DNA of 64,000 nt. Origin: Halomonas qaidamensis (lineage in GTDB: Bacteria > Pseudomonadota > Gammaproteobacteria > Pseudomonadales > Halomonadaceae). The translations under genes were made by a program, and so were the position numbers. The stretch covers positions 2,418,001 through 2,482,000 of the forward strand of contig NZ_CP080627.1 in assembly GCF_025917315.1 (NCBI RefSeq), given 5' to 3'. The notes beneath the pieces were generated by a model, which saw only the letters and a program-made list of their open reading frames with translations, did no database searches and was not told the origin of the DNA. Shown here piece by piece: positions 1 to 64,000 of the stretch; positions within the stretch are counted from its first letter, which is position 1; every line of letters starts with the position of its first letter.

Positions 1-2670
1 GGGTGTTTCCCCACCAAACAGCACGACTTCCACCCTGGGGGCCAACGTGGATAGATAAGCCGCCATTTGCTCTACATCTTGCAAGCCTTTTTTAGCCACA
101 TTGCTACTCAACATGCCCACGCGCACGCGGGCCTGCGGGTTAAAATCTACGTCCGGTAGTGTAAGCAACGGCAACATGGCAATCGTATTGGGCACAATAG
201 CTAGGCGCTTGCGGGAGCTAGGTAAGGTAAAAGCATCCGCCACACAGCGAGAGTTCGCTACTACAACATCTGCCAATTGATGCACTTGGGCCACTAGCTC
301 ACTAGGTGTGGCACCCAATAGAGCGCACAAACTTTCATCAAAAGCAGGCAGTTCACGCACATGCACAAGAGCAGGAACGCCCGCCCGCTTCGCAGCGATA
401 TAAGGCTCGTGTAGTACCGCAGTATTACCATGCAACGCACTGGCGTTGTAGCGAGCAATTAACGCTTCAAACTGCGCAACCGTAGTGTTATCGGCCTGTT
501 TACCCACCTGCCACCAACCATAAGGCAGTACCACCAACGCCTTACAGCGCTGTAACAACGCCTGTTCATAGGCAAGATTATTAGCTTCCGGTAACGTCAC
601 CACGACGTTCCAGCGCAGCTCGCCCATGGCATCCAGCACATCAACTAGACTACGTTCTGCACCAAACAGCGTACTACCTGCTTGATGGCCACAAAGTATG
701 ACCGTAGGCCGGTTTGCGAAGACCCGCTCACCCTGCCATTCAGGGTGAGGCAGATAGCCCTTGGCCTGCCCCACGCTGAGATAATGCGCAAGCGGGTTCA
801 TACTAGCTTCTGCTGCCTCAGGGTAACGACGCACATAGCCAGAAGTCGAAAATCCAGGACCAGGATCACGCCTCTCACTAGCGCCACTTTCCACATAGTG
901 GTTTAACGGCTCTACCGGCGTGTGCTGCAAATCGATATAGCGGGTCAAATACCAGCCCGCATCTAACAGGCCAGATTCACTAATTAGCTCAAACTCACTA
1001 GGCGGCGGGTTCGGGGGCGCAGTCGCTCTAAGCATATCTGCGGGAGCTGTAAACAGCCGCTCAGTGGGCGCGATGGGCATAAATAGCCGTTGGGACGAAC
1101 GATGCCAGCGGCCTGCCAACTGCATATACCGAAAACGGTTGCCGATGAACTGACTCACCAAATGGGAAGCTGAGTGCTGGCTTAACGAGCCGCTATCCGC
1201 CAAGCCAAACGAAAGCGGCACGCCGGGCAGTACCTCACTAACGCTGCCTGCACCGAAGGCAGCGTCTACCCGCCAGCGCCACTCGGTATCCGCATTGACC
1301 TTTACCCCATCCCAATAGCCCAAGGCTTCAAACACTTCGCGGCGAAACATCAACGACGACATATTGGGATACACCCAACCGTACTCATCCAACCGCCAGC
1401 GATGGAACATAAGCTCAGGGGTTACCCGCACCCAGTGAGACAAGCACGCTTTGATACTAGGCTGATCAATTAACCACTGGCATTGCACAGCAAGTTTTTG
1501 GGGGTGCGACCAGTCATCGCTATCATGGGTAGTAATAAACGGGGCAGTTGCCGCCGCCATCCCCGTATTACGGGCAGCGTAAGCCCCTTGGTTTTGGGTA
1601 TGACGCAGTAACATCAAGGTAATATGGGGTGGAACACTGTCCTGAAGCTGCTCGACTTGAGTAACACTGTTATCAGAACTTGCATCGTCCACCACGATAA
1701 TTTCCAAGCGCACGCCCTGCTGATAAAACAGACCGGTAAGCGCCATCGCAATAGTATCCTCCGCGTTATACAGCGGAATCACCACACTGATAAAAGGCAG
1801 TGAATGGTGAATGGTGAGTAGTGAGTGTTGAGTGGTGAGGGGTGAGTCGTGGGCTGCAGCTCCCGTAGCGCGTGGTAAGCTTTCGCCGAAGGCGGTCGGA
1901 AGATGCTGCCCCTGAGACACGGAATAGTCAGGCGCGAGATTATACAAATGCAGCGGCTGCTCAGGGTCAGCCAAGGTAACTGGCTGTAATCCCTGGGCCT
2001 GAAAATAGCGATTGATCACCGCCAACCGCTCAAGGTCTGTGCCTGAAGGTAAATGCTCTTTCGATAAACTGAGCGCATTCGCCTTAGCCAACGCGGTATC
2101 AGCATGGTCTGGATAGTGCGCCGCTAAAAACGCCAGGGCCTGTGCTAATGCACTATCTTGCTGGGCGTTATCTTCAAATAGCTGACAACAAGCGTCTACC
2201 ACCAGCAACGCTGGGCCAGGGCAATCAAAGCCTGGAAGTGTGTTCTCTGGCAGCAGAACCTTTAACACCGCTGGCCAGTGAGCTTGCCAAGCATACCACC
2301 GGGCAAGCTCCCAGCGAGCGGTTAAACGTTCAGCCAGCGTCGCGTTGGGGGCGGTTAACAAGCGCTGAAGCCGTGGCAAAACCACGTCGTCAGCACCACG
2401 CCACAACGCATGCCCCCAGCCAATAGCCTGGTTGCGGCATGGTAAGCGACCTTCTGCTTTTCCATGCTGCTGATAATGACCCCAGGGGTCGACACCAGCA
2501 GCGGCCACATCAGGGTAGGCCGCTAAATACCACGCGGGGTCAAAACCGTCGTTATTAACACCTTCGTTATCAACGATGGTCGTCGACGATTCACTAGCAC
2601 GTGACTTACGCCAGTGCTTAGTAAACAAGGACTTGGCCGACAATAGCTTATTGGCTAAAAACGAACGCAT
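1..2670 (-). CDS. Large two-domain glycosyltransferase (GT2 + GT4), partial at left edge
   Basis: The reading frame is open from the ATG at 2670 to the window edge (890 codons), so the C-terminus is missing. Near residues 42-72 is a module of the form FDPAWYL..YPDV..G..P..HY..HG..EGRLP. A GT2 domain follows at about 285-555 (VVIPLYN, VVDDAS, DSDDWSHPQK). Two more YPDV-type modules lie at about 565-643, and a GT-B (GT4-like) domain starts near 655 (VILCGHQAGSTLFGAERS, HVRELPAFDE, VPNTIA). It probably adds two sugars to a surface glycan at the cytoplasmic face. The GT2 part is paralogous to the protein at 7997-10084, sharing GAYAARN, FITTHDSDDWSHPQK and FMFRREV-type stretches. The stretch from about 1798 to 1855 is repeat-like DNA read in frame just before the GT2 domain. 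It lies downstream of ugd with a 28-bp gap. GT assignment is confident; sugar specificity is unknown. Confidence 0.85.
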   Translation of the reverse strand, partial: MRSFLANKLLSAKSLFTKHWRKSRASESSTTIVDNEGVNNDGFDPAWYLAAYPDVAAAGVDPWGHYQQHGKAEGRLPCRNQAIGWGHALWRGADDVVLPRLQRLLTAPNATLAERLTARWELARWYAWQAHWPAVLKVLLPENTLPGFDCPGPALLVVDACCQLFEDNAQQDSALAQALAFLAAHYPDHADTALAKANALSLSKEHLPSGTDLERLAVINRYFQAQGLQPVTLADPEQPLHLYNLAPDYSVSQGQHLPTAFGESLPRATGAAAHDSPLTTQHSLLTIHHSLPFISVVIPLYNAEDTIAMALTGLFYQQGVRLEIIVVDDASSDNSVTQVEQLQDSVPPHITLMLLRHTQNQGAYAARNTGMAAATAPFITTHDSDDWSHPQKLAVQCQWLIDQPSIKACLSHWVRVTPELMFHRWRLDEYGWVYPNMSSLMFRREVFEALGYWDGVKVNADTEWRWRVDAAFGAGSVSEVLPGVPLSFGLADSGSLSQHSASHLVSQFIGNRFRYMQLAGRWHRSSQRLFMPIAPTERLFTAPADMLRATAPPNPPPSEFELISESGLLDAGWYLTRYIDLQHTPVEPLNHYVESGASERRDPGPGFSTSGYVRRYPEAAEASMNPLAHYLSVGQAKGYLPHPEWQGERVFANRPTVILCGHQAGSTLFGAERSLVDVLDAMGELRWNVVVTLPEANNLAYEQALLQRCKALVVLPYGWWQVGKQADNTTVAQFEALIARYNASALHGNTAVLHEPYIAAKRAGVPALVHVRELPAFDESLCALLGATPSELVAQVHQLADVVVANSRCVADAFTLPSSRKRLAIVPNTIAMLPLLTLPDVDFNPQARVRVGMLSSNVAKKGLQDVEQMAAYLSTLAPRVEVVLFGGETP
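1798..1855. repeat. GTGAATGGTGA-type repeat DNA inside a coding frame
   Basis: The plus strand shows a run of loosely periodic GTGAATGGTGA / GTGAGTAGTGA / GTGAGTGTTGA units. The same style of DNA occurs between genes at 29113-29136. Here it is read in frame on the minus strand as a Thr/His/Ser/Leu-rich linker directly before the GT2 domain. Confidence 0.6.
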
Positions 2671-2698
2671 GGCAGCCTGCTATTAAAATGCATTCAGA

Positions 2699-3865
2699 CT
2701 AATCGCTGCCGAACAGATCACGGGTATACACTTTATCCGCAACATCTTGCAGCTCATCCACCATCCTGTTCGCCAAAATCACATCCGATTTCTCTTTAAA
2801 CGCATCAAAATCGCGCATGACTTTAGAGTGGAAAAACTCGTCTGCGTCTAGAGCCGGTTCAAACACAACCACTTCAATGCCCTTGGCTTTCAGGCGCTTC
2901 ATCACGCCCTGCATCGCGCTGGCACGGAAATTATCAGAGCCGGTTTTCATAATCAGCCGATACACGCCCACCACTTCTGGATTGCGACGCAGCACCGACT
3001 CAGCAATAAAATCTTTACGGGTGCGGTTAGCCTCAACAATGGCCTGAATCATATTACTAGGCACATCTTGATAGTTGGCCAGCAGCTGCTTGGTATCTTT
3101 TGGCAGGCAGTAACCGCCATATCCAAAGCTTGGGTTGTTGTAATGCTTACCAATGCGGGGGTCTAAGCCTACGCCTTCAATGATCTGCTTGGCATCCAGC
3201 CCATGAGATTCTGCGTAGGTATCCAGCTCGTTAAAGTACGCCACACGCATCGCCAAGTAGGTATTCGCAAACAGCTTTATCGCTTCGGCTTCAGTGCTGT
3301 TGGTCAGCAGTACATCAATATCTTGTTTGATCGCGCCCTGCTTCAGTAGCTCTGCAAACGTAGCGGCACGTTCAGAACGCTCACCAACAATAATCCGTGA
3401 GGGATAGAGGTTGTCGTGTAGCGCTTTTCCTTCACGCAAAAATTCAGGTGAAAACAGCAGGTTTTGGGTATTAAAACGCTCAGCGGTTTCAGTGGTAAAG
3501 CCAACCGGCACGGTGGATTTAATCACCATCACCGCATCAGGGTTAATCGCCATCACCTGGTTAATCACCGCTTCCACACTTTTGGTGTTGAAGTAGTTCG
3601 TTTCTGGGTCGTAATCCGTAGGGGTAGCAATAATCACAAACGCCGCCCCTTGGTAAGCGGCTTCGGCATCCAGGGTTGCCGTAAAATGCAGGTCTTCCCG
3701 AGCCAAGAATGCCGAAATTTCAGCATCTTCAATGGGAGACACACGGTTGTTCAGCATTTCAACCTTTTCAGGCACGATATCAACGGCCACTACCTCATGG
3801 TGCTGAGCCAACAGCATCGCGTTTGAAAGGCCCACATAGCCCGTGCCAGCAACTGCAATTTTCAT
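2699..3865 (-). CDS. ugd: UDP-glucose 6-dehydrogenase
   Basis: It oxidises UDP-glucose to UDP-glucuronate with two NAD+, supplying uronic acid for a surface polysaccharide. The 388-residue protein matches the short bacterial Ugd form. An N-terminal Rossmann motif [10 protein letters not shown] lies at residues 7-16, followed by [10 protein letters not shown] and [14 protein letters not shown]. The catalytic cysteine is in [13 protein letters not shown] near residue 258, and a C-terminal UDP-binding domain follows. The start is ATG with a good AGGAAAG-like ribosome site. It sits between a membrane-anchored lyase-like gene and a large GT in a leftward run. The GC content is backbone-like, unlike the AT-rich genes just upstream. 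Confidence 0.96.
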
Positions 3866-3940
3866 CCTTTTCTTTCCTCACCTGAAGTCGTTACATTCAT
3901 AATGCATCAAAAACAACGCCTGTCGCCCACAGGATGTTAT

Positions 3941-4747
3941 TCAAAGCGATGGGCTAAGCGCGATTGTATCAAAATAAGCGCAGTCGGTTTTGTAGCTGCC
4001 ATCTTCATTTCTAGGTGCCCATTCAGGGCTGCTACCACCGTGGAAGGTACTAAATAATAAGCGCTGAATCTGACTTGCCTCTGTTGTCTCAGCCCGGAAA
4101 CGCAGCCCCGTATGCTCGATGAGCCTTTCCCCATCAACAGAAACAGTGACACGACCATTACTCTCTGTAGCAGGCTCATTGAGCGACACTTGCATTTCCA
4201 CGTGGTGGTACTGCCCTGGCACAAAGGTAAATCCATTGGCAATGTACGTGTCCCCAAACCGTCCTTGCATATCTTGATGATAAATATACGTTTGCAGCCC
4301 ACCGTCTCGGCGGAACATTAAACGCGCACTCCACCCTTGTGGCGTTATAGCATTGCCGCCTGCTACAGGGTTTGCGGGGCCTAAACCATGTAATTTACCG
4401 CCACGGGCAAAATCAAAGCCTTCACAAAAACGCACCCAAAAGGAAAACGCGTACTGCTGAGCAGGCTCGATAAGGGGTGACACAACCACACCGCGGCTAC
4501 CGCGTTCATAGCCTTCGTAGTCAACCCTGATCCCCTGCGAGCCTTCAACTCCTAAGTCATGAACGATCTCAGTAAGTTGGTGGTCAACGATTTCTTGGCC
4601 TATTTTGGTCAGGGGTATATTGTCGAAGCTTTCAACAACACTAAGCGTTTCGCTTTCCTTTTGCCATAATAACCAAATCAAAAGGATCAGAGAAAACCCA
4701 ATAATAATTTTATATAAATGATTTTTATTATTTTGCATACTCAGCAT
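3941..4747 (-). CDS. Membrane-anchored PL14-like polysaccharide lyase/lectin-fold protein
   Basis: The 268-residue protein has one N-terminal hydrophobic segment (about residues 13-29, IIIGFSLILLIWLLW) followed by a periplasmic region. That region carries the signature of the polysaccharide lyase 14 / concanavalin-like jelly roll: FSFWVRFCEGFDFARGGKL, GGNA, GWSARLMFRRDGGLQTYIYHQ, F.PGQYHHVEMQV and NGRVTVSVDG. Family members cleave alginate or glucuronan, or bind them. Given ugd next door, a role in trimming or releasing a uronate-containing glycan is plausible but inferred. The start overlaps the end of the upstream hydrolase gene by about 20 bp; an in-frame ATG at 4738 is an alternative. Activity is not certain because I cannot confirm the catalytic residues. 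Confidence 0.7.
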   Translation of the reverse strand: MLSMQNNKNHLYKIIIGFSLILLIWLLWQKESETLSVVESFDNIPLTKIGQEIVDHQLTEIVHDLGVEGSQGIRVDYEGYERGSRGVVVSPLIEPAQQYAFSFWVRFCEGFDFARGGKLHGLGPANPVAGGNAITPQGWSARLMFRRDGGLQTYIYHQDMQGRFGDTYIANGFTFVPGQYHHVEMQVSLNEPATESNGRVTVSVDGERLIEHTGLRFRAETTEASQIQRLLFSTFHGGSSPEWAPRNEDGSYKTDCAYFDTIALSPSL

Positions 4748-5684
4748 TAGGCCTTACAAGAGAATTTGCTTCTCCTCTTTCGAACAACGTGTCAAGACAA
4801 TCCAAATTATTTGATAAATCACTTAATATATCCGCCCAGACCCTTCTAGGAGCGACCTGATGACCCTCACCCCAGTCTCCCATCAGATTCAAAAGATTTC
4901 CATACTGGTGGCAACCGATGTTTAGATTTGGATTTATTCCAAATGACTTAACAAAAGGTAAGAAGTGGTTTTTAAGGTGATGTTTATCATCTTTATTTTG
5001 CATATATATAATTTTATTTTTAATTTCACCCTTATAAAAGTGACATACATTTTTAGTTATTCCCCGCATCAAGGAAGGGTCGTCCCTTACCTGCGAAATT
5101 TCCTCAACACCAAAACAATACTTTATATATCTCTTAACATGGGCCGAATGATAGCGGAGTATATTAGTTTGGGGGTTACAGACCAAGGCAATTGAATCCT
5201 CATAGCGCTTAGAAAAATAAAGACTAGCAAAACCACCAGAAGAGCCACCAATAAATATAATTTTGGATGGTTGAGCTACAGAGCTGATTTTATCGATAAC
5301 GGCAGGAATCAATATCTTCTGAGTTGAAAAAAAACGAGTACCAGCATACCAACCCATTGACAAGTCTTTAGCAAAATACAAAGCTGGGTCACTTATGGAA
5401 AGCCTGCTAACTTCACCTACAGGAGTTATACCACGGCCAGAAAAAACTGGAAGCTTAAAATTATCATTACGACGCTGAGCACCATTAAAGAAAACATATA
5501 ATGGCTTCCCTTTAACGATATCAATGCTAATATCCAAAAGTGCACACTCTGCTTGAATAGAGCTAAGACCGTTAGGTATATTAGTATCACTTTGAAAATC
5601 AGTTAAACTTTCATAGTACTTTTTAACACCGCCCCAACGCTTACCTGATCGGCTCACCTCTGAATAGCACATTGACCAAGACAT
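4728..5684 (-). CDS. Alpha/beta-hydrolase-like protein, paralogue of 21605-22504
   Basis: The 318-residue protein has no signal peptide. A nucleophile-elbow-like IGGSSGGFASL lies near residue 147, the conserved blocks ISDPAL and MGWYAG come before it, and CNPQTNI and GEGHQVAP after it. The final His could complete a Ser-His-Asp triad. The same blocks in the same order occur in the protein at 21605-22504 (SDPSIRRSLDLSLAWYAG, FGGSGGGFAAL, WNPQTSI, SDGHSAP), so the two are paralogues. Similar proteins occur in surface-polysaccharide loci and may be acyl esterases or acyltransferases, but I do not recognise a characterised member. It is AT-rich relative to ugd and glmM, suggesting recent acquisition with its neighbours. 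Confidence 0.6.
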   Translation of the reverse strand: MSWSMCYSEVSRSGKRWGGVKKYYESLTDFQSDTNIPNGLSSIQAECALLDISIDIVKGKPLYVFFNGAQRRNDNFKLPVFSGRGITPVGEVSRLSISDPALYFAKDLSMGWYAGTRFFSTQKILIPAVIDKISSVAQPSKIIFIGGSSGGFASLYFSKRYEDSIALVCNPQTNILRYHSAHVKRYIKYCFGVEEISQVRDDPSLMRGITKNVCHFYKGEIKNKIIYMQNKDDKHHLKNHFLPFVKSFGINPNLNIGCHQYGNLLNLMGDWGEGHQVAPRRVWADILSDLSNNLDCLDTLFERGEANSLVRPNAEYAK

Positions 5685-5699
5685 TTCACACCTTACAGT

Positions 5700-6902
5700 T
5701 TAAAATGTTAATAAAAAATTTTCCCAAGCTTTACAGTGCTCAACAAAACGTACTGTCCCACTTCTTGAAGCACTTAAAAATGCACCCCCATGCATTTCAT
5801 CGAACTGCATCTTAAGAATTATACCACTTTCTTTATTTAACAAAACCTCTAGATCGGGAACATTTACAAACCTTACTTTGCCTTTTTTCTTTATTTCAAG
5901 CCAACCATCAACATTATTTATGCACAATTTACCAGCCATCATGTCATATAATATAAAAAACAAATCAGAACTTTTTTCTATTTTCTGAAAATCATAGTGG
6001 AACACGGTATCACTTTTTTTAGAAAAGCATAAGAAAGTATTATGGTGGGTCTTAACAAAGGCCTTGCCAGAAACTAAAACTTTATTTAAAATTTCTTTTT
6101 TGTTTAAAAACCAAAATTTTTCAAAAACTTCTTCATGCGTTACTTTGTTCCTTTCCAGTTCAACCTTGCTTTTTATTTTACTGCCATACATATCACTAGC
6201 TTCATGGATAGTTCTTATATACATACTCTTTCTAGAGTCAATAATAATAGGGGCTTTTTCATCAATTCTAGTATGACCTCCAAGAGAATAAATTGAAGAT
6301 ACTTCTTTTTCCTCACCCTTACGATAATGATGAATATGCGACAAACCTAAAGCTAATTTGGGATAATTCTGAACATAGAATCCTTTATAGCTCCCATTTT
6401 CATATAGACCAGCATAACCTTTTGAAAAAGATATTGAGTGCCCGACAAAACTAGGATCTACATATTTAAATAAAGAAACATAAAACTCATCTGCTAGCGC
6501 ATCATCATCATCCAATCTTACAGAAGCATAACATACTTCTTCGCCCAACTTTCCCAACTCACCCAACAGCTTATCTTGCATCACTTTTGTAAGAGACTGA
6601 GAAACATCAACTTCAATTACTTTGAAATTTTCAAATTTTAACTCAATTTCTTTTATTTCATTTAGATATTTAGCAGGCATTTCTGAAGAGGTAAACAATA
6701 AAACAGTCGTATTTTTTTTTTCCATTTTTAACAAAGAAGGAAGAGTGACTGTTTTAAATAGCTTTGTATGTAACTTCAAGCGTTCGTCTTCAAATAACTT
6801 TTTCTTATACTCATCAAAGTCATTATCTCTACCAATTACCCAGGCTCCTCTATGGTGTGTCAAAACACTGTATCTAACTAAAACAAAAACATGCCTCTTC
6901 AT
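5700..6902 (-). CDS. Rhamnosyltransferase-family glycosyltransferase (DUF3118-like)
   Basis: The 400-residue soluble protein begins VFVLVRYSVL and has a clear metal-binding acidic run RLDDDDALADEF near residue 131, preceded by VLLFTSSEMP and a helical insert. This arrangement matches the putative rhamnosyl transferase family often found in O-antigen and capsule loci. The rml genes in this window could supply dTDP-L-rhamnose, which fits, but substrate is inferred. It is strongly AT-rich. The gap to the downstream hydrolase is only 15 bp, so the two are co-transcribed. The C-terminal part (about 290-400) is not recognised. Confidence 0.65.
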   Translation of the reverse strand: MKRHVFVLVRYSVLTHHRGAWVIGRDNDFDEYKKKLFEDERLKLHTKLFKTVTLPSLLKMEKKNTTVLLFTSSEMPAKYLNEIKEIELKFENFKVIEVDVSQSLTKVMQDKLLGELGKLGEEVCYASVRLDDDDALADEFYVSLFKYVDPSFVGHSISFSKGYAGLYENGSYKGFYVQNYPKLALGLSHIHHYRKGEEKEVSSIYSLGGHTRIDEKAPIIIDSRKSMYIRTIHEASDMYGSKIKSKVELERNKVTHEEVFEKFWFLNKKEILNKVLVSGKAFVKTHHNTFLCFSKKSDTVFHYDFQKIEKSSDLFFILYDMMAGKLCINNVDGWLEIKKKGKVRFVNVPDLEVLLNKESGIILKMQFDEMHGGAFLSASRSGTVRFVEHCKAWENFLLTF

Positions 6903-6937
6903 ACAGTTAGCTCCAAAAATGACTATGGCTAAAAATT

Positions 6938-7981
6938 TTAAAAAGATAGAGTTGAAATATTGCCAATAAAAACTTTGTTACCTGTATTTCTTACTGCAGG
7001 TACCATGCCAAATGTATTTTGAACAAACTTATCGTTCCAGCATTCAGACTCACTATCAACCGCTGTTATCTTAATAATTTTTTTATGGCTATTGTGATTT
7101 TTAGGATCAAAAGCTTTATACAGTGGTATTTGCTTCAATAAGAAATCAAATTTTTCTTCATCAGCTTCACGACGCCTAGTATTGATGATCTTCTTAAAGC
7201 CATCAAATTCTATTAAAAGAGAGCATGATTTTTTTTCTGAAATAAAAGAGATAGCGACAGGCGTCCCTTGCACCTCTATACTGATGGAGGCATCAACATC
7301 AAGAACAGATGTCTCTCTCCTAAATAGAGAGTTTTCGTACAGTCCAACAGCTCCTGGGACTCGGTAAGCCTTTAAAAAATTTTTAGTTAATGGCTTATCA
7401 TTCTTGAATTTATCGAAATAGCCAAATGACTTATTCAAAAAATATCTAGATACAATCAATTCCGAAATATATCTTGTAACAACAGGAGAAACATAATGGC
7501 TACTGTCTCGATAAAAGAGATCAACGCTACCGTAATGTGTACCTATTTTTTTCAAATCATCATTTATATCAACAACAAGTGCCCCTGCCTGAGCAGCTAT
7601 TGCAGACATTTTTTGATGCATTATCTCCTGCCGACCCCAAAACTTTTCAGCTTGGCGGCCTAATAAGATGTTAACTATGTGTGCTTCAGGATACTTCTTT
7701 ATAATTTCAGTGAAAAGACTTCTATAACCTTCCTCCCATAATGTTTTGTCGTTTGAAAATATAGGCAAATCATTAATCCCATACTCAACAAAAACAAGGT
7801 CAATTTTCTTTTGTCCAAATAAAACCAAATTTTCTAAACCGAATAGGCTTCCAGTCGCTCCAACAGAAACATTGTAGACTTGACCTAAATTAGCTCCAGA
7901 AGAGACAAGCACGCTAGGAATTATCGTTGATATTCCATTTCTCATCAGGAGGTTACTGCCACCGATAAATAATACGTTCAT
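6938..7981 (-). CDS. SGNH/GDSL-family hydrolase
   Basis: All four SGNH blocks are visible: GGSNLL (Ser near residue 9), VSVGATGS (Gly), VEYGINDLP (Asn near 67) and RDSSHYVSP (Asp and His near 160). Such enzymes are Ser esterases, and in glycan loci they commonly remove or transfer O-acetyl groups. No signal peptide or membrane segment is seen, so it probably acts on cytoplasmic, lipid-linked or nucleotide-linked glycan. A C-terminal beta-rich region (about 210-348) is unassigned. I take the ATG at 7981 rather than the TTG at 7987 because it follows an AGGTATAGGA ribosome site and gives the canonical beta-strand start MNVLFIGGS. AT-rich, like the two genes downstream. Confidence 0.75.
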   Translation of the reverse strand: MNVLFIGGSNLLMRNGISTIIPSVLVSSGANLGQVYNVSVGATGSLFGLENLVLFGQKKIDLVFVEYGINDLPIFSNDKTLWEEGYRSLFTEIIKKYPEAHIVNILLGRQAEKFWGRQEIMHQKMSAIAAQAGALVVDINDDLKKIGTHYGSVDLFYRDSSHYVSPVVTRYISELIVSRYFLNKSFGYFDKFKNDKPLTKNFLKAYRVPGAVGLYENSLFRRETSVLDVDASISIEVQGTPVAISFISEKKSCSLLIEFDGFKKIINTRRREADEEKFDFLLKQIPLYKAFDPKNHNSHKKIIKITAVDSESECWNDKFVQNTFGMVPAVRNTGNKVFIGNISTLSF

Positions 7982-7996
7982 TAACAAATCCTATAC

Positions 7997-10084
7997 CTAG
8001 ATATCCAACCAGTTTTCAAGCCCAACAAAATCGGGATATCCATCTAACGGATAATCAATCAAAGCAAGATCAACAATATTGAATTTTTCCGCTTTAACCA
8101 CTTGACCCATAACAACTGGCTCTACTTTGCCTTGCTGTAAAAGCTCAAAGTACAAGTTACACAACGCTTCTGGGGCTTTATGAAAGCTCGGCCAGTGGAA
8201 CAGTGCCACTTTTTGCTTCGGGTGTTTTTCGATATAACTTGCTGCACTCTGGCAATCTTCTAAACGTGAAAAATCGCCCGCTATAACAGCGTCGAATTTC
8301 AATGGCTCCTCACTACGCTCAAACATACTACGAGGTGCTGGGAAAGCACGTTTAACATTTGCATCTTTTACGTATAAGTTTTTTTGTGATGCATGCCACC
8401 AAGTACATATTTCCCTGTAAATATGTCGAAGACCATAATAAACGGTACGTACATGAGTCGCTTTAGTACGCGTCAAAGAAGACTCTTCATCTAATGCAAA
8501 TGCCAAAGGTACATCATCATATATCTTGGCTAAAGAACTTTCACCGTAACGAGACTGCATACGCCAAATATATTCTGTGTCGCCACCTATACGCACATGA
8601 TCCCAGCCACCTAGCGTTTCGAGTACTTCTCTCCGAAACATAAAAGAAGATTGACTCCAGTGAATCAACTTTTTAACTGGCCGCCAATTCTGAGTAAATG
8701 CTAAGTTAGCTTGTGCACGAATCCAGTGCGCAGCGCACCCCATAACCTTCGGATGTTGCTCTAAGTGTTTCACTTGCGTAGCAATTTTCTGTGGGTGCGA
8801 CCAGTCATCGCTATCATGTGTCGTAATAAAATCGCCAGTAACAAAGCTTAGACCATAGTTTCGCGCTGCATAAGCACCACCATTTTGAGGGGGCTGTACT
8901 GCTTTCACACGGGAATCTTCTTTTTCAAGTGCTTTCAGAACTTTAAATGTATCGTCTGGTGAACAATCATCTACTGCAATAATTTCTATATTCTCATAGG
9001 TTTGCGCCAATAACGACTCAATCGCAATACGCACCTGCTCTCCAGCATTAAAAATGGGCATAACGATCGAGACTTTATTTTTACCTTTCACCTTTGCAGC
9101 AGGCAAGCCAACTATATTCCCAATAGAAAGTGCTTTATTTTTATCCTTAAGACGAATTCCACAAAAGCCATGTATTGCAAATGCTTTATTTATTGCATCA
9201 ATGCGATCGGCGTCTTCTTCTATAGCATTAGCAATAGCAAAATGTGCGTCCGCATCATTTGGGTGTGAAGCAACATACTTACTTAAAGTACCAAAGGCCT
9301 CTTGTTTTCGACCCAGTGCAAGTAAACAAAAAGCCTTTAAGTAGACAGTCTCTTTTCTGATACTACTTACTGTGGCTACATTCTCCATTTGAATAGCGTA
9401 ATCTAACGCTTTTTCAATATCTCCACAGAAAAAGACCCAACGGGCTGTTTGCCACAATGCTGCCCAACGCAGCGAACCACTATTATTTTCATCTTCATAC
9501 ATTTTTTTAAAGACATCTAGAGCGGTTTGAGAGTGGCCACTCCAGAGCTGGATAGCTAGGTCAGCAGTTTCATTTTTTTCTTTACTCTTAATCTCATTCC
9601 CTTGTACTTTGCCTTTATACAGGTAATGCAACAATGGAATCTCATTAGGGCGCATTTGCGCTTGATGACTTTCCAGATAAAAGTCGTTATCGAAGCGTTT
9701 GCAGGGGTCTAGGCCTAGCCGCCAACCTACCGCTAAGTAATGCAATACAGGGTCTACTTTCTTGGGTAGCCAAATAGCATGTTCAACAACGTACCATTTC
9801 CCGTTTACTAAACGGGATTTTTTTACCAGGGAGAGATCTTCTTCTAACTTGCCTGGTCTGAGAATAGAAAGCGCATTTTTTAGCAACTGATCGCAGGCAG
9901 TTTTATTATCTATCTTGCGTAGCGCAAGGGCTAAATTCACATAACAGGGCTTAAATTCACATTGACGTTGGAGCGCCTTAACATAATAGGAAGCCGCCTG
10001 CTCGTAAGCTCCCTGTCGATACAGTTCGTTTCCTTTCTGAAAGTCCATAGCGTAATTAAGGCTCTCTGTGTGCGTTATGTTCAT
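7997..10084 (-). CDS. TPR-GT2 glycosyltransferase
   Basis: The 695-residue protein begins with TPR-like helices (about 14-75, GNELYRQGAYEQAASYYVKAL). Two degenerate YPDV-type modules follow (about 110-165: DPVLHYLAVGWRLGLDP and FDNDFYLES..IPLLHYLYKG). A second helical repeat region spans about 175-300. A GT2 domain lies at about 320-545 (SIVMPIFNAGEQ, VDDCSPDD, THDSDDWSHPQK) and ends with a helical tail. It should transfer a sugar from a nucleotide donor at the inner membrane. It resembles the N-terminal half of the GT at 1-2670. It opens the AT-rich block and has a candidate promoter just upstream, so it may start its own transcript. Confidence 0.85.
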   Translation of the reverse strand: MNITHTESLNYAMDFQKGNELYRQGAYEQAASYYVKALQRQCEFKPCYVNLALALRKIDNKTACDQLLKNALSILRPGKLEEDLSLVKKSRLVNGKWYVVEHAIWLPKKVDPVLHYLAVGWRLGLDPCKRFDNDFYLESHQAQMRPNEIPLLHYLYKGKVQGNEIKSKEKNETADLAIQLWSGHSQTALDVFKKMYEDENNSGSLRWAALWQTARWVFFCGDIEKALDYAIQMENVATVSSIRKETVYLKAFCLLALGRKQEAFGTLSKYVASHPNDADAHFAIANAIEEDADRIDAINKAFAIHGFCGIRLKDKNKALSIGNIVGLPAAKVKGKNKVSIVMPIFNAGEQVRIAIESLLAQTYENIEIIAVDDCSPDDTFKVLKALEKEDSRVKAVQPPQNGGAYAARNYGLSFVTGDFITTHDSDDWSHPQKIATQVKHLEQHPKVMGCAAHWIRAQANLAFTQNWRPVKKLIHWSQSSFMFRREVLETLGGWDHVRIGGDTEYIWRMQSRYGESSLAKIYDDVPLAFALDEESSLTRTKATHVRTVYYGLRHIYREICTWWHASQKNLYVKDANVKRAFPAPRSMFERSEEPLKFDAVIAGDFSRLEDCQSAASYIEKHPKQKVALFHWPSFHKAPEALCNLYFELLQQGKVEPVVMGQVVKAEKFNIVDLALIDYPLDGYPDFVGLENWLDI

Positions 10085-10125
10085 TGATTAGGTGCATATT
10101 CTTTAGGGCCATCAAACCCGAACTG

Positions 10126-10153
10126 ATTATACGAACGTCTTAAATGCTATCAT
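10126..10153 (-). promoter_or_regulatory. Candidate sigma70 promoter for the 10084-leftward genes
   Basis: On the minus strand a perfect TATAAT (10126-10131) is preceded after 16 bp by ATGATA (10148-10153, four of six matches to the -35 consensus). The -10 box is about 42 bp from the ATG at 10084. The 187-bp gap to glmM is the longest nearby, which fits a new transcription unit. Confidence 0.4.
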
Positions 10154-10271
10154 AGCTAGGCTTATTTACCAGAAATACGCTGCATCGCACCATGAGTAGT
10201 AGTATAGCCAGTTTCAAAACAAGAATATCGCTATTTGCTATGCTCTTACCCATATAGTGCCGCATAACAAC

Positions 10272-11615
10272 CTATGCAGAGGGTAAGGCGCTAGCAATGT
10301 GCTCGGCACACCACTGAGCAAGCTGAGCATCGCTGGCTTCTACCATCACACGGATTAATGGCTCAGTACCGGATTTACGCAGCAGCACACGACCATTGGC
10401 GGCAAGCTTATCTTCTGCCTCGGTAAGCGCTTGCTGAACAGATGCACTTTCAAGCGGGTCTTCATCGTGACTGGCTTTAAAGCGAACGTTCACCAATACC
10501 TGGGGTAGCTTGTTCATACCTTGCTTCGCCATATGCAGCGTGGTGCCTTGGTTTAACAGCGATGTGAGTACGCGTAGCGATGCGATTACCGCATCCCCTG
10601 TGGAAGCATGATCCAGGCTTAGCAAGTGGCCAGAACCTTCACCACCTAAGCGCCAACCGGTGCTTTTAAGCTGTTCCATCACGTAGCGGTCGCCTACTTT
10701 TGCACGCACAAACTGTACATCAATCGCGGCTAACGCCTGCTCCAGCCCCAAGTTACTCATCTGGGTGCCAACAACGCCCCCCGTATAACCTGCTGCTTTG
10801 GCATCTTTTGCCAGTAGGAACAGCAGCTCATCACCATCTACCACCGCCCCTGTATGGTCCACCATCATCAGGCGGTCGGCGTCGCCATCTAGCGCAATCC
10901 CAAGGTCCGCTTCGTGTTCTAACACCGCCGTACACAGGCTGCGCATAGCTGTCGCGCCGCAACCTGCATTAATATTCATACCATTGGGCTGGTCATGAAT
11001 ACTGATAACGTTTGCACCTAGCTCTTTATACACTGCAGGGGCAACCTTATAGCCAGCGCCATTGGCACTATCCACCACGATCTTCAAGCCACTTAGGCTT
11101 AACGTGCTGGGCAATACCGCTTTACAGTATTCAATATAGCGGCCAGCGGCATCTTCAATACGCCGCGCTTTGCCTAACGCTTCTGAACTGACGCACTCCA
11201 TCCCGCCTTCCAAGGCAATACGCAGTTTGCTTTCAATTTCCTGCTCTTGAACGTCGGTTAGCTTATAGCCCCCCTGCCCGAAGATCTTAATGCCGTTGTC
11301 ATCAAAAGGGTTATGAGATGCACTGATCACCACCCCAGCGTCAGCGCGGAAGGTTGAGGTAAGATACGCCACCGCAGGTGTCGGCAACGGCCCCACCAAG
11401 GCAACATTCACGCCTGCTGCCGAAAAGCCAGCCTCTAAAGCAGATTCCAGCATATAGCCACTGGCACGGGTATCTTTGCCAATCAATACCTCTTTAATAC
11501 CTTCCGCCCCAAGAACCTTACCAGCCGCCCAGCCCAGTTTCATCGCAAAGCTAGGGGTCATGGGGAATTCGCCAACACGGCCACGCACGCCATCGGTGCC
11601 AAAATATTTACGCAT
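10272..11615 (-). CDS. glmM: Phosphoglucosamine mutase
   Basis: It converts glucosamine-6-P to glucosamine-1-P for UDP-GlcNAc synthesis. The 447-residue length is normal for GlmM. Motifs are complete: [11 protein letters not shown] at the N-terminus, the phosphoserine loop [13 protein letters not shown] near residue 100, the metal loop [20 protein letters not shown], and the phosphate-binding [14 protein letters not shown] at the C-terminus. It lies downstream of glmS, separated by about 286 bp that hold an inverted-repeat element. The glmS-glmM pair inside the glycan locus suggests a dedicated supply of amino-sugar precursor. Many bacteria also keep a glmM near folP/ftsH, which cannot be checked here. 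Confidence 0.96.
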
Positions 11616-11762
11616 AAAATCGAACCATTAAAAAAAATATTGTGAAATGCGAGACAGGTTTAGAGATGTTTTCCAAACCGCCCTTCCCGAGAGAGGGTGG
11701 GGTTGTCGCGGGCGCATACACCTCGTACTCAACTTGCTTGAACATGCAAGTAAGTCTATAGA

Positions 11763-11860
11763 GCCACGGACACTCACGGAAAACACGGACGAAAACCTAA
11801 AACCTCAAAAATCTTTTAAGGTTTTATTTTTGAATTTTTCTTGTCCGTGTCGTCCGTGGC
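11763..11860. repeat. Family-1 inverted-repeat element between glmM and glmS
   Basis: It starts GCCACGGACACTCACGGA and ends GTCCGTGTCGTCCGTGGC, so the ends are near-perfect inverted repeats around an AT-rich centre. It is one of eight copies in the window. The rest of the 286-bp gap contains no gene that I can support. Confidence 0.8.
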
Positions 11861-11901
11861 ATAAAAAAGGTTTTATCCATAGCAAGGTTAGCAAGAGCCC
11901 C

Positions 11902-13749
11902 TCACTCCACTGTCACGCTCTTGGCCAGGTTCCTCGGCTTATCCACATCGGTGCCTTTCACCAGCGCCACGTGGTAAGAAAGTAACTGTAGCGCCACCAC
12001 GTGTAAGACGGGCGAAAGCAAACCATAGTGCTCTGGCATCACTAGCACATTCACACCGTCACTCGGTTTCACGGCACTGTCACCATCGGCAAACACATAC
12101 AGCTGGCCGCCACGGGCGCTGACTTCCTGCATATTGGCTTTGAGCTTTTCGAGCAGCTCATCATTAGGGGCCACCACTACCACTGGCATATCCGCATCCA
12201 CCAGCGCTAAAGGCCCATGCTTTAGCTCACCTGCGGGGTAGGCTTCTGCATGAATATAGGAGATTTCTTTTAGCTTCAGCGCACCTTCCAACGCAATGGG
12301 GAAATGGCGGCCACGGCCTAAGAACAAGGCATGCTGTTTATTAGCAAAATGCTGCGCCCACGCCTTAATACTTGGCTCTAACGCCAGTACTTTTTCAACC
12401 GCAATGGGCAAGTGACGTAGTTCATCTAGGTAGGCTTTTTCATCAGTGTCAGCTAACCGCTGTTTCGCTTTTGCCAACAACAGCGTGAGCAAAAACAGCG
12501 CGCTCAGCTGAGTGGTAAACGCTTTGGTAGAGGCCACGCCAATTTCCGGGCCAGCACGGGTAATAAAGCGCAGCAGGGTTTCACGCACAATGGCAGATTC
12601 AGGCACGTTACAAATCGCCAGCGTATGGGCATGCCCCATAGACTTCGCGTGCTGCAACGCAGCCAACGTATCCGCTGTTTCACCAGACTGGGAAATCACC
12701 ACCACCAACTGGTTAGGATTCGCCACGCTAACGCGGTACCGGTATTCACTGGCAATTTCCACGTTGCACGGTATGCCCGCGACTTGCTCAATCCAGTACT
12801 TAGCCGTCATGCCCGCATAGCTAGACGTACCACACGCCAGGATCAGTACTGAATCCACCTGTTCAAAAACAGCGTGCGCTTCAGCACCAAAAATACCTGG
12901 CTGCAGCTGGCCTGCACCGCTGAGCATTTCTAGGGTGTTACCCAGCGCCTGGGGCTGCTCAAACATCTCTTTTTGCATGTAGTGATTAAACTCACCCAGC
13001 TCTACCGCATTCGCAGACAGGCTAGAGGTAATCACTTCCCGCTGAGCTGGCTGACCCAGGGCATTTACCAGGGTGATCGATTCACGGGTTAACCGTGCCA
13101 CATCGCCGTTTTCCAGGTACATCATTTGTTGGGTGACGGACAGCAGCGCTGAGGCATCAGAAGCGGCGTAGTGGCCGTCTTCTGCAATGCCGAGCATTAA
13201 CGGTGAGCCTTCACGGGCCACGACCAAGCAATCCGGCTCTTCTTCACTCACCACTGCCAAGGCGAACGCACCTTGTAAATGCGCCACGGCGCACTGCACG
13301 GCAGAGAATAAATTTTCCGCTGGCTCACCAATCTGGCCCTTAAAGCAGGCTTGAATAAGGTGGGCGATGGTTTCGGTGTCGGTGTCTGAGGTGAACACGT
13401 ACCCCAAGCCCTGAAGCTGTTCACGCAGGGTTTCGTAGTTTTCGATGATGCCGTTATGCACCACCGCCAAGCCACTGGAAATATGCGGATGAGCATTACG
13501 CTCCGCAGGCACGCCATGAGTCGCCCAACGGGTATGGGCAATACCCACATTACCCACAACACCCTGCTCCGCAACGCGAGCCTCTAGCTCTGCGACACGG
13601 CCTTTTGCACGGGCACGCACTAACGCACCGGAAGCATTTAGCACCGCTAACCCGGCAGAGTCATAACCGCGGTATTCAAGTACCCTTAAGCCCGAAAGCA
13701 AAAAGGGCGTACATTCCATTGCGCCCACGGCGCCGACGATTCCGCACAT
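11902..13749 (-). CDS. glmS: Glutamine-fructose-6-phosphate aminotransferase
   Basis: It makes glucosamine-6-P from fructose-6-P and glutamine, the first step to UDP-GlcNAc and its derivatives. After Met removal, Cys2 (MCGIVGAVG) is the N-terminal nucleophile. The glutaminase domain shows HTRWATHG and NAHPH. Two SIS domains follow ([41 protein letters not shown]), and the protein ends LAKSVTVE as usual. The 615-residue length is slightly above the E. coli form. I saw no GlmS ribozyme, which would be expected only in Gram-positives. A weak stem precedes it at 13789-13817. Confidence 0.97.
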
Positions 13750-13788
13750 ACTTATTTATTCCCCACATAAAAACAGCATAAAACGACA

Positions 13789-13817
13789 ATGGCCCATGCG
13801 GTTACAAGCAGGGCCAT
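13789..13817 (-). terminator. Weak hairpin between the heparinase-like fusion gene and glmS
   Basis: ATGGCCC (13789-13795) pairs with GGGCCAT (13811-13817) around a 15-nt loop. On the minus strand it is followed by a modest T-containing stretch. It could attenuate read-through into glmS or be part of its leader. The T-run is poor, so termination is doubtful. Confidence 0.3.
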
Positions 13818-13854
13818 CACCTAAAACTATCGTAAAATACTAAGCTTGATTAAG

Positions 13855-16800
13855 TCATTCTTTATTGCAGTTTTCAGGCAAAGAGAAATCAAGGCCAATG
13901 GCGCGTTCAGGATGGTGGTCGGTTTTAGACGTTGTATCTAAGTACTGCTCACTACGCACGGGCTGTGCCCCTGGTCGTGTTAAACGACCTAAGCCTTTTT
14001 CTAAAGGGAAATACTCCAGCTCAAAACTATGATCCGCAGCCCAACGCTCGCAAATATCCTTCTCTTCCTGGCGGATGGTGTCATCCATCCACACCTCCGC
14101 ATTGGGTGAGAGTTTGTCGGCCAAGGCTGGCAATGCAGGATAGCGACTGAATAGGCACGTCGCCCCGGGCGGGCCGTCTACCCATAGAAGATCAACGCTC
14201 CCAACGCCTTCCAGCAGCGACACCGGGTACCAGCGCGAAAGCTTCTCAGCATCCTCAGGGTTCAGGTGCTCGCCCTCCCAGGCTTCCAAATCCCCAATTC
14301 GCAGATCAACCCAACCTTCCAGAGATTCCGCCTGAAGAGTACCAAGGGTCTGCGCCCCATAGTGGTCGCTATGCTCAATGGAGACGAGCTTGCCAACGCC
14401 GTTCTGGCGCAGGGCATCGGCAATTACCAAGGTAGAGGCACCGCTGCCAAATTCGACAATGACCCGAGGGCGAGTCGCCATAATGTGCGCATGTAGGCGC
14501 AGTAGAACATCAGGAGAGGTAGCCCAACCTCGCAGCGGAGGCAGCTGTCCCTTGATCTTCAAGCGGCTCTGCAACCAGGAGAGACTTTCCAACTGGGCAT
14601 AGAGGCGGTTCTGGACAATAAGTAGGTCACGGGTGAACTTGCCTGCGTTATCCCTACTCGCCTGTAGCAGAGTTTTCTCCAGTGCTTTCAGCTCATTTGA
14701 CATAGTGTCCACGGCATTCTCATTGTTAGTTTCGGGCATAGCAGGCGTCGGTTTCAGCAAAGGGGCTGTCTTCATGGAAAGACTGGTGGCAGAGAGCTTA
14801 TGATTAGGCGCTTCGACAGAACGTACAAACCCGCGTATCTGTATGGATTTACCTGCCTCTTCAGGTGTCGGGTTAAAGGTGTGAGTTGGAGAGGCCTCGT
14901 ACCAGCGCACCTGGGTTTTCTGGCCCTCTAACAACAGGTAGAAGGCGTACTCCACCGGCCCTTCCATCACGCCTGGCATCAAGGTACAACGCCCGGTGAC
15001 ACGATCGCCCTCCACCTCTGTATACACGCGCAGCGGCGCACTGCAGATAGCGGCCTTCTCACTCGCGGTCATAAAGTGCTCAATGATCTCTGTAGCGGCT
15101 GTATCAGCATTCGACGGTCTTGCCGATATCAACACGATATCGTCCGTCGTGATCGCCGGGATCGGCAGCAACCACTGACGCCCTGAATAACTGAGGGCGT
15201 GGTCTGTCTTGCCGTTGATACTCACATTTAAGTCCCAACTATTTTCCAAAGGCGGTGCGAGGAACTCATCACCTCGGCACAGGGCCACCTGCAGGTAGTC
15301 ACGATGAACGGAAACTTCAAGCCCCGGTGGTGGCAGCTCCATAGGCAGCAGATCCACCAAGCTCAAGCGTATATCTCCGAGTGTCGCTTCCACCCCAGAT
15401 GCCTGAAATTCCGGCGGGATATCGGCAAAGCTGAAGCTCCACCAGTAGTAGGTGACAGAAGATGGTTGTGATACCTGCAAGGTGCACTGCCCGCGGGAGC
15501 CGCGCAGACGATGCTGCTGGGCGAGGCTAAGGGGCTGCTGGCCCGACTGAAGCCACAAGGTGCAATGACTCGACGGCAGGTAGAGCGACACCGCGCCTGA
15601 TTGCTCGCCCCAGTAGGCGTCCGCATTGCCATGCCAATGGTAAGTCACTGAAGATTCGGGAGCTGCCACGACCGTATCACAAACCACCACCTGATCACTG
15701 CCAAGCCGCCATACCGCACGTGTGGCTGTATCCACCCTGGCGTCTACAGGGTAGCAGGCAGTCAGATCGACCACCGCATAGGCACTCTCACCTTCTAACG
15801 TAGGTTGGCGATCCCCTGAGTAGAGCAGCCTGCCGGCCTTATGAACATGACCATAGCCGTTGATGTTAGGTGTATTATGAGCCTCTGGCCCCAGCGTGAA
15901 ATCCCGCTCAGATGTCTTGAGATATTGCTGATAGCCGGGGTCAGTTATCCACCAGCATCCCGCATGGCCAATCAATAAAGTCCCGCTATCTGCCTGGATA
16001 TGGTTCATTGGTGAGCAAGATAGAGACATCACAATGCTCAGATCATCACTGCTCAAACCGGTGGCAAGTGTAACAGCGGCGGTGTTTTGCTGAATAGTAG
16101 GAACGGTAAGCTCATCTGTGCAGTTAGCCTTATCCGTATTAGCCATGTGTTGTGCTGTCTTAGCACGAACCCAAAGTGCATCTGCACGTAGCTGTTCTGG
16201 AACTACTGCATCCAGCAAGGATTCGCGAGTAGAGCTAAATGCCCATTGTTGAAGACGTGCTAATGCCGACCATACAAACGGCATTTCCAGCGGCTCCACG
16301 TCGCCGATCTCGGCCGACAGGGCAATCTGACCCGGGCATGCCAGCCCGCGGGCCTGATCCTCCAGGTCCTGCATCGCTGGATGATGGACAATGCTATCGA
16401 TAACAGCACTGGACTGGGTGCTTAACCAGCCCAGGGCAAAATTGTAAAGGTAACCATCGTAGGAGATACCTTCCGTCAGCCCTTGGTGGTAAAGCGCCAA
16501 ACGGGCCTGATAGAGATGCAGAAAACGTGAAGAGAGCCGCTCACGCTCAGGGTGGTCAATCACCTCAGCGGCACTGGCCAGTGCAGCCTGGGCAATCAAG
16601 GGGATGTTGTGCAGGTACTGGTGGGGTGACGGCTTGGCTAGTAGTTCCTCCGCCGAGGCCAACTCTTGAGCTACCACCGGCACCAACGGCATGCCCTCCT
16701 CCACGGCACGCTGCAACGCATGCCGTAGCGCCTGCTGAGTTGTCTCCGGTAGCCATATCCAGTCGCGCAGCGCCATAGCCATCAGCTGCACCGCATGGCC

Positions 16801-17124
16801 GTAAGGAAGATCCAGCTTGTTGGCTACTGTATAGCGCGGCCACTGAGACAACGCTTCAAGATCTTTGACGCAACGCTCACGAGCCGCTTGATCATTCAGA
16901 AACAAGGCTGCCCCACTCAGGGCATAAAGACGCTCCTCGAGCGCCCACAAGCACCAGATTTGCCATGGGTAAGGCTGAGCAAAGCCCCGAACATTAACGT
17001 CCAGCTCTGGCAGTGATGTGACCGGTAAAGGAATCGACCAGCACCGGCGGATTCGGTAGCAAGAGAGGATCAGATGTTTGGCGTTGAAGTGTGAGTTAAA
17101 GCGTCTGACAAGAAGTTCTTTCAA
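13855..17124 (-). CDS. Heparinase II/III-like domain fused to a class I methyltransferase
   Basis: The 1089-residue protein has no signal peptide. Residues about 1-600 show the alpha/alpha toroid plus beta-sandwich plan of heparinase II/III-like proteins: HQYLHNIPLIAQAAL, GISYDGYLYNFALGW, then LLIGHAGCWWITDPGYQQYL and the hallmark EAHNTPNINGYGH near 412-425. Residues about 695-785 look like an Ig-like domain (YAFYLLLEGQKTQVRWYE). Residues about 850-1045 are a SAM-binding methyltransferase (VIVEFGSGASTLVIADAL, LVSIEHSDHYG, DLLWVDGPPG). The fusion, and the lack of export, suggest that it reads a sugar chain in the cytosol and methylates it, possibly as a terminator. The lyase-like fold may then be only a binding module; this is inference. 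The start overlaps the HAD gene stop by 4 bp. Confidence 0.75.
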   Translation of the reverse strand: MKELLVRRFNSHFNAKHLILSCYRIRRCWSIPLPVTSLPELDVNVRGFAQPYPWQIWCLWALEERLYALSGAALFLNDQAARERCVKDLEALSQWPRYTVANKLDLPYGHAVQLMAMALRDWIWLPETTQQALRHALQRAVEEGMPLVPVVAQELASAEELLAKPSPHQYLHNIPLIAQAALASAAEVIDHPERERLSSRFLHLYQARLALYHQGLTEGISYDGYLYNFALGWLSTQSSAVIDSIVHHPAMQDLEDQARGLACPGQIALSAEIGDVEPLEMPFVWSALARLQQWAFSSTRESLLDAVVPEQLRADALWVRAKTAQHMANTDKANCTDELTVPTIQQNTAAVTLATGLSSDDLSIVMSLSCSPMNHIQADSGTLLIGHAGCWWITDPGYQQYLKTSERDFTLGPEAHNTPNINGYGHVHKAGRLLYSGDRQPTLEGESAYAVVDLTACYPVDARVDTATRAVWRLGSDQVVVCDTVVAAPESSVTYHWHGNADAYWGEQSGAVSLYLPSSHCTLWLQSGQQPLSLAQQHRLRGSRGQCTLQVSQPSSVTYYWWSFSFADIPPEFQASGVEATLGDIRLSLVDLLPMELPPPGLEVSVHRDYLQVALCRGDEFLAPPLENSWDLNVSINGKTDHALSYSGRQWLLPIPAITTDDIVLISARPSNADTAATEIIEHFMTASEKAAICSAPLRVYTEVEGDRVTGRCTLMPGVMEGPVEYAFYLLLEGQKTQVRWYEASPTHTFNPTPEEAGKSIQIRGFVRSVEAPNHKLSATSLSMKTAPLLKPTPAMPETNNENAVDTMSNELKALEKTLLQASRDNAGKFTRDLLIVQNRLYAQLESLSWLQSRLKIKGQLPPLRGWATSPDVLLRLHAHIMATRPRVIVEFGSGASTLVIADALRQNGVGKLVSIEHSDHYGAQTLGTLQAESLEGWVDLRIGDLEAWEGEHLNPEDAEKLSRWYPVSLLEGVGSVDLLWVDGPPGATCLFSRYPALPALADKLSPNAEVWMDDTIRQEEKDICERWAADHSFELEYFPLEKGLGRLTRPGAQPVRSEQYLDTTSKTDHHPERAIGLDFSLPENCNKE

Positions 17125-17813
17125 TATAACCCTCGACCATCCAGTGAAAGGTTATCTATCAGTGACTCAACGTTACATGCATGAGCTAATAGATTGGCTG
17201 TTACCCACTCCTCCCAATCCGCCACCTCGCTCCAGCCGCTCAGAAATACGAAGTCCAGCTCAGCAGCGCTGGCGGCTTGGTAGTCATATTTACTATCACC
17301 CAGAAACAGCGCTGGCTGCTGGATATTGGCGGAAGCCAGCTCGCGGGCCAGGATCTCGTCCTTGGTGTCGGGGCTGCCGAAGATGCCGCCGTCGAACCAC
17401 TCAGCAATGCCACGGCTTGCAAATACATTGCGCAGTTCGGCCTGGTCTCCGCCGGAAACGATCAGCCAGCGGGCGTCTGGGGTCTGCTGGCGAAGTGCTT
17501 CCAGGCCTGGAGCCATCGCACAGTTCAATAGACCCTTCTGCACATGGCCGGCATAGGCCTGAAGCAGCGCTTCCAGGTCGGGGCCCTTCTGCTCGGAATG
17601 ACTCGGTACAATTTGTTCCAGGAAATAGGCAAACTTCTTGTAGCGCGACACCCCGCCGTTGGCGACATGGTAATCGACCATGGCCTGGGCGGCGGCTTCA
17701 CCGTAGGGCAACGTCGCCTGATAGAAGGCTTCTGTCTTGACCTTGTTGGAGTCGAGCACGACGCCATCGCAGTCGAAGACTAGGGTGGTGTAGTCGGCGA
17801 CCGGATGCGTCAT
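17121..17813 (-). CDS. HAD-superfamily phosphatase
   Basis: The 230-residue protein has HAD motif I DCDGVVLDSN (nucleophile Asp near residue 14), motif II IVSGGD, and motif IV GDSKYDYQAA, with a helical cap between I and II. That is the phosphoglycolate-phosphatase-like architecture, not the capless KdsC fold. It overlaps the CMP-transferase gene upstream and the fusion gene downstream by 4 bp each, so translation is coupled. I infer that it removes the phosphate from the sugar acid made by the aldolase before CMP activation, the step KdsC performs in Kdo synthesis. It is GC-rich like its two partners and unlike the AT-rich gene at 20252-21559. Confidence 0.8.
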   Translation of the reverse strand: MTHPVADYTTLVFDCDGVVLDSNKVKTEAFYQATLPYGEAAAQAMVDYHVANGGVSRYKKFAYFLEQIVPSHSEQKGPDLEALLQAYAGHVQKGLLNCAMAPGLEALRQQTPDARWLIVSGGDQAELRNVFASRGIAEWFDGGIFGSPDTKDEILARELASANIQQPALFLGDSKYDYQAASAAELDFVFLSGWSEVADWEEWVTANLLAHACNVESLIDNLSLDGRGLY

Positions 17814-18556
17814 GCCGGCACCTGGCCGGCATGACGCAGTGCAGCCTCCACCTTGGCCACATCCTCGGGCACATCCACCGCCAAGCTACCGGGCTGGGTC
17901 TCTATCATGTGGATGGTTTTGCCCAGCTCCAGAAAGCGCAGAATCTCGATATCCTCGGCGTGCTCCAGTTCGCTCTTGCGGCCGAATGCTCGGAAAGCGG
18001 CTAGCTCCTCCCGAGTGAAGGCGTAGATGCAGACCTGCTTCTTGTAACGCTTGGGAGCGCACTTGGCATCCTTGAAGCCCGGCAGGGCCACCCGCGACAT
18101 GTAGACCAGCTCGTCGCGCTCGTTGGTGATCACCTTGGGGATGTTGACGCTATGGGGGTCTTCGTTCTCGCCTACCCAGCTGACGCCGTTGATGATGGCG
18201 TCCATATGGGCCAGCTTGGCGTCACGCACCTTCAGGATATCGGCCGGGTCGGCCAGCGGCTCATCGCCCTGGACGTTGATATAGAGATCCGCCTCGACCT
18301 GCTCGGCGGCCTGAGCCAGGCGGTCGGTGCCGGTCAGGGCATCGTCGGTGGTCATCACCGCCTGAAAGCCGGCGGCCTCGACGACCTCGGCGATACGCCG
18401 ATCTTCGGTGGCGACATAGACATTTTCGGTGCCGACGGCGCGGGCCGAGAGCTCGGCGACCCACAGGATCATCGGCTTGCCCAGCAGGGGTACCAGCGGT
18501 TTGCCCGGATAGCGGCTGGAGCCATAGCGGGCGGGAATCATGACCACACTACGCAT
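17810..18556 (-). CDS. CMP-ulosonic acid synthetase, KdsB/KpsU-like
   Basis: The 248-residue protein has the family's exact usual length. It shows all KdsB marks: IPARYGSSRYPGKPL at the N-terminus, LTGTDRLAQA, YINVQGDEPL, RYKKQVCIYAF, EDIEILRFLELG and SLAVDVPEDVAKVE. KdsB activates Kdo with CTP. Because this copy sits between an aldolase and a HAD phosphatase in a glycan locus, it may be a second enzyme for capsule Kdo (as KpsU is) or for a different 3-deoxy-ulosonic acid. I choose the ATG at 18556, which follows AAGAGGCCGCT, over an upstream start that adds a non-conserved N-terminus. The housekeeping kdsB should lie elsewhere. Confidence 0.88.
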   Translation of the reverse strand: MRSVVMIPARYGSSRYPGKPLVPLLGKPMILWVAELSARAVGTENVYVATEDRRIAEVVEAAGFQAVMTTDDALTGTDRLAQAAEQVEADLYINVQGDEPLADPADILKVRDAKLAHMDAIINGVSWVGENEDPHSVNIPKVITNERDELVYMSRVALPGFKDAKCAPKRYKKQVCIYAFTREELAAFRAFGRKSELEHAEDIEILRFLELGKTIHMIETQPGSLAVDVPEDVAKVEAALRHAGQVPA

Positions 18557-18617
18557 AGCGGCCTCTTGTTCGTCATGTTGAAAGGAAACGCTCAATAACA
18601 GCGAACGTGTGAGCGCC

Positions 18618-20222
18618 TCAGAGCGCGTAGACCGACTCGCTGTGCAGCCCGTAGCGGGTAGGGGTAATCGCCGTGATCGGCAGCGCCCCGTCGGCCTCCT
18701 GGTACTGCTCCAGCAGCTGGTGCATCTCGCCGCTGCGCGGGTCGTCAGCGCCGTAGCCGTCGAAGCCGGCCATCAGGATGCGAGAGGCCTGGCCACTGGT
18801 GGCCACCGCCAAGGCATAGGCCACCACCAGAGAAGTGGGCAGGGTGCAGTGCTCTGCCTCGAAGGCGAAGCTATCGGCCTGGACGTTTAGCCCGAAGTCC
18901 AGCACCTGCTTCTCGCCTAGAGAGTCACGCACATCCGCCGGGAGCATGGAGTACGGGGTGATCAGCGGCTGAGGCAGGCGCGTGTGGGCGTCGCAGTCCG
19001 CCAGTAGGCGCACGGGGTGACAGGCTACCCGCAGGTCTATCAGCTCGGCATTGATGGCGCTCTGGGTGTTGAGGGCCAGCACCAGCGGCTGGTGGTCACG
19101 GATGTAGCGCTCCAGGGCCCCGCGGTGGCGGGCCACCCCCGGCCCGGTACCCAGCAGCAGCACCTCGCGCCCGGCAAAGCGCTCCTTGGGTGACCACTGC
19201 CCCTTGGGCTCGCCGCGATAGAAATGACGCGCCGCATCCAGGGTGTTGAGGCTGAACTTTTTGCCACCCTCCACTCGCAGGTGGTCGATTACCGCCAGCA
19301 CGTCTTCCTCGCTGTAGCGGGAGTCGCTGAGCATTTCCTGGATGTAGGTGGGGTGAATGCCGTACTTGCCCGCCAGGTAGTAGTAGGGGTTGGTGCCCCA
19401 GCCGTAGTGGGCCTGCATGGGCTTGAAGTGCTCACGCAGCAGCACCATCAGCGGTACCATATTGACCGGCTTACCACGGCGCTCGGCGATCTCGATGGCC
19501 AGCTCCTCGGTGCGGGCATTGCCCGGCCCGCGGCCCATGCCGGTGACGGTAGAATCTACCCACGTCACGCCTTCGTCGAGCGCGCGCAGGGTGTTGGAGA
19601 GCGCCAGGCCCAGATTGTCATGAGTATGGATGCCCATGGGGCCTTTCCACTCGCTGCGGAACCACTGGATGATCTGCGCTGCCTGATCCGGGCTCATGCT
19701 GCCCATGCTGTCGGCAAAGTAGAGCGCATCCATCGGGTAGGCCTTGGCCAGACTAGCAAGCGCCTTCACTTCCGCCTCAGAACGATCCGCCACTTGCATC
19801 AGGTTGAAGCCGACCTGATAGCCACGCTCCTTCAGCCAAGTGACCGCCGGCAGCGCCTTCTCGAACTCGTGTACGTGGCAGGCGATGCGCACCAGGTTCA
19901 CGGGCGAATCCGCCGCCGCATTGGGGAACAGCCGCTCCAGCGCTTCCTGCTGAGGCACTTCACCCACCAGCTCGTTACCGTTGACCATCACGCCTACGGT
20001 CAGGCCATCAGGAATGGTCAAGCTGCGGATAAATTCGTCGGTGGTGAAGGCACAAGGCCCCTGGAAGCCCTGGTTCTTCAGGGTACGGAAACCAAGCTCC
20101 ACCACGTCCACCCCCGCGGCCTGCATGGCATCTAGGTACTGGTGGATCAGCTCAGGGGGAAAGTCCCAAGCGTTGTAGTAGCCGCCGTCGCGGAAGGTAC
20201 AATCCAATAATATATTTCTCAT
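18618..20222 (-). CDS. HMGL-type aldolase fused to a MptE/DUF115-like domain
   Basis: The first ~290 of 534 residues form a DRE-TIM metallolyase barrel. The substrate/metal motif LLDCTFRDGGYYN is at the N-terminus, ADSMGSM is in the middle, and the metal-binding HTHDNLGLA and GMGRGPGNARTEEL follow. 4-Hydroxy-2-oxovalerate aldolase and homocitrate synthase relatives use this barrel to join or split pyruvate or acetyl units and aldehydes. From about residue 350 a second domain begins (VLLLGTGPGVARHR) and ends with ILMAGFDGYGADDPRSGE. This resembles the DUF115/MptE-like nucleotide-binding fold seen in motility- and sialic-acid-related proteins. Start ATG 20222 follows GGGGTTGAA. I infer condensation of pyruvate with a sugar aldehyde to give a 3-deoxy-2-ulosonate; the donor could differ. 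Confidence 0.75.
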   Translation of the reverse strand: MRNILLDCTFRDGGYYNAWDFPPELIHQYLDAMQAAGVDVVELGFRTLKNQGFQGPCAFTTDEFIRSLTIPDGLTVGVMVNGNELVGEVPQQEALERLFPNAAADSPVNLVRIACHVHEFEKALPAVTWLKERGYQVGFNLMQVADRSEAEVKALASLAKAYPMDALYFADSMGSMSPDQAAQIIQWFRSEWKGPMGIHTHDNLGLALSNTLRALDEGVTWVDSTVTGMGRGPGNARTEELAIEIAERRGKPVNMVPLMVLLREHFKPMQAHYGWGTNPYYYLAGKYGIHPTYIQEMLSDSRYSEEDVLAVIDHLRVEGGKKFSLNTLDAARHFYRGEPKGQWSPKERFAGREVLLLGTGPGVARHRGALERYIRDHQPLVLALNTQSAINAELIDLRVACHPVRLLADCDAHTRLPQPLITPYSMLPADVRDSLGEKQVLDFGLNVQADSFAFEAEHCTLPTSLVVAYALAVATSGQASRILMAGFDGYGADDPRSGEMHQLLEQYQEADGALPITAITPTRYGLHSESVYAL

Positions 20223-20251
20223 TTCAACCCCGAAGAATAAAAAATTAAACC

Positions 20252-21559
20252 TCACCTTTCCCTAACACAATCAAGCGAGTAAAAAAGGCCCATAAAAACT
20301 TTCATTACTTCTTCTTTTCGTGGACTGTAAGTTTCCAAATATGGATTCCCAATCTCACCTTCTTTAGAGTCAGCCATACCCTCTATTTTCACAACGTCAT
20401 GATGAGTGTGCCCTTGATAGTTCATGACAGGGCTATGGTGGACAACACCTTTTTTCTTACTAATCCTAGATAGGTACATAGAAGATGTAGCCATATCGCT
20501 AAGAAATAGATCAACTTTTCCAGATATAAGTATCTTCTCCTTCGGCCTCATTCCAACCATACTGATAAATTCAGACTCTTTTAGGCCAGACCTTTCAACA
20601 ACGTAACCCACCTTTTCCTTATAAGACTTTAAAATATCTGAAGTCGCAAAACCTGAGTCGGTGGCAGTGAATCCGTCAAATACAAAAAAACAACTTAGTG
20701 AGGAGCTCTGAATCTCATAAATCAAATCAAGAATCACATCTTCTTGCTCTTCCCAAGCTCTTCTTTCACCCATTAGGCAGAAAGCTACCACCACATCGAA
20801 CGATTCTAAATTATTGACTATTCTTTTATAAACATGATTATCAGCCAAACAACTAGAGTCCGCTAACAACCTGTCATCAACGAAGTCTAAGCATTGGCCT
20901 ACGCGAGACATCGCAGTACTTAATACAAAAAAACTTTCATTTAACAAAACTTCATTAAGCTTCTGATAACTATCAAAAACCAGATAATCCGAGCTGCTTT
21001 TATAGAGTGAGCAGGGGTTGTAAAAGTCGCCATCACGTACAGAAACAAAAGCGACATTGCCAATCAGCGACTTAGACTTAGAATATAAAAACTCTAAACC
21101 AGGAAGAGTGTTGTAAAAATAATGGTACGGCCTTCTCGAGTAGCATAAAAACCCTAACAGAGATCCTTTCCGTGTAGCTTCAAGTGGCAATAAATTAGAA
21201 TCCACCACCTCTTTTAAAACAGAAACCAAGGACCTATCATTAGAAGATGTATAAAGAGCATTTCTTTCAGGAAAATAAATTGCCTGGGCCCACTTCACTT
21301 TTTGAATAATAAAAAAAACGCTCCCCCCATCTTCGCACGCAATAAAATTGTAATCATACTTCAGCACACTAGCAAATATTTCAGCACGATCGTTTTTGAA
21401 TCCATCAACATAGAAGCCGTTACCTTTCACCCCTTCATTAATCAAAGAAGCCACAACCTTAGGATTGTTAAATTTATTTAAAAAATAAGCTACTTTTTCC
21501 TCGGCATCCGACTTACTATCAACCATCAAAAGATTTACAAAATCAAAAGATAAATCCAT
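20252..21559 (-). CDS. Unrecognised AT-rich protein, GT-B-like C-terminus possible
   Basis: The 435-residue soluble protein has no motif that I can name. Its C-terminal half alternates predicted beta strands and helices (SCFFVFDGFTATDSG, KILISGKVDLFLSDMATSSMYLSR, KKKGVVHHSPVMN). This looks like the nucleotide-binding half of a GT-B enzyme or a surveillance domain that checks pathway state. Only 30 bp separate it from the aldolase start. Base composition is much more AT-rich than the aldolase trio downstream, so it probably has a different origin. A glycosyltransferase role is a guess from context. Confidence 0.4.
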   Translation of the reverse strand: MDLSFDFVNLLMVDSKSDAEEKVAYFLNKFNNPKVVASLINEGVKGNGFYVDGFKNDRAEIFASVLKYDYNFIACEDGGSVFFIIQKVKWAQAIYFPERNALYTSSNDRSLVSVLKEVVDSNLLPLEATRKGSLLGFLCYSRRPYHYFYNTLPGLEFLYSKSKSLIGNVAFVSVRDGDFYNPCSLYKSSSDYLVFDSYQKLNEVLLNESFFVLSTAMSRVGQCLDFVDDRLLADSSCLADNHVYKRIVNNLESFDVVVAFCLMGERRAWEEQEDVILDLIYEIQSSSLSCFFVFDGFTATDSGFATSDILKSYKEKVGYVVERSGLKESEFISMVGMRPKEKILISGKVDLFLSDMATSSMYLSRISKKKGVVHHSPVMNYQGHTHHDVVKIEGMADSKEGEIGNPYLETYSPRKEEVMKVFMGLFYSLDCVRER

Positions 21560-21604
21560 CCATGCACCTCATAGAAAACTTCAAATAATATGAAAATTAA
21601 AAAT

Positions 21605-22504
21605 TCACTCACCTATTAGCTCTTTTATATTATCAAGCAACATATCTTCACTAGGCGCTGAATGACCGTCAGAAAACGGGCCCAACCTGACAGAAATAGA
21701 TTTATCGGAACTTATATACTCTTCAAACTGGCTATTTAAAGACTTATCCTTACAGCATGACAAAAAATTCACATCTATGAATTTTTTTAGATGATGCTCA
21801 ACATGAAAACCATCACTTTTACTTTGCAAATACAAAACCTTACCGCCCATCTCATTGCTTTTATAGGGAAATGATGCCAAATCATGGACAATGTTGTTAG
21901 CTTCCAAAATCTCATATGCGGAAACATTTTTTCCCTGACTCTTTCCATCAAGAAAACAAGTTGAAATATAACTATCAACAAACTTTTTATTATACTCAGT
22001 AATAGACGTTTGAGGATTCCAAACAAGAGCGTGGCAAGGGGTATTAGAAACGAGAGACTTGACGGCTAACGCAGCAAATCCTCCACCACTTCCTCCAAAT
22101 AAAATAGGCGGGGAAAATGAATTAAAACTAATTTTTCCCACAAAATCGGATAACGAATTTTGCAGTGTAGGCCTCTCTAAACTTCCCGCATACCAAGCTA
22201 AACTAAGATCTAAAGATCTTCTAATAGAAGGATCAGCAACAGCTATTAAAGGCAGCTTTGCTCTTTCACTGAATTTTATACCGCTGAAAAAAGGATACTG
22301 CTTTTCTTTTCTCTTTGGAATAGCTGCAGTAAAGCAAATGATTACAGGCTTTCCCGCTCTCCAAAGATTTAAATTTTTAGCCAATACCTCAATATCACCT
22401 CCATATTCATCAATCAAGTAATGGCCGCTATCGCATAAGGAAAAAAACTCATCCATTGAAATAGTTGTTTTATTTTTCAACACGCCTCCTATACTTTTAC
22501 TCAT
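21605..22504 (-). CDS. Alpha/beta-hydrolase-like protein, paralogue of 4728-5684
   Basis: The protein has 299 residues from the ATG at 22504, which overlaps the galE stop by 8 bp and follows AAAGGG. Shared blocks with the other copy are SDPSIRRSLDLSLAWYAG, PILFGGSGGGFAAL (nucleophile-like Ser near residue 135), WNPQTSITEYN and a distal SDGHSAP. No signal peptide is present. The two copies diverge strongly outside these blocks, so they are old paralogues or separate arrivals rather than a recent duplication. A role in acylating or de-acylating a glycan intermediate is inferred from context only. AT-rich. Confidence 0.6.
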   Translation of the reverse strand: MSKSIGGVLKNKTTISMDEFFSLCDSGHYLIDEYGGDIEVLAKNLNLWRAGKPVIICFTAAIPKRKEKQYPFFSGIKFSERAKLPLIAVADPSIRRSLDLSLAWYAGSLERPTLQNSLSDFVGKISFNSFSPPILFGGSGGGFAALAVKSLVSNTPCHALVWNPQTSITEYNKKFVDSYISTCFLDGKSQGKNVSAYEILEANNIVHDLASFPYKSNEMGGKVLYLQSKSDGFHVEHHLKKFIDVNFLSCCKDKSLNSQFEEYISSDKSISVRLGPFSDGHSAPSEDMLLDNIKELIGE

Positions 22505-23486
22505 TACCCTTTTCCCAAGCCCATGCATGAGAAATTATGCACTCAAGGTCACCGTATTGTGGCTCCCAACCAAGGTCATACCTAATTAAGCGAGAATCAG
22601 CCACCAATATAGCCGGATCGCCAGCGCGACGACGGCCTTCTTCCACCTTCAACGTACGGCCATCCTTGGCTACAACGCGCTCCACTGCATTAATAACCTG
22701 CTGAACGGAATAGCCCTGCCCATTGCCCAGGTTATAGGCAAGCGCCCCCTGTTTATCACCCTTTACCAAGGCATCCAGTGCGAGGGCATGAGCGCTGCAC
22801 AGATCCTCGATATGGATGTAGTCACGAACACAGGTGCCATCTTCAGTAGGATAATCACGTCCGAAGACGGTGATATACTCGCGCCGTTCCGAGGCCGCCC
22901 GCAGGATTAGCGGGATCAGGTGGGTTTCGGGGTCGTGACACTCACCTAACTCTCCCTCTGGATCTGCTCCACTAGCATTGAAATACCGCAAGCACACAGA
23001 ATTAAGTCCATGGGCAGCATGGTAGTCTTGCAAAATCCGCTCAACCATCAGCTTGCTGGCACCGTAGGGGTTTATAGGACGCTGAGGGTGTTGCTCATCA
23101 ATGGGTACATACTCCGGCTCACCAAACGTCGCCGCAGTAGAGGAAAATATGAAATGCTTGACGCAATGGCGAACCATTACGTCTAGTAAGTTTAGAGTAT
23201 TAGACACATTATTTCGGTAGTATTTCCCGGGATCTTGAACAGACTCACCGACCAAACTAGCGGCAGCAAAGTGCATTACCCCAGAAAATTCATGCTCTTT
23301 AAAAAGCCTTTCAAGCAACGCCGTATCAGCCAAATCACCAATTACTAACTGACCATTGCGAGCAGCATCTCGGAATCCAGTGGTGAGGTTGTCTAGCACC
23401 ACAACTATTCTCCCTGATTTTGAAAGCTGCTTCACCATATGGGAGCCAATATAGCCAGCACCACCCACAACCAAAATCTTCGACAT
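22497..23486 (-). CDS. galE: UDP-glucose 4-epimerase (galE-like)
   Basis: It interconverts UDP-Glc/UDP-Gal, possibly the N-acetyl forms too. The 329-residue protein has GGAGYIGSHMV for NAD binding, SSTAATFGEP with the catalytic Ser/Thr, YGASK with the catalytic Tyr and Lys, and the GalE-typical RYFNASGADPEGELGE and DYPTEDGTCVRDYIHIEDL. The ATG at 23486 gives the standard N-terminus; a TTG at 23501 that overlaps the upstream stop is less likely. A second epimerase gene lies at 49746-50750 in the Wzy operon. The two are diverged, so each operon carries its own. Confidence 0.93.
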   Translation of the reverse strand: MSKILVVGGAGYIGSHMVKQLSKSGRIVVVLDNLTTGFRDAARNGQLVIGDLADTALLERLFKEHEFSGVMHFAAASLVGESVQDPGKYYRNNVSNTLNLLDVMVRHCVKHFIFSSTAATFGEPEYVPIDEQHPQRPINPYGASKLMVERILQDYHAAHGLNSVCLRYFNASGADPEGELGECHDPETHLIPLILRAASERREYITVFGRDYPTEDGTCVRDYIHIEDLCSAHALALDALVKGDKQGALAYNLGNGQGYSVQQVINAVERVVAKDGRTLKVEEGRRRAGDPAILVADSRLIRYDLGWEPQYGDLECIISHAWAWEKGNE

Positions 23487-23497
23487 ATTAGGCCCGA

Positions 23498-26400
23498 TCA
23501 ATAAACAATAGATTTTATTTTCGTGGTCATATCAGACTTCGAAAAACGATTATTCGCTACCTCAATAGCTGACTGACTCATCTTGAAGAAAAGCGCATCA
23601 TTAGAGGTGAACTTACTCATCACTCTGAAGAACTCTTTATAGTAGAGTTCTTCATGTTCTTTCATCTTTCTCAGCAAAGCCCCATACGGGTCTTTTTCCT
23701 CAAGGTCTTTCACGTAAAGGTCAGGGAAGTCGAACAGCATCCCATTTTCCTCATCACGAATAAGGTGCTTGATGCCTCCCACGCCTGTTGAAAGAACAGG
23801 AGTCCCCAACTCCATAGCTTCTAAAAACGTGTAGGGCAGTCCATCCATAGCTGTCGTATAGATCAATGCATCAAGATCCTGCAAAATCCCGACACGCTCA
23901 TCAGGTGAGATTTCTTGGTTATGTAGGAATACCTTACCGCTCCCCTGGCCGCTCACTACTTTTTCTAAGTACTTACCAAGGTACGGCTGACCTATAGGGC
24001 CGTAGAGGTGCAGTTCGTAATCAGAGCCCGAATCTTTCGAAAATTTCAGGAAAGATTTGACCAGAAACTCTATCCCCTTAATGCCTACCATCCTGCCAAA
24101 GTAGCCAACCTTACGTGAACGCTCAGTTTTGGGTGATGCATACTGTCTTGGTGCTCGATCACTATCCAAGACAGGAGTTATCAGATGAGATTTCTGAGCC
24201 AGCTTTACACCCGTATTTTCTTCAAGCTTTGATATAATCACATTAGCAACAGTGATTATCCCTGCATGCTTATCTAAATCGTGAGCTATGTTCTTAGTAA
24301 ATCGATGAATATCAGTATGGACAATTGGATAAATCTCACACCCATTGTCATGCAAAGCACTGGTTAATAGCCGCAAAGGCTCTTCATCAACCGGAAAGCT
24401 GTTCATGAACGCAATGTCATACTTGTCTTTATTAAAATCATGACCCTGAAATAGTACCACTTTCAGATTGCTACACCACTGCATGGCCTGAGAGAGCTTT
24501 TCCTCTTTAACAGCTTCATCCACCGCAATGGTTACTTCACAGTTGCTCAACGCCTCAAGCATTTGCATTGAATATTTTTGAACGCCACCCACATTGAAGT
24601 TTTGCGCCGTAATCAACACTTTTTTCTTATGCAACGCGTATACCTGATCTTCATAAAGCTGTGACACTACCTTCTTCGAGAGGAACTCTCGCCTGAACAG
24701 CAGGTAGCTCCTTACCTGCTCCACGAAAGAAGGGGTAAAGCAGCTCTCAATGAGGTTATAAAGCTTAGCTTCATTGGTGTCGCTCAGTCGCCCTACCGTG
24801 TTCTCAAAGTCATGGAACAAGGGATAGTGGCGGCCCAGCTGCTCGACATAAGAAGGCGTTTTGGCTGTGATCAGTGGAATGCCAAAGTTAACTGCATCTA
24901 GATTTTTGTTAGACCCACTAAACAGCTGAGCATTTGCTTTCCAGGTATTGACAATGACGTCCAGCTGAAGCAACGCCTTTGCCTGCTCGCTTTTCTCGAA
25001 GCTTGTAACGTGTATCCAGTCTTTTTCAGGAAGGGCTTTCAGGACATTAATAGTGTAGAAAACTACCTGAATATTCTTTTCCGGATACTTCTCTCTAAGC
25101 TCTTCAACCACTTTTATGAGTGAGTCAGGGTAGGTTCCTTCGTAAATAGTTCCAATAACGCCGACAATAAACTCTGATCCAAGTTTACGCTTAAGCCCTG
25201 ACCTCATCTCTAGGTTATTGATCTCTCGAATGCTTGGGCGCTGCGTAACCCCGCCTTGGAACCTAATGAACGTCTTTTTAGGAGTAACATCAATCTCACC
25301 ATAAGAGAGAGTGCCGTCATCACCAAACTTATTAAGCGCCATCTCTTTTGCGAACTGTGCCGCAGTTTCATTCTGAAAACCAACGAATGAAGATGTCCAG
25401 ATTTCTTTGACGTAATTATGACTATAAATCTTAGGCTCAGGCAGCTCTTCGATGAAGAATTTGACAAATTTCTCATCACCTCCAGAGCGATAAAATATCG
25501 CAGCATAATCTCTAGATGGCAGCATTATCTTAGAAAGATATTTCGACATTTTTCTATTTTTTTTGCCTATCTCTTTGCTACACCTATTACTAAAGGCTTT
25601 TTCATCAAACACACCCTGCTCATCTATCAAGTCATTAACAAAAACGTCATTATAGTAAACATCATAATTCACCGCTATCATGATCATTTCGTTAATGAGA
25701 TTAACAGTAGCCCCGCTCCACTTAGCAGAGACCCACCATTTGTCGCCATAAAGAAAGTAGACACTCTTCCTTTTAGAAAGTCCCAGGAAGTTTGCGTATC
25801 CTTGCGCAATATCTTTCCATCGCCGACTTTCTTTAACGTAATTGATAGCATTGGCAATTTTTTCTGCGGGGTAGCCTTTTTCTTTAACCTCTTTTATTTT
25901 TTCTTTAAAGCTTTCTTTATCCCCAGCTTTAAACGTTAGGCAGTTTTCCCCGTAGCCGGCCACTCTATTGAGTGCTGCACAGTCTGACATTAGCAAAGGC
26001 AAGCCAGATGCAAAGTATTCAAATGGCTTAAGAGGCTCTACAGTGTGGCAAACCGCGTACGGCTTTCTTGGTATAACAAAAAGATTAACTCTAGGATACT
26101 CTTTCGCAATATCCTGCTTAAATCCTTCATGCCGAGCAAATGGATACTTATCAATATCAAGCACCCATTTTTGGGTGATAGAGTTATTGCCTATCAAGAG
26201 AACTTCAATATCATGAGCCCCTTCTTCTGCTAGCTCCTTTACGGTCTCTAGCAGGAAGTTTATACCTTCGTAGTACGTAATAGCCCCAAAATAGCCAATA
26301 ACAAACGGCGAACGACTAGCTTTGTGCTGTGATACTTCGTGTTTCGCCTTGGGTAATACCCCATTTCCAGCAACAAAGGCAATCAACTGCCTCTCAGGCA

Positions 26401-29104
26401 GGTCTTTTGCCACATAGTCACGCATCTCAGGTGAAATGAAGACAACCTTGTCTGACTGTTTGACAACATCAAGCTCTTGCTGCTTGCTTTTCAAATAGAA
26501 TTTATCATTTTCAACATCATGCTCACTGCTTATTTCTTGCATTTTGGCAGAGAATGTCTCGTGCCAAAGCCCTCTCATCTCATAAACGAACTCGAAGCCT
26601 AAACGATCTTTAAGCGGAATGATCCGGCTTGCATTTTCATGGTTAGAGGCAGCAATCACGACCCTGGGCGTTATCCACAACAAGATCAGCTCAATCAACT
26701 TGTCATCATCCGGAATAAACGTTATGCCTTCTTTCAAAGCAAACCGGTTTGACTTATACGAAATAACAGGGATGCTATACCCTAACTCTAAAAAAGATTC
26801 ACTGAGATACTTAGTCCTCTTGTGGTATCCATTGTTCAATTTATCGGGTTCTGAGTATGCAAAATAAACTGCATGGTGCTTCAGCGGCGTGTATAAGTGC
26901 TTTGCAACTTTACAAAACTCCGAGAAGTTATCCGCCGCAACAATTGATTCTGCATTAGTTGGCTTTGCTTCAACGCCACCAACTATGGCAAGATCGAACT
27001 GCTCATTGGCAAACTCGTCATTCCTATCTACATACGCGCCCTCGCAATCCTTCCAAAGGGCATAGACCTCGGAATATCTTGAACCAGGCTTAATTACCGC
27101 AACAATAGAGGCAACACTTCTCTTTATCTCTGTAAACGAGTTGTATAAACCTTGAAGCTGTAATGGTGAAAAGTCCTCAGCGTCAATAGAAAGTTTTATA
27201 ACCTTTCTATTTAGCAGATTATTGTCGTTGCGAAGCCTTCCAAGCTCCTCCCTGGCTGTCTTCGAATAGGTGGGCTCATGCTCACCACTTCCAGCATCAC
27301 TATAGCGGAGCTGCCCCTCAACCTTTAGATGAACGGCCTCCTTGTGTTTCAGACCAAAGCCAGCAGCTGCAATCCTTATCAATACAACATCATCGGGCAC
27401 TGCTATCTCAGCAACTTTCCTTAGATTGTCGCCAAGCTTACTAGCATTATGATTTAGGTAGATAAAAGGTTTTTTAAACACCCCTGAAACCCCAAGGCCT
27501 ACCACCTTCTTTTTTGCTTTACCAAATTTATCTAGAAATTCAAAAAGCAGAAGTGCTTTCCTAGAGGTTATAGATCTAGCTAGCCGATACGCCACTTCAG
27601 CTGAAAGCTCTAATATTGCACCTGGCGCTCGCACCTCAATTTCAGTTATTTCCAGTTGCTGGGTGTCTATCAACGTGCAGGTTACAGGTTCGACTACAAC
27701 TGTCTTATCGACGGGTCTAGAAGCCAACTTTGGCTCTGCTGCCGATACCAACTTGGCTGGTGCTTTTGACTTTGGTTCTGTCTGAGCCGACTCTACCGGA
27801 TCAGCTGGCGTCTCAACCGCTGCCTTCTGCTCTATCTCCACCTTCAGAGCCTTCACCATTGCCTTGGTATGCACAGAGAACAGCAGCTCAGTACTCGGCT
27901 TGGGCGCCGACAACTTCAGTGACTCCTGAAGGGCCGTTGCCAAGCTTGCGGCACTCCCAGCCTCAAAGCTCACTACGCCTTCATATTTATCAGCATACTC
28001 GGCCAGCGGTGCCACTCCAGATACCACTAGACGCTTGCCATGGGCTAGGGCCTCGGCGGCCTTCATAGGCGGTACAAGTTTGCATACCGCTAAGGGCTTG
28101 CGGGGTATTACTACGCTATCAATCAGGGAGTAATAGTCTGCCACTTGATCATGGGGTACGCGGCCTACTTGAATTAGCCATCGTGCTTGTTCTGCTTTTC
28201 CTACTTGTCCATTACTATCTTGTTCATTACTGTCGCTTACTACGGTAGTAATAGGCTGATCATCACCTACTAGCAGTAGTTTTAGTTTTTCTCCTGCTGC
28301 GACTAGCTGAGTACAGGCATCAAGTAGCACCTCTAACCCCTCATAGGCGCTAAAGCTACCAATATAACCGATGACTTTTTCGTCATCTGTAATTCCCAGT
28401 TTTTTCTTAAGTGCTGGGCTTACTGGCTTAATATTCGGCAGTTGGCTGACGCCATTAGGCACTAGAGCGATGTTGCTCGCTTTAACACCGCGCTTCACTA
28501 GCTCATCCTTCATGGGCTTGCTAAGCGTGAATACGGTTTGCGCCTGTTTAGCAACGAATGCATCCCGTTCAGCTTCTAGCTTAAAGGCAGCGGTATTTTT
28601 ATACTCCGCTTCGCGGGCTGCCCGTGAAAGCTCCCAGAAGCCACGCACTTCATTGTAAAAAGGTAGCCCTAAGTGCTTTGCAGCAATCCAAGCGGGTAGC
28701 CCTACCGCATGGTTAGAAGCCGCTAGTACCGCGCTTGGGCGGTATACTTTAAAGAGTTCAACGTACTTTTTTACGTTCGCTTCTAGGCGCTCTTTATTAC
28801 CTACTGGTGCTTTATCGTTTTGCCAGCGGGTATGAATATAACGTACGCCTTCAATGGTGGATTCTGGCGCCACCTTACTCTCGGCATGTAACTCCCATGG
28901 CCTGCCAGGGCGCACAAAACATAGCGTTTCAAACCCATGCTGGTTAAGTGCTTGGGCTATTCCTTGCGTTCTAATCGCATACCCATTGCTGGCGTAGGTT
29001 TGGCCGTGGCTAACTACGTAGGCAATTCTTCCCTGTATAGGCGCATTAATCGGGTACGCTGGTTTTTCCGCTAATGTAGAAGCGTATGAGAGCAGCTCGT
29101 CCAT
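23498..29104 (-). CDS. Giant multi-domain glycosyltransferase (four GT-B-like units)
   Basis: The single 1868-residue frame has four GT units. (A) About 24-410: GT4 (VVSHGQTYASNGYAIRTQG, NEVRGFWELSR, GYIGSFSAYEGLEVLL, VIPRKPLAVCKLVPPMKAAEA). A linker with a beta-sandwich-like part at about 468-610 follows. (B) About 743-1105: a second GT4 paralogous to A (YEMRGLWHETF, GYFGAITYYEGINFLL, VIPRKPYAVCHTVEPLKPFE). (C) About 1113-1470: a divergent GT-B unit (YGDKWWVSAKWSG, SNKNLDAVNFGIPLI). (D) About 1490-1850: GT4 (NVGGVQKYS, GYFGRMVGIKGIEFLV, DGLPYTFLEAMELGTPVLS). Such fusions could build a multi-sugar repeat without release. It follows wecC and precedes galE. A and B may come from internal duplication. 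Confidence 0.85.
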   Translation of the reverse strand: MDELLSYASTLAEKPAYPINAPIQGRIAYVVSHGQTYASNGYAIRTQGIAQALNQHGFETLCFVRPGRPWELHAESKVAPESTIEGVRYIHTRWQNDKAPVGNKERLEANVKKYVELFKVYRPSAVLAASNHAVGLPAWIAAKHLGLPFYNEVRGFWELSRAAREAEYKNTAAFKLEAERDAFVAKQAQTVFTLSKPMKDELVKRGVKASNIALVPNGVSQLPNIKPVSPALKKKLGITDDEKVIGYIGSFSAYEGLEVLLDACTQLVAAGEKLKLLLVGDDQPITTVVSDSNEQDSNGQVGKAEQARWLIQVGRVPHDQVADYYSLIDSVVIPRKPLAVCKLVPPMKAAEALAHGKRLVVSGVAPLAEYADKYEGVVSFEAGSAASLATALQESLKLSAPKPSTELLFSVHTKAMVKALKVEIEQKAAVETPADPVESAQTEPKSKAPAKLVSAAEPKLASRPVDKTVVVEPVTCTLIDTQQLEITEIEVRAPGAILELSAEVAYRLARSITSRKALLLFEFLDKFGKAKKKVVGLGVSGVFKKPFIYLNHNASKLGDNLRKVAEIAVPDDVVLIRIAAAGFGLKHKEAVHLKVEGQLRYSDAGSGEHEPTYSKTAREELGRLRNDNNLLNRKVIKLSIDAEDFSPLQLQGLYNSFTEIKRSVASIVAVIKPGSRYSEVYALWKDCEGAYVDRNDEFANEQFDLAIVGGVEAKPTNAESIVAADNFSEFCKVAKHLYTPLKHHAVYFAYSEPDKLNNGYHKRTKYLSESFLELGYSIPVISYKSNRFALKEGITFIPDDDKLIELILLWITPRVVIAASNHENASRIIPLKDRLGFEFVYEMRGLWHETFSAKMQEISSEHDVENDKFYLKSKQQELDVVKQSDKVVFISPEMRDYVAKDLPERQLIAFVAGNGVLPKAKHEVSQHKASRSPFVIGYFGAITYYEGINFLLETVKELAEEGAHDIEVLLIGNNSITQKWVLDIDKYPFARHEGFKQDIAKEYPRVNLFVIPRKPYAVCHTVEPLKPFEYFASGLPLLMSDCAALNRVAGYGENCLTFKAGDKESFKEKIKEVKEKGYPAEKIANAINYVKESRRWKDIAQGYANFLGLSKRKSVYFLYGDKWWVSAKWSGATVNLINEMIMIAVNYDVYYNDVFVNDLIDEQGVFDEKAFSNRCSKEIGKKNRKMSKYLSKIMLPSRDYAAIFYRSGGDEKFVKFFIEELPEPKIYSHNYVKEIWTSSFVGFQNETAAQFAKEMALNKFGDDGTLSYGEIDVTPKKTFIRFQGGVTQRPSIREINNLEMRSGLKRKLGSEFIVGVIGTIYEGTYPDSLIKVVEELREKYPEKNIQVVFYTINVLKALPEKDWIHVTSFEKSEQAKALLQLDVIVNTWKANAQLFSGSNKNLDAVNFGIPLITAKTPSYVEQLGRHYPLFHDFENTVGRLSDTNEAKLYNLIESCFTPSFVEQVRSYLLFRREFLSKKVVSQLYEDQVYALHKKKVLITAQNFNVGGVQKYSMQMLEALSNCEVTIAVDEAVKEEKLSQAMQWCSNLKVVLFQGHDFNKDKYDIAFMNSFPVDEEPLRLLTSALHDNGCEIYPIVHTDIHRFTKNIAHDLDKHAGIITVANVIISKLEENTGVKLAQKSHLITPVLDSDRAPRQYASPKTERSRKVGYFGRMVGIKGIEFLVKSFLKFSKDSGSDYELHLYGPIGQPYLGKYLEKVVSGQGSGKVFLHNQEISPDERVGILQDLDALIYTTAMDGLPYTFLEAMELGTPVLSTGVGGIKHLIRDEENGMLFDFPDLYVKDLEEKDPYGALLRKMKEHEELYYKEFFRVMSKFTSNDALFFKMSQSAIEVANNRFSKSDMTTKIKSIVY

Positions 29105-29192
29105 GGGTGTCCGTTGGTGAATAGTGAATGGTGAGGAATAAATGCCCTTCGGGCTAGCGAGGGGTTTGCCTCACCCCTCGCGCGCAAAACGC
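29105..29192. repeat. Repeat-rich spacer with hairpin between wecC and the giant GT
   Basis: It contains GTGAATAGTGAATGGTGAGG (29117-29136 region, the same style as 1798-1855). A strong hairpin follows: GCGAGGGGT (29157-29165) pairs with ACCCCTCGC (29173-29181). There is no T-run on the minus-strand side, so I treat it as a repeat or mRNA structure rather than a terminator. Confidence 0.55.
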
Positions 29193-30473
29193 TTAACCTA
29201 GCAGGCCAACAGCATCGATAACGCTGGCTTTTTCGCGTACTTTCTCAACGCTTTGGATAAACGGTTTATGGTTCACTAAGACACACACTACATCTGCTTG
29301 GGTAAGGGCTTCTTCTAACGTTACAAGCGTTACGTTAGGCTGTTGAAGCGTTTTGGGCAGTGCTTGAATATTGGGCTCTACCACTTGTAAATGGCAGCCA
29401 AGCGTTGCAACTTGCTCTGCAATGCCTAATGCGGGGCTCTCGCGCAGGTCATCAATATCAGGCTTGAAGGCAACACCAAGACAGGCCACGGTTAAATCAC
29501 TGCGTTTGGCATCAGGGTGTTGCTGATGGTAGACCTCTAATGCCTCTTTTACCCGGCCTAATACCCAGTGGGGCTTGGCATCGTTAACTTCACGGGCGGC
29601 ACGCACAATTTTGGCTTGCTCTGGGCAGGCATCCACAATAAACCAGGGGTCTACCGCAATGCAGTGGCCGCCTACGCCAGCGCCAGGGGTCAAAATATTG
29701 ACACGCGGGTGGCGGTTAGCCAGGGCAATCAGTTCCCACACGTTAATATCTAGCTCATGACAGATGGTGGAAAGCTCATTGGCAAAGGCGATATTGACAT
29801 CGCGGAAGCTGTTTTCAGTGAGCTTGGCCATTTCTGCCGTGCGGGCGGTGGTGGCAACACACTCCCCTTCCACTACAATTTGGTAAAGCGCACAGGCCGC
29901 TTCGGCACACTTCGGCGTCATACCGCCAATCACCCGGTCGTTTTCTACCAATTCACGAATCACATGGCCAGGCAACACACGCTCTGGGCAGTGGGCAATA
30001 CGAATATCCGATGCTTCACCGTGGGTTTGCGGGAAAGTGAGATCGGGCCGCGCTTCGGCTAGCCACGCGGCCATTTGTTCTGTTGCGCCGATAGGGCTGG
30101 TAGATTCCAACACCACCAAGTTACCCGTTTTCAGTACTGGGGCAATGGATTTTGCAGCCGCTTCAATGTAGCTGAGATCTGCTTTGTGATTTTGGCCGTT
30201 TTCATCGGTGTGGAACGGCGTTGGCACCGCCACCATAAAGGCATCCGCCGGTTCAGGCGTGGTGGTTGCACGCAGGTAGCCTCCAGTAACAGCCGCATGC
30301 ACGACCATGTCTAGCTCTGGTTCTACAATATGGATGTCGCCGTTATTGATGGTGTCGACGGCATGTTGGTTAACATCCACACCAATTACTTTTTTCTTAC
30401 GTGATGCGAAAACCGCAGCGGTAGGCAGGCCGATATAGCCCAAACCAATCATAGAGATAGTGTCGAATTGCAT
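29193..30473 (-). CDS. wecC: UDP-N-acetyl-D-mannosamine dehydrogenase
   Basis: It oxidises UDP-ManNAc to UDP-ManNAcA with two NAD+. The 426-residue protein has GLGYIGLPTAAVFAS at residues 10-24, VLESTSPIGATE, HCPERVLPGHVIREL, TENSFRDVNIAFANEL, the catalytic cysteine in GAGVGGHCIAVDPWF near residue 265, and the C-terminal GVAFKPDIDDLRESP. These match WecC rather than the paralogous UDP-Glc or UDP-GlcNAc dehydrogenases. Its partner wecB lies upstream, separated by a 157-bp gap that holds an inverted-repeat element. Together they predict a ManNAcA-containing glycan. Confidence 0.95.
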   Translation of the reverse strand: MQFDTISMIGLGYIGLPTAAVFASRKKKVIGVDVNQHAVDTINNGDIHIVEPELDMVVHAAVTGGYLRATTTPEPADAFMVAVPTPFHTDENGQNHKADLSYIEAAAKSIAPVLKTGNLVVLESTSPIGATEQMAAWLAEARPDLTFPQTHGEASDIRIAHCPERVLPGHVIRELVENDRVIGGMTPKCAEAACALYQIVVEGECVATTARTAEMAKLTENSFRDVNIAFANELSTICHELDINVWELIALANRHPRVNILTPGAGVGGHCIAVDPWFIVDACPEQAKIVRAAREVNDAKPHWVLGRVKEALEVYHQQHPDAKRSDLTVACLGVAFKPDIDDLRESPALGIAEQVATLGCHLQVVEPNIQALPKTLQQPNVTLVTLEEALTQADVVCVLVNHKPFIQSVEKVREKASVIDAVGLLG

Positions 30474-30499
30474 GTTTCATTCCTTGATAAAATTTATTA

Positions 30500-30615
30500 G
30501 CCACGGACCCTCACGGACGACACGGACGACACGGACAAAACCATAAATACTTTTTAGCTTTTAAGTTCTTAGGTTGCTTTTGACCTTGTCCGTGTTTTCC
30601 GTGAGCGTCTGTGGC
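30500..30615. repeat. Family-1 inverted-repeat element between wecC and wecB, reversed orientation
   Basis: The left end GCCACGGACCCTCACGGACG and the right end CCGTGTTTTCCGTGAGCGTC TGTGGC pair as inverted repeats. The asymmetric inner triplet (GACG on the left, TTTTC on the right) is swapped compared with the other copies. This one is therefore inserted in the opposite orientation. Confidence 0.8.
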
Positions 30616-30630
30616 AAAAAAGTTGTCAGC

Positions 30631-31749
30631 TTATGAGCTTGCTAGCACGTCGCGGATGCGTTGACAGGCTTTGCCGTCGCCGTAGGGGTTGTGGGCGTAA
30701 CTCATGGCGTTGTAGGCCTGCTCATCGGTCAACAGGGCCTTCAGCGCACTGGTAATTGTTGTTACGTCAGTGCCTACTAGTTTGACGGTGCCTGCTTCTA
30801 CGGCTTCTGGGCGTTCCGTGGTGTCACGCATTACCAATACGGGCTTACCTAACGACGGTGCTTCTTCTTGAATACCGCCGGAATCAGTCAAAATGATATG
30901 CGCTTGGTTCATTAGGTAAACAAAGGGCAGATAGTCTTGTGGCTCAATAAGGTGAACGTTTTCAACATCTGCCAACAAGCGGTTAACCGGCTCGCGTACA
31001 TTCGGGTTAAGGTGCACGGGGTAAAGAATTTGTGTTTCTGGGAAGGCTTTGGCGGTATCTGCTAAAGCTTGGCAGATGCGCTCGAAGCCACCGCCAAAGC
31101 TTTCCCGGCGATGGCCGGTAACTAATATCAACTTCTTGTTGGCATCTAGCATTGGAAAACGTTTTGCTTGTTCTTCTGCAAGCGCTGGATTAGCTTCCAG
31201 TTTTTCAACTACCTCTAACAGTGCATCAATTACCGTGTTGCCAGTCACGTGGATATCGGCTGGGCCTACGCCTTCATTAAGTAAATTTTTCTGTGAAGTA
31301 GACGTAGGAGCAAAATGCACGGCGGCCAGAGCTCCAGTTAACTTACGGTTACCCTCTTCAGGCCAAGGGGAGTACAAATTACCGGTGCGCAGGCCTGCCT
31401 CTACGTGACCAACCGGGATTTGCTGATAATAGCAGGCAAGGGTGGTGGCAAAAGTGGTAGCCGTATCACCGTGAACCAGCACTATGTCTGGTTTGAAGTC
31501 TTCCAATACAGGTTTCAGCCCCTGAAGTATCCCGCAGGTGACATCGTTGAGGTCCTGACCAGGCTTCATAATATTAAGGTCGTAATCGGGCGTTAGCTCG
31601 AAAAGATCCAAGACTTGATCCAACATCTCACGGTGCTGGGCAGTCACACAAACCTTGGCTTCAAAGCGCTTGTCTGTTGCAAGCTGTAACGCCAGCGGCG
31701 CCATTTTAATGGCTTCAGGGCGTGTACCAAATACCGTTAAAACTTTCAT
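30631..31749 (-). CDS. wecB: UDP-N-acetylglucosamine 2-epimerase (non-hydrolysing)
   Basis: It converts UDP-GlcNAc to UDP-ManNAc. The 372-residue length is normal. Motifs are complete: [12 protein letters not shown] at the N-terminus, [37 protein letters not shown] (here [11 protein letters not shown]), [11 protein letters not shown], and [17 protein letters not shown] with [10 protein letters not shown]. It acts in the cytosol ahead of wecC. The ATG start is 19 bp from the small TPR-like gene upstream. Precursor UDP-GlcNAc ties it to glmS/glmM. Confidence 0.96.
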
Positions 31750-31767
31750 AACTTCCCTTTTCCTTGC

Positions 31768-32061
31768 CTATTGTGCGACGTTTTCGAGCAATTGGTATTC
31801 GAGTTCTTGGCAGCGCTGGTAGTAATGCTCTAGCAAATACTGTGTTTCGCTTAGCTGACGCGACTCTGCTGGCGAACCTGGCAACGCTGGTTCTTTAGTG
31901 CTGCTGGTTTTTAGGCGTTGTTCGCAAAGCATAATATTAGTTTTAAAAAGCGCACTACCGTAGGTCGCGGCCGCTTTTTGGTAGAACGTTAGCGCTTCGC
32001 GATAATTACCTTCGCGGTAGTGCTTTGAGGCGCTAGCGACAATGCTGGTGGTCACATCCAT
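31768..32061 (-). CDS. Small TPR-like protein
   Basis: The 97-residue protein has one clear TPR-type helix pair at about 10-50 (ASKHYREGNYREALTFYQKAAATYG.ALFKTNIMLCEQR), then a polar linker, and ends with a helix QYLLEHYYQRCQELEYQLLE of coiled-coil character. Similar TPR starts head the GT at 7997-10084. It lies between the coiled-coil gene and wecB in the same direction. It may be an adaptor for the coiled-coil proteins or the remains of a larger TPR glycosyltransferase. No function can be assigned. Confidence 0.6.
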   Translation of the reverse strand: MDVTTSIVASASKHYREGNYREALTFYQKAAATYGSALFKTNIMLCEQRLKTSSTKEPALPGSPAESRQLSETQYLLEHYYQRCQELEYQLLENVAQ

Positions 32062-32097
32062 GGTGGCTATGTCTCGATCGCTAATAGTTAGTAGTCA

Positions 32098-33117
32098 TTA
32101 CTTGTCTTGTGTACACCGGGTGATATGCTGCCCCAGCGCATTAACGGTCTTTTTAAGGTACGCTTGATGTTCTTCAAATTTATTATCTAATGCTTGATGT
32201 AAAGCAGTCACTGAAGCTGCTATCGCCTGCTGCTTTTCAAGCGTTGCTTGCAACGCTTCTACTTCAGCTTGTTGCTCTGTTAGCTGCTGCTGTAGCTTCT
32301 TATTTTGTTGTTGCAATTGTTCATACTTAACCTGTTGTTGACGCAGCTGTTCTTCGCTATCTTTCAAACGTTTTTGATAGTCAGCCTGTTGCTGTTCATG
32401 CTTTTTAGCTTGCTCTATCTGCTCTTTTTCTTGCTGGGCTTGCTGTTTTTCTGATTCTTGCTGGGCTGTTTTTAGCTGTTTTGCTAACTTGGCACTTCGC
32501 TTCGCTTCTTCCTTCCAGCGGTAGTAGTAAGCGTGGCGGGTAAGCTGTAACAGGGGTAGGTCTGGGTCTTCTTCATTGCGAGCCTGTAGCTCAAACCCGT
32601 GCTGTTCGCACCAGCTGAGGATTTCTGCCACTTCTGGCGTATCTTGATAAAGCGGCACGCTACCTACCCGTAGCCAGAGCTGATTCATTTGCTGATCATG
32701 CTGGCTACCGGCTAAGGCTTGTAACGTTGGCCATACAAGCTCTGGCTGCTCCACTACCAGCATATCGACTGCTTGGCTTCCAATCTCTTCTAGTAACCCT
32801 GCAACACTTTTTAGTGCTTGCGTGTCACTTTCAATAAGCTCAAGCCCAGGGTAAAGCGTATAAAGACCCGAGGCTGGCTGACTTGCATTAAATTCCGGTA
32901 AATTAAACTCGTAATAAGGTAGCTCGCCGCTCGCTTCCGCTAACTTGGCTATTTGCTGTGCTGCGCTGGGAATAGCCGCTTGCACTTCTTGCCACTGCGT
33001 TTCTTGTTGGGTAGGCGTGACAAACAGAGCCTTTTCTGTAGAGATACTTTCTAATAACGCTAGCGTTTCTGGCCTAAGGGGGCCGATGTACAGAATATTT
33101 GCGTGGGTGCTGGGCAT
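32098..33117 (-). CDS. Degenerate FkbM-like domain plus C-terminal coiled coil
   Basis: In the 339-residue protein, residues 1-205 have alternating strands and helices. The stretch DMLVVEQPELVWPTLQAL followed by LWLRVGSVPLYQDTPEVAEILSWCEQHGFEL resembles the second half of FkbM-family methyltransferases (normally LLKIDVQGAE...GFEL). The usual acidic Asp-Val-Gln-Gly core is replaced and no SAM glycine loop is evident, so it is probably inactive. Residues about 206-318 form a Gln/Glu/Lys-rich coiled coil. No signal peptide or membrane span is present. The layout recalls WbdD of E. coli O9a, where a methyltransferase and a coiled coil set chain length. That analogy is inference. Gap to the upstream coiled-coil gene is 69 bp. 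Confidence 0.6.
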   Translation of the reverse strand: MPSTHANILYIGPLRPETLALLESISTEKALFVTPTQQETQWQEVQAAIPSAAQQIAKLAEASGELPYYEFNLPEFNASQPASGLYTLYPGLELIESDTQALKSVAGLLEEIGSQAVDMLVVEQPELVWPTLQALAGSQHDQQMNQLWLRVGSVPLYQDTPEVAEILSWCEQHGFELQARNEEDPDLPLLQLTRHAYYYRWKEEAKRSAKLAKQLKTAQQESEKQQAQQEKEQIEQAKKHEQQQADYQKRLKDSEEQLRQQQVKYEQLQQQNKKLQQQLTEQQAEVEALQATLEKQQAIAASVTALHQALDNKFEEHQAYLKKTVNALGQHITRCTQDK

Positions 33118-33186
33118 GTGTCGGTCACTTCTCGTTGCTTGAGCCTAAAGTCGCGCTGGTGTCACTAACGTTATGGGGCTTATGCA

Positions 33187-35799
33187 TTATTTTTCAGCAG
33201 GGGCCGGAAGCTGCTGCTGTGGCCTGGCAGGCAACCGTTCTTCAAACTGGCCATGGCGCACATAGTGAAGTAACGGATTTTGCCCTGATTCTGCAACATC
33301 GGGGTATTCACTTAGGTAGAAATAGGTGTCGAACTTATCGCTTGGGTTACGTCCTTCGATGGCACCAAACTTGAGGTAGTGCTCAGCGGGGGCTATCCCT
33401 GAGGTTTTTACATCAGGGTACTGTTCGCAGTACCACTGGGCATCAAAGAAGGGGCTTTCATTAATGGCCGCAATTTGTTGCGGTAACGCACGCTTAAACG
33501 GACGGCTATAGCGGTAGGCTGCGGCAGCGTTACGGTGCCCGCTTACCCGCAACCACTGAACCACGCTTTCATATTGGTGGCGCTCTAGCTGATGCTGCTG
33601 TTTGAGTATATTAATAGTTTTTTGGCGGGTTTCCGCTTGTTTCTTGTAATGCTCGCTGTTCTTACTGGTTTTAACCAGTTGCTCTTGTGTTTCATGTAGC
33701 TGACCTACAATCAGCGATTTTTCTGTGTTTTCCTGGTCCAACATACGCTGTTGCTGTACCGCTATTTTTTCTGCTTTCGTTAGCTGCTTTTTAAGATTTT
33801 CAGTGGCTTTTAAAGTGTTTTCTTTTTCTTTAGTTTGTTGGCTAAGTGCTTCTTGGGTGCTGTGCAGCTGTTCCGTTAGCAGCGCTTTTTCTGACGCTAT
33901 TTCGTTTAGCTGCTTACGAAGCTGGCCTGCTTGCTTTTCGGTTCGTTCCGCTAATTCTTGGGTGGCCTGCTGGTTTGCGGCTTTTTCGCTAGCTTCTTGG
34001 GCAAGTGCTTCTTGGGTGCTGTGTAGCTGTTCCGTTAGCAGCGCTTTTTCTGACGCTAGATCGTTTAGCTGCTTACGCAGCTGGCTTGCTTGCTTTTCAA
34101 CTGAGGCTATTTGTTCCGCTAATTCTTGGTTAGCCAGCTGGCTTGCGGCTTTTTCGCTAGCTTCTTGGGCAAATGCTTCTTGGGAAGCAGTTAGCTGTTG
34201 CTTGAGCTGATCTTTTTCTTGACCGAGTTGCGTGCGCTCTTTACGTGCGGTTTCCAGCCTTTTTTGTAGCTCTTTTTGCTGCTTTTCAGTCTGTCTTTTG
34301 AACTCTACCTGCTGTTTAGCCACTTGCTCCGCTTTTTCGATTAGTTGCTTCTCTTTTTGCTTGGCTGTTTCAGCGGCATTGCGAAGCGCCACTTGGTGCT
34401 GTTCGGCAGTGGCTGCTGCGGCTGTTTCTAGCTGGGTGATGCTTTTTTTAAGTTTTTGAGCTTGCTGCTCTTTTTCTTTTGCGTCTTTTTGCAGTTGGCC
34501 GATGGATTGCTGTTGTTCATCCAGCTGCTCTTCTTGTTTTTTGGTTTTTTTCCTGAGCCAGTTTAGCTTAACTGTTTTTTCATTAAGCTCTTCTTCTTGG
34601 CTCTGGTTTTTGAGTAGACTTTCTTCAAGCGTTTCTTGCACTTTCATTAGCTGCTCTAACAGCGCGGCATTTTCTGTTTCAACGCTGTGTGCATGATCTT
34701 GAAGGCGGGCTTGCTCTTGTTCTAGCTTTGCGTGCTTTTGTTGATGTTCAAGCGTCCGCTCTTCAAGTGCCTGCTGCACCTTGGTTAACTGCTCTAACAG
34801 CGCGGCATTTTCTTTTTCAATGCTGTGGGCATGCTTTTGTAGGCTAGCCTGCTCTTGCCTCAGCTTGGTTACGCTTGCCTGCTCCTTTTCCAAGGCGGTT
34901 TGTGCTGCCTCTCTGCCTTGCTGGCTCTCTTTTAGCGCTTTTTCAAGTTTTTCGTTGGTTTTTTCTGTTTCTAGAAGCTGGGCATTTTTTTCCGAAAGGC
35001 GTTGGCTAACTTCTTCTACCTGCTGCTGCTTCGCTTTGCTTTTGGCCTTTTCACTACTGTGTTCTTGGTTAAGCTCTGCTAGTTGTTGCGTTAATTGGCT
35101 ACTGTGTTCTTGTACGTTTGATAGCTCGGTTTTTACAGCTTGTAGCTCTTTTACCTGCGCTTGCTGCTGTTGATGCTCATTACTCAAGTAGTGCAGGCTT
35201 TGTTCTACCGCTTGCACTACTGGCATTTGCCAAGAGGGGGCACTTGCACTACTAGCTTTCAGGTAGTTATGAGCTTGCTGAAGCAGGCTATTTTCTTGGA
35301 CAAGCTGTGTCGCCATTAAGCGATATAGCGGCGCAATATACTCAAGCGTAAGGCTAGCTGCTTCTGGAAGCGCTTCGCTAATAGGCGCTCCTGGCACATA
35401 ACCATGTAGCGATACTTGGCGACGTTTTGTTTTATATAGCTTGAGAATGAGATCTGCTTGGTGGCTCCATTGCCATAGAGCTTCTTTTGGGCGGCTGGCG
35501 TTTTGCAAGTTTGCAGCCAGCCACGCTGCTGGATGCGGCCACGCAATAACGCATTCACGCGTAGTATCTATTTTCAGCCAGTGTTCTAGCGCTGATACGG
35601 CGCTTTCATCAAAAGCTTCAACCAGCAACGTTTGGCTTTCAGCTTCGCTGGGGTGCCCAGTTGCGATATCGCTTAGTGTTAGTTCAGTCGCATTCTGCTC
35701 GCGCACGTCGGCATTTGATTCGACCTTGAATTTATCGGTTCCTACGTACACGACTAAGGACATGGTGTGGGCAGCTCCATTCACTTCTTTTGTGTTCAT
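33187..35799 (-). CDS. Very long coiled-coil protein with C-terminal YPDV modules
   Basis: The 870-residue protein has no signal peptide or TM. Residues about 1-210 are globular and unassigned (MSLVVYVGTDKFKV, CVIAWPHPAAWLAANLQNASRPKEALWQW). Residues about 215-740 are an almost unbroken Gln/Glu/Lys/Ala coiled coil with internal near-repeats (EKALLTEQLHSTQEALAQEASEKAA occurs in two related copies). Residues about 785-865 hold two modules of the type FDAQWYCEQYPDV..G..P..HYLKFGAIEGRNP. The same module is found in the GT at 1-2670 and, degenerate, in the GT at 7997-10084. I infer a scaffold or molecular ruler that docks glycosyltransferases of this locus. It follows rmlC by only 5 bp. Confidence 0.65.
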   Translation of the reverse strand: MNTKEVNGAAHTMSLVVYVGTDKFKVESNADVREQNATELTLSDIATGHPSEAESQTLLVEAFDESAVSALEHWLKIDTTRECVIAWPHPAAWLAANLQNASRPKEALWQWSHQADLILKLYKTKRRQVSLHGYVPGAPISEALPEAASLTLEYIAPLYRLMATQLVQENSLLQQAHNYLKASSASAPSWQMPVVQAVEQSLHYLSNEHQQQQAQVKELQAVKTELSNVQEHSSQLTQQLAELNQEHSSEKAKSKAKQQQVEEVSQRLSEKNAQLLETEKTNEKLEKALKESQQGREAAQTALEKEQASVTKLRQEQASLQKHAHSIEKENAALLEQLTKVQQALEERTLEHQQKHAKLEQEQARLQDHAHSVETENAALLEQLMKVQETLEESLLKNQSQEEELNEKTVKLNWLRKKTKKQEEQLDEQQQSIGQLQKDAKEKEQQAQKLKKSITQLETAAAATAEQHQVALRNAAETAKQKEKQLIEKAEQVAKQQVEFKRQTEKQQKELQKRLETARKERTQLGQEKDQLKQQLTASQEAFAQEASEKAASQLANQELAEQIASVEKQASQLRKQLNDLASEKALLTEQLHSTQEALAQEASEKAANQQATQELAERTEKQAGQLRKQLNEIASEKALLTEQLHSTQEALSQQTKEKENTLKATENLKKQLTKAEKIAVQQQRMLDQENTEKSLIVGQLHETQEQLVKTSKNSEHYKKQAETRQKTINILKQQHQLERHQYESVVQWLRVSGHRNAAAAYRYSRPFKRALPQQIAAINESPFFDAQWYCEQYPDVKTSGIAPAEHYLKFGAIEGRNPSDKFDTYFYLSEYPDVAESGQNPLLHYVRHGQFEERLPARPQQQLPAPAEK

Positions 35800-35804
35800 T
35801 AATT

Positions 35805-36353
35805 TTAATTAAAACGAGGGGCGTTTAGCAAACTTGCGCCGTGCTGATCTTTGGCTGACAGCACAGGCGGTTGGCTGTTTACCAAGGGCCATTGAATATT
35901 AAGTATGGGGTCGTCCCAACGCAGCGACACTTCATCCCCTGGGGCGTAGTAGTCGGTGCATTTGTACTGAAACTCAGCTTCTTCACTGGTGACATAAAAA
36001 CCGTGGGCAAAGCCAGGTGGCAACCATAGCATTTGCTTATTCTGTTCATTCAGGGTTGCACCCACCCATTGGCCGAAGGTCGTCGAGTTTTGGCGCATAT
36101 CCACCGCTACATCGAACACTTCCCCTTGGGTGACACGCACTAATTTACCCTGTGGTTGCTGGTGCTGGTAATGCAGGCCGCGCAGGATTCCGTGAGCAGA
36201 TTTGCTATGGTTGTCCTGCACAAAGGTGTGGTGACCACAGTGGGCTTCGAATTCGCTTTGGCGAAACGTTTCCATGAAGAAACCACGCTCATCGCCGAAG
36301 ACCTGGGGAGTAATTAACACCACATCGGGAATGGCGAGTTTTTCGTATTGCAT
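35805..36353 (-). CDS. rmlC: dTDP-4-dehydrorhamnose 3,5-epimerase
   Basis: This is the third step of dTDP-L-rhamnose synthesis, a double epimerisation at C3 and C5. The 182-residue cupin has DERGFFMETF, FVQDNHSKSAHGILRGLHYQ with the catalytic His (about residue 62), KLVRVTQGEVFDVAVDMR with the paired Asp, and LWLPPGFAHGFYV. The length is normal. The gene stands after rmlA with a 196-bp gap filled by repeat DNA, and the coiled-coil gene begins 5 bp after its stop. Confidence 0.96.
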   Translation of the reverse strand: MQYEKLAIPDVVLITPQVFGDERGFFMETFRQSEFEAHCGHHTFVQDNHSKSAHGILRGLHYQHQQPQGKLVRVTQGEVFDVAVDMRQNSTTFGQWVGATLNEQNKQMLWLPPGFAHGFYVTSEEAEFQYKCTDYYAPGDEVSLRWDDPILNIQWPLVNSQPPVLSAKDQHGASLLNAPRFN

Positions 36354-36390
36354 AGTTGGTAGACCACCTAAATTAGCAGCGTTTTAATTG

Positions 36391-36543
36391 GCCACGGACA
36401 CTCACGGAAAACACGGACAAGGTCAAAAACAAAAACCAATAAAGAATTTAAGGCTTTGTCCGTGCCGTCCGTGAGTGTCCGTGGCGAAATAGGTTTCCCG
36501 TGAAGGTCCGTGGCGAAATAGGTTTCCCGTAAGGGTCCGTGGC
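36391..36543. repeat. Family-1 inverted-repeat element between rmlC and rmlA, with extra tail units
   Basis: The full element at 36391-36485 (GCCACGGACACTCACGGA ... CCGTGAGTGTCCGTGGC) is followed by two short repeats of its right end (AGGTTTCCCGT.A.GGTCCGTGGC). The element has therefore grown by partial duplication. It fills the gap between rmlC and rmlA. Confidence 0.85.
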
Positions 36544-36549
36544 TAGATA

Positions 36550-37440
36550 TTATCGTTTGGCTGCTATCAGGCGCTGTAGGTATTGGCCGTATTGGGTTTT
36601 GGCGAGTGGTTTGGCGAGTTCGGTTAGGTGTTCGTCGCTGATCCACTGTTGCTGCCAGGCTATTTCTTCCAAACAGGCGATTTTGAGGCCTTGTCGGTGT
36701 TCAATAGTTTGTACGTATTGGCTGGCTTCTAACAGGCTGTCGTGGGTGCCGGTGTCTAACCAAGCGAAGCCGCGGCCTAGCCGTTCTACACGTAAATCGC
36801 CACGCTGCAGGTAGGCGTTATTCACACTGGTGATTTCCAGCTCGCCACGCTCTGAAGGCTTTACGTTTTTGGCGACTTCTACAACATCATTATCGTAGAA
36901 ATATAGCCCCGTAACGGCGTAAGCAGACTTGGGCTTTTTGGGTTTCTCTTCAATGGAGATAGCGCGACCCTGCTCATCAAATTCAACTACGCCGAAACGC
37001 TCAGGGTCTTTCACCAAATAGCCAAATACCGTTGCGCCTGACGTGCGGGAACTGGCGCGTTTTAGCTGATCTGAAAAGTGTTGACCATGGAAAATGTTGT
37101 CGCCTAACACCAAGCAAACGGGGCTTTCGCCAATAAACGCTTCACCGATAATAAAGGCTTGTGCCAGACCATCGGGACTTGGCTGTTCGGCATATTGTAG
37201 ATTAATGCCAAAGTCTTCTCCGCTGCCGAGCAGGTTTTGGTATTGAGGTAAATCTTCAGGTGTGGAGATAATCAAAATATCGCGAATGCCTGCCAGCATG
37301 AGCACCGAGATCGGGTAGTAGATCATCGGCTTATCGTAAATTGGCAGTAATTGCTTGGATACACCACGGGTAATGGGGTGTAACCGTGTGCCCGAGCCCC
37401 CGGCCAGGATAATGCCTTTTCTTTGTGAGTTTTGGCTCAT
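36550..37440 (-). CDS. rmlA: Glucose-1-phosphate thymidylyltransferase
   Basis: This is the first step to dTDP-L-rhamnose: glucose-1-P plus dTTP gives dTDP-glucose. It has [25 protein letters not shown] with the nucleotide loop, [49 protein letters not shown] with the metal Asp, and the C-terminal [17 protein letters not shown]. The ATG at 37440 gives a usual N-terminus of 296 residues; an ATG at 37455 is possible but has no ribosome site. The stop is 6 bp from the repeat element downstream. Confidence 0.96.
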
Positions 37441-37482
37441 AGTGGGCTCTTTCATCGGTTTAGCTAAGGGGTTTCATTTTTA

Positions 37483-37568
37483 GCCACGGACACTCACGGA
37501 AAACACGGACAAGGTCAAAACCAAAAACCCAATAATAAATAAAGGGTTTTGTCCGTATCGTCCGTGGC
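37483..37568. repeat. Family-1 inverted-repeat element, first of a tandem pair between rmlA and rmlD
   Basis: GCCACGGACACTCACGGA at the left and TTTTGTCCGTATCGTCCGTGGC at the right form inverted ends. It is 86 bp long, slightly shorter than the full form. Confidence 0.85.
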
Positions 37569-37583
37569 GGGTATTGGGTATTG

Positions 37584-37669
37584 GCCACGGACACTCACGG
37601 AAAACACGGACAAAGTCAAAAGCAACAACTCAATAACAAATAAATGGTTTTGTCCGTGACGTACGTGGC
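37584..37669. repeat. Family-1 inverted-repeat element, second of a tandem pair
   Basis: It is the same length and orientation as the copy at 37483-37568, 15 bp away. Only a few bases differ (GTGACGTACGTGGC at the right end). This indicates local tandem duplication. Confidence 0.85.
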
Positions 37670-37682
37670 GAATAACGTTTTT

Positions 37683-38576
37683 TTAATTACTGAGATGTTC
37701 TTTAAGCGTTAATACTAGCTGGCTCTGCCAGGGCGGCATGGTGATGCCTAGTGCGCTTTCTAACTTATCCAACGCCATGCGTGAGTTCAGCGGGCGCTGA
37801 GCGGGTGCTGGGTACTCTGCAGTGGGGATGCCTGCGGTGCTTTCAGGCGTAATCGTTAGTGCTTCCCCTGCTTTTCGGGCTTGACTGAAAATCTCGCTGG
37901 CGAAGCCGTGCCAGCTGGTTTCCCCCCTGGGGGCTAAGTGGTAAATGCCTTGGGGAATGTGAATAGAGAGCCGTGAGCCGTGAACCGTGAAAGACAACGC
38001 GGTGATTTGAGCGATTAGGCGCGCGGCCGTAGGCGCGCCTATTTGATCGTTAACGATGCTCAGTGCGTCACGCTCGCAGCCTAGGCGAAGCATGGTTTTC
38101 ATAAAGTTGCTGCCACGGGCAGCGTAGACCCAGCTAGTGCGAAAAATCAGGTGGCTGGCACCGCTTTCGATAATCCCTTGATCCCCTTCCAGCTTGGTTT
38201 GGCCGTAAACGCTGAGTGGGCCTGTGGGGCTATCTTCCTGCCAGGGTGTTTCGCCGTTGCCTGGGTAAACGTAATCCGTTGAGTAGTGCACCAGAGGAAT
38301 GCCGTGCTTGGCTGCATATTTCGCTAGCTGCGCGGGCAATTCAGCGTTTAAGCGCTGTGCCTGCCCTGGTTCACTCTCGGCGTTATCAACCGCTGTGTAG
38401 GCCGCCGCGTTAAGTATTAAGCCAGGCTGGTGTTTGGCAAGGTAAGTATCTACTGCGTCGGCGTTGGTTAAATCGAGTTCTTGGCGTGTCGGGGCTAGAA
38501 TAGTGCCAAAAGGGGCAAATTGGCGCTGGAGTTCAAAGCCTACTTGGCCGTTACCGCCGGTGATGAAGATGTTCAT
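37683..38576 (-). CDS. rmlD: dTDP-4-dehydrorhamnose reductase
   Basis: The final step uses NAD(P)H to reduce dTDP-4-keto-L-rhamnose. The 297-residue SDR protein has IFITGGNGQVGFELQ, NAAAYTAVDNAE, the catalytic STDYVYPG, YGQTKLEGD with Tyr and Lys, FRTSWVYAARGSNFMKTML and IYHLAPRGETSWHGFA. The ATG at 38576 gives the canonical start. The segment SFTVHGSRLSIHI (about residues 193-205), just before the GIYHLAP block, is encoded by GTGAGCCGTGAACCGTGA-like DNA. It looks like a small repeat insertion tolerated in a loop. Confidence 0.95.
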   Translation of the reverse strand: MNIFITGGNGQVGFELQRQFAPFGTILAPTRQELDLTNADAVDTYLAKHQPGLILNAAAYTAVDNAESEPGQAQRLNAELPAQLAKYAAKHGIPLVHYSTDYVYPGNGETPWQEDSPTGPLSVYGQTKLEGDQGIIESGASHLIFRTSWVYAARGSNFMKTMLRLGCERDALSIVNDQIGAPTAARLIAQITALSFTVHGSRLSIHIPQGIYHLAPRGETSWHGFASEIFSQARKAGEALTITPESTAGIPTAEYPAPAQRPLNSRMALDKLESALGITMPPWQSQLVLTLKEHLSN

Positions 38577-38592
38577 AATAAACCCCTTTTTT

Positions 38593-38704
38593 GCCACGGA
38601 CACTCACGGGAAACACGGACAAGGTCAAAATCAAAATCCTAATAAATTCAAAAACCAAAAAAGAATTTAAGGTTTTGTCCGTGCCGTCCGTGAGTGTCCG
38701 TGGC
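38593..38704. repeat. Family-1 inverted-repeat element between rmlD and the GxxExxY gene
   Basis: A full-length 112-bp copy runs from GCCACGGACACTCACGGG to CCGTGAGTGTCCGTGGC, with an AT-rich centre that itself carries a partial duplication. It is one of two copies that bracket the GxxExxY gene. Confidence 0.85.
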
Positions 38705-38724
38705 TAAAACTTATTTGTGCAACA

Positions 38725-39090
38725 TCAAACAACGATTCTTTTGATGAAGGCTCTTGGATAGGTGAAATTAACCAATAAACCAACTTGCATACCTGTTGCT
38801 CGAAGGTAGTTGATGAGCTGAGCTTCAGCTGATACAGGCATCTGCGATTGTGCCTTCAACTCCATAATCACTTTATCTTCAACTAATATGTCCAGACGAT
38901 GCTCGCCTACTAGTTGATTTTTATAGTAAATATTGACAGGTTTCTCTGTTTCAACTTTTAAACCGGCAGACAGCAGCTCGATGGCTAATGAACGCTGGTA
39001 AATACTTTCAAGAAAGCCTGGGCCGAGGTGACTGTTAACCTCGAAGATAGCACGTCTAATCTGATAGGTGAGTGCCTCATCCTTGAGCAT
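38725..39090 (-). CDS. GxxExxY-family protein
   Basis: The 121-residue protein carries the family signature GPGFLESIYQ (Gly, Glu, Tyr spacing) near residue 23, then LDILVEDKVIMELKA with the acid-lysine arrangement (D...E.K) of PD-(D/E)XK-like nucleases, and LINYLRATGMQVGLLVNF. Members are small proteins of unknown role, often scattered in intergenic positions of bacterial genomes. It splits rmlB from rmlD and is flanked on each side by a family-1 repeat, so it is probably an insertion rather than a sugar-pathway member. Confidence 0.8.
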   Translation of the reverse strand: MLKDEALTYQIRRAIFEVNSHLGPGFLESIYQRSLAIELLSAGLKVETEKPVNIYYKNQLVGEHRLDILVEDKVIMELKAQSQMPVSAEAQLINYLRATGMQVGLLVNFTYPRAFIKRIVV

Positions 39091-39117
39091 TTTTCTTCTC
39101 TTATTTTAAAGCTTTAG

Positions 39118-39238
39118 GCCACGGACACTCACGGAAAACACGGACAAGGTCAAAACCAATAAAAAGGTTTTGTCCGTGCCGTCCGTGAGTGTCCGTGGCT
39201 AAACAGGTTTTATCCGTTCTTTCCGTGTGTTCCGTGGC
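39118..39238. repeat. Family-1 inverted-repeat element between the GxxExxY gene and rmlB
   Basis: The main copy at 39118-39199 (GCCACGGACACTCACGG ... CCGTGAGTGTCCGTGGC) is followed by a right-end partial duplicate ending TCCGTGGC at 39238. The inverted arms are nearly perfect. Confidence 0.85.
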
Positions 39239-39253
39239 AAAAAGTGCAGTGGC

Positions 39254-40318
39254 TCACAGGCTACCTAACCGCTGGCCTTGGTAACTTCCGTCTTGTACGC
39301 GTTTCCACCAGGTTTCGTTGGTGAGGTACCACTGCACGGTTTTGCGTAGACCGGTTTCGAAGGTTTCTTCTGGCGTCCAACCGAGTTCTCGTTCAATTTT
39401 GCTGGCATCAATGGCGTAGCGTACGTCGTGGCCGGGGCGGTCGGTCACGAAGGTGATGAGCTCACGGTACGACTGTTCCTGTGGCACTAGCTCTTGGAGC
39501 AGGTCACACAGCGTTTCAACAACGGTGAGGTTGGCTTTTTCATTATGCCCGCCGATGTTGTAGGTTTCGCCGATTTCGCCTTCTGTAGCCACTTTGATTA
39601 AGGCGCGGGCGTGGTCTTCCACATATAACCAATCGCGGATTTGCTGGCCATTGCCGTACACCGGTAGCGGCTTACCTGCTAGGGCATTGAGGATCATCAG
39701 CGGGATTAGTTTTTCTGGGAAGTGATATGGCCCGTAATTGTTGGAGCAATTGGTCACCAGTGTGGGCAAGCCGTAGGTGCGCTGCCATGCGCGCACTAGA
39801 TGATCGGAACTGGCTTTGCTGGCCGAGTACGGTGAACTGGGCGCATAAGGCGTGGTTTCGGTAAAGAGGTCGTCAGTGCCTTCCAAATCGCCATACACTT
39901 CATCTGTACTAATGTGATGAAAACGAAAGGCCTCTGCTTTTGCTTTATCTTGCTGCTGTAGGGTTTTCCAATACGCACGGGCGGCTTCTAGCAATACGGC
40001 GGTGCCTACCACGTTGGTTTGAATAAACTCGGCGGGCCCGTCGATAGAGCGGTCTACGTGGCTCTCTGCCGCTAGGTGCATCACTACATCGGGCTGGTGC
40101 TGTTCAAACAGCTGCTGCATGGCCGAGGCATCGCAAATATCTGCCTGCACAAAGGTGTAGCGCTCGCTGTCTTCCACACTTGTCAGCGATTCAAGATTGC
40201 CTGCATAAGTGAGCTTATCGACGTTGACAACACAGTGCCCAGTATTGTGAATTAGCTCACGTATAACGGCAGAGCCAATGAAGCCTGCACCACCGGTAAT
40301 GAAAAACATTTTACTCAT
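39254..40318 (-). CDS. rmlB: dTDP-glucose 4,6-dehydratase
   Basis: This is the second step of dTDP-L-rhamnose synthesis. The 354-residue SDR has [40 protein letters not shown] with the catalytic Thr-Asp-Glu, [15 protein letters not shown] with Tyr and Lys, and [18 protein letters not shown]. The length is normal. In most bacteria rmlB leads rmlD-A-C without gaps. Here the order B-D-A-C is kept but each of the three spacers carries repeat DNA, and rmlB-rmlD also holds an unrelated gene. It is 69 bp from kpsT. Confidence 0.97.
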
Positions 40319-40387
40319 GCTGCAATCTCATATACTCACATAAACCATCTAGTCAGCTATGCACTAACCATCCCACTAATGTCGTCT

Positions 40388-41269
40388 CTAGCGTTCGCTT
40401 TGTCGTAGCTCTAAATTTGCACGCGCTTCTTTAGCTCTGTTGCCAGCTTCTTTTACTGCTTTTTTCGCTTCAGCAATGGCTTCTTTATCGTCTTGTTCTT
40501 TGGCATCAGCTAGGGCTTCTTGAGCGGCTTTTAAGTCAGCGTGGCAAACTTGTAGGTATTTTCGCGCCCCTACTACATCGCTCGGCAGTTCGGAGTGACG
40601 TTTCTTTTCATCGACATCTGAGTGGTAAGCGGTGATGGCATCATTGATGTCGTCGTACCAGAAGGCGCTACCTTTTTTAAGATAAACCCCTGCCTGACAG
40701 AGGTCCTTCAAAATGCCTTCTGAGTGAGAAACCATTATCAAAGACGCTTGACCAGTTTTTGAGGCAAAGAGTTCTTTTGCCTTGGCTTTAAACGCACGAT
40801 CGCCAACGGCAGTGGCTTCATCAGAAATATAGACATCGAAGTCAAATGCGAGAGAAAGGCCAAACGAAATACGCGACTTCATGCCTGACGAGTAGGTACG
40901 AATAGGCTCATCAAAGGCTGGGCCTATTTCTGCAAATTCTTCTACGAACTTGATTACCCGTTTGACTTCATCTGGGCCGCTACCTTGCACACGGGCAACG
41001 AATTTTACGTTTTGGCGCCCTGTCATGTTGCCTTGCATCCCGCCGGAAAGCCCTACTGGCCATGAAACGCGGCTATGGCGAATGACTTCTCCACGTTCTG
41101 GGGTATCCATTCCGGCAATAAGGCGCAAAAGCGTAGATTTACCTGCTCCGTTTGCACCAATTAAGCCAACACTGACGCCCAGAGGAATAGTGAAATTGAC
41201 GTCTTTAAGTACCCAATTACTACCATGGTGGTTGTGGTAGCGCTTGTAGAGGTTTTTTATTTCGATCAT
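40388..41269 (-). CDS. kpsT: Polysaccharide ABC transporter ATP-binding protein with C-terminal helical extension
   Basis: It drives export of a completed polysaccharide across the inner membrane with KpsM. The ABC domain is at 1-220: Walker A GANGAGKST near 38, GLSGGMQGNMTGRQNV, signature YSSGMKSR, the Walker B region DFDVYISDEATAVGD and the switch His in MVSHS. KpsT proteins are usually about 220 residues. This one is 293 because of a charged helix (about 225-293, rich in Ala, Lys, Glu). The extension lacks the beta-sandwich of O-antigen Wzt carbohydrate-binding domains. It may be a docking helix. It is separated from kpsE by a nuclease gene and a toxin-antitoxin-like pair. Confidence 0.93.
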   Translation of the reverse strand: MIEIKNLYKRYHNHHGSNWVLKDVNFTIPLGVSVGLIGANGAGKSTLLRLIAGMDTPERGEVIRHSRVSWPVGLSGGMQGNMTGRQNVKFVARVQGSGPDEVKRVIKFVEEFAEIGPAFDEPIRTYSSGMKSRISFGLSLAFDFDVYISDEATAVGDRAFKAKAKELFASKTGQASLIMVSHSEGILKDLCQAGVYLKKGSAFWYDDINDAITAYHSDVDEKKRHSELPSDVVGARKYLQVCHADLKAAQEALADAKEQDDKEAIAEAKKAVKEAGNRAKEARANLELRQSER

Positions 41270-41368
41270 TTGGGATTCGAAGCCGGTGATATTTCTAAAA
41301 ACGTTTTAACTTGCAGCGTAATTTTGGGCATATCGCGAAAGCGGTGCTGGCGTTGGCTGGGTGCCTAT

Positions 41369-41484
41369 GGGCGGCTGCGCCGCCATTGCGGGTGTCTCGG
41401 TTTCGCTCGTTCCTCGCGACCTCGTTACACCGCACTACGTATGCATTGATTTTGTAGCGCGGTGTAAGCGTCAGCGCACCCGCG
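41369..41484. repeat. Family-2 dispersed repeat, copy 1 (between kpsT and the nuclease gene)
   Basis: The core GGGCGGCTGCGCCGCC..TGCGGGTG..TCGGTTT..CGCTCGTTCCTCGCGACC..CGCACTACG is followed by GTAGCGCGGTGTAAGCGTCAG-type sequence to 41484. The core contains a short GC palindrome (GGCGGCTGCGCCGCC). It is one of four copies in 2.6 kb. Confidence 0.8.
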
Positions 41485-41493
41485 AGGTGGGAT

Positions 41494-42903
41494 TCAATTG
41501 ATAACCGTCAGCGGCTTGCTTTTACGTGCGTAGACGGCTTCTAGCTCATCTTTTAGCGCATTTTTTGCAGTTTGATCGCCGTGTACCAAGCGAATGGTGT
41601 GGGGCCAGCGACGCATGCGTTTTACGAAATTGAGCAGGTCTTTTTGATCGGCGTGGGCTGAGTAACCGCTGATGGTGGTAACCCCTGCTTTGATGTCGAT
41701 ACGTTGGCCGTCTATTTCTACCCAGCCACCCTGTGGGCCATATTGTTGAATGGCTCGCCCTGGGGTGCCAGCACCTTGGTAGCCAACAAACAGTACTTGG
41801 TGGTGTTCATCGCTTAGCATGGCTTTTAGGTAGTTCATAATGCGCCCGCCTGCGCACATGCCGCTCGCGGCAATCACGACCGCTGGGCGGCCCGTTTTTG
41901 CTAGGTATTGCACCGTTTGTTCGTGGGCTTCGTGGCTTTCTACCGTATAGAGATTTTCAAAATTGAGCGGATGTCGACCACTGCGCAGTCGGCGATGGGC
42001 TTCTTTGTCCCAGTAGGGTTTTAACTGGCGGTAAATACGGGTAAAGCGGGCGGCCAAGGGGGAATCGACGATAATTTCTAGCTGTTGCCACTGGCTGTTT
42101 TTGCTGCGCTTGGCTTCATAAATAATGCCTTCCAGCTCGTAGAGAAGCTCTTGAGTTCGGCCGATGCTGAAAGCGGGCACCATCACTGTACCGCCGTTGA
42201 TGAGCGCTTGTTCTATGGCGTTTTTGAGCGTGGCCCGGCGTTTGCGGCGGCCTGCATGCTGCCGGTCGCCGTAGGTGCTTTCTAGTACTAGCTGGTCGCA
42301 GCTGTAAGGCGATGTTGGTGCAGGTAGCAAAGGTGCGTAAGGTGCACCTAGATCGCCACTGAAGACAACGCGCTCTTTGCTGCCATTAGCGTGCTGGTGG
42401 GCCACTTCAACATAGCTTGAGCCGAGTATGTGCCCTGCCCGCTTCAGCTTGATGCGCGTGGTGATGCCTTGATCGGCTCCTTTACGCTCATCTAACACGG
42501 TGTGCCACTTGCCGTAAGACACGCTGACAATTTGTGATTCCAGTTGAGCTTGGAAGCGCTGGATTAGCTGGGCATTGCGGGTGAAGCCAATTTTTAAGGC
42601 GTCTTCAATCACCAGCGGTAGCAGTATGGCCGAAGGGATGGAACAGAGGATGGGGCCTTTGAACCCTGCGGCCAATAGGTAAGGCAGCCGCCCAACGTGG
42701 TCGATATGTACGTGGGTAATGATCAGCGCTTTAATGGTGCTTATATCAAATTCAATTTGCAGCTGTTGGAAGCTGTCTTCTCGCGCGTCTTCGCCTTGAA
42801 ACAGGCCGCAATCTACCAGCAGCGAGTGGTGTGTATTAAGGATAAGCTGGTGGCAGCTGCCGGTGACACCCGTAGCACCACCATGGTGGATGATATCTAA
42901 CAT
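41494..42903 (-). CDS. Beta-CASP metallo-beta-lactamase ribonuclease-like protein
   Basis: The 469-residue protein has GGATGVTGSCHQL at the N-terminus and the zinc motif THVHIDHVGRLPYL near residue 60. ESTYGDRQH follows, then the beta-CASP features SPLAARFT, AASGMCAGGRIMNYL and YSAHADQKDL, and a final HGDQTAKNAL. This is the CPSF73/Ysh1-type RNA exonuclease family that occurs widely in bacteria. It has no obvious role in capsule synthesis. It sits between kpsE and kpsT, flanked by family-2 repeats, so I read it as inserted cargo. Its activity on capsule or other mRNA is untested. Confidence 0.9.
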   Translation of the reverse strand: MLDIIHHGGATGVTGSCHQLILNTHHSLLVDCGLFQGEDAREDSFQQLQIEFDISTIKALIITHVHIDHVGRLPYLLAAGFKGPILCSIPSAILLPLVIEDALKIGFTRNAQLIQRFQAQLESQIVSVSYGKWHTVLDERKGADQGITTRIKLKRAGHILGSSYVEVAHQHANGSKERVVFSGDLGAPYAPLLPAPTSPYSCDQLVLESTYGDRQHAGRRKRRATLKNAIEQALINGGTVMVPAFSIGRTQELLYELEGIIYEAKRSKNSQWQQLEIIVDSPLAARFTRIYRQLKPYWDKEAHRRLRSGRHPLNFENLYTVESHEAHEQTVQYLAKTGRPAVVIAASGMCAGGRIMNYLKAMLSDEHHQVLFVGYQGAGTPGRAIQQYGPQGGWVEIDGQRIDIKAGVTTISGYSAHADQKDLLNFVKRMRRWPHTIRLVHGDQTAKNALKDELEAVYARKSKPLTVIN

Positions 42904-42965
42904 CGAAAATTCCTTTTTCGGTGGTGCTGTTGGGGGGTCTTAATGTGGTTACGCTGACAGCTTTT

Positions 42966-43134
42966 GGGCGGCTGCGCCGCCGTTGCGGGTGCCTCGGTTT
43001 CGCTCGTTCCTCGCGACCTCGTTACACCGCACTACGTGTGCATTGACTTTGTAGCGCGTGGTCAGCGAAGTGCACCCATAACCGATTGAATGCACAACTT
43101 TTGTAGCGCGGCGTAAGCGTCAGCGCACCCGCGG
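42966..43134. repeat. Family-2 dispersed repeat, copy 2
   Basis: The core at 42966-43036 matches copy 1 with few differences. A degenerate segment and then the GTAGCGCGGCGTAAGCGTCAG tail follow, ending at about 43134. The orientation is the same as the other copies. Confidence 0.8.
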
Positions 43135-43181
43135 GTGCAGCGCGAAGCGATGCTGCTTTGGAGCCACCAACCTTACAGGGA

Positions 43182-43292
43182 GGCTGCGCCGCCGTTGCGG
43201 GTGCCTCGGTTTCGCTCGTTCCTCGCGACCTCGTTACACCGCACTACAAGTACAGATACAACCGCTGTTACGTCAGCGCACCCGCGGTGCAG
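43182..43292. repeat. Family-2 dispersed repeat, copy 3
   Basis: The core GGCTGCGCCGCCGTTGCGG continues to CGCACTAC at 43247, followed by AAGTACAGATACAACCG and CGTCAGCGCACCCGCGG. The segment after the core is shared with copy 4 (AGTACAGATACGACCG). Confidence 0.8.
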
Positions 43293-43319
43293 TGTTCAAT
43301 ATAAATACAACGTTAGATT

Positions 43320-43511
43320 TTAGGCGGCTTGATTTTTCAAAAGTGGCCACGCCCCTTGCTTGGAGGCATCTAAAATAACGATTTCTGTGATTGTCCCGTC
43401 TTCTGCATAGCTAATATGCGTATTCCAGTTTTGAGACACTTCTTTGACGGTCGTTTTTTCTGACAAATGCAGCACTAAAATATCGTCAGCCTCATCGTAA
43501 GTAGTACGCAT
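43320..43511 (-). CDS. DUF2283-family small protein
   Basis: The 63-residue protein runs from the ATG at 43511: MRTTYDEADDILVLHLSEK ... VSQNWNTHISYAEDGTITEIVILDASK. This is the DUF2283 pattern (an early Tyr-Asp-...-Asp-x-Leu and a central Gly). The ATG is preceded by a perfect GGAGGA and overlaps the stop of the upstream DUF4258 gene in TAATG; a GTG at 43526 would place the ribosome site inside the gene. DUF4258 and DUF2283 genes often travel together, and the pair is suspected to be a toxin-antitoxin module with this protein as antitoxin. Confidence 0.75.
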   Translation of the reverse strand: MRTTYDEADDILVLHLSEKTTVKEVSQNWNTHISYAEDGTITEIVILDASKQGAWPLLKNQAA

Positions 43512-43768
43512 TACTTTTCCTCCCACTCAAAATGATGCATTACCGTTTTCACTACCATTTTGTCTTCTAGGACGGCTGCAAACCATAAAAGATTGTCTTG
43601 CCTATTAACAAAATGTTTTGCCACCCAGACTCGCACAGCATCTTTATGCTTAACCGTACCTGCTTCTATCAATTCGATTAACTCGTCATCACTTATGTTT
43701 CTAGCAGCCATTCTTTCGCTGGCATGACGCGCAATGTGTACTTCTGAGTTAAATCGGTGGCTGTACAT
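43511..43768 (-). CDS. DUF4258-family small protein, possible toxin
   Basis: The 85-residue protein begins with an N-terminal HIARHASERMAARNISDDELIELIEAG (His followed by a conserved helix), then VWVAKHFVNRQDNLLWFAAVLEDKMVVKTVMHH. This matches the DUF4258 compact alpha-beta fold related to RelE/BrnT-like RNases. Coupled translation with the DUF2283 gene (TAATG overlap) supports a two-gene unit. The pair is framed by family-2 repeats. Toxicity is inferred from the family's genomic habits, not shown. Confidence 0.7.
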   Translation of the reverse strand: MYSHRFNSEVHIARHASERMAARNISDDELIELIEAGTVKHKDAVRVWVAKHFVNRQDNLLWFAAVLEDKMVVKTVMHHFEWEEK

Positions 43769-43839
43769 TGTTAAGGCTAGCTCACTTTCACATCAGGCGA
43801 TGTAGCACGAAGTGGTGCTGGTGTTAGTTCGGTGCTTTT

Positions 43840-43935
43840 GGGCGGCTTCGCCGCCATTGCGGGTGCCTCGGTTTTGCTCGTTCCTCGCGACCTCGTTACA
43901 CCGCACTACGAGTACAGATACGACCGTGTTACGTC
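43840..43935. repeat. Family-2 dispersed repeat, copy 4 (between the TA-like pair and kpsE)
   Basis: GGGCGGCTTCGCCGCCATTGCGG leads into the conserved TCGTTCCTCGCGACCTCGTT core and AGTACAGATACGACCG. With copies 1-3 it brackets the two inserted units between kpsT and kpsE. Confidence 0.8.
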
Positions 43936-43963
43936 ATTGTAACCAGGTTACAAAACCTGTCCT

Positions 43964-45061
43964 TTAATCCCGGTGGTCTTTCACGATCATGATGATCATG
44001 CTGAGAATGAAGGCTAGGAAGATGGTGATGATGGCGAAAACGCTGCTGTTATAAAGCCGGTTAGGCTCTGTTGGGTACTCTGGGAATAGCGGGCTTTGCA
44101 ACACGCTAACCTGTTTGAGTTGGCGAGCGGCTTCTAAGCGGGTGTTTTCTAGTGCAGCTAACGCGCTGGAGTAGGTTTCCTGGGCGAACTGGGCCTGCAA
44201 TTCCAAGGTTTCATACTCAGCAGAGATGCGGTTAAGCGAATTGCCCGCCGCTTGCGCTAGGCGGTCGCGCTGTTCAACAATTTGGTCGCGCAGCGCTTCG
44301 ATGCTGCGCTCTACTTGGCGGAGTTCTGAAGATTGCGAGCTCTGGAAACTTGCTAATGCGTTACGCTGGGCCTGCAGACGGGCTAGGTCACCTTCAAGCG
44401 TAGCGACTACTTGATTGATGCTTTCCACCGTTGATGTTGGCGATACTAAGCCATATTCGTTTTGGAAATCGAGTAGTTCAGAACGCGTATCGCGAAAGCG
44501 CTCTTCCAGGCGCACCATTTGCTGCTCTAAAAAACGGACCTGCTCTTCTGCTAGTCGATGGCCCATTGCATTCATATGGTCTTCACCCGCTTCTAGAAGC
44601 AGTGATGCCATATCGTGGGCAAACTCCGGCGTATAACCTTGAACATGGATATTAAGTACGCCTGCATATTCGTCTAGTTCGACGTTTACCCGGCGTAGGT
44701 AGTATTTGTGCAGGTCTTCAATAGGGACATTAGGATCACGCAACTTGGCAAAGATATCACCATGCTCATTGTAATGCTGACGAATGCCTAACTGCTCATC
44801 TAGTACCCGCAACATATCGACAGATAACAGATGCTCTCGTAGTAGCAATAAATCTGCGGTATTGCCCGCACCACTGCCTAATAGCGAAGCAAAGCTTAAA
44901 TCTGGCGTGGCCACTTGAGGGCTTTCTAATACCACCGTAGCCCGGGATACATAGCGCTCTTCCGCCCATACAAACCAATAAAAACTAACAAGTGCGATTG
45001 CAATAAAGGCGACTGCCCACTGCGGTGATTTTTTAATAAACCGAGCTATTGAACCTTGCAT
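43964..45061 (-). CDS. kpsE: Capsule export inner-membrane/periplasmic PCP protein
   Basis: The 365-residue KpsE/CtrB-family co-polymerase has a TM at about 14-32 (WAVAFIAIALVSFYWFVW), a long periplasmic coiled-coil region (about 160-320, FLEQQMVRLEERFRDTRSELLDFQNEYGL) and a second TM near 338-360 (VFAIITIFLAFILSMIIMIV) with a short KDHRD tail. It links the ABC transporter to the outer-membrane KpsD channel. It starts 3 bp after the kpsM stop. The next transporter gene, kpsT, is displaced 2.7 kb downstream by inserted genes. Confidence 0.92.
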   Translation of the reverse strand: MQGSIARFIKKSPQWAVAFIAIALVSFYWFVWAEERYVSRATVVLESPQVATPDLSFASLLGSGAGNTADLLLLREHLLSVDMLRVLDEQLGIRQHYNEHGDIFAKLRDPNVPIEDLHKYYLRRVNVELDEYAGVLNIHVQGYTPEFAHDMASLLLEAGEDHMNAMGHRLAEEQVRFLEQQMVRLEERFRDTRSELLDFQNEYGLVSPTSTVESINQVVATLEGDLARLQAQRNALASFQSSQSSELRQVERSIEALRDQIVEQRDRLAQAAGNSLNRISAEYETLELQAQFAQETYSSALAALENTRLEAARQLKQVSVLQSPLFPEYPTEPNRLYNSSVFAIITIFLAFILSMIIMIVKDHRD

Positions 45062-45064
45062 GAA

Positions 45065-45874
45065 TTATTTTGCCTTTAACCGATTAACAAAGCGCAGGTG
45101 CATTAATAGCCCTAGCGTTATTAAGGTGAAAGTGAACAGCCACAGATAAAGCATACTAGTGCCGTTAACTACTTTGTAATTTTCAAAAAAACCTAAGCGA
45201 AGTGTTTCCAACCCGTGAGGAATTGGGTTGAGCATTAGATATTCAAGCAACCAGTGAGGCAAACTATTTAGCGGCATTATTACCCCAGATAGAATCATCA
45301 GCGGTAAGGAAAGCATACTAACAACCTTACCTACTTCAGGTACCATAGTAGCCGCTACAGAAGTTACTAGGCCTAACCCTAATCCGAGACACCACAGTGA
45401 TGCCCATGCTGCTAGTGCGCGCACTGCATTGTCTGGGTACATATCTAACCCCAGCATTAAGCCACCGGCAATAAAAATAAGAAAGACAAAGCTGCGTAGC
45501 GCACCTTCCAAAAAAATACGTACTAACACAGGGTCAACAGGCTGTACTTGACGGTAAGCAAATAAAGCTCTGTTAGCATCAATAGCACCCATCCCACGCA
45601 TCATCCCTTCACGTACAAGCATAAAGCCCATCAGGCCCATAATAAGCCAAGGTATAAAGTCAGCATTAGCAACAAGTCGATCGCCACGAATGAAACCTCT
45701 AATCGCAATCATGATACCTACGAAGGCGACAGGTTCGAAGACCATCCAGAACCAGCCCATTCGGTCTCCCATTGTTCGCGAGAGCGCTTCCCTTACGAAC
45801 ATGGCATACCAAACACTGCGGGTAACTTGCCAAGGCGTGCGGGCACCTTTCGGTGCACCTTTTACATTTGCCAT
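45065..45874 (-). CDS. kpsM: Polysaccharide ABC transporter permease
   Basis: The 269-residue ABC-2 type integral membrane protein has six predicted spans (such as PWLIMGLMGFMLVREGMM, FVFLIFIAGGLMLGLD, ALAAWASLWCLGLGLGL, MLSLPLMILSGVIMPLNSLP, YLWLFTFTLITLGLLMHL). With KpsT it moves the finished chain out of the cytoplasm. I choose ATG 45874 (MANVKGAPKG) because the upstream GTG at 45925 lies inside a repeat element and would add 17 unlikely residues. Gap to kpsD is then 144 bp, filled by that repeat. Confidence 0.93.
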   Translation of the reverse strand: MANVKGAPKGARTPWQVTRSVWYAMFVREALSRTMGDRMGWFWMVFEPVAFVGIMIAIRGFIRGDRLVANADFIPWLIMGLMGFMLVREGMMRGMGAIDANRALFAYRQVQPVDPVLVRIFLEGALRSFVFLIFIAGGLMLGLDMYPDNAVRALAAWASLWCLGLGLGLVTSVAATMVPEVGKVVSMLSLPLMILSGVIMPLNSLPHWLLEYLMLNPIPHGLETLRLGFFENYKVVNGTSMLYLWLFTFTLITLGLLMHLRFVNRLKAK

Positions 45875-45920
45875 AGCTCTACTTTTTAATGTGGAATAAT
45901 TTAAGTGGCGGTTAATACTT

Positions 45921-46010
45921 GCCACGGATACTCACGGAGGACACGGACAAGATCAACAGCACACAAAAACTTCTTGGTTTTTGTCCGTGGCAACATGCGA
46001 CTTCCGTGGC
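45921..46010. repeat. Family-1 inverted-repeat element between kpsM and kpsD
   Basis: GCCACGGATACTCACGGAGG at the left and TTTTTGTCCGTGGC at the right, with a second TTCCGTGGC end at 46010. It is more divergent than the rml copies. Confidence 0.75.
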
Positions 46011-46018
46011 TCACGCTA

Positions 46019-47746
46019 TTACAGATCGACTGCGACACGGGTGGCGACGGCGATTTGGAACAGTATTTGTGTCAGCGTGGAAGCTAGCTGCAGGTTGTGG
46101 GTAGGAGCAGCGGGCATGACAAGAATTTCATCACCCGGGCGTAGGTTAACGTTGCGGGCGTTTTCTACCGCGCCGTTCTGGCGAACAATGAGAATATGAT
46201 CTTCATCGGCGCGGTTAGTGAAGCCACCGGCACTTTCAATGTAGTCGATCACGTTCATGCCCGGGCGAAACACTGCGGCTTGCGGCACCAGCACTTCACC
46301 GCTAATCAGCATGGAATCACTGATTTCAGGAATAGTGATAATGTCGCCATCCTGTAACCGAATATCAGAGATTCTATCGTTGTAGGCGACTACTAAACGG
46401 CCACTAGGTTCTAGCTCGCGGGCGCGTTCAACGAAGTCTTGAATAAGTTCGGCTTCTTGGGCACGAATTTTCGCTTCTTCGTTGGTGCTAGATTCAGCGC
46501 TTAGATACGTGGTTTCTAAACGGCGTAAGCTATCTTCCATAGATTGCTTTTGCTGTTGCCTGACGCTTTCACGCTGTAGTGAAATGCTTTCCACCGCGGT
46601 CATGTTTTCTGGCACGGGGATGGCGTCTAGCAGTTCACTTAGGCGTGCATCGCGAGGTAAGGCAAACCTAGAGGGGCCGTAATAGCTGCCTTCCACTTCG
46701 ACCACGATGGTTTCACTGCGCTTGTCAGCGCTGAACAGTACTTCATCGCCACTGCGGATGGTTTGTCCGTAGAACATATCTAGGGGGAAGTATTGGGCAA
46801 ACGGGCCATCATCACGGTTACCGCGTAACAGCACATGAGAAACACCGCTTCTTAGGCGTGCCAGGTTTACTAGCTCAGCACCGCTTAGCTGGTTACCCAG
46901 CAGCTCGTAGCGATGTTCACGATGAACATCGCCGCCTACGGCAATGGCTGGGCCGCGCTCTTCTACAACAATGGTGTCGCCATCTTGGAACTGCGGGCGG
47001 GCAATAGAGCCATTAATAAGGAAGTCATACAGATCGACTGTAGCTACGGTACGGTCGTTACGCATCACGCGAATTTGCCGGTAGCTACCTAGGTCTTGGT
47101 CGATGCCGCCTGCTTGATCCAAAAAGTACAGCACCGAATCATTCGGGGTGCCCGCAAAGCGGCCTGGATTTTCTACATAGCCAGTCACAAACACGGCTAC
47201 AGGCTGCACGCCTTGCACGTTGGTATAAACTTGAACATTTTCTGGATAAACCGAGGTAATGGCACCGCGCACGCTGCTTTCTACCTGCTGGCTATTTTGG
47301 CCTTCTACATTTAATGGGCCTGAGCCGGGAATAAAGATATTACCTTGAGCATCTACCGGTAGCACCCGTTCAAATTCAAGCGCGCCCCAAACTCGCACGG
47401 TAATTTGGTCGCCGGGCTTAACTTGGTAACCGGCATTTAGGCCATCTCCCATTGCACCGCGAAACCCACCGGTAAACAGGTTGGCACCGAACGGCGGAAG
47501 AACATCAGGGTTTTGCGGTTGCGCTGACACAGGGCCATACGTTCCGCTACGCCAATCAGCCCGGGGGGTGTCGTTTACTTGTTCTACCTGCTGCTGGCTA
47601 GCTTGGTCTTCCGGCAGAATGGTGTTGGGCAGGCTGATACTTTGCGCCCAACTCGTACTGCTTATTAGGCTACTGACAAGCAACAGTGACACAGTGGCTA
47701 AAGGGCGTTTCAACGAAAGCCGCTTGATAAGACGAGTAGCATTCAT
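46019..47746 (-). CDS. kpsD: Capsule polysaccharide outer-membrane export protein
   Basis: The 575-residue protein of KpsD length has a signal peptide ending near residue 34 (SLISSTSWA). The Poly_export domain begins about residue 107 (YQVKPGDQITVRVWGALEFERVLPVDAQGNIFIPGSGPLNVEG), and SLBB domains follow (VFVTGYVENPGRFAGTPNDSVLYFLDQAGGID, VEGSYYGPSRFALPRDARLSELL, LISGEVLVPQAAVFRPGMNVIDYIESAGGFT). It forms the outer-membrane end of the export channel. It overlaps the upstream lipoprotein gene by one base (TAATG). It is the second gene after the ops leader. Confidence 0.92.
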   Translation of the reverse strand: MNATRLIKRLSLKRPLATVSLLLVSSLISSTSWAQSISLPNTILPEDQASQQQVEQVNDTPRADWRSGTYGPVSAQPQNPDVLPPFGANLFTGGFRGAMGDGLNAGYQVKPGDQITVRVWGALEFERVLPVDAQGNIFIPGSGPLNVEGQNSQQVESSVRGAITSVYPENVQVYTNVQGVQPVAVFVTGYVENPGRFAGTPNDSVLYFLDQAGGIDQDLGSYRQIRVMRNDRTVATVDLYDFLINGSIARPQFQDGDTIVVEERGPAIAVGGDVHREHRYELLGNQLSGAELVNLARLRSGVSHVLLRGNRDDGPFAQYFPLDMFYGQTIRSGDEVLFSADKRSETIVVEVEGSYYGPSRFALPRDARLSELLDAIPVPENMTAVESISLQRESVRQQQKQSMEDSLRRLETTYLSAESSTNEEAKIRAQEAELIQDFVERARELEPSGRLVVAYNDRISDIRLQDGDIITIPEISDSMLISGEVLVPQAAVFRPGMNVIDYIESAGGFTNRADEDHILIVRQNGAVENARNVNLRPGDEILVMPAAPTHNLQLASTLTQILFQIAVATRVAVDL

Positions 47747-48171
47747 TAGTAGCGCCCTTGTGCTGCAGTAGTTGAAGAAGACATGCTTTGATTTAGCACG
47801 CGCTGGTTAACCCAACCATTGGGCGTTTCACAGGTAAGGGCCGTGCGGGCTGCGCCACTTCCTGCTTCTACTACCCGTAGCTGACGGCACTCTCTACCGC
47901 TGGCGGCTAGATAAGGCGCATCGGCGATAATTTCGACATTATCACCCCATGGGCTGCGCGCTACGTTTATTACTGCCCCGGCAGGCGCTTGGGATAAAAA
48001 GCCATTGAGGTTGTCATCTGCCAGTAGTTTGGCTGAATCTGTGTTTAGCACGTACTGCGCTTGCTGCTGTGTGCTATTGGGATAAGTAGCGCAACCGCTT
48101 ACTACGGCAACACTTAACGCAGCCAGCAGCATGCGAGCTGGCCGCGCTAGAGAAACGGGGATATTTGACAT
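47746..48171 (-). CDS. Small lipoprotein with 17-kDa-surface-antigen-like C-terminus
   Basis: The 141-residue protein starts at the ATG at 48171 with a lipoprotein signal (LLAALSVAVVSGC, lipid Cys near residue 27). The C-terminal half has RECRQLRVVEAG..ARTALTCETPNGWV, which resembles the Cys-rich end of the Rickettsia 17-kDa antigen/RcsF-neighbour domain, with two cysteines likely paired. It begins the operon just after the ops element (22 bp from the core) and is translationally coupled to kpsD. I infer that it helps place or pilot KpsD in the outer membrane. An earlier in-frame start would place the ops site inside the gene and is unlikely. Confidence 0.7.
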   Translation of the reverse strand: MSNIPVSLARPARMLLAALSVAVVSGCATYPNSTQQQAQYVLNTDSAKLLADDNLNGFLSQAPAGAVINVARSPWGDNVEIIADAPYLAASGRECRQLRVVEAGSGAARTALTCETPNGWVNQRVLNQSMSSSTTAAQGRY

Positions 48172-48192
48172 GATAATTTTCCAGTAAAAAGG

Positions 48193-48204
48193 CACGCTAC
48201 CGCC
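48193..48204 (-). promoter_or_regulatory. ops element (RfaH recruitment) in the leader of the kps operon
   Basis: The minus strand reads GGCGGTAGCGTG, an exact match to the ops core of JUMPStart sequences. In known systems it pauses RNA polymerase and recruits RfaH to prevent Rho termination in long surface-glycan operons. The 5' side contains AGGGA..TCCCT arms that can form the pause hairpin. A leader from CATAGGT (48263-48269) to the core is shared with the second site at 59884-59895. Confidence 0.85.
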
Positions 48205-48380
48205 CAGGGATTCATACGGGCGCATTCCCTTGCCCTACGCTGTGCGGCTAAAAATGTGGTTAACCTATGCTATTGATGCGAATTCATTGTAAGGGATTAA
48301 AACGCAAGGCTCTACGTTGACAAACGTTATACAAGCAGTTCAGTAAATTTTGCCTTCCTGATTTTTAGCTAAATAAAAAA

Positions 48381-48401
48381 GCCGACTATATTTTAGTCGG
48401 C
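48381..48401 (-). terminator. Rho-independent terminator ending the Wzy operon
   Basis: GCCGACTA (48381-48388) pairs with TAGTCGGC (48394-48401) around a 5-nt loop, flanked by six A and seven T residues. It works for either direction. It lies between the WaaL-like gene and the kps leader, separating the two polysaccharide operons. Confidence 0.9.
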
Positions 48402-48445
48402 TTTTTTTATCAATAAATCATAGACTTAAAATTCACACACAAGGT

Positions 48446-49720
48446 TCAGCAATGGCTTTTATTCTGGGTTACGTTTGCATAAATTCCCCACAGGGCAGCC
48501 AGTAAAAAAGCATACATCATGACCCCACTGTTATGTGTTAGAAACACTTGGGATAAGCCAAAATCAATATAGGTAACAGGGAGTAACACACCCGCTGTGG
48601 CGATAGAGCGCGTTGTTAAATCGTCAGCCGCTATTTGTTTGCTAAATAGCCGCATAGGGATGATGTACAACGCTAGTAACGCTAGCAAGCCAAGCAACCC
48701 CCGCTTAGCAAAAGCATCAACAAACTCGTTGTGGGCATGGCCATACTGAGATGCTTCTTTATTAATGACGCCCTGCTCTCCTAGCTGGGCCATTGCCTGT
48801 TTATAGCCATTGCTGCCCCAGCCTGTTAGCGGCTTTTCTTGGATCAGTAGTGCAGCGCCTCTCCACATTTCAAACCGGGACCCCAGTGAAGTAGCGCGAT
48901 CCTCTCCTGATACATAAAGGCGTATATCTTGCACCGCTTGTTGCACCCTAACTTCAACACCTGTTTTGGGGATTGAGTACATCGCTATTCCCCCGGCTAA
49001 CATTACCCCTAACGTCAACGCTTTAAAGATAATAGGCAAGTTAGTTCCATACGCGCGGTATAGCACCAACAGTACGATGGGTATTCCAACCCACCCCCCA
49101 CGACTACCTGAGAGCAGAGAAGCTATAATGCCTCCAAAAGCACCAAGTAACAGAAGCGCTACCCACCAATAGCGTTGACGCTGGACAACTGCCCAACCTA
49201 AACCGGCTAAACACAGCACGCCCAGCAACATACTAAGGTTGCCAAACTGAATAACATGGGTGTGACCTTGGGCACGCCATACGCCATCGACTTCTTTCTG
49301 CCATATGGCCCACCCGCCCGCCGCTAACGCGCCTAGCGCCATACCACTCCATAAATATGCCAGCCGGGGGGGATATGCAATGACCCACCACATGGCGGGC
49401 ACAGCGAAAATAAAACGGATAGGCTTATCGATACCTCTACTGCCTTGAGCATCCCACCAGACCTCGGCAAGGCTAACAAGCGCGTAAGCTAATAGCGCGG
49501 CGATTACCCAACGATCTTGGTTTGTGAGCGTTGGCAAACGTCTGGCTAATAGCAGCCCAGTCCCTGATAAAAATAGAACTACCGCGCCTAGCGAGTAACC
49601 GCTAGGTACCACCAACGCCATAGCCCCTAACAAAAAAACTGCCACACTGGTTAACAAGTGTGGTGGGGCACTGAATTTAATTTTAGGGTCGTTGCTTTTT
49701 ACTTGACTGAAAACAGACAT
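48446..49720 (-). CDS. O-antigen ligase/polymerase-family membrane protein (WaaL-like)
   Basis: This 424-residue polytopic protein (ten or more spans) belongs to the Wzy_C superfamily. Marks are SGSRGGWVGIPIVLLVL near the middle and the periplasmic-loop GWGSNGYKQAM followed by YGHAHNEFVDAFAKRGLLGLLALLALY, with the His-Asn typical of WaaL-type ligases. It may ligate glycan to lipid A core, or serve as a second polymerase. The ATG at 49720 follows TTGGAACC; a GTG at 49756 inside galE is less likely. Last gene of the operon, just before the terminator. Confidence 0.82.
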   Translation of the reverse strand: MSVFSQVKSNDPKIKFSAPPHLLTSVAVFLLGAMALVVPSGYSLGAVVLFLSGTGLLLARRLPTLTNQDRWVIAALLAYALVSLAEVWWDAQGSRGIDKPIRFIFAVPAMWWVIAYPPRLAYLWSGMALGALAAGGWAIWQKEVDGVWRAQGHTHVIQFGNLSMLLGVLCLAGLGWAVVQRQRYWWVALLLLGAFGGIIASLLSGSRGGWVGIPIVLLVLYRAYGTNLPIIFKALTLGVMLAGGIAMYSIPKTGVEVRVQQAVQDIRLYVSGEDRATSLGSRFEMWRGAALLIQEKPLTGWGSNGYKQAMAQLGEQGVINKEASQYGHAHNEFVDAFAKRGLLGLLALLALYIIPMRLFSKQIAADDLTTRSIATAGVLLPVTYIDFGLSQVFLTHNSGVMMYAFLLAALWGIYANVTQNKSHC

Positions 49721-49745
49721 TATTTGGTTCCAACAGCTCACAACG

Positions 49746-50750
49746 CTAACTTTCACTGGTCGATGCGACTTGCCATCGCCATGTATCTACCATCATATCT
49801 TTCAGACTTTTTTGTGCTTGCCAGCCTAATTCAAGTCGTGCTTTTTCAGCACTCGCCCAAAAGGCCGCCAAATCACCTTCTCTACGCGGTGCGAATTGAT
49901 AAGGTACTGCTACTCCAGTTGCTTCGACAAAAGCATCCACCATTTCTTTAACAGATACGCCTTTTCCAGTCCCGAGATTATAGTAACTAATACCCGTATC
50001 ACTTAATTTTTTAAGCGCCATGCGATGCCCCTGCGCTAAATCCATCACATGCAAATAGTCGCGCACACAGGTTCCATCTACTGTCGGGTAATCATTGCCA
50101 TAGATTAAAAGCTCTGGGAGTAAGCCTGCAGCTACTTGGCTTATATAAGGCATTAAATTGTTTGGCACCCCTTGTGGGGATTCACCTATGCGTCCGGAAG
50201 GATGTGCACCAATAGGATTAAAATAGCGCAAAATCACAATTGACCACTGCGGGTCACTGACATTCAAATCTTCTAGAATTTTTTCAACAATAGCTTTGGA
50301 AGAGCCATAGGGACTGCAAGAGCTTCCCCTCTCTGTTACTTCCAGATAAGGCGGAGTTGCTTCTAAACCATACACAGTGGCCGATGAGCTAAAAATCAAA
50401 CGCTTTATGCCTGCTTTATTCATCGCATTACAAAGGCATATAGTTCCATAGACATTTGTATCATAATAAGCGAGAGGTTGTACTACGCTTTCGCCGACAG
50501 CTTTAAGGCCTGCACAATGAATCACAGCACTGACATTATGCTTTTTAAATATGGACGTTAGTAACGCGCTATCTCGAACATCCCCTTGATAAAATAGCGC
50601 CTGCTTCTTAGTGATCAATTTAATACGATTAATGACGGACTGGTCGCTGTTTGAAAGGTTATCTATGATAACAACTTGATGACCTGCCTCAAGCAGCTCC
50701 ACAACGATATGTGAACCAATATAGCCGGCACCACCTGTTACTAAAATCAT
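49746..50750 (-). CDS. galE: UDP-glucose 4-epimerase, second copy
   Basis: The 334-residue SDR has ILVTGGAGYIGSHIVVEL, FSSSATVYGLE with the catalytic Ser, SPYGSSKAIVE with Tyr and Lys, RYFNPIGAHPSGRIGE and DYPTVDGTCVRDYLHVMDLA. It has the GalE N-terminus and length, and differs clearly from the copy at 22497-23486. It lies between the initiating transferase and the ligase-like gene, so it probably supplies UDP-Gal or UDP-GalNAc for the Wzy-made repeat. Confidence 0.94.
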   Translation of the reverse strand: MILVTGGAGYIGSHIVVELLEAGHQVVIIDNLSNSDQSVINRIKLITKKQALFYQGDVRDSALLTSIFKKHNVSAVIHCAGLKAVGESVVQPLAYYDTNVYGTICLCNAMNKAGIKRLIFSSSATVYGLEATPPYLEVTERGSSCSPYGSSKAIVEKILEDLNVSDPQWSIVILRYFNPIGAHPSGRIGESPQGVPNNLMPYISQVAAGLLPELLIYGNDYPTVDGTCVRDYLHVMDLAQGHRMALKKLSDTGISYYNLGTGKGVSVKEMVDAFVEATGVAVPYQFAPRREGDLAAFWASAEKARLELGWQAQKSLKDMMVDTWRWQVASTSES

Positions 50751-50762
50751 ATATTGTCTTAA

Positions 50763-52151
50763 TCAGTAAGCATTTGCATGCTTAAAGCCTTTAAAAACAG
50801 TCATCACAATGATTTTCAAATCTAGCCATAATGACCAGTTATCAATGTACCAAAGATCGTATTCGACGCGCCGCTCCATTTTTTGCAGCGTATCAGTTTC
50901 ACCGCGCAAGCCATTCACCTGTGCCCAGCCAGTAATACCTGGCTTCACTTTATGGCGTCGCATGTAAGATTCGACTAGTTCTTTATATTGCTCATTATGG
51001 GCCAGAGCGTGTGGGCGTGGGCCTACTATCGACATTCTTCCCTGAAGTACATTATAAAATTGCGGTAGTTCATCTAGGGAAGTACGACGTAGGAAGGCAC
51101 CTACTTTGGTGATACGGCTATCATTCTTTTTCGCCTGCGTTACTTTTCCATCGTTTTCATCGTGCACATACATAGAGCGAAATTTATAGACTTTAAAACG
51201 ACGTCCGTTAGATCCCTCTCGGTACTGCTTAAACAGAATAGGACCAGGAGACGTCACTTTAATTGCCAAGGCAATCATGATACATACCGGCAAAATTAGC
51301 AGTGAGATCAACGCGCCGATCAAAATATCTTCCGATCGCTTAATGAATCGCGACATACCGCTCATAGGAGAAACGCTAAGATCTATAGCGTAATGTCCCG
51401 CTACTTCTGACATACGATGATTAAGAAGGTGCATATCCTGAAATGCAGGAATAAAGCGAACTTCTGCGGTGTGATTGCGTAGCGCGTAAAATAATGTACG
51501 TACAGTATTGCCCATTTCTAGTGGAACACAAATCCATACTTCCCGGGCATGAGACTCATCGATACGGCGTGCTATACGTTCGATACAAGCTTCATTTATA
51601 GGCGTTTTAATGCGTTCAACACCAGCGATAGTATGCCCTTCCCAGGAAGCACTGCGAATGCCCTTAGCCACATCAAGCACATTCTGGCTTGGCCCCACTA
51701 AAAATACAGGACGCCTAGCGCCGCCGCGCAAGCGCACATGCTGTAATCCAAGCTGAACTAGCGAGCGAATTCCACCAGCCATTAAAAATGAGAGCGCTAA
51801 CGTTAAACCAACCCAAAATCGAGAGTAACGCTCTGCAGCATGGGCAAAGTAAATAAGCGATGCAGCCGTAATACCCACTGCCACCCACACTATCAATAAG
51901 TTACCGATCATTTGCAGTATAGACGTAACACGCCAAGCACGATAGCTATTGGCCATGCTGTTAATAACAAGCACTAACAACGCCATACAGATCAGTGCCA
52001 ACATGTAGCGTTCGTGCAACACAAATGTGTTAAAACGAGCGTAGTAGGCAATAAATCCGCTTAAAAATATTGATAGAACATCCAACCCTGGAAGCACTAT
52101 TTGCGGGGGATAACGGTCAGAAAAAATCATTGATAGTTGTTTTTTCTTCAC
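50763..52151 (-). CDS. Undecaprenyl-phosphate sugar phosphotransferase (WcaJ/WbaP family)
   Basis: The 462-residue polyprenyl-phosphate hexose-1-P transferase has N-terminal TM spans within about 18-125, a CoA-binding-like Rossmann part at about 145-260, another TM near 275-297 (IGALISLLILPVCIMIALAI), and the catalytic C-terminal bacterial sugar transferase domain (GPILFKQYREGSNGRRFKVYKFRSM, LRRTSLDELPQFYNVLQGRMSIVGPRP, KPGITGWAQVNGLRGET). It starts each repeat unit by putting the first sugar phosphate, probably glucose or galactose, on undecaprenyl phosphate. Start is GTG 52151; ATG 52130 is possible. Confidence 0.93.
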   Translation of the reverse strand: MKKKQLSMIFSDRYPPQIVLPGLDVLSIFLSGFIAYYARFNTFVLHERYMLALICMALLVLVINSMANSYRAWRVTSILQMIGNLLIVWVAVGITAASLIYFAHAAERYSRFWVGLTLALSFLMAGGIRSLVQLGLQHVRLRGGARRPVFLVGPSQNVLDVAKGIRSASWEGHTIAGVERIKTPINEACIERIARRIDESHAREVWICVPLEMGNTVRTLFYALRNHTAEVRFIPAFQDMHLLNHRMSEVAGHYAIDLSVSPMSGMSRFIKRSEDILIGALISLLILPVCIMIALAIKVTSPGPILFKQYREGSNGRRFKVYKFRSMYVHDENDGKVTQAKKNDSRITKVGAFLRRTSLDELPQFYNVLQGRMSIVGPRPHALAHNEQYKELVESYMRRHKVKPGITGWAQVNGLRGETDTLQKMERRVEYDLWYIDNWSLWLDLKIIVMTVFKGFKHANAY

Positions 52152-52214
52152 ACTTCTAACTCCACTATAAAACCGTCATATTTAATTATAAGCCAATCTA
52201 AAAAAACTACTCAG

Positions 52215-52928
52215 CTAAAATTTTTTACACTTAAAAGAAAGAAGATCATATATAAAAACTATAAAGAAAAGAGGATAGTAAATAAAATACCGCTTTATCA
52301 ATTTAGGTTCATCGTACATTCGATATAGCCAACGTAAATTCAAGCGATCTGCCCACGCAGGGTAATAATTTACACCACTGCTGGCTGTTTGATGAAGAAA
52401 GCCACCGCAAGTGAACGCTGTGCCCTTCCAGCCAGTTGCTTTTAGATCAGCAATAAAACGCTCCTGGGCAGGAGCGCCCATTCCAACCACCACAATGTCA
52501 GGCGCTAATTCATAAAGCTCGCGTAAAAAATTTTCTCGTTCAACTGGCGTGTCAAAAAAGCCATGCCGAAGTCCTGCAAATTTTAAGCCTGGATATAACG
52601 CTTTAAATGATAAACTTGCTTTCTCTACGACTCCTGGTTCTGAGCCAATGATATAAATTGATAGTTTTTTTTGCTGAGCATAATGAAATATACGAGGGGC
52701 AAGTGAAGTCATATCAAAACTAACACGTTCAAATTTCTTACCTGTTAGCTGCATTGCTTTAGCAAACAAAATACCATCACAGTAGAAACTGTCTATCTTA
52801 TTATATAACTCTAGCTCTTTACGCATGATAAGATACGAGTAGGGATTTAGAAAGCTAACCAAGCGAGCAGCTTCTTTTCTTTCCATTACATCGTCTGAAA
52901 AATGGTTTTTTACTTTATTTATTAACAT
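52215..52928 (-). CDS. WecG/TagA/CpsF-family glycosyltransferase
   Basis: The protein has 237 residues from the ATG at 52928, which overlaps the end of wzy and follows GTGAG. The GT26 core shows DGILFAKAMQLTGKKFERVSFDM, IYIIGSEPGVVEKA, FAGLRHGFF, PDIVVVGMGAPAQERFIAD and TCGGFLHQTA. WecG transfers ManNAcA and TagA transfers ManNAc to lipid-linked GlcNAc. With wecB/wecC present in the window, ManNAcA transfer is possible but unproved. A short hydrophobic C-terminal segment (YFIYYPLFFIVFIYDLL) may anchor it to the membrane. Confidence 0.88.
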   Translation of the reverse strand: MLINKVKNHFSDDVMERKEAARLVSFLNPYSYLIMRKELELYNKIDSFYCDGILFAKAMQLTGKKFERVSFDMTSLAPRIFHYAQQKKLSIYIIGSEPGVVEKASLSFKALYPGLKFAGLRHGFFDTPVERENFLRELYELAPDIVVVGMGAPAQERFIADLKATGWKGTAFTCGGFLHQTASSGVNYYPAWADRLNLRWLYRMYDEPKLIKRYFIYYPLFFIVFIYDLLSFKCKKF

Positions 52929-52932
52929 AAAA

Positions 52933-54219
52933 CTACTCACAATAGGTACACTTAGCCACAAACTCTCTTGTCACAACAACTGCACTGACAAAAAAGAGCA
53001 GTGTAGAAAAATCATTATACTGAAGAAATGTATTAATAAAAAACGACGATACCAACAGCAGTGTCAAACTAGCTAGCAGTGGTAAAAAAATATCAAATTT
53101 AGCATAACAAATAAAATTGAATGCGGTTTTCGATGATAAAATATAGAGCCTTGCTAGAACAACGAAATAAACAGCTAAATAGAGCATTAACCCTAGAATA
53201 CCTAATTCAACAAAAATCTGAATATAGGCATTATGAAAATGTGGCACATTATAGTTGACAAATTGAGGAATTGTTTGAGCATAATCTGCAGCATGCTCCG
53301 TTCCCATATATCCCTGATACCCCCAACCTAACAAAACATTTTGCAGTGCGACCTCTATACCCCAGCCCCATAGCAATGTCCTACCTGTAAGGGTCGGATC
53401 ACGCCCCAATAGAGACAACAACTGCTCACCTGCTAAGATAAACGTCAACACTGCTGTCAGAGGTACTAACAATACAATTGCAATAAATACCCCTAAACTG
53501 AATCGATAATAAAGCATCGATTTAATACAGCTGTAGATAACAACACCTATAACAAGTAAACCAATAGCAGCCGAAGAACCTGATAATATAGAAAAAATAG
53601 CAAACATAGTACAACCTGCTATGCGTCCTACTCCCCGCTTTAGCGACATGCAAAGCAAAAACCCAAACACAGCATATAATCCAGCCGTTATTTTATGGTT
53701 AAACAAGCCGCGCAGAGGCTGGGTCCCCAATAACGTTTCACGTCCATGCGGATCATAATACAGAACACCAGAATACCCCATTATATATAACACAACACTA
53801 CACGCTACCATTATAAAAATAGCGCGATAAATGATAGTTACTACACGAGATATCGGGTATTCATTTACTAACCAAACACAAAATAAAAAATTAAGTGCTA
53901 ATACGCCAGCATAAGAAATTGTATTAACAGCATCACTACTCCACAAAAAAGAAACTATACTTAACAACACTATCGCCAATAAGCTTATAAATAGAATATT
54001 CCATTTTTTTAACACTGCTCCAGGCCTTAGCACTAAGAAAAAAAGTGTCAAGAGGTATAGCGCTAACCATGAGAAAAGGAATGAACTAGATATTTCGTCA
54101 GTATCCTCTAACCTAGGGTATGGGATAAGCAAGTTCGCTAAAAGCCCCATTGTAGAGGCAATATACACAAGTGCAAAAATAGCTTTAAACAATTCAAAAA
54201 ATTTATGTAACGACAACAT
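52933..54219 (-). CDS. wzy: Polysaccharide polymerase (Wzy)
   Basis: This is a polytopic protein of 428 residues with about 11-12 predicted spans, including LALYLLTLFFLVL, WNILFISLLAIVLLSIVSFLW and VFIAIVLLVPLTAVLTFIL. A large periplasmic loop near residues 285-330 carries GWGYQGYMG and NVPHFHNAYIQIFVELGILGLMLYL. The HNAYIQ-like motif marks the Wzy_C/O-antigen polymerase superfamily. It should join repeat units in the periplasm. The start shares one base with the GT2 stop upstream. AT-rich, typical of wzy genes. Confidence 0.85.
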   Translation of the reverse strand: MLSLHKFFELFKAIFALVYIASTMGLLANLLIPYPRLEDTDEISSSFLFSWLALYLLTLFFLVLRPGAVLKKWNILFISLLAIVLLSIVSFLWSSDAVNTISYAGVLALNFLFCVWLVNEYPISRVVTIIYRAIFIMVACSVVLYIMGYSGVLYYDPHGRETLLGTQPLRGLFNHKITAGLYAVFGFLLCMSLKRGVGRIAGCTMFAIFSILSGSSAAIGLLVIGVVIYSCIKSMLYYRFSLGVFIAIVLLVPLTAVLTFILAGEQLLSLLGRDPTLTGRTLLWGWGIEVALQNVLLGWGYQGYMGTEHAADYAQTIPQFVNYNVPHFHNAYIQIFVELGILGLMLYLAVYFVVLARLYILSSKTAFNFICYAKFDIFLPLLASLTLLLVSSFFINTFLQYNDFSTLLFFVSAVVVTREFVAKCTYCE

Positions 54220-55172
54220 CAGCTATTACCAGCTCGTTTACTAGCAAATGTTGTTAATAATTTTTTATATACTCTATAAACGCCATTCATCAAAAACGAG
54301 GGTATTATAAAAAGAATTAAAAACATTAGCTTCTTTTTTATAGAAATATTTGATAAATCACTTATTGCTTTAATCTCTTTAACTGCTTTTAGCTTTTCTC
54401 CCGACCTTAGTAATTTCAGCACCACAAAATAAAAGTAAAAATTATCAAATGCCTCAGGCGTTATTCGATATTTATTTTCAATAATCCATTTACTTGAATA
54501 TTCAGCCGACTCTCCTTTGTCAGTTGGTCTTGTCGATGACCCCCAGTAAATTGCAGTGCCTTGCACATCAACCATATTAAATTCAAAACCAGCTTCATAA
54601 AGTGATAAACAAAGGTCGTAATCTTGATGACGTTTATAACTTTCATTAAAACCAATATCATCGAAAAAAAACTTTGGGATTGCAAGAGTAGAAGTCTGCA
54701 TTATCTCAAAATCATTAAATAGATAATTTGATATGTCCTCTTCTTTTCCTAAGGGCCTGGAAGGCACAATTTTTTCAAGTTTATCATCAAACCACACTTG
54801 CGCTTTATTATAAAAAACAGCTTTTGGATTATTTACTTTCTCAATGCTAGTTTTAATGGCGTTAAGCTTTCCAGCTAGAAAAACATCATCTGAATCTAAC
54901 AGCAATACCCACTGCGCTTTAGCTGCCTTGCCTCCTTGGTTTCTAGTCTGTGCAGCATTGGACTTAAAATCATTTCTTATAATTGATACTTTATCTGAAT
55001 CAAGAGCGGCAATAGCATCAGATATTTCTTGGATATTATCACTAAAATCATCAACTATAATAACTTCTTCAACAAGATCTCCTTGTGAAAGTGCACTTTT
55101 CACTGCGCGAACAAGCTCTTCTACTCTTTTATAATTAGGAATGACCACGGAAAAAAAGCTAATGTTATTCAT
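54219..55172 (-). CDS. GT2-family glycosyltransferase
   Basis: The 317-residue protein has FFSVVIPNYKRVEELVRAVKSAL at the N-terminus, VEEVIIVDDFSDN, NQGGKAAKAQWVLLLDSDDVFLAGKL with the Asp-Ser-Asp-Asp metal site (about residue 93), and a C-terminal amphipathic segment ending in a hydrophobic stretch (LMFLILFIIPSFLMNGVY). It adds a sugar to the lipid-linked repeat at the inner leaflet. The acceptor and donor are unknown. AT-rich, as its neighbours. Confidence 0.9.
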   Translation of the reverse strand: MNNISFFSVVIPNYKRVEELVRAVKSALSQGDLVEEVIIVDDFSDNIQEISDAIAALDSDKVSIIRNDFKSNAAQTRNQGGKAAKAQWVLLLDSDDVFLAGKLNAIKTSIEKVNNPKAVFYNKAQVWFDDKLEKIVPSRPLGKEEDISNYLFNDFEIMQTSTLAIPKFFFDDIGFNESYKRHQDYDLCLSLYEAGFEFNMVDVQGTAIYWGSSTRPTDKGESAEYSSKWIIENKYRITPEAFDNFYFYFVVLKLLRSGEKLKAVKEIKAISDLSNISIKKKLMFLILFIIPSFLMNGVYRVYKKLLTTFASKRAGNS

Positions 55173-55177
55173 ATTTT

Positions 55178-56245
55178 TTACTTATCAAAGAAATTTAAAA
55201 TTTTATTTTTCTGTTGCTCAAACGCCAACTCTAATTTATCTTCAATAATCGTCCTATTTTCCTCTACAAATATTAAATGTTTGACAATATCATCTTTACT
55301 ATTTACATCAAAAATTAAATCACCTAGATTAGCAGCATCAAAAATACCTGTTATTTTGATGTGTTTATCTTTATCAATTATAGGAATTGGTATTGCGCCT
55401 TTCGAGGCAGCAAAAAGAAGAACATGCAACCTGTTACTTAACACGTAACTTGCTTTGCTATATGTATCAAAAATTTTAGAACCATCATCAAGGCTATCAA
55501 AAATGACATGCTTAACATTACTATCAATTTTATCTGCTAGCGCTTGATTATGCGGAGCATCACTAGTCACTTGTGAAACCGCTAACATAGGCTTGCCTTT
55601 GAAGTGGCTAGCAGCAGCAATTAAAGTAGGAGCTAGTTCTAGGTTTTCAGTATCATCTGATAACGTTTTTTCCCGAAAACTAATAATAACCGGACCTTCA
55701 TGATGACTTGCTGGTGATTTATCCTTTTCCAGCAGGAAAGCCATATCAGGACAATATTCTAGATTCTTAATTCCTATTTTTTTAGCATAACTAATTGAGA
55801 TATATTCACGAGCAGTATAAGCCTTGAAAAAAAGTGACTGGAGCCGTTCTATTTTTCCAGATATTGGCCTATAAGGGCCTAGGGAGGCGCCTAACCGTGA
55901 AATCTTCACGCCGGAGAACTTCATTAAAATATAGCAGAAAAGAGTTATCGTTTTTTTTACTACACCGCCATCATTACCGTAAAAATGACCTGGCTTAAGA
56001 TAGAATGAGACTTTTTCCCCTTTCAAAGATAAAAATAGCATAGACAACACATAAAGCGGATAGGACTTTTCAGTTTTCGAAGAATTAACAGACTCCAACA
56101 TGCCACGATAATTGCTAGAGCAGCCTCGAATATTTATATTTAAGCTACCTCTATTTGATAGCTCTTTAAGTAGTAACGTATTGATGACTAAATCCCCTAG
56201 ATTGTCAGCCTGGGTATTAGCAACATAAAAAATGTGATGAGACAT
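55178..56245 (-). CDS. Polysaccharide pyruvyltransferase-family protein
   Basis: The 355-residue soluble protein has YVANTQADNLGDLVINTLLLKELS at the N-terminus, then KISRLGASLGPYRPI, ARE..SISYAKKIGIKNLEYCPDMAFLL, IISFREKTL, and SKASYVLSNRLHVLLFAASKGAIPIPIIDKDKHIKITGIF. These are the blocks of the PS_pyruv_trans (WcaK/CsaB) family. It would transfer pyruvate from PEP to form a ketal on a sugar, adding negative charge. Five bp separate it from the GT2 downstream. Confidence 0.88.
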   Translation of the reverse strand: MSHHIFYVANTQADNLGDLVINTLLLKELSNRGSLNINIRGCSSNYRGMLESVNSSKTEKSYPLYVLSMLFLSLKGEKVSFYLKPGHFYGNDGGVVKKTITLFCYILMKFSGVKISRLGASLGPYRPISGKIERLQSLFFKAYTAREYISISYAKKIGIKNLEYCPDMAFLLEKDKSPASHHEGPVIISFREKTLSDDTENLELAPTLIAAASHFKGKPMLAVSQVTSDAPHNQALADKIDSNVKHVIFDSLDDGSKIFDTYSKASYVLSNRLHVLLFAASKGAIPIPIIDKDKHIKITGIFDAANLGDLIFDVNSKDDIVKHLIFVEENRTIIEDKLELAFEQQKNKILNFFDK

Positions 56246-56272
56246 TAAAAGTACCTTAAAAATTATTAACAG

Positions 56273-57601
56273 CTAGCCTTTTATATAACTATCAAAGTCT
56301 GCTAAAAAAACAGTTCTACAACCTTGGTGGCACCCATTGAAAATTAGCCAGCGTCCACATTTGCTCCATGCAGGATGAGGATCAACTCTCCACTCTTGAT
56401 TACTACCTGAGTATTCAGGCAGCACATCAATTTGCACTAAATTCTCAGATTTATTTTTCAAAGTATCAATGACTCTAATCGGCACATGACGCCCATCTTT
56501 AGAGAGCACTTCACTTGGATAAGCATCTGTGATGATAAATCGTTGCGAAGGATCCATTGTTGGATGTCCTGAACCTATATGACTCGGTGCAAGCGTCTCT
56601 TTATGAATACCATCTGCCGTTATTTTAACAAATTTCAATGCAAACTGAGGAACAAAAAAACGCTGCCCCAGTTTTTGGGCTATTTTCTCTAAAGCTCTGA
56701 CAGCTTTAGTTAAGTACACATTTTTACGTGGTGATATCAAGTTCATAATCACTGAATTCGAATCTGGACACCATGTTGGGTGGTGGCCACCTGCCCATTC
56801 ACTCGGCGAAACGACCAAACAAATATCGGACCCATCAGCATTGAATGTTATTAAGTAGTTTTTTGTTCTCGACCGCCCTTCTGCTGATCCGTTAGGCATC
56901 CAGCGTAGTATAAACATAATCTTTTTATCATCTGGGCTGTACTTTGCGTGAAAGCCATAACACCCACCATTCTCTAGATCTAGCTCCTTAAAATCTTTCT
57001 CTAGCGCAGTATATATATCGTAAAAGCTAAGTAATAGATGTGTCTTCTTGCTTTCAGTAGATGTGACATACAAACCATCATCTTTTGGAAAGCCAACATT
57101 ATATTTTCTAGATGAGGGGGGAATATGTGTACCGTACCCGGGTTGTACTCTATTAATGCGATTCAAACAGGGAGATATAAAATGCTCACCACTATTCTTT
57201 ACGAAATAAACTGAGCCTGTATAAGCTTTCTCTGAATCAGTGCTTAACGAATATTTGACTGCATATGGAGACCAATTTTCTGTATCCATTCTATTAAAGA
57301 ATAGATCATCATCTGTAGCCCCCCACTGTACGTGTGCACCAACCTGCGTGTCCCATGCCTGAGTCAATGTGCGATATATATACTCGCCACTTGATAACTC
57401 AATAATACACACATTAGCATAATCGCCATGCTTAGGCATTGATGTGTCTGACGTGAACTCTGTCACTGCTAAAAAGCGGCCACTTGGGCTTATTGCAGAT
57501 GTGTCATAAAAACGATGTATTGAAGGTTTTTTTGTATCAAGCGGTGCGTAAATAGGTACGATTGACTCGACACTTTTATATCTAAATTCAGCGGAAACCA
57601 T
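56273..57601 (-). CDS. Beta-propeller protein resembling oligogalacturonate lyase (PL22-like)
   Basis: The 442-residue protein has no signal peptide or TM. It shows repeated propeller blades: ISPSGRFLAVTEF, VQWGATDDDLFFNRM, YSPDDKKIMFILRW, GGHHPTWCPDSNSVIMN (about residue 270), GSGHPTMDPSQRFIITDAY and HPAWSKCGRWLIFNGCHQGCR (about 417). The blade sequence and the GGHHPTW/DPHPAW His positions recall oligogalacturonate lyase, which uses His and metal on a seven-bladed propeller. In a cytoplasmic protein between Wzx and a pyruvyltransferase, it might instead bind or edit lipid-linked repeats. Assignment is moderate. Confidence 0.6.
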   Translation of the reverse strand: MVSAEFRYKSVESIVPIYAPLDTKKPSIHRFYDTSAISPSGRFLAVTEFTSDTSMPKHGDYANVCIIELSSGEYIYRTLTQAWDTQVGAHVQWGATDDDLFFNRMDTENWSPYAVKYSLSTDSEKAYTGSVYFVKNSGEHFISPCLNRINRVQPGYGTHIPPSSRKYNVGFPKDDGLYVTSTESKKTHLLLSFYDIYTALEKDFKELDLENGGCYGFHAKYSPDDKKIMFILRWMPNGSAEGRSRTKNYLITFNADGSDICLVVSPSEWAGGHHPTWCPDSNSVIMNLISPRKNVYLTKAVRALEKIAQKLGQRFFVPQFALKFVKITADGIHKETLAPSHIGSGHPTMDPSQRFIITDAYPSEVLSKDGRHVPIRVIDTLKNKSENLVQIDVLPEYSGSNQEWRVDPHPAWSKCGRWLIFNGCHQGCRTVFLADFDSYIKG

Positions 57602-57602
57602 A

Positions 57603-58958
57603 TCAGTCCCTATTCAGTAATTTCACTTTCAAGCCGTTCAACACGTCGCTTCTTTTCACTTGCTTAGTGCCAAAGAGCGAAATAATTGTTGGATCAACGC
57701 CGATGCGCTTACGAATAAATATTACTGCAAGTAAGTTCCACATTACTTTTGAAATAATAAAACTAATGGCTGCACCATTGATTCCCATATAGTGAGCAAA
57801 AATTGGAAGCAGCATTAAAGAAATAATCAAGCTACCACCCTGAAACGTAATTTGCAGCCAATGCATACCCGATAATTGAAACAATAGTACTGTTGAACCG
57901 GTCAAAGCATTAATAAGCATTCCTACAACTAACAATCTCATTAATACATCGTACTCAACATAAGAAGAATCAAAAATCAACATGAAGTATGGTGCGAAAA
58001 CAAGCATTATCAAGCATGCTACCAATGTCGGTATGCTTAATAAAAAAATGGCAGCATTACATTCTAACTGAAGGTTCTTGATATTTTTTTCTGCAACCGC
58101 CTTTGATAATTTAGGTGCTACCACTAACGAAATGGTCATAAGAAAAAGATTGATCAATTCAGCTGTTTTTAACGCTGCGAAAAAAGCCCCTACCACTTCA
58201 TTTTCAAAAATCCTACCAATAACAATTGTATAAAGGTATAAATCGGCGCCTGATATAACAGCAACTAGTGTTAAACCTGCACTTGTACTCAGCCATGATT
58301 TTACTTTAAATTTTGGCTTGAACTGCCTAAGATCACTTGCTCCTTTAGAAATTAACAAGATATGTAACACGACAATAACAAAAAGTATTGATGCCATGAC
58401 CAAAAACACAGCTAATAGCCTATTATATTCTACATACCAACTTACTATTGCTATAAATAAACAAATAACTAAAATACGCCAAATTAAGTCTCTAGTAGCA
58501 ATTGCTAACAATGTACGATTTTGAACGCGAAGTGCGCCAATTGTTGACTGACTGAATGAATACAGGAAGCATAAGACAGCACAATAAATTACCACTTCAC
58601 TAGCCGCACTTCTATCTTGATAATATAGTGTTAAAAATAAAACTATTGAAACCAACAGCGCTATAAGAGCAGTAGTCACAAAGGAAAAATAATAAACTCC
58701 TTTCTCAAGGCTTTTATCTTTATGAACTTGTGCGGCGGGTATTTCTTTAACTATCAGCATTTGCTGCCCAAAGCCACCCACTAATGCCGCTAACATTGCA
58801 GCACTAAAAAAGTAGCTAAAAACACCAAAATCGTTCGCAGTCATATACCTAGCCACTATCGCAAATAGCAAGTAGCTTGAAAATGCTGCTGTTACCTTCA
58901 CTAGAAAAGCTAGCCCAGAGCTTACTATCGTATTGTTAAGCAATTTTTTTTTGATCAC
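57603..58958 (-). CDS. wzx: Polysaccharide flippase (Wzx)
   Basis: This 451-residue MATE/MOP-type protein has about 12-14 spans (FLVKVTAAFSSYLLFAIVARYMTANDFGVFSYFFSAAMLAAL; later VVGAFFAALKTAELINLFLMTISLVVAPKLSKA). It flips lipid-linked repeats to the periplasm. Start is GTG 58958, as no ATG gives the conserved N-terminus. Codons 3-5 contain a run of nine A residues, which could slip and shift the frame. It begins one gene after Wzz and ends one base from the propeller gene start. Confidence 0.92.
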   Translation of the reverse strand: MIKKKLLNNTIVSSGLAFLVKVTAAFSSYLLFAIVARYMTANDFGVFSYFFSAAMLAALVGGFGQQMLIVKEIPAAQVHKDKSLEKGVYYFSFVTTALIALLVSIVLFLTLYYQDRSAASEVVIYCAVLCFLYSFSQSTIGALRVQNRTLLAIATRDLIWRILVICLFIAIVSWYVEYNRLLAVFLVMASILFVIVVLHILLISKGASDLRQFKPKFKVKSWLSTSAGLTLVAVISGADLYLYTIVIGRIFENEVVGAFFAALKTAELINLFLMTISLVVAPKLSKAVAEKNIKNLQLECNAAIFLLSIPTLVACLIMLVFAPYFMLIFDSSYVEYDVLMRLLVVGMLINALTGSTVLLFQLSGMHWLQITFQGGSLIISLMLLPIFAHYMGINGAAISFIISKVMWNLLAVIFIRKRIGVDPTIISLFGTKQVKRSDVLNGLKVKLLNRD

Positions 58959-58979
58959 GGTATTCTCGTTAGCTTGTAC

Positions 58980-59759
58980 TTAAGAGTCGTTTTCTAAACT
59001 GGTTCGTACGAGCTGGATAAAACTTAGTAAAAAGGCCGCACCGATAGCTAATAGAGTACTAAGTAGACCTCCTACGATGAGAATGAAAAACTTTCCAGGA
59101 CCGACAGGCTCTATGCTTTTGGAGGCAATATGTACAATGCTGCCAGGGATTAGGTTTGCCAAATTTGTACGTATTTCATTTGCTTGTATTGAATAGCGAG
59201 CTATTAACTCTGCTGTCATAGGATTATTTGAGTTACTTAATGACTCGATAGATTGCTGTATATTTTCCAATTGCGCTTCTAAAATACCACGATGTTTTTC
59301 TATCTTTTCGTGCTGATCAGTAGAAACCCTATCTAACAGTTGTTTATGGAACGAGGCAATCTCATCCGCTAGACCTACTTCTGCTTGTGTTGCTAAACGT
59401 AATAATATGGTGTCTTTTGGTGCATTTACTTTAATCTCAAAAGGCATCGACGTTAGCTCATGGCCATCTAAATATTCGACCACTAGCGAGTCTAAGTAAA
59501 CATTGTTAGTTTTTGCTATTAATGACTGCATTGACTCTATAGCAATATTTGGTGCAGTTTCTGCTGACTGGTAAACCGACGTGTACTGATAGCTGCGTGG
59601 CATTATCAGAGCGTAGCTTAGCGTGGCTAAGATAGCTAAAATGAAAATACTTATCACTAATACCTTTTTCTTAACTAAGATTTTAATCAAGTCAACCAAT
59701 GTTATTTCTTGACTTCGATCTTCATATTTAGGCGTTTTAGCGCTCACTTTTCTCTCCAT
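58980..59759 (-). CDS. wzz: Chain-length determinant (Wzz-type)
   Basis: The 259-residue protein has TM1 near 34-52 (VLVISIFILAILATLSYAL), a periplasmic part with coiled-coil helix (about 145-200, HRGILEAQLENIQQSIESL) and TM2 near 228-248 (FFILIVGGLLSTLLAIGAAFLL), preceded by the proline-rich SIEPVGPGKF typical of PCP1 proteins. It lacks a kinase domain, unlike Wzc. It sets modal length of the Wzy product. First gene of the operon; the leader with the ops element begins 125 bp upstream. Confidence 0.87.
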   Translation of the reverse strand: MERKVSAKTPKYEDRSQEITLVDLIKILVKKKVLVISIFILAILATLSYALIMPRSYQYTSVYQSAETAPNIAIESMQSLIAKTNNVYLDSLVVEYLDGHELTSMPFEIKVNAPKDTILLRLATQAEVGLADEIASFHKQLLDRVSTDQHEKIEKHRGILEAQLENIQQSIESLSNSNNPMTAELIARYSIQANEIRTNLANLIPGSIVHIASKSIEPVGPGKFFILIVGGLLSTLLAIGAAFLLSFIQLVRTSLENDS

Positions 59760-59883
59760 CTTTATTTATATGCTTGCTGTGCTTATCTTTAAGCAAATTT
59801 TTTTACAAGTGTAATGTACTGCAGAGGACAACGTTGATAATAATTATCGTTTATAACAACTACTGCCAAGTACTTCTTTTAGC

Positions 59884-59895
59884 CACGCTACCGCC
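59884..59895 (-). promoter_or_regulatory. ops element in the leader of the Wzy operon
   Basis: The minus strand reads GGCGGTAGCGTG, identical to the kps site. The upstream 36 bases match the kps leader almost throughout (GGGCAAGGGAA.GCG ... AATCCCTGGGCGGTAGC). A common CATAGGT block lies farther up, at 59960-59966. The core lies 125 bp before the wzz ATG, a usual spacing. Confidence 0.85.
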
Positions 59896-59993
59896 CAGGG
59901 ATTACCGGACGCCTTCCCTTGCCCAACTCATCAGCTTGTATGGCTACCTATAACGTCTGACCTATGAATCGTTTTCACAATTCTTTGCTACGC

Positions 59994-60150
59994 CACCACT
60001 ATGTTTTGCTTGTTACCACTATGTTTTGCTTGTTACCACTATGTTTTGCTTGTTACCACTATGTTTTGCTTGTTACCACTATGTTTTGCTTGTTACCACT
60101 ATGTTTTGCTTGTTACCACTATGCTTTGCTTGCTACCACTATGCTTCCAG
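59994..60150. repeat. Array of 20-bp direct repeats upstream of the Wzy operon
   Basis: Six perfect tandem copies of ATGTTTTGCTTGTTACCACT occupy 60001-60120. A seventh with two changes lies at 60121-60140, and partial units lie on each side. There are no spacers, so this is not CRISPR. The unit is close to two helical turns. The array lies about 100 bp upstream of the ops element and may include or flank the promoter. Confidence 0.92.
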
Positions 60151-60600
60151 CTACGAACCATGACATCACTTACACGCCATTTTGTCACTTGTCCTATGTT
60201 CACGCCCTCTAGGCGTCCATTTCTCTTCTACCGGCTTTTACGACTGTTTTTTGTTGATATCACTTATTTTTATTTTGTTCTTTGAACTTGCGGTTACCTA
60301 ACTAGATTACTTAATCCTCATAATTATTGGGCAACCCTATTTGTTTAAGCCGTTGTTTCACCGAGGGGCAATAAAGTTTGCCTATCATACCTGTTTGATG
60401 GCTGCTATGTAACTCAGCTTAGTTAGATCTTTTAACGTGTTCTAACACCCCGTTACCATAAGCACTCTATTCAAAACTCTGTATATTACGCTAAAACGGG
60501 GCTTGTTCCTAAAGCTCAGACAAAAGTAACCCAGCCATCAAGTGCTTCATATAGAATTTTGGACATGCGTATTGGGTCGCATATGAAAATAAGTCAGCCA
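60151..60600. other. Gene-free stretch upstream of the Wzy operon
   Basis: No gene, RNA or strong hairpin that I can support. It is AT-leaning and lies between the 20-bp repeat array and the porin terminator. It may carry the operon promoter and far-upstream regulator sites, but no clear -35/-10 pair stands out. Confidence 0.5.
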
Positions 60601-60606
60601 CAAAAA

Positions 60607-60629
60607 AACCGGCCTCAAAGAGGCCGGTT
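60607..60629 (-). terminator. Rho-independent terminator of the porin gene
   Basis: AACCGGCCT (60607-60615) pairs with AGGCCGGTT (60621-60629) with a 5-nt loop. On the minus strand the stem is followed by a run of seven T residues. It is 50 bp after the porin stop. Confidence 0.92.
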
Positions 60630-60679
60630 CTATTCTACTTACAGGGGTTACTACCTGCTAAGCATGGCTAAGGCCAAGC

Positions 60680-61729
60680 TTAGAAGTGGTAACGTGCGCC
60701 TGTCAGGTAGTATACGTCATCGCCGTCAGCACTGATTTCAGAGTCACGGCCATCAAGAGTAACGTTGATGGACTGCTGGTCAGCTTGGTTCAACTCCAGG
60801 AACACGTCGAAGTTGCTGGAAACTTTGTAGTAAGAACCCAGAGACCAAGCAGTACGGTCGTCGTCTTGGCCATCAGGATCTACGTTGTAGATATCAGCAG
60901 CGAATGCCCAAGGACCAGTGGTGTAAGTACCACCCAGACCGACGGTGTCGTAGCCGCCACCAAGAGTGTCGCTGTTTTCACGACCTTCATAACCTAAACG
61001 AAGAGACAGCTGATCATTTACGGCGTAAGAACCGATCAGACCACCCAGCATTTCGCCGTTACCGCCGCCACGTACTACGTCGTCAACAAAACCCAGACCT
61101 ACAGTGATCGGGCCTTGCTCGTAGCGTACGCCACCCTGTGCAGCAACTACGTTGCCTTCATCACGAACCGGCTCAAGTTCGCCACGCTCGCTGTAGTGTT
61201 TCAGCTGCAGGAAGGCAGTCCAGCCTTGTAGATCAGGCGTGTAGTAACCGATAGAGTCGCCACGCGACTGTTTCGGGTGACCAGAGAACTCTAGACCACG
61301 ATCGATGTAAACATCGAACGGCAGAGAAACAAACTGGTTGTAGAAGCTGTCGAAGTTACCGGCTTGTACAGTACCGTACTGCTTGCTCTGTACGCCCAGG
61401 TAGCTCTGACGAATTTCAGTGAAGCCAGAATCGGTGTAACGCTCGTCGCCTTTAAAGCGCCACTCTAAACGACCGAAAGCGGTCAGGTCAGAGTTAACTT
61501 CGTGGCTCATGCGCAGGCCAAGACGAGAGTAGACATCAACGAATTCTTCGCTGTTGTCGATTTTTTTGTCAGCGTCGTTGTACTCGGGGCCGCCACCAGC
61601 GATACCCATGGCGATACGGCCATAGACGTCGAGTTTGGTGCCGTCTTGGTCATAGACGGTAGCTGCTTGAGCGGCAGCAGAGGCACCGAGGGCGCCAATG
61701 ATAGCAGTCGCTAAAAGTGTCTTTTTCAT
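60680..61729 (-). CDS. General outer-membrane porin
   Basis: The 349-residue protein has a signal peptide cut near AAAQA-ATVYDQDGTKLDVYGRI. Strand-turn repeats rich in Gly, Asp and Tyr follow (LGLRMSHEVNSDLTAFGRLEWRF, SYLGVQSKQYGTVQAGNFDSFY, LSLRLGYEGREN), and the protein ends with the C-terminal Phe (GARYHF) needed for Bam insertion. It is a typical Gram-negative porin of the OmpC/F fold with 16 strands and many acidic residues, common in halophiles. Start follows AAGGAACC. It is monocistronic, with its own terminator, and unrelated to the glycan loci. Confidence 0.93.
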   Translation of the reverse strand: MKKTLLATAIIGALGASAAAQAATVYDQDGTKLDVYGRIAMGIAGGGPEYNDADKKIDNSEEFVDVYSRLGLRMSHEVNSDLTAFGRLEWRFKGDERYTDSGFTEIRQSYLGVQSKQYGTVQAGNFDSFYNQFVSLPFDVYIDRGLEFSGHPKQSRGDSIGYYTPDLQGWTAFLQLKHYSERGELEPVRDEGNVVAAQGGVRYEQGPITVGLGFVDDVVRGGGNGEMLGGLIGSYAVNDQLSLRLGYEGRENSDTLGGGYDTVGLGGTYTTGPWAFAADIYNVDPDGQDDDRTAWSLGSYYKVSSNFDVFLELNQADQQSINVTLDGRDSEISADGDDVYYLTGARYHF

Positions 61730-61940
61730 GATGTAGGTTCCTTAACTAGCTTACTGTTTCGATCGTTTCTACAGACTTGTCATAAAATTATTATGAAGCC
61801 TGCAGTTGGCTTGTGGGCCATGCTCTTTTTTCCATCCTCCGGTTTTTCCCGGTGGTATGCGGCATGTCCTCAATCAAGCCTTGTTATAGTCCAATGCTCG
61901 CAGATCAAACTCTATACTGGGATTCCAGTGAACGCAATAG

Positions 61941-61959
61941 AAAAAAACAGTGTTTTTTT
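61941..61959. other. Short AT palindrome upstream of the porin gene
   Basis: AAAAAAACA and TGTTTTTTT form a perfect inverted repeat around a single G. It lies about 210 bp upstream of the porin ATG and 45 bp after the ProQ-like stop. It could be a regulator site or a weak, U-rich hairpin terminator for the upstream operon. Confidence 0.35.
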
Positions 61960-62003
61960 ACGATTTGCCTTATTTTAAGGAACCCACGGGGCGTTGACTG
62001 GTC

Positions 62004-62849
62004 TCAGTGCTCGGTAAATTTTTGTTGCAAGCCTCTTAATTTATCTTCAAGGCTAAGCGGTTTTGTTAATTCGTCTTTTTTGGGGCTTTTTTCATTTCCG
62101 CCGTCATTCCCACCATGGCTAGGCGCTGATTGAGGCAAAGATGCTGCTTTGTTAGGCACTTGCGGTGGCTGTCGTTTCGACGGGCGTGCTGCAGGCGTTG
62201 GCGTATGTTTACCCTGGCTTTGTTTACCCTGGCTTTGTTTGCGCCGCTCATTGGCATGTCGCGCCGCTTCTTTATCAACGGTGCCTGCGGAATTTCCATC
62301 TAAATCTATTCGCTCAGCGCCTTCCCGCATTGATTTTATATACCGAGGGAGATTTACATAATTCGCAAGCGTGCGACGAATTAATTTTCCTGACCACGGT
62401 TCACGCTGAGCAAGGTCTTGATGAATACCTACTTTTAACGGCTTTGTGTGACCGGTAAAAAATGCTTTAGGGTAGCGTTCATACCACTGATTAAGAAGTG
62501 ACTGGGGGGACGGCGGCGGAGAAGCATCTTTGGCGGCCGATGCTTCATCAACCATCGGCAACTCTAGCTCGTGATGCGTTTCAGATAGCTGCTTAGCGTC
62601 AGATAACTGTTTAGCCTCGGGTGATTGCTGGGACAGTTCTTGAAATAGATCTTGAGATAGATCTTGAGACGGCCCTTCCGACGGTACTGAGCGGTGTGTA
62701 GGCTGCGAAGGCGGTAAGCACTGCTGTACCTGAGCAGACAATTGCTGTCTAAGCGTATCGTTCTCTTCACGCAGCGTACTCAGCTCGGCTTTAGTCTGTT
62801 CAAGTCGCGCTTCCAGTGCTTCTAATAGCTCTAATACACTTGCGGCCAT
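62004..62849 (-). CDS. ProQ/FinO-domain RNA-binding protein
   Basis: The 281-residue protein begins with a short coiled coil (LLEALEARLEQTKAELSTLREENDTLRQQL). A low-complexity linker follows, then the FinO-like core at about 115-205: LLNQWYERYPKAFF, KPLKVGIHQDL, IRRTLANYVNLPRYIKSMREGAERIDLDG. A Lys/Pro/Gln-rich basic tail ends it. ProQ-type proteins bind sRNAs and structured mRNA 3' ends. The length exceeds E. coli ProQ (232) because of the N-terminal coiled coil, and it is not adjacent to prc. It starts 19 bp after folA with a very strong AAGGAGGGGG ribosome site, so it is in the thyA-folA operon. Confidence 0.88.
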   Translation of the reverse strand: MAASVLELLEALEARLEQTKAELSTLREENDTLRQQLSAQVQQCLPPSQPTHRSVPSEGPSQDLSQDLFQELSQQSPEAKQLSDAKQLSETHHELELPMVDEASAAKDASPPPSPQSLLNQWYERYPKAFFTGHTKPLKVGIHQDLAQREPWSGKLIRRTLANYVNLPRYIKSMREGAERIDLDGNSAGTVDKEAARHANERRKQSQGKQSQGKHTPTPAARPSKRQPPQVPNKAASLPQSAPSHGGNDGGNEKSPKKDELTKPLSLEDKLRGLQQKFTEH

Positions 62850-62868
62850 ACCCCCTCCTTTGCGTTAA

Positions 62869-63405
62869 TCAGTCGGCGATCCGCTCGTAAACGACAAAGT
62901 CGTATTGAGGCTGTCCTTCTGCTGGCGTACCCGCTACGCGCTGAATTTCCTGCCACTCTTTCATAGAGAATTCAGGGAAGACGGCATCACCTTCAACATT
63001 CACATCGACTTCAGTAATATAGAGGCGTTGCGCATAAGGAAGCGCTTGTCGGTAGATCTCGCCCCCTCCCATCACCATAATTTCTTCGGCAGCTTCAATA
63101 GTAGCTTGTTGGTCAGCCAATGCTAATGCCGCTGGTAATTCATGGCATATTCTCACGCCTTCAGCCGTAAAGCCTGTGTCACGAGTGACAACAATATTGA
63201 GCCGATTGGGCAACGGCTTACCTATCGAAGCGTAGGTTTTACGCCCCATGACTAGCGGCTTGGCTTGGGTCATACGTTTGAAGAATTTTAAATCTTCAGG
63301 CAGGTACCAGGGTAGTTTACCTTCTACGCCAATTACCCGATTTTTAGCCATTGCCACAATCATGGCGACCGGCACTAACGGTTCATACACACTGTGCTGG
63401 TTCAT
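62869..63405 (-). CDS. folA: Dihydrofolate reductase
   Basis: It reduces dihydrofolate with NADPH. The 178-residue protein has [28 protein letters not shown] (with active-site Trp and Asp region), [28 protein letters not shown], and [23 protein letters not shown]. Its ATG overlaps the thyA stop by 4 bp, so they are translationally coupled. This agrees with the shared folate cycle. Confidence 0.96.
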
Positions 63406-64000
63406 ACGGCTACCTGTGCTTTGATGTGTGGGTGCGATTCATATCCATCAATATGGATATCGTCGAAGGTAAAATCGAACAGGTTAGTGACCTGGGGGTT
63501 AAGCACTAAACGTGGCGGCGCTTTAGGTATACGGCCCAATTGTTCTTGGGCCTGCTCTAAATGATTGCTGTAGAGATGTGCATCGCCTAGCGTATGCACA
63601 AACTCACCTGGCTCAAGGCCGGTTACCTGGGCAACCATGGCAAGCAGTAGCGCATAGCTTGCAATATTAAACGGCACGCCTAAAAAGATATCGGCACTAC
63701 GCTGATAAAGCTGGCACGAGAGACGCCCATTAGCCACGTAAAATTGAAACAAACAGTGGCAAGGCGGTAACTTCATTTCATCGACTTGACCTGGATTCCA
63801 GGCTGAAACAATCAGTCGCCGCGACTGGGGAGTGGTGCGAATTTGCGCTAACACGTTGGAAATCTGATCAACGCTTCCACCGCTTGGGGCCGGCCAGCTG
63901 CGCCATTGGTAGCCATAAACAGGACCAAGGTCACCATTTTCATCTGCCCATTCGTCCCAGATGCGCACGCCGTTCTCTTTAAGATACCCAATATTGGTAT
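63402..64000 (-). CDS. thyA: Thymidylate synthase, partial at right edge
   Basis: It methylates dUMP using methylene-tetrahydrofolate. The visible part starts at [35 protein letters not shown], within the E. coli-like N-terminal third. It includes the catalytic Cys block [25 protein letters not shown] and [15 protein letters not shown], and ends [13 protein letters not shown]. The start lies beyond the window, and the frame continues to base 64000. The stop overlaps folA. Confidence 0.96.

Follow-up and report, generated by a model that had tools for sequence, protein, structure and literature searches.

Organisation of the A and B genes

The window (the whole 64,000-nucleotide stretch of DNA analysed here) contains two adjacent genes on the minus strand that encode proteins of 870 and 339 amino acids, which we refer to as A and B, respectively (Table 1). 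Both open reading frames are present as originally predicted, and they are separated by 69 bases. The open reading frames overlap by 1 or 4 bases in 12 of the 23 A/B pairs that were measured (with starts called by a script). A consists of an N-terminal domain, a coil and two C-terminal YPDV modules, and B consists of a methyltransferase-like head and a second coil. This anatomy supports the split layout proposed in the original prediction, in which the coil and a dead methyltransferase are carried by separate proteins.

Table 1. Features of the A/B locus and its surroundings. Positions are those of the window; GT, glycosyltransferase.
Feature	Position	Strand	Remarks
Gene A	33187..35799	-	870 aa; N-domain, coil, two YPDV modules
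A N-domain	35230..35799	-	residues 1-190; alpha/beta fold
A coil	33556..35232	-	residues about 190-748
A YPDV module 1	33328..33447	-	residues 785-824
A YPDV module 2	33214..33333	-	residues 823-862
Gene B	32098..33117	-	339 aa; FkbM-derived head, coil
B head	32524..33117	-	residues 1-198; class I methyltransferase-like fold (predicted), without cofactor motif
B coil	32110..32523	-	predicted helix, residues about 198-336
B LGQHITR motif	32116..32136	-
rmlC	35805..36353	-	5 bases upstream of A
KpsT/Wzt-like ABC ATPase	40388..41269	-
KpsE/BexC/CtrB family inner-membrane protein	43964..45061	-	TIGR01010, E 1.1e-81, below the model's curated cut-off
KpsM-type ABC-2 permease	45065..45925	-
KpsD-type polysaccharide export protein	46019..47746	-
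Two YPDV modules in GT gene 1-2670	739..963	-
Third YPDV module in GT gene 1-2670	2428-2544
Weak YPDV-like module in GT gene 7997-10084	9599..9694	-	E 1e-4

The long coil of the original prediction was confirmed; it covers about 560 residues in A, compared with the predicted figure of about 525, and contains a single proline. Its hydrophobic residues recur with a dominant period of 3.5 residues (z 6.7, reached by 0 of 200 shuffles), and a second test gave z 8.1 at the same period (0 of 100 shuffles). A coiled coil rises by 0.15 nm per residue, from which A is expected to form a rod about 83 nm long. Of 17 A coils examined, 14 have a 3.5-residue period that no shuffle of 100 reaches, and the period is weak in three (G258, z 0.6; G204, z 1.8; G113, z 2.2). 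Unbroken coil stretches in 17 A proteins range from 79 to 1162 residues. The second coiled coil proposed for B is a single predicted helix that passes one periodicity test and fails the other: the 3.5-residue period has z 4.1 with alanine left out and is not significant with alanine counted (z -0.6, reached by 141 of 200 shuffles). With this qualification for B, the pair has the extended coiled coil of a WbdD-type terminator-ruler.

The heads of A and B

No Pfam enzyme family matched the head of A, Foldseek returned nothing at an E-value of 0.001, and a PDB sequence search with profiles of this head and of distant A heads gave no significant match. The head may be a decayed sulfotransferase. 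Three distant A heads carry a GHPSSGY stretch. Pfam identified no sulfotransferase in nine distant A proteins, and the PxSGT-like loop, which we take to be the PAPS-binding loop of sulfotransferases, was not seen in window A.

The original prediction described the head of B as a degenerate FkbM-like domain. The window protein itself is not recognised by the FkbM family model, but relatives of it match TIGR01444, with G600 above the cut-off (39.6 bits versus 37.7), and the fold predicted for the window head is similar to that of class I methyltransferases. The HIGAGxG motif, presumably the SAM-binding (cofactor) motif, is gone from window B and is kept in three distant rows of the B alignment. 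We regard the head of B as derived from an FkbM methyltransferase, with its cofactor motif lost. In eight B relatives, an LGQHITR-type motif precedes an extra domain of about 230-244 amino acids that is absent from window B. Profiles of the B head and of this extra C-terminal domain gave no significant match in a PDB sequence search. The G106 relative combines an FkbM head, a coil and a GT4 domain in a single protein.

Inspection of both window heads revealed no live enzyme motif. Likewise, no intact capping enzyme was seen at the coil tips, the SAM motif of B being lost and the head of A having no family match. If the pair is a terminator-ruler, the chain could be capped in trans, by another enzyme of the cluster, such as a separate methyltransferase, docking on the dead heads. 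B relatives from genus g8 that keep the SAM motif (the second copy in G061, G072 and G106), the G600 match to the FkbM model and a Methyltransf_24 domain in the window gene at 13855-17124 are all consistent with such an arrangement. However, such docking is hypothetical, and the Hib capsule, which is also ABC-dependent, is noted as having no chain-terminating residue in the available text of PMC11231755. We regard capping in trans as improbable.

Genomic neighbourhood and distribution

A and B lie directly behind rmlC and ahead of wecB and wecC. The KpsD, KpsM, KpsE and KpsT/Wzt-like genes are all upstream of them. Elsewhere in the genome, about 39 kb from the left end of the window, there are two further Capsule_synth genes, KpsC-like and KpsS-like (open frames of 712 amino acids with two matches and 436 amino acids with one), and therefore, judging from these families, the exporter probably serves a capsule of the Kdo-linker type. 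A separate Wzx/Wzy/Wzz-type cluster lies next, at 48446-59759.

When the whole A protein was used as the query, coil words dominated the homology search (of 7999 scored candidates, 23 were kept); searches with the N-domain only and with profiles worked better. A single-sequence search of 275 genomes of the family identified the A N-domain in 17 and the B head in 24, including all 17. Using profiles, A was found in 31 of the 275 family genomes and, order-wide, in 7 of 390 genomes, 4 of which are outside the family. The protein-database matches that bear names are from Halomonas or Vreelandella. A B-type gene adjoins A in 33 of 35 genomes (29 of 31 in the family and all four outsiders), although B was recognised by its later parts only in G200 and G225, and its match is weak, or is to other weak members, in G060, G221 and G236. 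The B gene of G007 is interrupted by a transposase. G169 and G243 have no B next to A; the G243 genome is 66% complete and its A gene is on a short contig.

A and B could be unrelated coiled-coil proteins, cytoskeletal or from the cell surface, that are located here by chance, and the NCBIfam matches of the 870-residue A protein are only to SMC-like coils. However, the partner is conserved across genomes from three families, mostly in the same kind of neighbourhood, which makes a chance association very unlikely.

The originally proposed link to ABC glycan export is supported by the distribution of exporter genes. A strong KpsM relative (hand-counted at E below 1e-40 in 107 of the 275 genomes, leaving out 20 weaker matches) is present in 25 of the 31 A-bearing family genomes versus 82 of the 244 genomes without A (p 7e-7 by Fisher's test, which does not correct for kinship). 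Within the single-sequence set, the permease is 5-11 kb from A in 12 of 17 genomes, and in the other five the contigs end within the cluster. KpsM and KpsE relatives were not detected in the four outsider genomes, all of which have a Wzm-type permease. It is upstream of A, with an ATPase between them, in G614 (0.7 kb) and G330 (2.6 kb), and downstream of A in G362 (about 22 kb) and G600 (about 35 kb). The module thus accompanies two kinds of ABC exporter.

Like a WbdD-type terminator-ruler, the window pair is encoded with an ABC glycan exporter. A widespread occurrence of the genes away from ABC loci would have refuted the original prediction, and was limited to 6 of the 31 family genomes, which have no close KpsM (G236, G243, G007, G047, G079 and G136). 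A Wzm probe gave one weak match in these six genomes, on a different contig in G236, and no KpsT/Wzt relative was found in the stretches around A. No part of an ABC polysaccharide exporter was identified among 20 neighbour proteins of A in G136, G047, G007, G079 and G236. Five of the six A proteins have no YPDV module.

A is absent from 82 of the 107 KpsM genomes, and kps export therefore does not need the A/B pair. As controls we used 40 kb from each of ten pair-less kps loci of the same genus, chosen for long contigs and not at random. None of the ten has a long-coil gene in place of A/B, and, besides KpsE and KpsT tails, the proteins flagged there as coil-bearing contain only scattered coil stretches, of which the longest unbroken one is 69 residues.

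YPDV modules

The two C-terminal YPDV modules of A were confirmed with E-values of 1.5e-24 and 6.4e-22, under a model that was itself derived from the same proteins. According to the original prediction, the same modules in two GT genes tie A to those enzymes. The sharing is clear for the gene at 1-2670, which has three modules (E 7e-16 to 4e-10), and amounts to one weak module in the gene at 7997-10084. Outside A, YPDV modules are present in 11 of 12 loci with the pair and also in 7 of the 10 kps loci without it. Because of the latter, a shared module is in itself insufficient to link A to particular GTs and is weak evidence for the proposed connection. The module is a common component of glycan clusters of this kind, is not specific to pair loci and is missing from 10 of the 31 A proteins. 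A PDB sequence search with the YPDV end as a single sequence gave no significant match. In G202, a coil-less YPDV protein of 160 amino acids lies exactly between rmlC and wecB, the slot held by A and B in the window, and is a natural coil-less version of this slot.

Coil length variation

Coil length varies between close A relatives while the end domains are nearly fixed. We compared 48 pairs of A proteins whose N-domains are at least 85% identical. Of these, 42 are distinct, because three pairs consist of one protein taken from two sources and three repeat another pair via such a copy; the pairs have members in common and so are not independent. P0021, P0023 and G209 were left out of the count, the marker being absent or too far in. 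Among the 48 pairs there are no gaps in the N-domain and a single gap, one residue long, in the C-end, with coil length differences of up to 258 residues. Coil length differs in 41 of the 42 distinct pairs. The A proteins of the window strain (G000) and of G229, which belong to the same species, have N-domains that are 98.9% identical and C-ends that are 99.2% identical, and are separated by exactly one gap of 109 residues (539-647, absent in G229). Across 24 genomes, the span from the end of the N-domain to the first YPDV module is between 158 and 1248 residues long, or roughly 23-185 nm at the same rise, with N-domain ends being rough in the most distant members. KpsE open reading frames in the same loci keep to 360-396 amino acids. 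As the coil period is kept and the end domains are nearly gap-free, length alone is free to vary, and a ruler would show the same pattern.

Neutral repeat slippage can also generate changes in coil length. Tandem units are present inside the coils, for example of 88 residues in G009 A, 28 in G262 B and 18 in P0004. No claim is rested on these units being whole heptads; lengths of 18, 21, 25, 28, 39, 46, 48, 63, 77, 88 and 98 residues were observed. The lengths of the A and B coils are not correlated (Spearman 0.15, p 0.54, n=19, with rough ends). This comparison drops G106 and all genomes in which the end of the B head was not recognised; the automatic head end falls too early in G262, G009 and G600, and the G600 figure includes the C-domain.

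The coils could belong to a pure scaffold that brings the glycosyltransferases of one capsule type together with its sugar-nucleotide enzymes, with a length that has no readout and drifts by slippage. The tandem units, which ease slippage, the uncorrelated A and B lengths, the window heads without a live enzyme motif and the optional presence of the pair among kps loci all fit a pure scaffold, whereas the retained 3.5-residue period and the nearly gap-free end domains speak against it. We consider it possible, if somewhat unlikely.

Discussion

We see about an even chance that A and B form a coiled-coil scaffold of ABC-exported glycan assembly with a ruler-like role. The ruler/scaffold idea of the original prediction survives with partial support, and the following mechanism is a proposal. 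A and B would be side-by-side-encoded subunits of a scaffold on which a polysaccharide for ABC export, in this case a kps-type capsule, is assembled in the cytoplasm. A would stand as a rod of about 83 nm, with its YPDV end docked at the glycosyltransferase/export complex at the membrane and its far end, the dead transferase domain, keeping B, or some other enzyme, at a distance from the polymerase. The length of the rod would set how far a chain has to grow before it meets the component held at the tip. The result would be a ruler without a live capping enzyme of its own. The anatomy, the pairing, the genomic surroundings and the restriction of length changes to the coil are observed, whereas docking, assembly and any influence on chain length are inferred. 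Against a ruler stand the lack of a visible live capping enzyme at the tips, the absence of the pair from most kps genomes, the uncorrelated A and B coil lengths and the YPDV modules in pair-less clusters.

We know of no ruler protein for Kdo-linker (kps-type) ABC capsules and, to our knowledge, the way in which chain length is set in kps-type capsules is not settled. More specifically, a two-protein coil ruler with dead transferase heads might set the length of such capsules, with close strains retuning it by adding or dropping coil repeats, and with the module being used with both kps-type and Wzm/Wzt-type exporters. We consider this version rather doubtful.

A conserved module in which rod length is the most variable part offers a directly testable handle on capsule chain length, and G000 and G229 provide a natural pair that is 109 coil residues apart with little else different in A. 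If the ruler reading is true, coil rulers are not confined to O-antigens but also serve capsules, and such a system can outlive the decay of its capping enzyme.

In the available text of PMC11231755 and PMC5082667, published rulers carry a live terminator at the coil end far from the polymerase, and WbdD, WbbB, O4 and O7 are precedents for coils in ABC glycan assembly. A and B have the same layout with heads that look dead. WbdD (E. coli O9a/Klebsiella O3) similarly has an N-terminal transferase head and a polymerase-recruiting C-terminal end with a coil in between, serves an ABC-exported glycan and has a methyltransferase head, which here is found in B. These texts describe it as a single protein whose kinase and methyltransferase are both live and are held about 20 nm away from the membrane (PMC5082667, PMC11231755). 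In contrast, A and B are two proteins with heads lacking live motifs, no kinase was found, the coil is predicted to reach about 83 nm and the export is kps-type. Klebsiella O7 ORF6 and O12 WbbB combine a coil and GT modules in one chain, as does the G106 relative of B, and O7 ORF6 has a methyltransferase head, like the FkbM head of that relative (PMC11231755, available text). Window B, unlike these proteins, has no GT and its head has no cofactor motif. The predicted fold of the B head is shared with FkbM methyltransferases (TIGR01444/PF05050), which its relatives match (TIGR01444), although window B has no cofactor motif and no family match of its own. No publication on the A/B pair was recognised in the open-licence PMC literature. 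Coil rulers in ABC glycan assembly are already known; the split pair, the apparently dead heads, the range of lengths and the capsule context are new here.

Other genes of the capsule locus and related clusters

In the majority of the kps loci examined from this genus, the beta-CASP/RMMBL gene likewise lies in the kpsE-kpsT interval, with 76-97% identity. The KpsT-like ATPase is longer than what we take to be the usual length of KpsT, and several of its relatives have partly coil-like scores. The PDDEXK_3 protein is also found in several related loci. The HAD phosphatase, cytidylyltransferase and HMGL-like protein encoded in a row perhaps represent an unusual pathway for a CMP-activated sugar acid.

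Features of the window outside the coiled-coil pair
Feature	Coordinates	Context
HAD phosphatase, cytidylyltransferase, HMGL-like protein	17121-20255	in a row
PDDEXK_3 (GxxExxY) protein	38725-39090	flanked by rmlB and rmlD
KpsT-like ATPase	40388-41269	
beta-CASP/RMMBL metallo-hydrolase (RNase-like)	41494-42903	between kpsE and kpsT

Two stretches from related genomes encode an additional coiled-coil protein with a methyltransferase-like head and two YPDV modules (L068:5978-8056 and L070:5152-7269), and the head of the former matches Methyltransf_24 (E 0.0097). The clusters that hold these proteins also encode A (the 870-residue coiled-coil protein with YPDV modules) and B (its 339-residue neighbour, with an FkbM-derived head and a coil). 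YPDV-module sequence is joined directly to an FkbM-like head, without a coil, at L080:15007-15735. In one related genome, G106, a relative of B combines FkbM head, coil and GT4 in a single chain (L082:15823-20000), which extends at least that far, as its frame reaches the end of the stretch read. This all-in-one layout resembles that of Klebsiella O7 ORF6 and O12 WbbB.
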